The notes under the pieces: model-generated | What the model was told of the DNA's origin: nothing | Database searches by the model: none | Seen by the model: only the letters and a program-made list of their open reading frames with translations | NCBI GenBank assembly: GCA_016735395.1 | Contig: JAERRO010000019.1 | Location: 1 to 35,868 of the forward strand | From: Alphaproteobacteria bacterium | GTDB lineage: Bacteria > Pseudomonadota > Alphaproteobacteria > Rs-D84 > JAERRO01 | Reading direction: 5' to 3' | Length of the DNA: 35,868 bases | Translations under genes and position numbers: made by a program | In this document: in pieces, positions 1-35,868 of the stretch | Layout: the number at the start of each line of letters is the position of its first letter | Numbering within the stretch: the stretch's first letter is position 1

Positions 1-70
1 CCAAAGTCAAGAAGAATGAGAGACAAACACACACACCAGTACACTGTTGTACAGACCGGGACTGATGTGT

Positions 71-1696
71 TCAAATACAGCTTTTCCCAAGGAAAATACG
101 GTGCTGGAATATTCTGCCAGTAACACTTATTGAAACAAAGTCTATATTACAAGTCCAAGATCCTACACATGTAATACCGTCGTCGGCGAAGATATCACAA
201 GTGGCATTGCCTGGGTCTGGGGTTATTGGAGTACATGTAGTTCCGCTTCCTGTAAGTGTAAAGTCTATATTACAAGTCCAAGATCCTACACATGTAGTAC
301 CGTCGTCGGCGAAGATATCACAAGTGGCATTGCCTGGATCCGGGGTTATTGGAGTACATGTACTTTCATATCCTGTGAGTGTAAAATTGTTATCGCAAGT
401 CCAAGGACAATTACCTGCTGTGGAACCTACTCCTGTCCAGTATGAATTTGCTGGCTTGTTGTCTGTACAGATCAAACAAGAACTTTCAATATCGTAGACT
501 CCTAATCGATCATCCCCTTTATTTCCAATGGCATAAATTCTAGTTTTACCGTCAGAACCAGTATGAATTTGGCTTGTGTAATAATAATCCAGATAACTAC
601 CACCTTGTGACTTCCAAGTCCAAGATCCTGCCTCAATATCGTAAATGCCTAGGTTATTAATCCCTAGAAGTTCAATGGCATAAATTCTAGTTTTGCCGTC
701 AGAACCAGTATGAATTTGGCTTGTCCAATATTGATTTCCGCTACTACCACCTTGTGGCTTCCAAGTCCAAGAGCCTGCCTCAATATCGTAGATTCCTAGG
801 TTATCATCCCCATATCTTCCAATGGCATAAATTTTAGATCTACCGTCAGAACCAGTATGAATTTGGCTTGTCAAATGCCAAACTCTGCTACCTACACCTG
901 TAGACTTCCAAGTCCAAGTTTGTGCCTCAATATCGTAGATGCCTAGGTTCTGCCGACTACTATTGCTACTTCCAATAGCATAAATTCTAGTTCTACCATC
1001 AGAACCAGTATGAATTTGGCTTGTGTGATAAGCATCTGTCCCGCCGCTACCACCTTGGCGAGTCCAAGTCCAAGATCCTGCCTCAATATCGTAGATTCCT
1101 AAATTATAATATCCATAATATCCAATGGCATAAATTCTAGTTTTACCGTCAGAACCAGTATGGATTTGGCTTGTCCAATATTCATCTCCGCTACTACCAC
1201 CTTGTGGCTTCCAAGTCCAAGATCCCGCCTCAATATCATAGATTCCTAAGTTATCACCCCATTTTCCAATGGCATAAATTCTAGTTTTACCGTCAGAACC
1301 AGTATGAATTTGGCTTGTGTAATAACGATGTCCACTATTACCACCTTGGGGCTTCCAAGTCCAAGTTTTAGCCTCAATATCGTAGATTCCTAGGTTATTA
1401 TGTCCCCAATTTCCAATGGCATAAATTCTAGTCTTACCGTCTTTACCAGTATGAATTTGGCTTGTGTTATAAAGATCTCCATTATTACCACCTTGGGAAT
1501 TCAAAGTCCAAGAGCCTGACATATATTCTCCGTTGTTGCAGGTTAGGGCAGAGACGGGTGATGTTGTGGCTAAGGTTATTGTGATGGCTAGGAGGAGGGG
1601 GAGGTAGAAAAGTTTTCTAGAGGCTTCGCCCAAGAAAATTTTTCTGCCGACTCCGGTGATTTGTTTTATAATGTGGTTTTTAAATGTTGTAAACAT
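71..1696 (-). CDS. Exported seven-repeat (probable beta-propeller) protein with cysteine-repeat tail
   Basis: A 541-residue protein of unknown function. Residues ~28-50 form a hydrophobic signal segment ending in a VSA-like cleavage site, preceded by an unusually long basic N-terminus. Residues ~57-402 hold seven tandem repeats of 48-51 residues; each contains TSQIHTG, a DG(K/R)(T/S)(R/K)IYAI block, LG(I/V)YDIE and usually a WTW block. Seven repeats of this size with a conserved Gly/Trp/Tyr pattern suggest a closed seven-bladed beta-propeller; the fold is inferred. Residues ~404-520 are cysteine-rich and include two near-identical 41-residue units (TCTPITPDPGNATC, CVGSWTCNIDF). The last 20 residues depart from the repeat and partly resemble the N-terminal block GRKIFLGEAS. 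A minus-strand promoter lies just upstream. Probably secreted or surface exposed. Confidence 0.8.
   Translation of the reverse strand: MFTTFKNHIIKQITGVGRKIFLGEASRKLFYLPLLLAITITLATTSPVSALTCNNGEYMSGSWTLNSQGGNNGDLYNTSQIHTGKDGKTRIYAIGNWGHNNLGIYDIEAKTWTWKPQGGNSGHRYYTSQIHTGSDGKTRIYAIGKWGDNLGIYDIEAGSWTWKPQGGSSGDEYWTSQIHTGSDGKTRIYAIGYYGYYNLGIYDIEAGSWTWTRQGGSGGTDAYHTSQIHTGSDGRTRIYAIGSSNSSRQNLGIYDIEAQTWTWKSTGVGSRVWHLTSQIHTGSDGRSKIYAIGRYGDDNLGIYDIEAGSWTWKPQGGSSGNQYWTSQIHTGSDGKTRIYAIELLGINNLGIYDIEAGSWTWKSQGGSYLDYYYTSQIHTGSDGKTRIYAIGNKGDDRLGVYDIESSCLICTDNKPANSYWTGVGSTAGNCPWTCDNNFTLTGYESTCTPITPDPGNATCDIFADDGTTCVGSWTCNIDFTLTGSGTTCTPITPDPGNATCDIFADDGITCVGSWTCNIDFVSISVTGRIFQHRIFLGKSCI
138..410 (-). repeat. 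123-bp tandem repeat encoding the cysteine-rich tail units
   Basis: Two nearly identical 123-bp units start at about 141 and 264, and a third, partial unit begins near 387. They encode 41-residue cysteine units (CDIFADDG, CVGSWTC, FTLTG, TCTPITPD). The period is a multiple of three, so unit number can change without breaking the frame. Confidence 0.85.
490..1510 (-). repeat. Seven in-frame ~147-bp tandem repeats (propeller blades)
   Basis: The same DNA block recurs at about 551, 698, 845, 998, 1148, 1292 and 1439, so spacings are 147, 147, 153, 150, 144 and 147 bp. All are multiples of three and preserve the minus-strand reading frame. The conserved core (gtcagaaccagtatgaattt, with a few substitutions) is almost identical in all copies, while the interblade linker varies. 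High nucleotide identity points to recent duplication or ongoing homogenisation rather than an ancient fold alone. Confidence 0.9.
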
Positions 1697-1734
1697 AGGT
1701 TATTCTCTATCGTGTTTATATATATTATTTCTAT

Positions 1735-1763
1735 ATAATACATTAATTTATAACCTAATTCAA
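1735..1763 (-). promoter_or_regulatory. Putative sigma-70 promoter for the propeller-protein gene
   Basis: On the minus strand TTGAAT (1763-1758) and TATTAT (1740-1735) are separated by exactly 17 bp. They sit about 40 bp upstream of the start codon at 1696, between the AsmA-like gene and the propeller gene. This suggests the propeller gene can be transcribed separately from the upstream pair. Confidence 0.5.
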
Positions 1764-1771
1764 GCTTTTTT

Positions 1772-3925
1772 CTATCGTTTGTTGATTTCTCTATTTATTA
1801 GTCTTTTTATCGTTATGTAATCTGATATTGTTTTGTTCATAATGATGCTATTACTAACTGATAGTTCTTCGTCCAATATATAGGAGTCGAATTTAACTGT
1901 AATAGGGTTCTCCTTTATACTTTTGCACGGATGCCCTTCGGTAATAAATGATGCTAGATATGATGTGCCTGGGATTAGTCTAACTCCGCTACTTAACACT
2001 CTAGAAACCATTTTGAGGGGGTTGTTTAGTTTAAATAACCCGTTGTTCTCTTCTAGTTTACTATCGTTGAAGATAGAAAAGTTCACTTTAGGAGAGTTAA
2101 TAGGTCCTTCTATTTGTACTAATCTCATTAGCTCTGAAGTAATACTGTATGATAGACCTCTGGTAGGTTTCGTCGCTATTGTTGATTTTATCTGCCATTT
2201 GCCTAGATCTAAATTCATATAGGATACTATATTAGAACGGCTCGTCTCTACCCCAAACTTAAAGGTGTCGCTGTTAACTTTGCCTCTATAAAATTTACTC
2301 GATAACTTTAAACAATTTAACTCAATATCTTTGTTATAGTTAAAAGAAAATAATTTTGTGAAAAAGTCTGTGCCAGCGAGATAACTGTTGATATCTTTAG
2401 CCGACCCTTTTTCTACTAAATCTATGTCAAGATTTAACGACATACTCGATAATAATTCTACTGCAGATCGTCCTTCTACTCTAGAACTGACTCCGATGTC
2501 TAGTAGACCGCCTTCGAAACTGCCTTCGCTCATTAAACCGTTTAGAGATTCTAGTGATAACGATTTTATACTAAAACTCCACTCGCTCCACGGTAATCCG
2601 ATTTTATTACGACTGCTAAAGTCGCCCCTAACATAACCAGAAAAATCTCCGTTATATAGGTCTAGTGTTATCTCGTTCGTAGCGAACTTGCCATCATACA
2701 TATTTAACGATAAATCTAGGTTGCTTATCGGTAGCCGTCTGTTGAACTCAAGATAGTCTATTTTTACAGAACCCTCCAAATTGAAACTTTCTAATAAACG
2801 AAGATGAGATAAATATAGATCTAAAGTATCATGGGTAAATTGTCTTTCTCTCTCTTTGCCTTTTCTCATAAATACCTCTTTAAACTTAAACCTGTCTACA
2901 TATAGATCCGCTTTAACTAACGGTATAGTGTCAGTCATTATAAATTCTATATTACCATTAAGACTGTTTTTATATTCTTTAGAATTTATATTCGATGCCA
3001 ATTCTATGTTTTTAAAATTAAAGGCACCGTTCGCGAAACTTACATCGCTTCTAACTGTCGTCGGAGAAAGCCTAAAGCCTTTACCACCCGTCCACCGTAA
3101 TATATAATCTAAATCGTTTATCTGACTGTCCAAAAATCCACCTTTTAACTCTATGTCGCCGAATGTTTGACCAAGAACTAAAAATCCCTCTAGGTCTATT
3201 CTACTATCTGTCGGTAATGCTAAATTTAAGGTAAATCGTAGATCTCCGCCGTCCTGAATCCGATAGCTCTGAATAACACCGTTCATTTTCTCCTTTCTAT
3301 ATATAACCTGAAAATCGATAATAGATGTAGAGTCTTCCTGTCTCCTGCTGAATTCTAACCCGTCTAACTCGAATATTATAGAATTATCTCTTTTTACCTT
3401 TATATCTTCTAAAAAAATCGTCTCGAATTTAAACGAAAATGTCGTAAATATACTGTCTTCTTCTAGCCCGTCCTCATCCTCTCTATCCTCTCTCACAACA
3501 GGAAGGTCTGTATTTCTAGATAATTTTTTAAGCCTCTCATAATTGTCAAGATCTATAGACACTCCAGATAAATCTAGATAATTTACAACTAAATTTTTAT
3601 AGAATAACTCTAATATGTCTATCTCCAACTTTATTGTGTCAGCCGTCAATATAGTAGTCTCGCCTTCTGTATCTATGAAAGATAGATCGTTCACGACTAT
3701 AGACTGCGATAATGGATCTATCCTAAAGTCGAACTCGCCGTCTACACTTATCTCTCTACCAGTAGTTCCGCTAAGATAACTTTCTAGTTCGTGTTTTATC
3801 TTATCGCTCTCCAGAGTAGACAATATATATATTATCGTGATTATACCTATAGATATGCCAGTTATAATTAAAAATAATATGCGGGGTAATAATCTGATAA
3901 ATATATACAGCACTGCTCTCTTCAT
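1772..3925 (-). CDS. AsmA-family envelope protein
   Basis: 717 residues. One N-terminal membrane anchor (about residues 9-36) is followed by the typical AsmA opening: KHELESYLSGTTGREISVDG, then DPLSQSIVVNDLSF and repeated beta-strand segments such as LVVNYLDLSGVSIDLD. The C-terminal part contains IEGPINSPKVNFSIF, a common AsmA/TamB-like ending. Family members are inner-membrane-anchored periplasmic proteins linked to lipid transport to, and homeostasis of, the outer membrane. Length fits the ~600-700-residue AsmA group. The start ATG overlaps the stop of the upstream pseudouridine synthase by ATGA, implying translational coupling. Family assignment rests on motif pattern and architecture; the exact role in this organism is not visible. 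Confidence 0.75.
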   Translation of the reverse strand: MKRAVLYIFIRLLPRILFLIITGISIGIITIIYILSTLESDKIKHELESYLSGTTGREISVDGEFDFRIDPLSQSIVVNDLSFIDTEGETTILTADTIKLEIDILELFYKNLVVNYLDLSGVSIDLDNYERLKKLSRNTDLPVVREDREDEDGLEEDSIFTTFSFKFETIFLEDIKVKRDNSIIFELDGLEFSRRQEDSTSIIDFQVIYRKEKMNGVIQSYRIQDGGDLRFTLNLALPTDSRIDLEGFLVLGQTFGDIELKGGFLDSQINDLDYILRWTGGKGFRLSPTTVRSDVSFANGAFNFKNIELASNINSKEYKNSLNGNIEFIMTDTIPLVKADLYVDRFKFKEVFMRKGKERERQFTHDTLDLYLSHLRLLESFNLEGSVKIDYLEFNRRLPISNLDLSLNMYDGKFATNEITLDLYNGDFSGYVRGDFSSRNKIGLPWSEWSFSIKSLSLESLNGLMSEGSFEGGLLDIGVSSRVEGRSAVELLSSMSLNLDIDLVEKGSAKDINSYLAGTDFFTKLFSFNYNKDIELNCLKLSSKFYRGKVNSDTFKFGVETSRSNIVSYMNLDLGKWQIKSTIATKPTRGLSYSITSELMRLVQIEGPINSPKVNFSIFNDSKLEENNGLFKLNNPLKMVSRVLSSGVRLIPGTSYLASFITEGHPCKSIKENPITVKFDSYILDEELSVSNSIIMNKTISDYITIKRLINREINKR

Positions 3926-4857
3926 CTTTGTGTCTTGCCGAATTTATAATAGTTGCGGAGATTAAAGAACTTCTCTATTCCGCCTTCTACATCGTAGTTG
4001 ATATCCATCCGCTCACCGCTAGTAGGGTGGGTAAATGTTAACCTGATAGAACTTAATAGTAAATCGCTTTTTATCTCGTGCTTCCTATACCAAAGCTTGA
4101 GTATGTCTTTGCCATATAATCTGTCTCCTAATATAGGAAGCCCAAGACTATACGACATATGCTTCCTTAACTGGTGCTTTCTTCCTGTTCTAGGCTTTAG
4201 CTCTATCAAGGTAAGATCATAATCTGAACGGGTAGATAATATTTTATATTCAGTGATACTCTCTCTTCCTGACTCTTCTTCTGTTTTAACTACATCGGCT
4301 TTAGATAACTTTTTAGAAATGTCGCCTATTACTACCGCTACATACACTTTGCTGACTTCCTTCTCCTTAAACTGTAGACCCAAATTTTGTGCACTTCGTA
4401 GATTCTTCGATACAACCATTAGACCGCTCGTGTCTTTGTCTAATCTATGTACCAATCTTATCTCGTCGCTAGAATAGTAGTCGCACAATAGACCGTCTAA
4501 CGATACCACCACCTTGCTACCACCTTGACAGGCAACACCGCCTGGTTTGTTTAATACTACAATGTCAGAGTCCTCATATATTATCCACGATCTTATCTTG
4601 CCCCTTTCAGACTGGGAAAGGCTCTTCGTCTGTGAAGTCTTCTCTATATTTTGCGATACATAACTAGAGACCGATAACTCGTCTCCCTCATTTAATCTGA
4701 CATTCGAAGTCGTCTTTTTGCCGTTTAATTTAACTAGCCCTTTTCTTATGCTCTTATACACTAGACTTCTAACTACATCAGGATAGTTTCTCTCCATCCA
4801 CTTTAATAGAGTCGTTGGAGTGTCTTTCTCGAGTAGTTTGTGTTTTTTATATTCCAT
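3922..4857 (-). CDS. RluC/RluD-type 23S rRNA pseudouridine synthase
   Basis: 311 residues, the usual length for this family. An S4-like RNA-binding domain covers about residues 15-65 (YKSIRKGLVKLNGKKTTSNV, LNEGDEL). The catalytic domain has VVLNKPGGVACQGG near 100-113 and the signature HRLDKDTSG at 137-145; Asp140 is the expected nucleophile. It isomerises uridines in structured RNA, in this subfamily normally 23S rRNA. Which sites it modifies (RluC-like or RluD-like) cannot be decided by eye. It is the first gene of a minus-strand pair with the AsmA-like gene and diverges from tolB. Confidence 0.9.
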   Translation of the reverse strand: MEYKKHKLLEKDTPTTLLKWMERNYPDVVRSLVYKSIRKGLVKLNGKKTTSNVRLNEGDELSVSSYVSQNIEKTSQTKSLSQSERGKIRSWIIYEDSDIVVLNKPGGVACQGGSKVVVSLDGLLCDYYSSDEIRLVHRLDKDTSGLMVVSKNLRSAQNLGLQFKEKEVSKVYVAVVIGDISKKLSKADVVKTEEESGRESITEYKILSTRSDYDLTLIELKPRTGRKHQLRKHMSYSLGLPILGDRLYGKDILKLWYRKHEIKSDLLLSSIRLTFTHPTSGERMDINYDVEGGIEKFFNLRNYYKFGKTQR

Positions 4858-4964
4858 TTTTTTACTTGTATTTTAATATCTATTTACCCTATGATAAAAG
4901 ACTGTAGAGTTTTCTCACTCAATGTAGTATAACTCAATTATATTTTAATTACTAGAGTAATCAT
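4858..4964. promoter_or_regulatory. Divergent intergenic region between the rRNA pseudouridine synthase gene and tolB
   Basis: This 107-bp AT-rich gap separates two divergent genes, so it should hold promoters for both. On the minus strand TTGAGT (4922-4917) and TATCAT (4896-4891) are candidate boxes, but the 20-bp spacing is long. On the plus strand a TATAAC-like box lies near 4928-4933 with no clear -35. No RNA gene is visible. Confidence 0.35.
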
Positions 4965-6302
4965 ATGTTTAGAATCTTCCTTAAAAATTTTATCCTGTTT
5001 TTTACTCTGTCAATCATCTCTTATAACATATCTGCGAATGGTGCATTGTCAATAGATATAACTCAAGAATCTTTTAAACCTATCAAAATAGCCCTTATGC
5101 CCATAGAAAACGATAATGCCGAAATCGATAAAGATATGAAAGCCATATATAAAACTGTAAAAAGTGATTTGAGACAGGCAGGATACTTTAGACTGATAAA
5201 TCAAGATGCATTTATAAGAGGAGAAAAGTTCGGTAGACTGCCTCTGTTCGAGGCTTGGAGGCAAATCGATGTAGATGCTATCATTCAGATTAGACTAGAC
5301 GAAGATGACAAAAATGTAAAAAAACTGACCACATATATATGGGATGTGAAGACCGGACAACAGATAGAAGCACAAGCCATTAAAGCAAAGTCCATATTAA
5401 ATAGACGGTTCGCACACATAATCGCAGATATAATTCTTACAACACTTACAGACGAAGATGCTTTCTTTGATACCAAAATAGCTTTCATCACAGAATCCGA
5501 TCATAAAAGACCTTCTAAAAATCTTGCTATAATGGATCAAGATGGACAAAATTTTAGTCAACTAACTGATGTCGGTAAAGATGATCTAGTATTGTCTCCC
5601 GCATTTTCACCCAACCCTTCGACTATCGCTTTCTACGGAAAATTTGAAGATACAGAGGAGGTATTTATTTTTGACTATAATACTGGACTATATAATAGTC
5701 TGTACTCTTTTAACGGAGATATGACACTAGCTCCGACTTTTTCTAAAGATGGAAGTAAAATTGCTATGTCTAAACAATTCGAAAACGATTTTAATCTCGT
5801 CGAGATCAATCTCAAGAATAATCGATTAAAAAGACTTACACACAATAAAAATCTTATCGATATTTCTCCTTCTTATAACCACGATGGATCAAAACTTGTA
5901 TTCTCTTCGGATAGAAATTCACAGGGACAACAGCTCTATGTGATGGACTTGACTTCGAAGAAGGTAAAGAGGATATCATTCAAAGGTGGAAACTATTCTG
6001 CTCCGACTTGGTCTCCAGATGGAAAAACAATAGCCTTCGTAAAGGCAAAGAAAAATGTCTTCTATCTAGGAACAATTAGACCCGACGGAACAAAAGAGAA
6101 AATCTTAACTTCAGGGTGGTTTCTAGATAGTCCTTCATGGGCTCCGAATTCTCAAAGGATAGTATACTTTAAAACTAGGTACGACAAAAAAGGTAGATTT
6201 GTTTCTAGATTATATAAAATACACTCTTCAGGACAATTTGAAAGACTCGTTAGAACAGTCGATAATGCTTCTAACCCAAATTGGTCGGGACTTCTAGAAT
6301 AA
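4965..6302 (+). CDS. tolB: Tol-Pal system periplasmic protein TolB
   Basis: 445 residues. Residues 1-~25 are a signal peptide (hydrophobic FILFFTLSIISYNISANG). The N-terminal TolB domain (~35-170) contains FKPIKIALMPI and WRQIDVDAIIQIRL. A C-terminal six-bladed beta-propeller (~185-445) shows the repeated WDG/PDG-type turns: LAIMDQDG, SPAFSPN, KIAMSK, SPSYNHDGSKLVFSSDR, APTWSPDGKTIAFV, PSWAPNSQRIVYF. TolB works in the periplasm with Pal and TolA to keep the outer membrane attached during division. The usual tolQRA and pal neighbours are not in the window, so the gene is separated from the rest of the system. It lies directly upstream of the str operon. Confidence 0.93.
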   Translation: MFRIFLKNFILFFTLSIISYNISANGALSIDITQESFKPIKIALMPIENDNAEIDKDMKAIYKTVKSDLRQAGYFRLINQDAFIRGEKFGRLPLFEAWRQIDVDAIIQIRLDEDDKNVKKLTTYIWDVKTGQQIEAQAIKAKSILNRRFAHIIADIILTTLTDEDAFFDTKIAFITESDHKRPSKNLAIMDQDGQNFSQLTDVGKDDLVLSPAFSPNPSTIAFYGKFEDTEEVFIFDYNTGLYNSLYSFNGDMTLAPTFSKDGSKIAMSKQFENDFNLVEINLKNNRLKRLTHNKNLIDISPSYNHDGSKLVFSSDRNSQGQQLYVMDLTSKKVKRISFKGGNYSAPTWSPDGKTIAFVKAKKNVFYLGTIRPDGTKEKILTSGWFLDSPSWAPNSQRIVYFKTRYDKKGRFVSRLYKIHSSGQFERLVRTVDNASNPNWSGLLE

Positions 6303-6317
6303 AAAGTCTAAATAATT

Positions 6318-6347
6318 GTTGATAAGTATTGACAACCTTTTTCTTTT
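6318..6347 (+). terminator. Weak intrinsic terminator-like hairpin after tolB
   Basis: GTTG (6318-6321) and CAAC (6333-6336) close an imperfect stem, which is followed by a C/T-rich run up to 6347. It overlaps the -35 box of the rpsL promoter, so one stretch may both end tolB transcription and start the str operon. The stem has an A-A mismatch and one G-T pair. Confidence 0.3.
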
Positions 6348-6357
6348 AATATACTAT
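6329..6357 (+). promoter_or_regulatory. Promoter of the str/S10/spc ribosomal operon
   Basis: A consensus -35 TTGACA at 6329-6334 is followed after 17 bp by TACTAT at 6352-6357; an overlapping TATACT at 6350-6355 has 15-bp spacing. It lies 110 bp upstream of the rpsL start and is the only good promoter between tolB and rpsL. A very similar arrangement precedes rpsM. Confidence 0.6.
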
Positions 6358-6466
6358 GTGCTAATATTACTTGTTTCTTAATGAGTTATAATCATTCGTT
6401 CCTATAATTTAGGTATATAATCTAGACATAGGGGCGGTTTAATTTTATATGAAAAGGACTGTGCTA

Positions 6467-6850
6467 ATGCCTACTATAAATCAACTTGTGCGAAATCGTA
6501 GAAAGAAGACCGTAGTAAAATCTAAATGTCCTGCCCTGCAATCTTGTCCGCAAAAAAGAGGTGTTTGTACTCGTGTCTATACTACTACTCCTAAAAAACC
6601 TAACTCCGCCCTTCGTAAGGTCGCTCGTGTTAGACTTTCTAACGGAATAGAAGTTACAGCTTATATCGGTGGTGAAGGGCATAATTTACAAGAACATAGT
6701 GTCGTTCTCGTTCGTGGTGGTAGAGTTAAAGATTTACCTGGTGTTCGATATCACATTGTAAGAGGTGTTCTAGATACTTCAGGTGTAGAAGCTCGAAGAA
6801 AAAGAAGATCGCTTTATGGAGCTAAAAAACCTAAAGCATCTGTTAAATAA
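6467..6850 (+). CDS. rpsL: 30S ribosomal protein S12
   Basis: 127 residues beginning [12 protein letters not shown], the canonical S12 N-terminus. An in-frame ATG 18 bp upstream (6449) is rejected because AAAGGA (6453-6458) is a well-placed Shine-Dalgarno for 6467. The decoding-centre motifs [11 protein letters not shown] and KDLPGVRYH are intact, including the lysines that are changed in streptomycin-resistant strains. S12 sits at the A-site interface and monitors decoding accuracy. First gene of the str operon, 12 bp before rpsG. Confidence 0.97.
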
Positions 6851-6862
6851 TAGGAGATATTT

Positions 6863-7333
6863 ATGGCTAGAAGAAAAAGAGCCGAAGTTAGAAAAATTGT
6901 TAAAGATCCTAAATATGGGTCCGAACTTATTTCTAAATTTATGAACAGCCTTATGCTAGACGGGAAAAAGTCCGTGGCAGAAAAGACTCTATATAAAGCC
7001 CTCGAAAATATTAAGGGTGTAAAATCAGAGACTATTCCAAACACTTTTGAACAGATTATAGAACTCGCTAAACCTCTTATGGAAGTTAAATCTAGAAGAG
7101 TAGGTGGCTCCAATTATCAAGTACCGACTTCCGTTAGACCTGCTAGAGCTCAAGCTCTCTCAATTAGATGGATCATTGATTCCTCTAGAAAACGACCTGA
7201 AAAGACTATGGCAGACAGACTTGCTAAAGAATTTTCTGATATTCTTGCAGGACAAGGTAGTACACTCAAGAAAAAATCTGATGTGCAAAAAATGGCAGAT
7301 GCCAATAAAGTCTATTCTCAATATAACTGGTAA
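6863..7333 (+). CDS. rpsG: 30S ribosomal protein S7
   Basis: 156 residues, the normal length. It starts [10 protein letters not shown] and contains the conserved GGSNYQVP and [12 protein letters not shown] motifs of S7, which nucleates assembly of the 30S head by binding 16S rRNA and lines the E site. An AGGAGA-type ribosome binding site precedes the ATG. It lies between rpsL and fusA with 5 bp to fusA, the standard str-operon arrangement. Confidence 0.97.
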
Positions 7334-7338
7334 TAATA

Positions 7339-9420
7339 ATGAATAATGAAAAAAACACTCCTTTAAGTAAATATAGAAATATCGGTATTATGGCACATGT
7401 TGATGCTGGGAAAACTACCCTTACCGAAAGGATTCTATATTATACTGGGAAGTCTTATAAGATCGGCGAAGTTCACGATGGTGCCGCGACTATGGACTGG
7501 ATGGAACAAGAGCAAGAAAGAGGTATTACTATTACTTCTGCTGCGACTACCTGTTTTTGGAATGATCATAGGATAAATATAATCGATACTCCTGGGCACG
7601 TTGACTTTACTATTGAAGTAGGAAGATCTTTACGAGTTCTGGACGGAGCAGTCGCAACTTTTTGTGCTGTAGCCGGAGTAGAACCTCAATCTGAAACTGT
7701 TTGGAGACAAGCTACTAGATATAAAGTGCCTAGAATATGTTTTATAAATAAAATGGATAGAACAGGTGCGGATTTTTTTAGAGCCGTGGAAACTATAAAA
7801 GATAGACTAAAAGCAGATCCTGTAGTAGTAACATTGCCGATCGGTAAAGAAGCAGAGTTCGTTGGAGTAATAGACCTCGTGCAAAATAAAGCTATCGTTT
7901 GGAACGGAGAAGAACTCGGTGCATCTTTTGAAGTAAAAGATATCCCCGAAGATATGAAAGAGATTGCTTCTAAATATAGAACTATACTGGTCGAAAGAGC
8001 TGTAGAAGTTGACGATAATATCATGGAGGCCTTTTTAGAGGGAACAGAACCTTCTTTAGATCAACTGAAAGTTTGCTTGAGAAAAGCTACCATCGAACAA
8101 GCCTTCGTACCTGTATATTGTGGAAGTGCATTTAAAAATAAAGGGGTTCAAGTACTTCTTGATGCCGTTGTAGATTATTTTCCGTCGCCTTTAGACCTCG
8201 CAGATGTAGAAGGGGTTGAAGTCGATAGCGATGCTGTCATTACTAGAAAGCATAACATAGAGGAATCTTTTTCCGGGTTGGCTTTTAAAATTATGAACGA
8301 TGTTTATGTCGGAAATCTCACATTTTTAAGAGTATACTCTGGAACTATCTCTACAGGAAATACCGTTCTCAATTCTTCTAAAGGTAAGAAAGAAAGAATC
8401 GGTAGAATGTTGCTTATGCATGCAAATAATAGAGAAGAAATAAAGGTCGCATCTGCCGGGGATATCGTCGCCGTCGTAGGTCTCAAAGATACATACACAG
8501 GAGATACCCTTTGTGATATGGCTAAACCTATAATTTTAGAAAAAATTGATCTACCTGATCCAGTTATCGGTATCGCAATCGAACCTAAAACTAAAGAAGA
8601 TATTGAAAAGATGGCTGCGGGCCTGCATCGATTGGCATTAGAAGATCCTTCCTTTAAAGTTGAAGTAGATAAAGAATCTGGACAGACTATTATCTCTGGA
8701 ATGGGTGAGTTGCATTTAGAAATTCTCGTTGATAGGCTCAGAAGAGAGTTTAAAGTAGATGCCATAATAGGAAATCCTCAAGTTGCATATCGAGAGACTA
8801 TCTCTAAAAAGGTTAAACTTAATCATATACATAAAAAACAATCTGGTGGTTCTGGACAATTTGCGAAAATTGAAGTGGAGATTGAACCTCTAAAACCTGG
8901 TTCAGGATACGAGTTTGAAAGTAAAGTCGTAGGTGGTAGAATTCCTAAAGAATATATTCCTGGTGTAAAGAAAGGATTTGAGGCAGCTATTCAAACAGGA
9001 GCTCTTGTTGGATTTCCTGTAACTGACCTTAAAATTACCCTCCTAGATGGAAGCTTCCATCCAGTAGACTCATCAGTACTAGCATTTGAGTTAGCTGCAA
9101 AAACTCTATTTAGAGAACAGGCGAAATCTGCAAAATTAAAATTACTAGAGCCTGTTATGAAAATTGAAATTATAGCTCCCGATGAATATGTCGGTGATGT
9201 TATTGGAGATCTGAACTCTAGAAGAGGACAGATCGAGGGTATGGAAGATATCAACGGCGCACAACATGTAAATGCTACAGTGCCACTTTCTTCTATGTTT
9301 GGATATGTAAAACCTCTGAGATCTATGTCTCAAGGGCGAGCTACATTTTCTATGGAATTCTCTCACTATGCTGAGGTGCCTCAAAATGTCCTAGAAGACA
9401 TCTTGAAGTCCTCTTCTTAA
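7339..9420 (+). CDS. fusA: Elongation factor G
   Basis: 693 residues, full length for EF-G. GTP-binding motifs are intact: AHVDAGKT at 19-26, DTPGH at 83-87 and NKMD at 137-140. Switch I contains ERGITI. Domain IV-V signatures ([31 protein letters not shown]) are present. EF-G catalyses GTP-dependent translocation and, with RRF, ribosome recycling. The start is only 5 bp after rpsG with a poor ribosome binding site, so translational coupling to rpsG is likely. Confidence 0.98.
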
Positions 9421-9449
9421 ACCGTCATAAATATAAAAAGGAGTTTTAT

Positions 9450-10637
9450 ATGGCTATTGGAACATTCGAAAGAAACAAAGAACATGTTAATGTTGGAACT
9501 ATCGGTCACGTTGATCACGGTAAAACTTCACTAACGGCAGCACTATGTGCAGTAGCCGGAGTAGGTGATTTTAAAACTTACGGTATGGAATCTATCGATA
9601 AAGCACCCGAAGAAAAGAAACGAGGTATTACTATTACTACTGCTCATGTGGAATATGAAACCGAAAAAAGACACTATGCTCATGTAGATTGTCCTGGACA
9701 TGCTGATTATGTAAAAAATATGATTACTGGAGCGGCCCAAATGGACGGTGCTATTCTTGTAGTCGGTGCATCTGATGGAGCTATGCCTCAAACTAAAGAA
9801 CATATACTGCTTGCAAGACAAGTTGGTGTGCCTTCTATCGTTGTGTTTCTTAACAAGTGTGATCTTGTAGATGACGACGAAATGTTAGAACTCGTAGAAG
9901 AAGAAATTCGAGAACTTTTAACTAAATATGAATTTCCAGGAGCGGATACTCCTATGATTAGAGGTGCCGCTACTATGGCTATCTCAGGATCTACAGAAGA
10001 CTACGGTATACCTTCTATCAAAAAATTGTTGGATGCTGTCGATTCTTTTATCCCTACTCCAGTTCGTGAACTTGACAAACCGTTTTTAATGTCTATCGAA
10101 GATGTCTTTTCTATAACTGGACGAGGAACTGTTGTTACAGGAAGAATCGAACAAGGTATAGTCAAAGTCGGTGAAGAAGTAGAAATCGTCGGACTTAAGG
10201 ATACTAAAAAAAGTGTCGTAACAGGTGTCGAAATGTTTAAAAAATCTCTAGACGAAGGTAGAGCCGGAGATAACGCTGGACTACTTTTACGAGGTATCGA
10301 TAAAAATGCAGTCGAAAGAGGACAAGTTTTAGCTAAACCTGGAACTATAACTCCGCATATGGAATTCGAAACAGAATGCTATATTCTTAATAAAGAAGAG
10401 GGCGGAAGACACACTCCTTTCTTCGCAAACTATAGACCGCAATTTTACTTTAGAACTACAGATGTGACTGGAAGTGTCGAACTTGCAGATGGAGTTAAGA
10501 TGGTTACTCCTGGGGATAATGTGAAAATGACTGTTAAGTTAATTTCTCCTATCGCTATGGAAGAAGGTTTAAGATTCGCTATTCGTGAAGGCGGTAGAAC
10601 CGTCGGAGCCGGTATCGTTTCTAAAATTTTAAAGTAA
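9450..10637 (+). CDS. tuf: Elongation factor Tu
   Basis: 395 residues, standard length. GHVDHGKT (19-26), [20 protein letters not shown] (80-99) and NKCD (135-138) are the GTPase motifs; the catalytic His84 of DCPGH is present. Domains II and III follow ([27 protein letters not shown]). EF-Tu delivers aminoacyl-tRNA to the A site. A strong AAGGAG ribosome binding site precedes the start. Last gene of the str operon; a hairpin separates it from rpsJ. No second tuf copy is present in the window. Confidence 0.98.
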
Positions 10638-10645
10638 ATGAAATC

Positions 10646-10672
10646 GTAGAGAAGATAACTAATCTTCTCTAC
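10646..10672 (+). promoter_or_regulatory. Perfect 11-bp hairpin between tuf and rpsJ
   Basis: GTAGAGAAGAT (10646-10656) and ATCTTCTCTAC (10662-10672) pair perfectly around a 5-nt loop. No T-run follows, so it is not a classical terminator. The CTCT in and just after the 3' arm can also pair with the AGAGGA ribosome binding site of rpsJ (10680-10685), so a role as RNA processing site, attenuator or S10-operon leader control is possible. Function is inferred. Confidence 0.6.
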
Positions 10673-10689
10673 TCTCTAAAGAGGATTGT

Positions 10690-10998
10690 ATGTACAACGA
10701 TAAAATTAAAATTAAACTGAAAGCATTTGACCATACTTTGCTAGACATTGCGGTGCAAGAAATTATCGCAGTAGCTAAAAGAACTAGTGCAGATGTTAAA
10801 GGGCCTATTCCTCTTCCTAGAAAAATCGAAAAGTTTACAGTTAATTCTGCTCCGCATGCTTATGGCTATGCTAAAGAACAATTTGAAATTAGAACTCATA
10901 CTAGACTTTTGGAAATTACAAATGCTACTCCACAGACTATCGAGGGACTTAGTAAACTAAATCTTCCCGCCGGTATCGACGTGAACTTAAAACTATAA
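10690..10998 (+). CDS. rpsJ: 30S ribosomal protein S10
   Basis: 102 residues, normal length. It contains the S10 signatures IKIKLKAFDH, GPIPLPRKIEKFTVN and the RTHTRLLEI segment. S10 belongs to the 30S head and in many bacteria also acts with NusB in transcription antitermination. It has an AGAGGA ribosome binding site that may be partly occluded by the upstream hairpin. First gene of the S10 operon. Confidence 0.97.
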   Translation: MYNDKIKIKLKAFDHTLLDIAVQEIIAVAKRTSADVKGPIPLPRKIEKFTVNSAPHAYGYAKEQFEIRTHTRLLEITNATPQTIEGLSKLNLPAGIDVNLKL

Positions 10999-11009
10999 AA
11001 GGATAAACT

Positions 11010-11897
11010 ATGCAACGAGTAGGTTTAATTGCTATCAAAAAAGGAATGATCGCTGGTTTTAATAACGAGGGACAACGATTTCCTATTACAGTACTTCAAT
11101 GTGATCAATGTTCTGTCGTTAATCTCAAGACCGATGAAAAAGATGGATATAATGCTGTCGTATTAGGATTCGGTAAAAGAAAAGATAAAAATGCTAAAAG
11201 ACCTCAACTTAAAGCGAACGAAAAAAATGGAATCGATTTCGTAGCTAAAAAGTCTAAAGAATTTAAAGTAGACAAAGATCAGATGTTGGCAATTAAGACT
11301 TCTGTCACTGTAGAAAATTTCGTGAAAGAACAATTTGTAGATGTTACAGGAATTTCTAAAGGAAAAGGTTTCGCTGGAGTTATGAAAAGACACGGTTATG
11401 CCGGACTAGAAGCTACACATGGTGTGCAAAAATCTCATAGAGCTCAAGGTTCTACTGGAATGGGAACAAAACCTGGAAGAGTTTTTCCTGGAAGACCTAT
11501 GCCTGGACAAATGGGAAACGAACAATCTACTACTTTAAACCTTAAAGTTATCGCTATAGATCCAGAAGAAAATTTAATATTTGTCAAGGGTGCCGTCCCC
11601 GGTTCTAGAGGGCGATTAGTCTCCGTTAGAGATGCCGTCATGAAAGGTAAATATAATAGCCCGCTTATAAAAAAACTTCTAGCAGATAATGTCGCCAAGT
11701 TAGATGCCGATAAAGAGGGAACCAAAATGTCAGAAGAAAATGTTAAAGTCGATACTCAAAAAGAAGAAGTTAAGGCTGAAAAAAATAAAACTGAAGAAGT
11801 CAAAATAGACAATAGTACTGATAATAAAAAAGTAGACGACAACATCGAAGATAAAAAAGCAATCGTCAAAAATGTAGAGGGTAAAAAAGATGAATAA
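11010..11897 (+). CDS. rplC: 50S ribosomal protein L3 with charged C-terminal extension
   Basis: 295 residues; L3 is usually about 205-240. The core ends near residue 225 and contains VTGISKGKGFAG, MGTKPGRVFPGRPMPGQMGN and VPGSRGRLVSVRDA. The glutamine of GQMGN, methylated in some bacteria, is present. After it come about 65-70 residues rich in Lys, Glu, Asp and Asn, a low-complexity disordered-looking tail. L3 is an early assembly protein that reaches the peptidyl-transferase centre. The stop overlaps the rplD start by 8 bp. Confidence 0.95.
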   Translation: MQRVGLIAIKKGMIAGFNNEGQRFPITVLQCDQCSVVNLKTDEKDGYNAVVLGFGKRKDKNAKRPQLKANEKNGIDFVAKKSKEFKVDKDQMLAIKTSVTVENFVKEQFVDVTGISKGKGFAGVMKRHGYAGLEATHGVQKSHRAQGSTGMGTKPGRVFPGRPMPGQMGNEQSTTLNLKVIAIDPEENLIFVKGAVPGSRGRLVSVRDAVMKGKYNSPLIKKLLADNVAKLDADKEGTKMSEENVKVDTQKEEVKAEKNKTEEVKIDNSTDNKKVDDNIEDKKAIVKNVEGKKDE

Positions 11898-12639
11898 AAG
11901 TATAATAAAAAATTCTACAGATAAAACCACAGCCGTGGTTGATACAAAAAAAGTAGTTAAAAAGTTGGACAAAAAAATGAAGAAAAATGATAGTTTAATC
12001 GACATTGAAATGCCTAAATCTATTAAAGTGGATGTAGTAGATTTTAATAATAAAAAGTTAAAAGATCTGACTCTCGATCCTAGTATATTTCTAGTAGAAC
12101 CTAGAAAAGATATTATGCACAGAGTTATAACTTGGCAACGATCCAGAACACAAGCAGGAACACATTCGACTAAACAAATTTCAGAAGTCTCCGGTGGAGG
12201 AAGAAAACCTTTCAAACAAAAGGGAACAGGTCGAGCAAGACAAGGATCCTCTAGATCCTCAATCCAGAGAGGAGGTATGATAACTTTTGGTCCGACTCCT
12301 AGATCTCATGCTACGAAACTTAATAAGAAAATTAGAAGTCTCGGTTTAAAAATGGGGTTGTCTCAACATACTGTTAACAAAAATATAGTAGTAATAGATA
12401 AATTTCCTACAATAGAAAAGACCAATGAATTTGATAAAAAATTTGCCGTCTTTAACAAAAAATCGGTGCTATTCGTAGATGTAGACAAGAATGAAAAATT
12501 TGCTCGAGTCATTGCTAATTTGCCTAATCTGAATATAATTCCTGTATGCGGATTAAATTTATATGACCTGCTCAAACATAAAAATATTTTCTTTACAGAA
12601 AATTCTATAAATGCCATAATTAAAAGATTAGGAGACTAA
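11890..12639 (+). CDS. rplD: 50S ribosomal protein L4 with charged N-terminal extension
   Basis: 249 residues against a usual ~201-206. The L4 core begins near residue 45 (KVDVVDFNNKKLKDL) and contains RTQAGTHSTKQISEVSGGGR, KPFKQKGTGRARQGS and the tunnel loop RGGMITFGPTPRS. The first ~40 residues are Lys/Asp-rich. The upstream start is supported by AGAGG at 11876-11880 with about 9-nt spacing; the ATG at 12010, nearer the canonical start, has no ribosome binding site. L4 lines the exit tunnel with L22 and in enterobacteria autoregulates the S10 operon. Confidence 0.94.
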   Translation: MNKSIIKNSTDKTTAVVDTKKVVKKLDKKMKKNDSLIDIEMPKSIKVDVVDFNNKKLKDLTLDPSIFLVEPRKDIMHRVITWQRSRTQAGTHSTKQISEVSGGGRKPFKQKGTGRARQGSSRSSIQRGGMITFGPTPRSHATKLNKKIRSLGLKMGLSQHTVNKNIVVIDKFPTIEKTNEFDKKFAVFNKKSVLFVDVDKNEKFARVIANLPNLNIIPVCGLNLYDLLKHKNIFFTENSINAIIKRLGD

Positions 12640-12640
12640 A

Positions 12641-12928
12641 ATGATTAGTTTAGATTATTTCGATATACTCAAAAAGCCTCTTGTAACAGAAAAGACTATG
12701 CTTAATGCCCAACATAATACTGTAGTTTTTGTCGTACATAAAGATGCTACTAAAAAGTTAGTCGCGGAGGCAATTTCTAAAATTTACGGAGTCAAAGTTA
12801 AGAAGATAAATATATTAACTTCTCCTCATAAACCTAAACAGAAAAAAGGAAAAACAAAACCATATAAAAAAGCCTATGTAGTTCTAAACAAAGGTGAAAG
12901 TTTAGATAATATCATAACTACAGCATAA
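12641..12928 (+). CDS. rplW: 50S ribosomal protein L23
   Basis: 95 residues. It has the L23 opening DILKKPLVTEKT and the VKKINILTSPHKPKQKKGK segment. L23 sits at the tunnel exit and is the docking site for trigger factor and SRP. It starts 1 bp after the rplD stop, with AGGAGA inside the end of rplD acting as ribosome binding site. Confidence 0.96.
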   Translation: MISLDYFDILKKPLVTEKTMLNAQHNTVVFVVHKDATKKLVAEAISKIYGVKVKKINILTSPHKPKQKKGKTKPYKKAYVVLNKGESLDNIITTA

Positions 12929-12940
12929 AGAGGAAATATA

Positions 12941-13777
12941 ATGCTAAAAATTCAAAAACCAACTTCCGCAGGATTACGACATTTAGTTCAAGTCTCTAGA
13001 GACGAACTGCATAAAGGTAAACCAGAAAAAACTTTACTCCGTCCTAACCATTCTAAAGCCGGTAGAAATAATCATGGTAGAATTACCGTCAGACATCAAG
13101 GTGGTGGACACAAAAGAAAATATCGTGTAATAGATTTTAAAAGAAATATCCTAGACATCGTTGCAACAGTTTTGAGAATAGAATATGATCCTTGTAGAAC
13201 CGCTTTTATAGCTCTGGTAGAATATAATAACGAGGATAAAGAAAAGAGATACATTATTGCAACCGACAAAATGAAGTCGGGAGACAATATTATAGCCTCC
13301 AAAAGTGTAGTTGACGTTATTTCTGGTAATGCTATGCCCGTAGGACAAATTCCTGTGGGAACAATTATCCACAATATAGAACTTACCGTGGGTAAGGGAG
13401 CTATCTTATGTAGATCTGCTGGAACATCTGCTACTTTAATTGGAAAGGAAGGGCGATATGTTTTAATCACACTCGCATCTGGTGAAGTTCGAAAAGTATT
13501 CAAGGACTGTATGGCAACCGTCGGAGTGGTTTCTAACATAGATCAACGGAATGTAAAATATGGAAAAGCAGGACGAAGACGATGGCTCGGTCAAAGACCT
13601 GGAACTCGTGGAACAGCTATGAACCCTGTCGATCACCCTTTAGGTGGTGGAAACGGTAAAGGTGGAAAATTAGCTTTGACTCCTTGGGGAAAACCTTCTA
13701 GAGGATTTAGAACTAGAAAATGTAAACGAACACAGAAATTTATCGTGAGATCTAGACATCTCGCTAAGAAAAAATAA
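12941..13777 (+). CDS. rplB: 50S ribosomal protein L2 with an altered HPHGGG loop
   Basis: 278 residues, normal length. L2 signatures include [19 protein letters not shown] and [10 protein letters not shown]. The C-terminal loop next to the peptidyl-transferase centre is usually DHPHGGGEG followed by HPVTPWG. Here it reads DHPLGGGNG (residues 231-239) and LALTPWG. The His equivalent to E. coli His229 is kept (His232), but the second His (E. coli His231) is Leu234, and the later HPV is LAL. L2 is needed for subunit association and peptidyl-transferase activity. All other features are ordinary. Confidence 0.96.
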
Positions 13778-13787
13778 GGAGTTAATA

Positions 13788-14063
13788 ATGACAAGATCAA
13801 TTTGGAAAGGTCCTTTTGTTAAAAAGTCTACTTTAGATAAAACTAAAAAGGCCAATGAAACTAATAGCCATAAACCTATAAAAATTTGGACTAGATCTTC
13901 TACTATTTTACCTAGTATGGTCGGGTTGACTTTTTCTGTACATAATGGTAAAGATCATATTCCTGTCTTTATTTCAGATCATATGATAGGACATAAATTT
14001 GGCGAATTTGCATTAACCAGAACCTTTAGGGCCCACGCAGGTGCTAAAGTCGTAAAAAAATAA
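13788..14063 (+). CDS. rpsS: 30S ribosomal protein S19
   Basis: 91 residues. [14 protein letters not shown], the [13 protein letters not shown] segment and the [18 protein letters not shown] ending are typical of S19, which contacts the A-site tRNA region in the 30S head with S13. A TAAGGAG ribosome binding site precedes it, 10 bp after rplB. Confidence 0.97.
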
Positions 14064-14072
14064 GGGTCGTAT

Positions 14073-14519
14073 ATGAGTGTTGCTTTTGCAAAAAATAAAA
14101 ATCTGCATATTTCTACACAGAAATTAGAGTTGATTCTTGAACTTATAAGGAAAAGACCTGCGAAACAGGCTTTGGAAATATTAGCCCTATCTCACAAAAG
14201 AGCGGCCTTCGATGTTATGAAAACTTTAAAATCTGCCATAAATAACGCAGAAAAAAAGTCTCTGGTAATTGACGATATGATTATAATCGAAGCCTATGCG
14301 GGTTCTAGTATGAAGTTGAAAAGGAGAAAAACTCATAAAGCGGTAAAAATGAAACGGATGGCTCCTAGAAGAAAAATGTACTCGAACTATGTAATCAAAA
14401 TTGATAATAAAAATAATTTAAAACTAAATGTAAAAAAAGATAAGAAGATAAAAGATAATAAAGTAAAATTAAAAACGGCAGACATAAAACCTGCTACAAT
14501 TTCGAAGGAAGAGGTATAA
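14073..14519 (+). CDS. rplV: 50S ribosomal protein L22 with charged C-terminal extension
   Basis: 148 residues; L22 is usually 110-126. The core ends near residue 112 and has the L22 pattern (IRKRPAKQALEILALSHKRA, the LKSAINNAEKK segment and the tunnel hairpin GSSMKLKRRKTHKAVKMKRM). The final ~35 residues are Lys/Asp/Asn-rich and appear disordered. L22 lines the exit tunnel opposite L4. The gene is 3 bp upstream of rpsC. Confidence 0.95.
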   Translation: MSVAFAKNKNLHISTQKLELILELIRKRPAKQALEILALSHKRAAFDVMKTLKSAINNAEKKSLVIDDMIIIEAYAGSSMKLKRRKTHKAVKMKRMAPRRKMYSNYVIKIDNKNNLKLNVKKDKKIKDNKVKLKTADIKPATISKEEV

Positions 14520-14522
14520 ACT

Positions 14523-15209
14523 ATGGGACAAAAAGTACACCCAGTCATTTTTAGAATAAATAAGTCTAACACTAAAAGGCACAGTTCTACTTGGATCGCC
14601 TGGAAAGACGACTATGCCAAATTTGTGAAAGAAGATTTTGATATTCGTAAATTTATCTCTATCAAATTGAAAAAATCTTTTGTCGCTAATGTAGAAATCG
14701 ATAGAGTAGTAAATAAAATTATCGTAAATATTCATACTTCTAGACCTGGAGCTATAATCGGTAAAGGCGGTGAAGAGATCGATAAACTTAAAAAAGAAAT
14801 CGCTAAATTAGTTTCCGCAGACGAAGTGGCTATAACAATTACAGAAATTAGAAAAGCCGATCTTGATGCTTCTCTAGTAGCTCAATCTATAGCACAAAAA
14901 TTAGAAAATAGAGGTAGCTTCAAATCTGCTATGAAAAGATCTATCCAAAATGTCATGAGAATGGGAGCCAAAGGTGTCAAAATTATGATAAGCGGTAGGT
15001 TGAACGGCGCAGAAATCGCTAGAAGCGAATGGGCTAAAGAAGGGAGAATTCCTTTGCAGACTCTTAGAGCCGATATAGATTATTCTGTCGCAGAAGCGGC
15101 GACTACATACGGTGTACTCGGTATCAAAGTTTGGATCTATAAAGGAGATATCTTTAAAGAACAAAAAGAAGATGCTAAACCTATACCTAGAAATAAAGAG
15201 GAGCTTTAA
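14523..15209 (+). CDS. rpsC: 30S ribosomal protein S3
   Basis: 228 residues, usual length. It opens [12 protein letters not shown], carries the KH-domain loop [20 protein letters not shown], and has the C-terminal [20 protein letters not shown] and [12 protein letters not shown] blocks. S3 forms part of the mRNA entry channel and helicase. The start follows rplV closely, with GAAGAGG as ribosome binding site within the end of rplV. Confidence 0.97.
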
Positions 15210-15211
15210 TT

Positions 15212-15628
15212 ATGTTTATGCCAGCTAAAACAAAATTTAGAAGAGCTAGAAAGGGAAGAATTCACGGAATGGCGAAGGGTAATGTAAATATCGCTTTCGG
15301 TTCTTTTGGATTACAAGCTCTACAACCGGAACGGATTTCAGGTAGACAAATTGAGTCTGCTAGAAGAGCGATGACTAGACACATCAAAAGACAAGGAAAA
15401 GTTTGGATAAGAATATTTCCTCATACTCCTGTTTCTAAAAGAGCACTCGGTGTTCGAATGGGTGGTGGAAAAGGTCCAGTCGATAGATGGGTAGCGAAAG
15501 TTAAACCTGGGTGTATAATGTTTGAAATCGATGGAGTGCCAGAAAAATTGGCAAGGGAAGCTCTCGAACTTGCAGCATATAAACTTCCTATTAGAACTAA
15601 ATTTGTCAAACGATTGTTGAACGAATAA
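15212..15628 (+). CDS. rplP: 50S ribosomal protein L16
   Basis: 138 residues. It contains [46 protein letters not shown] and the [12 protein letters not shown] ending typical of L16, which contacts the A-site and P-site tRNA elbows. The usual start would be the internal ATG at 15218 (MPAKTKFRR), but AGGAG at 15199-15203 is 8 nt from the ATG at 15212, which I therefore prefer; the difference is two residues. Only 2 bp separate it from rpsC. Confidence 0.96.
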
Positions 15629-15640
15629 TAAAGGTAACTT

Positions 15641-15859
15641 ATGATAGATAAAATTGATAGAAAAAAAATTAAAACAGAATCTTTAGATGTTTTGAGAACT
15701 AAACTCAAAGTGCTGAAAAAAGAACTTATGGAGGCTAGACATAAAAATGCTATCCAAAAGTTAGAGAAAACTCATGTTGTCAGAATCTGTAGAAGAAATA
15801 TCGCTAGAATAAATACTGCCATCACGATGGCCGTCAAAAAATTAAATAAAGGAAAATAA
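15641..15859 (+). CDS. rpmC: 50S ribosomal protein L29
   Basis: 72 residues, helical coiled hairpin. Recognised by LRTKLKVLKKELMEARHKNA and the VRICRRNIARINTAI motif near the C-terminus. L29 is at the tunnel exit next to L23. The gene lies in the conserved position between rplP and rpsQ, with rpsQ beginning immediately after its stop. Confidence 0.94.
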   Translation: MIDKIDRKKIKTESLDVLRTKLKVLKKELMEARHKNAIQKLEKTHVVRICRRNIARINTAITMAVKKLNKGK

Positions 15860-15860
15860 T

Positions 15861-16121
15861 ATGCCTAAAAGAAAACTTACTGGAACTATTTTTAAACATA
15901 ATAATGATAAAACTGCCTGTGTCAAAGTTCAACGGCTATATAAAACTCCTCTCTATAAAAAGGTTGTTAAGTTTAATAAAAAATTTCATGCACATGACGA
16001 AAAAAATCAATTTAAAGTGGGAGACTCCGTCATAATTCAAGAATGTAGACCTATCTCTAAATTGAAAAAATGGGTCGTATTAGGACTCCAAAAAGATCTC
16101 AATAAAAAGGCAAAAAAATGA
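15861..16121 (+). CDS. rpsQ: 30S ribosomal protein S17
   Basis: 86 residues. The OB-fold protein S17 is recognised by KLTGTIFKHNNDKTACVKVQ, a variant HPLYKK site reading TPLYKKVVKFNKKFHAHDE, and GDSVIIQECRPISKLKKWVV. It binds 16S rRNA early in assembly. Its TGA stop overlaps the rplN start as ATGA, indicating translational coupling. This stop also helps to show that TGA is not reassigned. Confidence 0.95.
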   Translation: MPKRKLTGTIFKHNNDKTACVKVQRLYKTPLYKKVVKFNKKFHAHDEKNQFKVGDSVIIQECRPISKLKKWVVLGLQKDLNKKAKK

Positions 16122-16489
16122 TTCAACGAGAAACTTGTTGTGATGTCACCGACAATTCCGGTGCTACTATAGCCAAATGCTTCGGTATTTTGCGAGGATC
16201 TAGACATAAATCTGCACAGATAGGGGACATTATTACCGTCGCCATTCAAAAAGCTACTCCGACTGGTAAAGTCAAAAAAGGTTCAGTGCAAAAGGCTGTT
16301 ATTGTTCGTCAAAAATATAACTATCAGAGAAAAGATGGGACTTTCATCAAGTTTCAATCTAATGCTGTAGTTTTAATCGACCTAGAAACTAAAGAACCTA
16401 TAGGCACTCGTGTCTTTGGACCTGTCGCAAGAGAGTTGAAGGCTAAAGGTTTTAAAAAGATCGTTTCGCTAGCTCAAGAAGTACTCTAA
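16118..16489 (+). CDS. rplN: 50S ribosomal protein L14
   Basis: 123 residues, normal length. MIQRETCCDVTDNSGA, CFGILRGSRHKSAQIGDIIT and the C-terminal GTRVFGPVARELKAKGFKKI are standard L14. L14 forms part of intersubunit bridges and is the binding site of the silencing factor RsfS. It overlaps rpsQ by 4 bp. Confidence 0.97.
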   Translation: MIQRETCCDVTDNSGATIAKCFGILRGSRHKSAQIGDIITVAIQKATPTGKVKKGSVQKAVIVRQKYNYQRKDGTFIKFQSNAVVLIDLETKEPIGTRVFGPVARELKAKGFKKIVSLAQEVL

Positions 16490-16500
16490 AAGGAAAAAAT

Positions 16501-16806
16501 ATGAAAATTAAAACTAACGATAATGTTGTCGTAATCGCTGGAAAGTTTAAAGGTATGAAAGGACTTATCGTAAAGTCATCTCCTAAAACTTTTAAAGTTT
16601 GGGTCGCAGGTATCAATGAACGAATTAAACATCAAAAAGCTACTAACCAAAATCCTGGACAGAAAATTACTAAACATATGCCACTCGCAGTTTGTAAAGT
16701 CGCCTTGATCGATCCTAAAACTTCTAAACCTACTAGAGTCGGTTATAGATTTGTTGACGGAAAAAAAGTGCGGTTCTCTAAAAATTCTAACACAGACATC
16801 TTATAG
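16501..16806 (+). CDS. rplX: 50S ribosomal protein L24
   Basis: 101 residues. The KOW-type motif near the N-terminus reads NDNVVVIAGKFKGMKGLIVK, and the middle has a typical GxNxRIKHQK-like segment (INERIKHQKATNQNPGQ). L24 initiates 50S assembly by binding the 5' domain of 23S rRNA. AAGGA ribosome binding site; position between rplN and rplE is canonical. Confidence 0.95.
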   Translation: MKIKTNDNVVVIAGKFKGMKGLIVKSSPKTFKVWVAGINERIKHQKATNQNPGQKITKHMPLAVCKVALIDPKTSKPTRVGYRFVDGKKVRFSKNSNTDIL

Positions 16807-16815
16807 GAAATATTT

Positions 16816-17361
16816 ATGATTACTTTAAAATTAAAAGAACTTAATAAAGAAATTCGACCGATAGTAAAAGAACTACTCGAGATAAAAAACGATCATGCTA
16901 TTCCTAGATTATTGAAAATTTCTATAAATATGGGGGTAGGGGCTAGTGCAGTCAAAGACAAAAAACAAGCAGATCTAGCTAAAGAAGAACTTCGTAACAT
17001 CGCCGGTCAAGAACCTGTAATCTGTTATAGTACTAAATCTATTTCAAATTTTGGACTGCGAGAAGGTATGCCTATAGGAGTCAAAGTAACTTTAAGGGGA
17101 GATAAAATGTGGCAATTTTTGGAACGGCTCATTTATATAGCTCTTCCTCAAATTAACGATTTTAGAGGTTTTAATAAAAAACAATTTGACGGGCACGGGA
17201 ACTTTACCTTCGGACTCAAAGAACAGACTATGTTTAACGAAGTAAATTTTAACACGAACTCTCAACTTAGGGGTATGGATATTACTATTTGTACTTCTGC
17301 AACTAACGATAAAGCAGGTGAAGTTTTTCTAACTAAACTAAACTTGCCGTTCATCTCTTAA
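16816..17361 (+). CDS. rplE: 50S ribosomal protein L5
   Basis: 181 residues, normal length. Typical blocks are [15 protein letters not shown], ITGQxP-like [32 protein letters not shown] and [21 protein letters not shown]5 binds 5S rRNA and contacts P-site tRNA. A 14-bp gap containing a GGA ribosome binding site leads to rpsN. Confidence 0.97.
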
Positions 17362-17375
17362 CTATAGGATTTTAT

Positions 17376-17678
17376 ATGACTAGAAAAGCACTCGTGCAAA
17401 AAGAATTAAATAGAGAAAAATTAGTAAAAAAATATGCTGAAAAAAGAAAAGAACTGAAGGCAAAAATGTCTAGAAAATCTTCTCCTGAAGAGAGGGTAGA
17501 GGCAATGTTAGCCTTTACTGAACTTCCTAGAAATTCAGCTAAAATTCGTTTGCATAACAGATGCGCTATTACAGGACGACCTAAAGGGTACATAGGTAAA
17601 TTTGGACTCTCAAGAATTAAGTTTAGAAAACTTGCATCGCTAGGACAACTTCCTGGTGTCAAGAAATCTAGCTGGTAA
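17376..17678 (+). CDS. rpsN: 30S ribosomal protein S14 (zinc-free type)
   Basis: 100 residues. This is the longer, zinc-independent form found in Proteobacteria: only one cysteine is present, in [20 protein letters not shown], and the CxxC pairs of the short form are missing. It ends [11 protein letters not shown], the standard S14 C-terminus. S14 belongs to the 30S head. The two large antisense reading frames over it are shadows. Confidence 0.96.
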
Positions 17679-17693
17679 TCAAGAGGTTTATTC

Positions 17694-18080
17694 ATGGATA
17701 AAATTGCTGATCTTTTAACTCAAATTCGTAATGCTCAACTGGTTTTTAAAGAGGACTTAAATGTGCCTGCTTCTAAATTTAGAATAAGCATTTTAGATGT
17801 ACTACTTCAAAACGGTTTCATCTCAGGATTTAAAAAAGTTCTAATTGATAATAAAAATTATTTGAACATCACTTTGAAATATGTCAAAAATAAAGGTGTT
17901 ATTCAAAAAATAGAAAAAATTTCTAAACCTGGATTAAGAGTATACGCCAAATCGGATAGTATACCTAGATTCAGAAATGGAATAGGCCTCGTGCTCGTCT
18001 CTACCTCTAAAGGTATTATGACAGATTCGCAAGCCAGAAAATTAAATTTGGGCGGTGAAGTAATTTGCCAAGTCTGCTAG
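17694..18080 (+). CDS. rpsH: 30S ribosomal protein S8
   Basis: 128 residues, about the normal length. The N-terminus DKIADLLTQIRNAQ and the C-terminal SKPGLRVYAKSDSIPRFRNG and GLVLVSTSKGIMTDSQARK blocks identify S8, a central-domain primary binder. In E. coli S8 autoregulates the spc operon at rplE; I see no obvious mimic here by eye. The AAGAGG ribosome binding site lies in the 15-bp gap after rpsN. Confidence 0.96.
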   Translation: MDKIADLLTQIRNAQLVFKEDLNVPASKFRISILDVLLQNGFISGFKKVLIDNKNYLNITLKYVKNKGVIQKIEKISKPGLRVYAKSDSIPRFRNGIGLVLVSTSKGIMTDSQARKLNLGGEVICQVC

Positions 18081-18089
18081 GAGGATAAT

Positions 18090-18650
18090 ATGTCTAGAAC
18101 CGGAAGTATAATTTTAACTGTGCCTGAAGGTGTAACCGTAACTGTTTACCCCCAAGAAATAATCGCAGTCGGAAAATTAGGAGAAGATAAAATTTCTCTC
18201 GCTACGAAGTTTATGTCTGAAATTGATGTCAAATTAGAAGATGGCAAAATTTCTACATCTATAAAAAGTGAACAGAATAAATCTAAAAAAGAATATAAAG
18301 CCGTCTGTGGAACTATAAATAGACTTATCAATAATCTATTAGAAGGAGTTTCTACAGGATTTAATAAAGAAATTTATATGGTCGGTGTAGGATATAAAGC
18401 TGAAATAAAGGACGATCAACTGGTTTTAACCGCTGGATTTTCACACCTAGTTTATCTAGATATTCCTAACGACATCAAGGTAGAAGTTAATAAAAATAAG
18501 ACGGAATTTAATATTTCCGGTATAAATAAACAGGCTGTAGGTGATTTTGCAGATAAAGTTGTGAAAACTAGAAAACCTGATCCTTATGGTGGAAAGGGGG
18601 TGCACTATAAAGGTAAGCCTGTCCGTCGTAAAGAAACTAAGAAAAAATAG
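18090..18650 (+). CDS. rplF: 50S ribosomal protein L6
   Basis: 186 residues, slightly longer than the usual ~177. The two-domain L6 fold is recognised by INRLINNLLEGVSTGF, MVGVGYKAE, the LTAGFSHLVYLDIP segment and the C-terminal RKPDPYGGKGVHYKGKPVRR. L6 helps form the GTPase-associated region near the sarcin-ricin loop. An AGGAGGATAA ribosome binding region is the strongest in this operon. Confidence 0.96.
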   Translation: MSRTGSIILTVPEGVTVTVYPQEIIAVGKLGEDKISLATKFMSEIDVKLEDGKISTSIKSEQNKSKKEYKAVCGTINRLINNLLEGVSTGFNKEIYMVGVGYKAEIKDDQLVLTAGFSHLVYLDIPNDIKVEVNKNKTEFNISGINKQAVGDFADKVVKTRKPDPYGGKGVHYKGKPVRRKETKKK

Positions 18651-18659
18651 GAGACAATA

Positions 18660-19019
18660 ATGACTGTCAAAAAAATTAAGGCCTTCCGTCGAAGACAAAA
18701 TAGAGTAAGAAAAAATTCTCGTAGAATTAACTATGGAAAATTGAGACTCTCTGTTTATAGATCTAATAAACATATTTCTGCACAGATAGTAGACGATATT
18801 AAACAAGAGACTCTATTTTCTGCCTCTACTTATGAGAAAGATTTTGGAGATAAAAAAACTTGGAATGAAGAAGCAGCAGTATGGGTCGGACAGACTATCG
18901 CTAAAAGGGCTTTAGACTCTAAAATAAAAGATGTCTATTTTGATCGTGGTGGTTTTGTCTACTTCGGAAAAGTAAAAGCTCTTGCAGATAGCGCCCGTAA
19001 AGCCGGTCTGAATTTTTAA
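18660..19019 (+). CDS. rplR: 50S ribosomal protein L18
   Basis: 119 residues. [36 protein letters not shown] and the [20 protein letters not shown] ending are standard L18. L18 binds 5S rRNA together with L5. Ribosome binding site AGGAGA, 9 bp after rplF. Confidence 0.96.
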
Positions 19020-19034
19020 TATAAGGATTGATAT

Positions 19035-19550
19035 ATGAATAACGATAGAAGAAATAATAATAATGTGAATAATAGTCTCGAAGATCATGTCGTAGGTATT
19101 AAGAGAGTTTCTAAAACCGTAACAGGTGGACGAAGAGCTTCTTTTGCGGCACTCGTTATAGTCGGCGATAGAGCTGGACACGTTGGATACGGGACAGGAA
19201 AAGCTCTAGATGTTTCACAATCTGTAGAAAAAGCTAAAAGAAATGCACTAGACAATATGATCACTGTGCCGTTAAAAGACGATAGAACTTTTTATCATGA
19301 TATAACTATGAAAGTAGGGGCTGGAAAAGTACTCTTAAAACCGGCTCAACCTGGTAAGGGTATCATCGCCGGTGGAGCCATGCGATATATTCTAGATTTG
19401 CTTGGTGTGCAGGATGTCGTTGCTAAATCTATCGGATCTTCAAATCCGAATTCTATGGTAAGGGCAACTTTTAAAGCTCTAGAGGCTATGCAATCTCCTA
19501 GACAAGTAAATGCCATTAGAAAAGCACCCGTAAAAAATAAGGAATCATAA
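19035..19550 (+). CDS. rpsE: 30S ribosomal protein S5
   Basis: 171 residues. The dsRNA-binding N-terminal domain contains KRVSKTVTGGRRASFAALVI and GYGTGKALDVSQSVEKA; the C-terminal part has GKGIIAGGAMRYILDLLGV and the SIGSSNPNSMVRATFKAL block. S5 is at the mRNA entry site and influences accuracy. The N-terminal ~15 residues are Asn-rich, a small lineage-specific extension. The AAGGA ribosome binding site is good. Confidence 0.96.
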   Translation: MNNDRRNNNNVNNSLEDHVVGIKRVSKTVTGGRRASFAALVIVGDRAGHVGYGTGKALDVSQSVEKAKRNALDNMITVPLKDDRTFYHDITMKVGAGKVLLKPAQPGKGIIAGGAMRYILDLLGVQDVVAKSIGSSNPNSMVRATFKALEAMQSPRQVNAIRKAPVKNKES

Positions 19551-19552
19551 TT

Positions 19553-19738
19553 ATGAATACTATTACTGTAAAACAAATTAAATCTAACATAGGTAGAACT
19601 AAAAAACAGATCGCCTGCCTCAAAGGGATAGGTCTGAACGGCAAAATCGGTAAGACTAAAACTCTAGTCGATTCTCCAGAAGTTCAAGGGATGATTAGAA
19701 AAGTTAACCATCTAATAGAAATCGTAGAATCTAAATAA
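19553..19738 (+). CDS. rpmD: 50S ribosomal protein L30
   Basis: 61 residues, normal length. VKQIKSNIGRTKKQIACLKG followed by GLNGKIGKTKTLVDSPEVQG and a final IRKVNHLIEI are the L30 pattern. L30 binds 23S rRNA near L18 and 5S rRNA. It starts 2 bp after the rpsE stop, with AAGGAAT as ribosome binding site overlapping that stop region. Confidence 0.95.
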   Translation: MNTITVKQIKSNIGRTKKQIACLKGIGLNGKIGKTKTLVDSPEVQGMIRKVNHLIEIVESK

Positions 19739-19748
19739 GGAACAGAAT

Positions 19749-20312
19749 ATGCTAAATAATTTATCTGACAATAAAAACGCTAGACAAAAATCTAAACTGC
19801 TCGGTAGAGGTGTCTCTTCGGGAAAAGGAAGAACTTCCGGTAGAGGACACAAAGGTCAAAAAGCTAGATCTGGTGGGTTCAAAGGTAAAAAGGGTTTCGA
19901 AGGTGGACAACTGCCGATCTATATTAGACTGCCTAAAGTCGGTTTCAAAAATGCTATGTTTAAAGATAAAGTTCATACTATCACTCTAGAAAAATTACAG
20001 GAATTTGTAGACTCTAAAAAGTTGGATGCAAATAAGACTATAGATTATAACTCTTTCTTAAAAGCGAAAATCGTTAAACCGTCTGTTCATAAAATTAAAA
20101 TTCTAAATAGAGGAGAACTTAATGTTCCTCTGAAGTTAGAAGGAATTTATGCCTCTAAATCTGTCATTAAAATTATTACCGATCTAAAGGGTTCTATTTC
20201 TATCCCGGAAAATAAAAAGTCTAAGTCTAAATTTGAAAAGCAAAATAAAGAAAAGATTAGTAGAAGAGAAAAGGCTAAAGCTATATTAAACGAAAAAGAT
20301 AAAAGTAAATAA
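19749..20312 (+). CDS. rplO: 50S ribosomal protein L15 with charged C-terminal extension
   Basis: 187 residues; L15 is usually 144-165. The glycine-rich N-terminus is clear (GRGVSSGKGRTSGRGHKGQK, GFEGGQLPIYIRLPKVGFKN) and the core ends near residue 150. The remaining residues are dominated by Lys, Glu and Ser (KKSKSKFEKQNKEKISRREK) and look disordered. L15 is a late-assembly protein. secY begins 4 bp after the stop, as usual. Confidence 0.95.
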   Translation: MLNNLSDNKNARQKSKLLGRGVSSGKGRTSGRGHKGQKARSGGFKGKKGFEGGQLPIYIRLPKVGFKNAMFKDKVHTITLEKLQEFVDSKKLDANKTIDYNSFLKAKIVKPSVHKIKILNRGELNVPLKLEGIYASKSVIKIITDLKGSISIPENKKSKSKFEKQNKEKISRREKAKAILNEKDKSK

Positions 20313-20316
20313 AATT

Positions 20317-21639
20317 ATGATACTAGGTAGAAAATTTTTAGAAGGGTACGACGATTTGAAGAAGAAACTTCTCTTCATTCTCGGTGCTATAATTATTTAT
20401 AGATTCGGATCCTTTATCCCTTTACCTGGTGTAAATGTAGCGGCGGTATCAGGTTTTCTAGATTCTACCGGGGGAATTACAGATTTTCTAAATATGTTTA
20501 CAGGTGGATCGCTCGGAAGAATGACTATTTTTACTCTCAATATTTTTCCGTATATTACTAGTAGTATTATCATCAGTTTGTTAGTAGTGATTTCTCCTAA
20601 ATTAAAAGCCTTGAGAAAAGACGGTGAAGCAGGAAGGATTAAAATAAATCAATATACAAGATACTTGACGGTGCTTGTTTGTACTATTCAAGCTTTCGGA
20701 GTAGCCGTAGGACTAGAAAATTTGTCAGGAGAATTTGGAACTGCAGTAGTAAATGCTGGCCCCGTTTTTAGAATGACTACCGTTATCACTTTGCTAGGTG
20801 GATCTATTCTTATAATGTGGATCGCAGAACAAATGACTCAAAAAGGACTTGGGCAAGGTGCTTCAATGATACTTACTGTCGGTATTATTTCTATGTTTCC
20901 ATCGACTTTGTTTAAAATAATTTCACTGTTGCAATCAGGACAGATGTCTCTTTTTACGATTATTGCTCTGGCTTTAATCGCTATAGCCATGATAGCTTTC
21001 GTAGTGTTTATCGAGACTTCTCAAAGACGGATTCCTATATATTATCCTCGACATCTTAATGCTCAAACTGCACCTCAACAAAATAAGAGTTCATATCTCC
21101 CACTAAAAGTCAATATGAGTGGAGTTATGGGACCCGTGTTTGCTAGTTCTATTATGATGGCCCCTGTAGCTTTTTTGCAGATGTTCCCATCAGAAAGTAG
21201 TAGTTTTAGATTTTTTAAAGAACTGCTAGCATATGCTTCTCCGACATATATACTTTTATTCGCCTTCTTTATCACAGTTTTCGCTTTTTTATACACGAGT
21301 GTTATCTCTAATAGTAAAGATATGTCAGAACAATTAGCTCAATCTGGAGCATATATTCCTGGAGTAAGACCGGGGATAAACACTGAAGGATTTTTAAAGT
21401 TAACCTCTAATAAATTGACCGTAATAGGTAGTCTATATTTAGTTTTACTCTGTATCTCGCCTATTATACTTTCACAAAAAGAAGGATTTGCTTTCGTGCT
21501 AGGAGGAACTACCGTTCTTATTCTGGCTAATGTAATTCTTGACTTCGTAACACAATTGCAAACATACTTGCAGGCATACTCCTACAAAAATGTTTTCAAA
21601 CAAACTCAGAAGAAAAAGAGATTCGTTCAAAGAATCTGA
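20317..21639 (+). CDS. secY: Protein translocase subunit SecY
   Basis: 440 residues, the usual length, with about ten transmembrane helices. Signatures include the plug region (VSGFLDSTGGITDFLNMFTG), LNIFPYITSSIIISLL, MWIAEQMTQKGLGQGASMIL, the cytoplasmic loop RRIPIYYPRH and IPGVRPGINTEGFL. SecY is the pore of the SecYEG channel in the inner membrane; it would export the signal-peptide proteins of this window. It ends in TGA. Usually adk follows in this operon; here there is only a 78-bp gap. Confidence 0.97.
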   Translation: MILGRKFLEGYDDLKKKLLFILGAIIIYRFGSFIPLPGVNVAAVSGFLDSTGGITDFLNMFTGGSLGRMTIFTLNIFPYITSSIIISLLVVISPKLKALRKDGEAGRIKINQYTRYLTVLVCTIQAFGVAVGLENLSGEFGTAVVNAGPVFRMTTVITLLGGSILIMWIAEQMTQKGLGQGASMILTVGIISMFPSTLFKIISLLQSGQMSLFTIIALALIAIAMIAFVVFIETSQRRIPIYYPRHLNAQTAPQQNKSSYLPLKVNMSGVMGPVFASSIMMAPVAFLQMFPSESSSFRFFKELLAYASPTYILLFAFFITVFAFLYTSVISNSKDMSEQLAQSGAYIPGVRPGINTEGFLKLTSNKLTVIGSLYLVLLCISPIILSQKEGFAFVLGGTTVLILANVILDFVTQLQTYLQAYSYKNVFKQTQKKKRFVQRI

Positions 21640-21659
21640 TTTCTTTTGTCATCATTTGA

Positions 21660-21687
21660 TTGACTTTTGTAAAAATTTTTTTACTAT
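21660..21687 (+). promoter_or_regulatory. Internal promoter for the rpsM-rpsK-rpoA-rplQ (alpha) operon
   Basis: TTGACT at 21660-21665 and TACTAT at 21682-21687 are separated by 16 bp, in the gap between secY and rpsM. The box pair resembles the rpsL promoter (TTGACA, 17 bp, TACTAT). The rpsM start is 30 bp downstream of the -10 box. A strong AAAAGGAG ribosome binding site follows. Confidence 0.55.
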
Positions 21688-21717
21688 AGGTTATCATTTT
21701 AATTAAAAGGAGATAAT

Positions 21718-22098
21718 ATGGTTCGTATTGCTGGTAATAATTTACCTGATAATAAACCTATAGCTTACGGCTTGACCTATATTTTTGGTGTAGGATTAAC
21801 TACCTCCAACAAAATTTGTAAAGAACTAAATCTAGAAACTTCTAGTAGAATGAAGGATCTTTCTCAAGTGCAGATAGAACAAATTACTAGATATATAGAA
21901 GAGAATAAGATTATAATCGAAGGAGATTTAAGACGGAAAGTTTCTATGGATATTAAAGCCCTTCAAGATATTGGATGCTATCGTGGTATTCGACATACTA
22001 GAAGACTTCCCGTTAGAGGACAAAATACTAGAACCAACGCTAGAACCCGTAAAGGAAAAAGTTCTGCAGTGGCCGGAGCTAGTAAAAAAGGTAAATAA
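21718..22098 (+). CDS. rpsM: 30S ribosomal protein S13
   Basis: 126 residues. MVRIAGNNLPDNKPIAYGLT, a YIFGVGLTTSNKIC helix-hairpin-helix-like block, the DIGCYRGIRHTRRLPVRGQN motif and the basic TNARTRKGK tail are typical S13. S13 contacts the P-site tRNA and forms bridges to the 50S. First gene of the alpha operon here, apparently with its own promoter. Confidence 0.97.
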   Translation: MVRIAGNNLPDNKPIAYGLTYIFGVGLTTSNKICKELNLETSSRMKDLSQVQIEQITRYIEENKIIIEGDLRRKVSMDIKALQDIGCYRGIRHTRRLPVRGQNTRTNARTRKGKSSAVAGASKKGK

Positions 22099-22116
22099 TT
22101 TTAAAGGATATTATCT

Positions 22117-22500
22117 ATGATAGACAATAAAAAGAAGAAAAAAAATCTGCGGAAAGTTTCCGTAGGTATAGCTCATGTAACTACAACTTTTAATAATACT
22201 AAAGTTACCGTTACTGATCTAGCTGGAAATGTAATTTGTGCTTCTTCTTCAGGAACCGCAGGTTTCAAAAATTCTAAAAAGTCTACATCTTTTGCAGGTG
22301 GACTTGCTGGAGAACAATGTGGAAAAAAAGCCGTCGAATTAGGACTGACACATATTGATGTAAAAGTTAAAGGTCCAGGTATGGGTAGAGATAATGCTAT
22401 AAAATCTCTCGCAGCATCGGGACTCATCGTCGGGACTATGGTCGATACTTCTGCTATACCTCATAACGGGTGTAAACCTAAGAAAAAAAGAAGAGTATAA
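22117..22500 (+). CDS. rpsK: 30S ribosomal protein S11
   Basis: 127 residues. GIAHVTTTFNNTKVTVTDLA, GNVICASSSGTAGFKNSKKS and the invariant ending IPHNGCKPKKKRRV identify S11, part of the platform and E-site mRNA path. Ordinary length and position. The gap to rpoA is 34 bp with an AAAGGAAA ribosome binding site. Confidence 0.97.
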   Translation: MIDNKKKKKNLRKVSVGIAHVTTTFNNTKVTVTDLAGNVICASSSGTAGFKNSKKSTSFAGGLAGEQCGKKAVELGLTHIDVKVKGPGMGRDNAIKSLAASGLIVGTMVDTSAIPHNGCKPKKKRRV

Positions 22501-22534
22501 TCTTACTATTCTATTAAACCATAAAGGAAATAAT

Positions 22535-23566
22535 ATGCTTCAAGAAAACTGGAAAGCCCTCCAAAAACCGGAAGAAACTATCGTTAATAAAAACGACTTC
22601 GTAGAGAATACTTCTACGGTAATTCTGAGACCTCTAGAAAAGGGGATGGGACAGACTTTAGGAGTAGCTTTAAGAAGAATTTTGCTATCTTCTCTTCAAG
22701 GAACCGCTATTCGTGGTATCTGTATAGAAGGAGTCGAACACGAATTTTCAGTGCTAAATGGACTGAAAGAAGATGTCGTGAACCTCATCTTAAATCTTAA
22801 AGAAGTAATCTTTCAAGCTAAAGAAGTTGGAGATTATAAACTCTCTCTAGATATCAAAGGACCGAAAGTCATAACTTCTAACGATATCGTAGAAAGTAAT
22901 GAAGTTTCTGTCGTCAATAAAGAAGTCGTTTTATGCTCCATAGAAAAAGATGCATCTATTAAAATGGATATATTTATTACAACCGGAAAAGGTTATAAAT
23001 CTTACGACGAAAATAGGAGAGACAATGATCCTGTAGGATTTATGCCTGTAGATTCTATGTTCAGTCCTATCAAAAATGTAGAGTTAAATGTAAATACAGC
23101 CAGAGTAGGAGAACAGACTGATCTAGACGAACTAGAACTGACTGTGGCAACTAACGGTTCTATAACTCCGGAAGAGGCAATAGCTTTGTCCGCTAGAATT
23201 CTTGTAGAACAATTTTCTGCTTTAGTTAACTTCGATGATCCTATAGAGGAAATCGTAGAAGAAGAAGAAACACCGTCTTTGCCTTTTGATCCTATGTTAT
23301 TGAAAAAAGTAGAAGATTTAGAACTTTCTGTTAGAGCTAACAATTGCCTCAAAAATGATAATATCGTTTATATAGGTGAACTGATTCAGAGGACTGAAGC
23401 TAGTATGCTAAAGACCCCTAATTTTGGTAGAAAATCTCTTTGCGAAATTAAGTCGCATCTAGAAGGACTCGGTTTTGGACTCGGTATCGATGTACCAGAA
23501 TTCCCGAAATCTATTGAAGGTATCGAAGAACTAATTGCATCTATTAAAAATAGTTCTAAAAAATAA
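22535..23566 (+). CDS. rpoA: DNA-directed RNA polymerase subunit alpha
   Basis: 343 residues. The N-terminal dimerisation domain has the signature FVEN-initial strand and EKGMGQTLGVALRRILLSSL with GTAIRGICIEGVEHEFS. After an acidic linker (EEIVEEEETPSLPFDP) the C-terminal domain (~255-335) carries the DNA-contact helix ELSVRANNCLKNDN and the TPNFGRKSLCEIKSHLEGLG helix-hairpin-helix. Alpha nucleates polymerase assembly and recognises UP elements and activators. Lies between rpsK and rplQ, as in almost all Proteobacteria. Confidence 0.97.
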   Translation: MLQENWKALQKPEETIVNKNDFVENTSTVILRPLEKGMGQTLGVALRRILLSSLQGTAIRGICIEGVEHEFSVLNGLKEDVVNLILNLKEVIFQAKEVGDYKLSLDIKGPKVITSNDIVESNEVSVVNKEVVLCSIEKDASIKMDIFITTGKGYKSYDENRRDNDPVGFMPVDSMFSPIKNVELNVNTARVGEQTDLDELELTVATNGSITPEEAIALSARILVEQFSALVNFDDPIEEIVEEEETPSLPFDPMLLKKVEDLELSVRANNCLKNDNIVYIGELIQRTEASMLKTPNFGRKSLCEIKSHLEGLGFGLGIDVPEFPKSIEGIEELIASIKNSSKK

Positions 23567-23588
23567 TATAAATTAAAAAGGATTTTCC

Positions 23589-24107
23589 ATGAGACACGGT
23601 ATGAAAAGACGACATTTAAGTAGACCCTCCAAACAGCGAAGAGCTTTAATGTCTTCCCTAATGGGAAGTCTGTTTATTCACGAACAGATAAAGACAACTT
23701 TGCCCAAAGCTAAAGAGATAAATAGAGAAGCACAAAAAATGATTACTGTTGCAAAGAAAAATTCTCTAGATGCTCGGCGAAGACTTATCGCTATATTGCA
23801 CGATAAAAAAGTTGTAACTAAACTTATGGATGTTATCGCACCTAGATATAAAGATAGAAAGGGAGGATATTCTAGAGTCATAAAAGCAGGATATCGACTC
23901 GGAGATCACGCACCAATAGCTTTCGTAGAACTCGTAGAAAGAGATATAGAGGCTAAAGGTAAATTAGATAAAGAACTTCATGCAAAAAAATTAGAAGATA
24001 AAAAGCAATTAGATGCAGAACAAAATAAACAAATGGAAAAAATAAAAGAGACAGAAGATAAAAAGTATCCGAAGGCAAAAAAATCTATAGATAAAATTTC
24101 GTCATAA
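23589..24107 (+). CDS. rplQ: 50S ribosomal protein L17 with charged C-terminal extension
   Basis: 172 residues; L17 is usually 118-140. The core ends near residue 120 with DHAPIAFVELVERD, preceded by MRHGMKRRHLSRPSKQRRAL and the RYKDRKGGYSRVIKAGYRLG block. The last ~50 residues are almost only Lys, Glu, Asp, Gln and Ala, probably a charged helix. L17 sits near the tunnel exit. It is the last gene of the ribosomal cluster, and a strong terminator follows. Confidence 0.96.
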   Translation: MRHGMKRRHLSRPSKQRRALMSSLMGSLFIHEQIKTTLPKAKEINREAQKMITVAKKNSLDARRRLIAILHDKKVVTKLMDVIAPRYKDRKGGYSRVIKAGYRLGDHAPIAFVELVERDIEAKGKLDKELHAKKLEDKKQLDAEQNKQMEKIKETEDKKYPKAKKSIDKISS

Positions 24108-24119
24108 TAACAGATTTTT

Positions 24120-24167
24120 AAGAGAGAGTAGCGAAGGTCTAAAGTCCTTTACTTCTCTCTTTTTTTA
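24120..24167 (+). terminator. Rho-independent terminator of the ribosomal cluster
   Basis: AAGAGAGAGTA (24120-24130) pairs with TACTTCTCTCTT (24150-24161) with one bulged base. An inner AAGG/CCTT stem stacks on it, and seven T residues follow (24161-24167). It lies 13 bp after the rplQ stop. Confidence 0.85.
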
Positions 24168-24285
24168 TTGACCTATCTCATAATCGTATCGATCTTAAAA
24201 AGACTAGTAATTATTTTAGGCTATCTTCCATTAAACGAGTGATTTTTAGATTTTTGAATGATATATTTATTATAAATAGTTATGA

Positions 24286-24411
24286 AGATATAAAATCAAT
24301 CAAGATTTGATGGCTGTGGGTAATGCCATAGAACGGTCGCATAAAAACATATTAGAAGTTGCTAATCTAATGTTATCTGAACCACATTTTTCCTATCTTT
24401 TATTTCTATAA
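24286..24411 (+). pseudogene. Possible fragment of a phage Rha-like regulatory protein
   Basis: A short open stretch bounded by stops encodes MAVGNAIERSHKNILEV followed by ANLMLSEPHFS. The first part resembles the N-terminal pattern of the phage Rha/antirepressor family (valine-containing strand, then an HKNVLRDI-like helix). Only about 40 residues remain and no plausible start or ribosome binding site is present. This is a weak resemblance; the stretch could be chance. Confidence 0.3.
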
Positions 24412-24751
24412 TTAGCAATTTCTTTAATTACTTTGTGTCTAACTTTGAAGAGCTAGGTATCAAAAAACTAATAACTGTTTGTTATCAAAAACAAGTAAGT
24501 GATTTACTTGATACTAAAAAAGTTGGAAAAGGTTTTTATTTTGAATACACAGAAAATTCTTAATAATCGGTAATATTAATGCTATTACATATAAAGAAAC
24601 TTTTAAACTAATTGAAGAAAATAAAGCATGGTTGGGTATAAACCTTGGTAGGGGTATTTCTGGTTTCATTGTCCCAAAACATTATGAACTTTATGGCATA
24701 GAGTGTAAAATTGATAACTTGGGAAATAAAATAATTTCTCCAAACAATTGA
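24402..24751 (+). pseudogene. Remnant of an EcoRI-family adenine-specific DNA methyltransferase, catalytic centre deleted
   Basis: Two pieces in different frames match the family as I know it. Frame one (24402-24563) reads ISNFFNYFVSNFEELGIKKL, then GKGFYFEYTEN, and stops. Frame two (24554-24751) starts KFLIIGNINAITYKE and continues with ENKAWLGI, GFIVPKHYELYG and LGNKI before a stop. In intact members these blocks are separated by roughly 50-60 residues that contain the (D/N)PPF catalytic motif; that segment is missing and the junction shifts the frame. N- and C-terminal ends are also lost. No endonuclease gene is visible. It is the remains of a restriction-modification or phage-borne methylase. 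Confidence 0.7.
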
Positions 24752-24891
24752 TAGTCTATAAAATGATTTATCGTGAAAAGACTAATGTTATGGATTCAAT
24801 CTTTTTCTTACATATATTTTTTAAGCATCTTGAAGGGGACTTCCCATTTAGATATTTTAGGTTATAATCTATATTATGAGAAAGGTGTAAT

Positions 24892-25809
24892 ATGTATTTG
24901 AATGAAGTTGTAGATCAATTTCTGTCATATATGAAAAATGTGAGGAGGTTAGCAGATAATTCTGTTTTGGCTTATAAACGGGATTTGAAGCAATTTGAAG
25001 AATTTTTAAAAAAATACTATAGCCGTGATGAAATAGATATTAAAAGTATGACGAAAGTTTCTATTATGGATTTTAGAGCTTTTCTGTCTTATAAAAAATT
25101 AGACAATATTACTGCTACTTCTATTGCTAGGAAGGTCTCTGCTATTAGGGCTTTCTTTAAATATATGCTTATCTATCACAATATTAAAAATTCTGCTGTT
25201 TTAATCTTGAAGACTCCTAGAATTCCACAACATCTTTCTAAAGCCCTTGACTCTGAGACTTGTTTCTCGTTGATAGAAAATATAAAAAACCTCTACAACT
25301 TGGAGTGGCTCGTCAAAAGGGATCAAGCTTTGTTTATACTATTATATGGGGCAGGGTTGAGAATTTCGGAGGCGGTAGGTCTTAATTGTATAGATCTAAT
25401 CGATGCTCAAAGGAATAGACAGATCTCTATAATAGGTAAAGGTAATAAAGAACGACTCGTGCCGTTGATAGATACAGTAATCGTAGCTCTAGAACAATGT
25501 GTCGCAGTATCGCCTTTTTCTACACAATATAGCGATCCGATTTTTAGATCTTCTCGTGGATTAAGAATATCGCCTAGAACTTTTCAGATGGCCCTGAAAA
25601 AGTTGCAAGTCGTCGCCGATATCAGTCAAAATATATCTCCGCACTCGCTACGACATTCTTTCGCAACACAACTTTTAGAAAACGATGTAGATATTAGATA
25701 TCTACAAGAACTACTCGGACATTCCTCTCTGTCTACTACACAACGGTACACAAAATTGTCCTATCTGAAGATAAAAAGAGAATACGAAAAAGCTATGAAA
25801 AATAAGTGA
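24892..25809 (+). CDS. xerC: Tyrosine recombinase, XerC type
   Basis: 305 residues, normal for XerC/XerD. The SAM-like N-terminal core-binding domain (~1-90) precedes the catalytic domain. Expected catalytic residues are all present: Arg157 in YGAGLRISEAVGL, Lys183 in GKGNKE, His251 and Arg254 in HSLRHSFATQLL, His277 in LQELLGHSSLSTTQ and Tyr286 in QRYTKLS. The LQELLGHSSLSTTQ block is closer to XerC than to XerD. XerC with XerD resolves chromosome dimers at dif. Because it follows prophage or restriction debris, a mobile-element integrase is an alternative, but length and motifs favour the housekeeping enzyme. Codon choice in the first half looks different from the second half. Confidence 0.85.
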   Translation: MYLNEVVDQFLSYMKNVRRLADNSVLAYKRDLKQFEEFLKKYYSRDEIDIKSMTKVSIMDFRAFLSYKKLDNITATSIARKVSAIRAFFKYMLIYHNIKNSAVLILKTPRIPQHLSKALDSETCFSLIENIKNLYNLEWLVKRDQALFILLYGAGLRISEAVGLNCIDLIDAQRNRQISIIGKGNKERLVPLIDTVIVALEQCVAVSPFSTQYSDPIFRSSRGLRISPRTFQMALKKLQVVADISQNISPHSLRHSFATQLLENDVDIRYLQELLGHSSLSTTQRYTKLSYLKIKREYEKAMKNK

Positions 25810-25817
25810 GATTATTG

Positions 25818-25846
25818 TTGTAATTAAAATATTAATATATTATAAT
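25818..25846 (+). promoter_or_regulatory. Putative promoter of the cysteine-rich protein operon
   Basis: TTGTAA (25818-25823) and a perfect TATAAT (25841-25846) are 17 bp apart, about 30 bp before the first start codon of the operon. It lies directly after the xerC stop. No terminator is visible between xerC and this site, so read-through is also possible. Confidence 0.55.
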
Positions 25847-25875
25847 AGATTTATATATTTGTGGAGAGGATGAGT

Positions 25876-28017
25876 ATGTTTAAATTTTTATCGAGCCGTA
25901 ACCTAATAAGTCTATTGAGAAAAACTAGTCTTTTATGTTTTGGGATCGTACTATTTTATGGAGAAGTGGTAGATGCCAGAAGTGGTATTTCTTCTAGAAG
26001 TTCTTTTTCAAATGCTAGAAGTGTTACTACAGATAGAAGTGCCGGTACACCGACTTCGATGAATACTGAAACTAGTAATCAAAATTCATGGGGATATAGT
26101 AATATAACTATGGGTAATAACTTGTCTTGTAAAAATACTGTTTTTAACTGTATGAACGATATTTGTAAATTTCCAGATAATCAAGGTAGATCATGTGCTT
26201 GTTCTTCTAGGTACGATGATATCAAGATAATAAAAGAGAAGGCCATCGCTATACAAAAAGAGGCCGATGAAGTTTTAAATGTTCAAGTCGAGAAAGAAAA
26301 ACTCGGTATAAAAGCAGACCTCATTTTTAGGGACGATAAAGAGGAAGCCGTCGTGAGTAGCTCTAGTATGGTCGCTGATATGATGTCTAATAATTTTTCT
26401 TCGTTCTCTCTAGATACTTTCGGGGACGACGATCAAGAAGATAAAAAAGAACTTCTTGGAACTTCTCTGTATAATTTTGCAAAAAATAAATGCAATGGTT
26501 CATATAAAAAGTGTAAAGCAGATGAAGAGACTCTAGAAGTGGCTTTCCTTCGACAGATTCAAAGCGACTGCGATACATACGAAGCATTCGTAAACTCTCA
26601 ATTAGATCAGGCAAGAGAAAATCTTAAAATGGCGACTAAAGCTCTTCAACAAGTGAGACTCGATACTTTCGATACTTTTAATAAATATAATAGGGGCGAA
26701 TGTACCGTTCTATATACTGACTGTGTAGCAGAACAGACCGACTGTGGAATCGGATTTCAAAATTGTTCTACTAAAAAACAATTAGACCTCAAGAGAGTTA
26801 TGTGCGACGATATCCTCGGTGAATGTATAGCATATAAAAAAGATGTAGTGCAAGATTTCTATATTTTTGTAGACGAACGGAGAATAAAGTATGCGAAAAA
26901 TGAAGACATTAGGATGAGACAATCTTGTCTGCAGAATGTCGATCTTTGTCTAGAGGAACATTGTCAGATCAATCAACGAACGGCCTGTGTAAACTCGCTA
27001 GAAATGGCTCTTAATGTTTGTCCTGTAATTACACAATGTGAACAAATTATTGGAACCGATTTAATAGATGTAGTAGAAGATAAATTATCCTCCTTGCAAG
27101 CTAACTTTTGTCAAGAAGATATTAAAGATTGTCTAACCGATAGATGTGGGGAAGGTTGGAATAACCCTGCCTGTATGTCTGCATCAGTAGAAGAAATTTT
27201 AGAAATGTGTCCGTCTAACAAAATTGCTACTTGTAGAGGTAATAGAAGTTCTACTAGTATCTTCTTAAAATCTTTAGCTATGAATATGTCTCATAGTAGG
27301 TTAAAATCTTGTGAAGCTATGGTTAATAAAAAAATCTATGAAACCTGTGGGGAAAATTTTCAATGTATTAGACCTTCCGTCGGTGTAGAGACCATTACCG
27401 ATGAGTTTATTAAAAATTCTAGCATCTCCGAACAGACCAGTATGCAAGCTACAGAGCAATATAAAGAACAACTCGAAAAAGAAACCAAAAGAATCTACGA
27501 TATGGTTATAACTGATCAAGAATTAAAAACTTGTTCTGAACAGTCTAATCAAGGTAGTAGTTTTTCTAGGAGAGATAGCTTTAAAGATAATACATACTTG
27601 TCCGCCGTTTATAGTACTATTTATATGAGAGTAGAACGGGAAGCATACTATAATTATACTAAAACTCTCGCGAAAATGTCTTCTATATTGGATGTAAATC
27701 AGGCCGAACAAAAATGTATACAAATGCAAGGAGTAGGTGGTGTCATAAGTGCCGTTTTTGATAAAAATACTAGATTGTGTAGGACATGTCGAAAAGATAA
27801 ATTATGTGAAACCGCAGGAAATGCAAAGAAGGGAGCTATGATTGGAGCTACAAGTGGTGCCGTTAGTGGGGCGACTATGGGATCTGCAGGCGGTCCTTGG
27901 GGAAGCGCGATTGGTGCCGGAGTAGGACTTATCGCCGGAGGTCTTCTTGGTGGAAAAGCATCTAAAGAAAAAGAATTTTGCACAGAGTTACGACCTTGTG
28001 AAGAAATAAAAATGTAA
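25876..28017 (+). CDS. Exported cysteine-rich protein 1 with C-terminal glycine zipper
   Basis: 713 residues; function unknown. I chose the ATG at 25876 because AGAGG (25865-25869) is 6 nt upstream; GTG at 25861 and ATG at 25870 are in frame but badly spaced. A signal peptide spans residues ~1-37, followed by a Ser/Arg/Thr-rich stretch (SGISSRSSFSNARSVTT). Cysteine module A begins at Cys85 (CKNTVFNCMNDIC, then CAC). Module B begins at Cys276 (NRGECTVLYTDC, CGIGFQNC, CDDILGEC). By eye the mature protein has 36 cysteines, spread to the C-terminus. Residues ~652-698 form a glycine zipper (GAMIGATSGAVSGATMG and GSAIGAGVGLIAGGLLGG) able to insert in or oligomerise at a membrane. Paralogous to the next two genes. 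Confidence 0.8.
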   Translation: MFKFLSSRNLISLLRKTSLLCFGIVLFYGEVVDARSGISSRSSFSNARSVTTDRSAGTPTSMNTETSNQNSWGYSNITMGNNLSCKNTVFNCMNDICKFPDNQGRSCACSSRYDDIKIIKEKAIAIQKEADEVLNVQVEKEKLGIKADLIFRDDKEEAVVSSSSMVADMMSNNFSSFSLDTFGDDDQEDKKELLGTSLYNFAKNKCNGSYKKCKADEETLEVAFLRQIQSDCDTYEAFVNSQLDQARENLKMATKALQQVRLDTFDTFNKYNRGECTVLYTDCVAEQTDCGIGFQNCSTKKQLDLKRVMCDDILGECIAYKKDVVQDFYIFVDERRIKYAKNEDIRMRQSCLQNVDLCLEEHCQINQRTACVNSLEMALNVCPVITQCEQIIGTDLIDVVEDKLSSLQANFCQEDIKDCLTDRCGEGWNNPACMSASVEEILEMCPSNKIATCRGNRSSTSIFLKSLAMNMSHSRLKSCEAMVNKKIYETCGENFQCIRPSVGVETITDEFIKNSSISEQTSMQATEQYKEQLEKETKRIYDMVITDQELKTCSEQSNQGSSFSRRDSFKDNTYLSAVYSTIYMRVEREAYYNYTKTLAKMSSILDVNQAEQKCIQMQGVGGVISAVFDKNTRLCRTCRKDKLCETAGNAKKGAMIGATSGAVSGATMGSAGGPWGSAIGAGVGLIAGGLLGGKASKEKEFCTELRPCEEIKM

Positions 28018-28036
28018 CCATCATATGGAGAAACCT

Positions 28037-30193
28037 ATGAAACTAATTTATACCTTAATAGCCTTTTGTTTTATCTTGTCTGCGACTTGTGTCGAAGCCG
28101 TCAGTACTAGATCTTCGGCGAGAAATGCCGCGTCCGAAGCTAATAAAGCTATTGCCGTTAATAAAGCGACAAACGATAGAGTAGATGATGCCAAATTTCA
28201 AGAGATGCCAGATTCTTGTATTGCAGAATATGATGCCTGTATGGATACATTTTGTCGAGTAGAAGATGAAGCCGGTAGATGTTTTTGCTCTAATCAAAAA
28301 GCTAAATTTGACACAAGATTAAAGAAAGCAGAAGATGATTCTTTCGATATTATCTCTAAAACTACAGATAAAGTTAACTCTATTCAAAGAGGAAATAGAG
28401 CTGAATATATTAAAGAGGGAACTAACGAAGGAGAAGATGTTAAAGGTAGATCTACGAATACTACAAGTGCAGCATCAACAGCTTTAGCCGACCTAGTAAA
28501 GTCTTTTTCATCTGGTTATGGTGGTGGTGACGAAGATCTAGAAGTCGATATGGACGGAGGAAAAGCTAGTATGAGAGGCTCCGTTCTACTACGAGAAATG
28601 AAGAATGAATGTTTTGAAAGAGGAAAAGTAGAGTGCCAAAGACATAAAGGTCTATTAGAACTGTTTTACTCTAAAAAAGTTGCAACCGACTGTACAAAAT
28701 ATGAGAAGATTATTGTAAAGAGAGAAAAATTACTTCAAACGCAGACAAGAGCATCTGCTCAAGCTGTTCGAGCGGCAGTTGTCGAGTCCTTTGATTCTAC
28801 GAATTTATATAATCGTGGTGAATGTATGGTCAAATTTAAGGGGTGTATGCAATCTAGTGCCGGATGTGGTAACGATTTTGCTAACTGTCCGACTTTAACA
28901 AATATGGCATCTAAGCAATATATTTGTGATACCGTACTAGACAAATGTGTAGCACATAAAGATACTGTGTTTACCGATTTTTGGGCCGATGTTGAATCTA
29001 TCGTGAAGAAGACTAAAGCTAGAGTAGATCAAGACTTTAAGTTGAGCTGTCTATCTCAAACGATAACTTGTATCGTCGACAAATGTAGCGGGGCGACTCT
29101 TGGTGAAGGTAGTGTAGAATATGAACTCTGTCTAATGAATAGAGAACTAGCATTTCAGACTTGTTCTAGTATAATGGACCCTTGTTCTATCGCAATTTAT
29201 GGTGCAGGTAAAGCTAGCGGTTCTAATTCTTCTAAAAATAGACTTTGGGATACTGTAGGAGCAAAACTATCTGTGATGGCAAATAGTGCCTGTGAAACAG
29301 CTGTACAAGGTGCAATTGATGAAAAATGTGGAGACGACATGAAAGGATGCCTCGGTCTAGGATACTTAGATCTAAAAGGAAATGGAAAAGATGGGGAGGA
29401 AAATGGGATGGTAGATGCTACCGTTATGCATTTATGTAAAGACGATAAAACTAATATGGAAAACATCGACGAAGGACTAAGACAAATTTACGAATCAAAA
29501 CATAGGACTGCTTGTTATGAAGTTTATCAATCTGCAGTCGACAAGGCTTGTGGTTTCGATGAAACAGGTACCGTTTGTGAATCTGTACCGGCTACTTTCG
29601 GTTTAATCAACCCATATAGTAAAAAACATATTGGCTTACAAGTTATTACTCGTACTGTTAAGCACGCTACTGCTACTGCGGCTGCTGTATTCAGTTATAG
29701 TATAGGAGGAATAAGGGGAACAGACTGTAAAGTTGCTACAAGCTGTCCTGCCGATTTTGGTCCTGATGATATAGATATTGTAGAGCAATTCGATATCATG
29801 AAAGCTAGTTATGCTGCTGGCGCCGATATAAAGTTGTGTGAGACGGGACTTTCCAAAAATTCTTTGACAAGCGGAGATACTACTGAGACAAATGTAGATG
29901 CCGCTCTTAAAAATATTTTGGTAGAGACTGCTAAACGGAACTATAATCAGAAATTTCTTGCAGTGTCCGCCGAAAAATCTAAAAAGGATGGTGCTATTAC
30001 TGGAAGGGCAGACTGTGCAAAGGCGGCGACTGGTTCTTTTAAAACTACATACAATGCTAGTACTGGACAGTGTAAAAGTTGTATTAAATACTGTGCTGAT
30101 ATGAATAAAAGTAGAAAAGGACGAGCTTTCTGGAGTAAAGATGTAACCTCATGTAAAAAATATGAAACTAAATGTACAACATTTCAAATGTAA
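28037..30193 (+). CDS. Exported cysteine-rich protein 2
   Basis: 718 residues; function unknown. The ATG at 28037 is preferred over 28025 because GGAG (28027-28030) is correctly spaced for it, and it gives a clean signal peptide (KLIYTLIAFCFILSATCVEA). The mature N-terminus is again Ser/Arg/Ala-rich (STRSSARNAASEA). Module A starts at Cys61 (CIAEYDACMDTFC, then CFC) and module B at Cys263 (NRGECMVKFKGCM, CGNDFANC, CDTVLDKC). I count 36 cysteines after the signal peptide, the same as protein 1. Near the C-terminus a CKSCIKYC cluster recalls CRTCRKDKLC of protein 1. No glycine zipper. Starts 19 bp after protein 1. Confidence 0.8.
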   Translation: MKLIYTLIAFCFILSATCVEAVSTRSSARNAASEANKAIAVNKATNDRVDDAKFQEMPDSCIAEYDACMDTFCRVEDEAGRCFCSNQKAKFDTRLKKAEDDSFDIISKTTDKVNSIQRGNRAEYIKEGTNEGEDVKGRSTNTTSAASTALADLVKSFSSGYGGGDEDLEVDMDGGKASMRGSVLLREMKNECFERGKVECQRHKGLLELFYSKKVATDCTKYEKIIVKREKLLQTQTRASAQAVRAAVVESFDSTNLYNRGECMVKFKGCMQSSAGCGNDFANCPTLTNMASKQYICDTVLDKCVAHKDTVFTDFWADVESIVKKTKARVDQDFKLSCLSQTITCIVDKCSGATLGEGSVEYELCLMNRELAFQTCSSIMDPCSIAIYGAGKASGSNSSKNRLWDTVGAKLSVMANSACETAVQGAIDEKCGDDMKGCLGLGYLDLKGNGKDGEENGMVDATVMHLCKDDKTNMENIDEGLRQIYESKHRTACYEVYQSAVDKACGFDETGTVCESVPATFGLINPYSKKHIGLQVITRTVKHATATAAAVFSYSIGGIRGTDCKVATSCPADFGPDDIDIVEQFDIMKASYAAGADIKLCETGLSKNSLTSGDTTETNVDAALKNILVETAKRNYNQKFLAVSAEKSKKDGAITGRADCAKAATGSFKTTYNASTGQCKSCIKYCADMNKSRKGRAFWSKDVTSCKKYETKCTTFQM

Positions 30194-30223
30194 TACAGAC
30201 ATTATAAATATAAAGGATTATCT

Positions 30224-32362
30224 ATGTTTAAAAAAATTTCTATATTATTCTCTATAACTTTAGTTATAGTTTATACTAGCTTTAATTTATCTGCCATCTC
30301 TATTAGGAGTGCTGCAAGCGAGAGATCTGCTACTACTTCTAATAGAAGTGCGGTCGCTACTGCTGTAGAAGAGGAACAAAAAGCGATGGCTATAGATACC
30401 GATTGTCAGACTAGATATAACTCCTGCATGGATAACTTTTGTGCGAGCGGTGATAAAAATGCTAAAAGGTGTATTTGTCTAAACAAACATGCAAGTATTA
30501 TGACTAGAATTGATAATGTAGAAAAAAATAATATCAATATTGCTGACCAGAAAAATAGAGATATACAAAATATTCAACTTGGAGCACAAGCCGGTATCGT
30601 AGAAGACGAGATGTCTAAATATAACCAAGAAGCCGAAAAAGAGAGTAATAGTAATTCTAGCAAAAGTATCGTGAGTGATCTGATGGCTTTAATGATGGAT
30701 CCTACTGGCGATAGCTATTCTGACGAAGACGATGAACTAGTAAATGCTAGGGGAGCGAAACTATTTAATATGGGTAATCAAGAATGTGAGAAAATTCTTT
30801 ACGGTGGGTGCGAACATGACTGGGAAATGATTACACAAAATTATGTAAAATACATGAAAGACGACTGTAGAAGGTTCGGTAAATATGCTGAGGGGTTAGA
30901 ATCTAAATTAAAAATTAGTAGTTGGGCTGCTAAACAAGAAGTAGAGACCGCGAGATTTGACTCTTTTAAAAGTTCTAATCTTTACTCTAAAGGTGAGTGT
31001 ATGGTTAGATTTAACGACTGTATGAGAGGTGATAAAGTTTGTAAATCTGACTTTTCTGAATGCTTCCCTTACGACGATTCGCCGGCCATAGATTTTGCCA
31101 CTACTTTAGTAAAAGTTAATGCCACTCTTAGTAATAAACAACTTCAATGTGAAAGAGTTTTAGACGAATGTGTCAATGTTAGTGATGAAATCTACGGCCT
31201 GTTTATCGCTTTTATCAAACCTGACATAGAAAAGATAAAAGAACGGAGAGATGTAGAATTTAGACAGACCTGTGTTGAAAAATCTATAGAATGTATTTAC
31301 GATGTATGTGATACTAAAGACTCTCTAGGAGACGATTCTAAAGAGATGGAAATGTGTTTAAGAGATTCAGCAATCGCAAAAGGAGGTTGCTCTCATATAT
31401 TGAATCCTTGTAATAAACTTTTTGCAGTCGGTGAAGGTGCCGACCCTAATATCGTTTGGACAACTTTAAAATGGAAGCTTAACACTATGACTAACAAAGC
31501 CTGTCAAGAAGAGATGACCGCGAAAATAGAAAAATCTTGTGAAGGAGAGGTTTGTATCTCTACATCGTTTGATGACTTTATGAATAGACCTGGACAAGAA
31601 TCTGCTCAACGGTTCGTCTGTGGCGGAATCGAAGACGATGTAGAGAACGAGTTCTCTTCCGCAGATGTGTCGAAGGCTATTAAGAATACTTATGAAGAAG
31701 TACAAATGTATGCCTGTTTCGATATTATCGATGACCTCATAGCCGAGTACTGTGATCTAGATATCACTACAGGTAAATGTAAAAAGTTCTCTTCATATAA
31801 AGATATTCAGAGTATGACTTTAGTTGGCGCTGAAGGTAAAGACATAAATACGGTATACGACGAGGTAAAAACGTCTATATCTTCTCCGACCGAAGGGGGA
31901 ACAGACGGACTAAGTAAACTTGTAGGTTCAGAAGTCGATAATATCATCGCTAAGTTAGTCAATAATTCTAGGTATGCATCTTGTAACGAAGGACTAAAAC
32001 AAAATTCTATCGTCGGGACAGGATCCTACGATTTCGAAGATAAAGTAAGAACGGTGCTAGAAGTTTTTGTCTTATCTGATGCTAAAGTGCAATACAATAA
32101 TAAAAAGTTGAAACTTTATGCCGATCTCGCTAAAAAACTTGATGTCGCAGGTAAAAAGACCGCTTGTGATGCTAATAAAAATGGATGTGCTAGAGCAGAG
32201 TGTAAGAGAGCCGTTACATTTGATACCGCTAAATATATCTGTACAATAACCGATAACTATTGTTCTGCATATAGAACTAAACGAGTAGGTAAATGGTATA
32301 GGAGGAAGAACGTGCGGTACTGTCATAGTCGAGCAACCACAGTATTACCTCTGCAATATTAG
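30224..32362 (+). CDS. Exported cysteine-rich protein 3
   Basis: 712 residues; function unknown. An AAAGGA ribosome binding site precedes the ATG. The signal peptide (residues ~1-25, ILFSITLVIVYTSFNLSA) is followed by the Ser/Arg/Ala-rich segment IRSAASERSATTSNRSA. Module A starts at Cys61 (CQTRYNSCMDNFC, CIC), exactly the same residue number as in protein 2, and module B at Cys259 (SKGECMVRFNDCM, CKSDFSEC, CERVLDEC). About 34 cysteines by eye. Helix-rich acidic spacers lie between modules. The C-terminal end has CDANKNGCARAEC and a basic RTKRVGKWYRRKN tail. Clearly paralogous to proteins 1 and 2 and transcribed with them. Confidence 0.8.
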   Translation: MFKKISILFSITLVIVYTSFNLSAISIRSAASERSATTSNRSAVATAVEEEQKAMAIDTDCQTRYNSCMDNFCASGDKNAKRCICLNKHASIMTRIDNVEKNNINIADQKNRDIQNIQLGAQAGIVEDEMSKYNQEAEKESNSNSSKSIVSDLMALMMDPTGDSYSDEDDELVNARGAKLFNMGNQECEKILYGGCEHDWEMITQNYVKYMKDDCRRFGKYAEGLESKLKISSWAAKQEVETARFDSFKSSNLYSKGECMVRFNDCMRGDKVCKSDFSECFPYDDSPAIDFATTLVKVNATLSNKQLQCERVLDECVNVSDEIYGLFIAFIKPDIEKIKERRDVEFRQTCVEKSIECIYDVCDTKDSLGDDSKEMEMCLRDSAIAKGGCSHILNPCNKLFAVGEGADPNIVWTTLKWKLNTMTNKACQEEMTAKIEKSCEGEVCISTSFDDFMNRPGQESAQRFVCGGIEDDVENEFSSADVSKAIKNTYEEVQMYACFDIIDDLIAEYCDLDITTGKCKKFSSYKDIQSMTLVGAEGKDINTVYDEVKTSISSPTEGGTDGLSKLVGSEVDNIIAKLVNNSRYASCNEGLKQNSIVGTGSYDFEDKVRTVLEVFVLSDAKVQYNNKKLKLYADLAKKLDVAGKKTACDANKNGCARAECKRAVTFDTAKYICTITDNYCSAYRTKRVGKWYRRKNVRYCHSRATTVLPLQY

Positions 32363-32391
32363 GTTGAGATTATAAATAAAAAGGAATTCGT

Positions 32392-33219
32392 GTGAATATG
32401 TTTGTGAAATTTTTGTCTTGTTTGTCTATAGTACTATATGCTAATAGTACTTTGGCAACCGCTTGTAATTCGTCTGTTGCTTTTAACTGTATGAATAAGT
32501 TTTGTAATACGACAAATGGAAAATTCGAACTTTGTAGAAGGTGTGGTGATTCTTCTTCTACTACAGCAGCAGAAAAAGTTTTAAAACTTTCAGTGCTGAC
32601 GACTTCTTACATTAAAAAACTTGACTTCAATAATGTATCTAGTAATGAACCCGACATAAACGGAGCTCCTAGTAGGGGAGTAGAACGGTATTTTTTCGCA
32701 TTCGGTAAATGTGCGAAGATCTCGAATTGTTCGGAAGCTCAAATTCAAGATTTCTATCATTCTAGTGTCGTTCAGTCTTGTATCTCTATGCAGAACGAGA
32801 TCAATCGGAAGACTAATGAAGTGAAAAATTATAGTTGTGTCGATAAAACGATCAACTGTCTTCAAAAGTCTAGTAGATGCGGAGGAGACTTTTCTAAATG
32901 TCATGATGACCCAGATAATCGGTTTGTTCAGATAGCCCAATGTGCTAAACAAAACAACTGCTCGTCAATAGAAGTAGCAGATATTACAGAAGCATTCAAT
33001 CAATCTGTCGTCATCGTCAAACAGATGAAACAACAAAAACAAATCGGTGTCGCAACTAGAATAGACGACGACTCAAAACAGAGACAAGAAGAAAAACAGA
33101 CCATCTGTAGACAAGTAAACGATATTTGTAATTCTATTTCTGTCGATAAAACTAAAATAGAAGCCATCGATATCTATGAAAAATCTTGGTGCCAATTTGT
33201 GAAAAAGGAATGTCAATGA
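32392..33219 (+). CDS. Exported cysteine-rich protein 4 (short paralogue)
   Basis: 275 residues; function unknown. The GTG at 32392 is chosen because AAGGA lies 6-7 nt upstream; ATG at 32398 is too far. A signal peptide covers residues ~1-22 (FVKFLSCLSIVLYANSTLA) and the mature chain begins almost at once with module A (CNSSVAFNCMNKFC at Cys25, CRRC). Module B starts at Cys149 (CVDKTINCLQKSSRCGGDF, then C). It lacks the Ser/Arg-rich leader and the long C-terminal half of proteins 1-3. I count 18 cysteines in the mature chain. Its TGA stop overlaps the next start as ATGA. Confidence 0.75.
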   Translation: MNMFVKFLSCLSIVLYANSTLATACNSSVAFNCMNKFCNTTNGKFELCRRCGDSSSTTAAEKVLKLSVLTTSYIKKLDFNNVSSNEPDINGAPSRGVERYFFAFGKCAKISNCSEAQIQDFYHSSVVQSCISMQNEINRKTNEVKNYSCVDKTINCLQKSSRCGGDFSKCHDDPDNRFVQIAQCAKQNNCSSIEVADITEAFNQSVVIVKQMKQQKQIGVATRIDDDSKQRQEEKQTICRQVNDICNSISVDKTKIEAIDIYEKSWCQFVKKECQ

Positions 33220-34325
33220 ATATAAATAAAATACTTTTCCTGACGGTTTTCGTTTTCTGTACAACATTTATAACAGAGATTTTTGCTAATACTCCGAGTA
33301 GTAGATCTGCTATATCATCTCAGCGAAGCATCACAACAAATGCTATTGCTCAAACATCTATACCAACTCAACAGCCCGCCGTTAGTCAAGATGCTATCAT
33401 ACGAGTGAGTGAGATCACTATCAAAATCGATAGCAGAATCGCTAAATCTAAAGTAGATAAAGAAGAGATAATTAGGACCATCGTCGAAAACTCCGCAATA
33501 GACTCCGAAAACTCTTGTCTTAAAGAATTCTCGTCATGTACTAAAGGATTCTGTGGAGATAAATACCAGAACTGTATCGGAAAATCGGACAAATTTGTCT
33601 CCGAGAAGGTCTCTACTTGTGTCACAAGATTTAAATGTGATAATATAATGCCTACTCAAATGATGGGTATTCTACTTAACGATATGAAAAATCTAGCTGT
33701 AAATAATGCTATAGAACAAAAAGTTAAATGTAGAATTCAAATATTTCAATGTCTTGAAGGGGTTTGTGGTCCTTCTATGACGAACTGTATGAAACGGGGA
33801 ATTCAAGATAAAAGGGTGGCCTGTCAACAGGAGATTTCTCTGTGTGAAAAAGTGAACCCCGGTGCATGGTCGCAAGCTCAAGCTATTTTTAATGCTATGG
33901 TCGATAGTCAAAAGCAGAGATTGTCAACTCTCTATGCCGAAAAAGAAGCCATAAATACCCAGTTGAGTAATAGCTGTGCAAATCAAGGTGGAGCATACGG
34001 GAATAATAATCAGACTTGTACCGCCGAAGTAAAATTCTTCAGTAAAGGTAAATTGGCCGGACAAAAAAGGGTTTTGATGGGGACACAATTTTACTGTAAT
34101 CAAAATGTCTTCGGAGTAGATGTCATCGGTATGAAAGAACAAGTCAATCAAAGAAATACTGATATAGCTCAAATTCAAAGCAGTATGATCGGAATGTCAA
34201 CAGGTATGGTCGCTGGTAAAAGTGGGATGTTTAGTGGACTGTTACCTTCCGGAGATAAAAACACCAATAAGGAAAAAGCCACTGATAAAGGTAATATTTT
34301 AAAATCAGTAAAAGGAGAGATGTAG
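33216..34325 (+). CDS. Exported cysteine-rich protein 5
   Basis: 369 residues; function unknown. The ATG at 33216 overlaps the previous stop (ATGA) and has AAGGAA (33205-33210) upstream, so I reject the in-frame ATG at 33186. The signal peptide (residues ~1-23, ILFLTVFVFCTTFITEIFA) is followed by the shared leader PSSRSAISSQRSITT. Two cysteine groups follow: CLKEFSSCTKGFCGDKYQNC from Cys101 and CRIQIFQCLEGVCGPSMTNC from Cys172. They look like an internal duplication of one four-cysteine unit. The C-terminal third has a helical segment, three isolated cysteines and a Gly/Met-rich stretch (GMSTGMVAGKSGMFSGLL). Confidence 0.75.
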   Translation: MNINKILFLTVFVFCTTFITEIFANTPSSRSAISSQRSITTNAIAQTSIPTQQPAVSQDAIIRVSEITIKIDSRIAKSKVDKEEIIRTIVENSAIDSENSCLKEFSSCTKGFCGDKYQNCIGKSDKFVSEKVSTCVTRFKCDNIMPTQMMGILLNDMKNLAVNNAIEQKVKCRIQIFQCLEGVCGPSMTNCMKRGIQDKRVACQQEISLCEKVNPGAWSQAQAIFNAMVDSQKQRLSTLYAEKEAINTQLSNSCANQGGAYGNNNQTCTAEVKFFSKGKLAGQKRVLMGTQFYCNQNVFGVDVIGMKEQVNQRNTDIAQIQSSMIGMSTGMVAGKSGMFSGLLPSGDKNTNKEKATDKGNILKSVKGEM

Positions 34326-34691
34326 ATGATGTATAAAAATTTTTTGAAAGTTCTATTTGTAATAGCCATATGTTTTTCAACCGCAACGGTTCTAGCCGAT
34401 AAGCCTAAAGTGGAAGAGAAAAAATCGAATTATGGGGAAGCCGTTGCGGGTGCCGCCATCGGAGCCGTCGGCGGATACACAATCGGCGGAGCAGTTCAAA
34501 ATTATAAAAATAAGGGAGAACTGAGTCAATTCGAAAGTCAACTTGTTTGCGAGTCTTCTACCGGGGTATCTGGCACATATAATCAAAATATAAAAATCGG
34601 GAATCTAGATGCCATCTCACAATATAATAAGATGATAGCTAAATTTGACAAAATAAATGAAGAGATTTTAATCCTAGAGTCTTTCTTCTAA
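34326..34691 (+). CDS. Small exported glycine-zipper protein
   Basis: 121 residues; function unknown. A signal peptide (residues 1-24, ending VLA) is followed by a glycine zipper at ~37-57 (GEAVAGAAIGAVGGYTIGGA), the pattern of small outer-membrane or membrane-oligomerising proteins such as the 17-kDa antigen class. The rest is polar with a C-terminal helix. Only one mature cysteine (Cys75), not in a lipobox, so it is not an obvious lipoprotein. It begins directly after the stop of protein 5, with AGGAG 8 nt upstream; a second ATG follows at once. Last intact gene of the operon. Confidence 0.7.
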   Translation: MMYKNFLKVLFVIAICFSTATVLADKPKVEEKKSNYGEAVAGAAIGAVGGYTIGGAVQNYKNKGELSQFESQLVCESSTGVSGTYNQNIKIGNLDAISQYNKMIAKFDKINEEILILESFF

Positions 34692-34715
34692 TAAGTATCC
34701 TCGTAAAGGGCTACT

Positions 34716-35491
34716 ATGATTGAAAATAATAATTTAAATGTCGTTCCTATAGCCTTCTGCATTACACCGAACTATTTGAAGCTCTGCGACTTCACTTTTC
34801 AATACGGCCAATAGATCTACTCGATATCAATTGTTTATCGTAGGATTTGATTTTACAAAAAGCGATCAATTAGTCATAGATAAACTGCAACTTCAATTTC
34901 CTAATCATAAAATTTTACTCAAAAAGTTAGATAAGAAAAAGTACAATTTTGACGGTGTTAAAATGTCTAATAGGTTCCCGTCAATAGTTTGGAGTAGAAT
35001 CGATCTACCTAATATTTTTCCTAAAATTAAAAAAAATAAAGAGTATTTTTGTTCTGGACTTATGGTTATGAATCTAGAACTTATGCAAAAAACAAAGTTC
35101 GTTAGAAAAAACTTCGATATCGTTCGTAAAGCAGAACTTTACGACTGGGAATATCCGGATCAAAATCTTTTGAACTTTACAGCGAAAGGGAAGGTAGTTT
35201 TATTGTCTCCTTTTGCACAATATATTCCTAATTTAGATAGAAATAAAGATGTCAAAAAAACTAATGGAAGTAGATCTAAAGGGAAAATTTCCTAGAAGGA
35301 GATATTTACAAAATAAAATAAATATTATACATTTCGCAGGTAGAAAAAAGTTTGGGACAGATTTCGCTACAATTGGTTCGCTAAACAATGGGTACAATAC
35401 ATATCTGAGTTCAATCTATAAAGGTGAGACATTACAAGCTCTAAAATTGAGAAGTAAAATTTATGGAACCTTAAAAGAAGTCCAAAAATAG
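34716..35491 (+). pseudogene. Broken family-8 glycosyltransferase
   Basis: Three reading frames together give a GT8-like protein. Frame one starts at ATG 34716 (MIENNNLNVVPIAFCITPNY) and hits TAG at 34812-34814. Frame two reads SLFNTANRSTRYQLFIVGFD from ~34792 and continues with EYFCSGLMVMNLELMQ and WEYPDQNLLNF to a stop at 35295. Frame three ends with KINIIHFAGRKKFG and stops at 35491. These match the order of GT8 blocks. The segment with the DxD metal-binding motif, expected between IDLPNIFPKI and YFCSGLMVMNL, has been deleted. GT8 enzymes add sugars to lipopolysaccharide or other surface glycans. Two frameshifts plus the deletion make it inactive. Confidence 0.75.
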
Positions 35492-35868
35492 ATTATCCAA
35501 ATTCGTTTTAACCACAAAAAGAAGGTTTTTTCTGTTCAACTGTTCGGAGTAGATAATACATATCGTAAGACATTTTACTGTCGTAATATTTTAGAGAAAT
35601 TGTATCGACGGAGTTCGTTTTTACCTTCGTCAATAGTTTAGCCTGCTTTTAATTTTTCTAATATATTTTAACATAATATTGTCGATCATTATAATAATTT
35701 AAACCATCAAAAAATTAGATTTGTGTTTGTCTCTTTCAGAAAAGATATTATACTAGAAAACTATTTAGACTCGTCGTCGAACGATCATAACTAAACATCG
35801 ATTTGCTTTTTGATTCTCTGTATACTGGTGAACTTAATATATTATAGACTTGATAAATAAAAATAATT
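35492..35868. other. Non-coding tail of the window with one possible coding fragment
   Basis: 377 bp without an intact gene. In one frame (~35687-35794, plus) an open stretch reads KIRFVFVSFRKDIILENYLD and ends at TAA, with no start codon; it could be the N-terminal fragment of another degenerate gene, but I cannot name it. No tRNA, clear terminator or repeat is visible. Confidence 0.4.

Follow-up and report, generated by a model that had tools for sequence, protein, structure and literature searches.

The closest described counterparts of the locus reported here are found among the surface proteins and surface machines of other bacteria. The chlamydial proteins OmcA and OmcB (COMC) are exported, rich in cysteine and made by host-dependent bacteria with an envelope presumed to be stabilised by disulfides. 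TraN of F-type conjugation is a large, exported, cysteine-rich protein that acts at cell-cell contact. YiaD-type lipoproteins bring a glycine zipper together with an OmpA domain, and OmpA domains bind peptidoglycan. Type IVb pili of the toxin-coregulated and R64 types are a further point of comparison, as one is encoded in the same genome and a prepilin-like gene lies beside cysteine-rich genes in two related families.

The operon resembles each of these in part. It differs from the chlamydial complex in that the Rs-D84 family has many more paralogues, its models are helical rods and its order has peptidoglycan genes; none of the six proteins (P1 to P6) matched a chlamydial cysteine-rich outer membrane protein family in Pfam-A at E≤1. 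The likeness to YiaD lies in the zipper of P1 (4.7e-6) and in the C-terminal OmpA domain of a P5 relative, although YiaD lacks a large cysteine-rich helical part. We rejected YiaD membership, as P1 has the zipper only, scores 26.5 bits against a cut-off of 175 bits, and the window proteins have no OmpA match in Pfam or NCBIfam. Like TraN, the large proteins are exported and cysteine-rich, but the operon is not linked to conjugation genes; TraN identity was rejected with no PF06986 match at E≤1 and with VirB4 on another contig (C9) than the operon (C20). Prepilin identity of P1 to P6 was likewise rejected, there being no PF07963 match and the pilus cluster lying elsewhere (C23, L145).

A preliminary description of this DNA recognised no described system of this composition, and our searches agree, having turned up no family with an assigned function in Pfam, NCBIfam, PADLOC or the PDB. 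Scans of the six proteins against Pfam, NCBIfam, PHROGs and PADLOC gave only glycine-zipper and chance-level matches, a PDB sequence search with a profile of 119 aligned relatives gave nothing, and Foldseek comparison of the P3 model with the PDB and with viral predicted structures (BFVD) gave no match at E≤0.001. We found no literature on cysteine-rich proteins in Rs-D84 or its relatives. We regard the protein family and the system as new, and the function proposed below is one that we infer.

Layout and composition of the operon

The window, by which we mean the whole stretch of DNA analysed, is one entire contig (C20, 35,868 bp) from an assembly of 674 kb that is 93.5% complete, which places the operon near a contig end. 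Open reading frame calling across the window shows six tightly packed genes on the + strand between positions 25876 and 34691, preceded by rplQ (23589) and then a xerC/D-type recombinase gene (24892). P1 (25876-28017; 713 aa, 37 cysteines), P2 (28025 or 28037-30193; 718-722 aa, 38 cysteines) and P3 (30224-32362; 712 aa, 34 cysteines) are large exported cysteine-rich proteins with a predicted rod form. They are followed by a short exported cysteine-rich protein, P4 (32392-33219; 275 aa, 19 cysteines), by P5 (33216-34325; 369 aa, 16 cysteines), an exported cysteine-rich member found order-wide, and by P6 (34326-34691; 121 aa, 2 cysteines), a small exported glycine-zipper protein. With the P2 start taken at 28037, the intergenic spacings are 19, 30, 29, -4 and 0. 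These calls and the cysteine statistics confirm the six-gene observation overall, and the gene sizes, cysteine counts and spacings first given for it were right. A single good promoter had also been proposed. The best site 5' of P1 (25818-25846, + strand) reads TTGTAA-17-TATAAT and matches at 10 of 12 positions; however, the window holds 41 such promoter-like sites against 30 ± 6 expected from shuffles, barely above expectation, so that a single good promoter is no more than plausible.

Cysteine makes up 4.5-6.9% of P1 to P5 as opposed to 0.85% of the other open reading frames in the window, and their richness in this residue is therefore not due to chance. All six proteins begin with Sec signal peptides as read by eye (for example ...FYGEVVDA/RS and ...SATCVEA/VS), in line with the export initially claimed for five of them. 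The spacing C-x6-C-x4-C-x8/9-C-x-C forms an opening module in P1 to P3, and a slightly altered form opens P4. A later module, C-x6-C-x6-C-x6-C-x12/28-C-x6-C, is present in P1 to P3 with a near-match in P4, the cysteine spacings of which resemble a shortened version of the rod modules. P5 has a module of its own, C-x6-C-x4-C-x6-C, present twice. The view that the proteins are built from the same cysteine modules is thus broadly correct, and the view that the large ones are paralogues is supported. Within P3, an hhalign test for internal repeats gave a weak likeness between residues 255-410 and 410-535 alone (probability 31, E 5e-4).

Relatives and gene linkage in the order Rs-D84

GTDB assigns Ca. 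Enterousia to the order Rs-D84, an uncultured and widespread lineage of animal guts that comprises Enterousia and its relatives and has genomes of roughly 1 Mb or smaller (PMC12306168). Its members have been inferred to be obligate symbionts or parasites; no flagella are reported, and unknown membrane proteins are suspected at contacts with other cells (PMC12306168). By genome search, the order of the window's genome takes in the Enterousia-like family f5, which together with the GTDB placement indicates that the window's genome is itself from Rs-D84. The window's own family has no further representative among the sampled genomes, and the carriers among relatives include Ca. Enterousia as well as termite-gut and rumen bacteria.

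The protein family is specific to this order in the samples searched. The 119-row profile matched all six sampled Rs-D84 genomes and none of 381 other Alphaproteobacteria, and in a phylum sample it matched two of 399 genomes, both of them Rs-D84; the P5 profile shows the same order-restricted pattern in the samples searched. A tblastn search of P3 against phages and plasmids found no match, and nothing therefore points to an origin from mobile elements.

With P3 as the only query, 47 of 59 genomes gave matches, and every f5 (Enterousia-type) genome has 8-17 copies. From 80 titled loci we recognised three orthologous groups, A (~720 aa), B (~850 aa) and C (~840 aa). P1 is a group A orthologue (phmmer 4e-98), falling in a clade with A at a support of 100/99. 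The profile scores of P2 and P3 are closest to group B, and the two are sisters in the tree, a placement to which a long-branch warning is attached. Homologues of P5 occur in 48 of 59 genomes, almost always in single copy, and in those f5 loci that hold both, a P4 homologue lies immediately before that of P5.

Co-occurrence of the genes in relatives had been put forward as a check on the operon, and we find them clustered, not scattered. In 72 of the 80 loci groups A and B are immediate neighbours with the same orientation, A and C are together in 62, and the P5 gene shares a contig with the best large paralogue in 30 of 39 relatives of ~0.9 Mb, always at most 55 kb apart (median 28 kb), although these counts are drawn from related genomes and hence are not independent. 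Two pairs are conserved in relatives, P1 with the P2/P3 type and P4 with P5, lying 2-55 kb from each other and accompanied by further paralogues and OmpA-domain partners. In one of these relatives (L137), 14 kb take in all three groups (C, A and B) together with P4, P5 and an OmpA-domain cysteine-rich gene. In two f5 relatives (L135 and L014) a B-type paralogue sits immediately 3' of rplQ, near the position that the window operon takes after rplQ and xerC. Separate runs of exported cysteine-rich genes, P5-like members among them, are present in families f2, f3, f4 and f6 (L117, L118, L119 and L120). Conservation of gene order holds for the A-B and P4-P5 pairs, whereas the compact order of all six has so far been seen in the window's genome alone.

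This genome also contains a second run of the family (L166:7181-12968) that encodes proteins of 247, 243, 1004 and 400 aa with 9, 8, 48 and 19 cysteines, respectively. The family profile is clear for the 1004-aa and 400-aa proteins (5e-22 and 1e-27) and weak for the two short ones. Because of this second run, the six-gene unit is not the whole system. It had been suggested that the six could together form an envelope-spanning or surface complex; a closed set of six does not stand, given the separate pairs and extra partners in relatives and the second operon here, and the interpretation in the preliminary description is as a whole partly supported.

Predicted disulfides, shape and envelope anchoring

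Thirty cysteine columns are invariant or nearly so across the 119 aligned relatives, even though identity to P3 is mostly 18-26%. Such retention is hard to account for unless these residues form structural disulfides. Of 27 order genomes, 24 encode a DsbA-type protein, among them the window's own (L168:9132-9935; DSBA, 1.4e-15), and its gene is partially linked to the A-B pair, in 18 of 51 loci. Together, the invariant cysteines and the encoded DsbA strongly indicate that the large proteins are stabilised by disulfides, as was proposed at the outset, the bonds themselves being predicted from sequence. DsbB was searched for in the 27 order genomes and not found, which, in hosts that may be anoxic, counts against the oxidation route of the explanation that we favour below.

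The AlphaFold2 model of P3 has a mean pLDDT of 79.4 and a pTM of 0.48, so that the overall arrangement is uncertain. It has long helices at residues 88-143, 197-250, 317-363 and 604-653 (up to ~55 residues), short helices and hairpins where the cysteines cluster, and a beta module of three strands at the C terminus (660-711). The P5 model is poor (pLDDT 53.6) and consists of helices, a beta hairpin and further helices. On the P3 model, the large proteins of the family are predicted to be long helical rods.

Glycine zippers had been assigned to P1 and P6. That of P1 (residues 648-698) is real, with sub-threshold Pfam and NCBIfam matches to Gly-zipper_OmpA and YiaD-type zippers (3.5e-5 and 4.7e-6), and in our reading of the alignments its hairpin appears to be inserted within the C-terminal beta module; the P6 zipper, on the other hand, is weak in the same databases (0.02). 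In P5 the two cysteine modules are followed by a beta module, and a zipper-like segment lies at the C terminus; P2, P3 and P4 have no zipper. Small zipper genes also occur within cysteine-rich gene runs near P5 homologues in families f6 and f3 (L119:726-1064, L115:10835-11134 and L120:4163-4492), and P6 is like these in layout, with a signal peptide, a zipper, one cysteine and a short tail. We do not claim homology between P6 and other small zipper proteins, as the HMM match is weak and confined to the glycine run.

In one relative (L138) the P5 homologue is fused to a C-terminal OmpA domain (residues 547-641, 2.9e-9), its zipper being assigned by alignment alone, and OmpA-domain cysteine-rich genes adjoin P5 in four f5 loci (L050, L077, L136 and L137). 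No OmpA gene lies beside the operon in the window's genome. The zippers, together with the OmpA fusion and neighbours, support anchoring of the system in the envelope with a topology predicted from sequence, and the fusion and the OmpA-domain neighbours in relatives lend independent support to the envelope association first suggested for the six proteins.

Possible roles of the system

An explanation that we consider about as likely as not is that the operon encodes part of an envelope-anchored, disulfide-locked system particular to the order, either a scaffold or an appendage or adhesin. The Sec signal peptides would export the cysteine-rich proteins to the periplasm or the outside, where a DsbA-type oxidase probably oxidises them and their fold would be that of long alpha-helical rods held rigid by numerous disulfides. 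Glycine-zipper membrane hairpins of P1, P5 and P6 would anchor the assembly, helped in relatives by the peptidoglycan-binding OmpA domain; P2, P3 and P4 would be extended subunits, with P2 and P3 perhaps joined via the C-terminal beta module. The product would most likely be an envelope scaffold or a surface appendage, hardened by disulfides, that these reduced, partner-dependent bacteria use for gripping other cells or for stabilising the envelope, the contact with partners being presumed.

A bolder version, which we put forward tentatively, is an undescribed cell-surface machine in which a zipper- and OmpA-anchored bundle of disulfide-locked helical rods, built from 8-17 paralogues, would serve for holding and perhaps feeding from partner cells. 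An order-wide exported family that is absent outside the order in the sampled genomes is a natural candidate for partner contact, and it offers concrete targets (by antibodies, imaging, proteomics and structure) for the question of how Rs-D84 bacteria live. The family also suggests an undescribed way of building long, rigid, disulfide-locked helical proteins.

The cysteine density, the invariant cysteines, the OmpA and peptidoglycan links and the multi-copy expansion would also fit a disulfide-crosslinked layer that hardens the cell without any adhesive role, similar in function to the chlamydial complex. We think this unlikely, as peptidoglycan is probably present given that Rs-D84 encodes MreB, RodA and MrdA (PMC12306168), and no chlamydial outer membrane protein family was matched. 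The anchored scaffold or appendage favoured above may work in a way somewhat analogous to the chlamydial disulfide-rich envelope complex, but with no sequence match it is not a member of it.

A further alternative makes the cysteine-rich proteins accessory or tip parts of the order's type IVb pilus, such as adhesins or minor subunits, and not an independent scaffold. The window's genome encodes such a pilus set in a single cluster (L145, with TcpQ, a secretin, PilO, a T2SSE ATPase and T2SSF), 56 of 57 order genomes have an ATPase of the T2SSE family, and the prepilin-like genes mentioned above adjoin cysteine-rich genes in f2 and f4 (L117:5376-5879 and L116:10052-10555). However, the window operon is outside the pilus cluster, no prepilin-like gene was found in the other loci scanned, the signal peptides are ordinary ones and not prepilin leaders, and 8-17 copies exceed the apparent need of one pilus, all of which makes this reading quite improbable.

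Least credible is that the proteins are parts or substrates of a VirB-type type IV secretion system with a TraN/TraU-like role in mating pairs, since the Pfam scan matched neither TraN nor TraU at E≤1, no sequence or fold relation to any solved protein of such systems was found, and the operon and virB4 are on different contigs, albeit that reduced, host-dependent bacteria often use VirB-type systems and that VirB4 is encoded in 26 of the 27 order genomes, with a VirB11-like ATPase also encoded.

Further members of the cysteine-rich family

The window's genome carries a second run of the exported cysteine-rich family to which operon proteins P1 to P5 belong, at positions 7181-12968 of locus L166 (contig G000:C19, about 13180-18967), and one member of this run has 48 cysteines in 1004 residues. 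In a relative, a homologue of P5 at L138:9292-11298 has a fused C-terminal OmpA domain. DsbA is encoded in 24 of the 27 Rs-D84 genomes, and no DsbB was found among the 27.

Several exported proteins of the window's genome have an Arg-Ser rich stretch (RSA and RST repeats) directly after the signal peptide; these include P1, P3 and P5 as well as proteins of loci L166 and L169. RS- or RG-rich stretches are also present in relatives from families f3, f4 and f6 of the order.

Pilus and VirB-type genes

A type IVb pilus cluster encoding TcpQ, a secretin, PilO, an ATPase and T2SSF lies at L145:7695-14699 (contig G000:C23). The family of this ATPase is present in almost all Rs-D84 genomes, although PMC12306168 names type IV pili for UBA9783 only. 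Prepilin-like genes with an EMLGVLAI motif adjoin cysteine-rich genes in families f2 and f4 (L117:5376-5879 and L116:10052-10555). VirB4 and a VirB11-like ATPase are encoded on separate contigs of the window's assembly (G000:C9:5088-5654 and L146:9473-10432).

Other genes

Adjoining the six-gene operon, close to the contig end, is an ORF (window 34831-35295) that matches glycosyltransferase family 8 (2.7e-8). Elsewhere in this genome, five short tandem genes (135-245 aa) form a run at L168:13719-16561, at least two of which clearly resemble one another, and the tandem genes at L146:15466-19343 have repeated openings of the KYEFTKETKKVDGKLLYRIRAFRDFG type.
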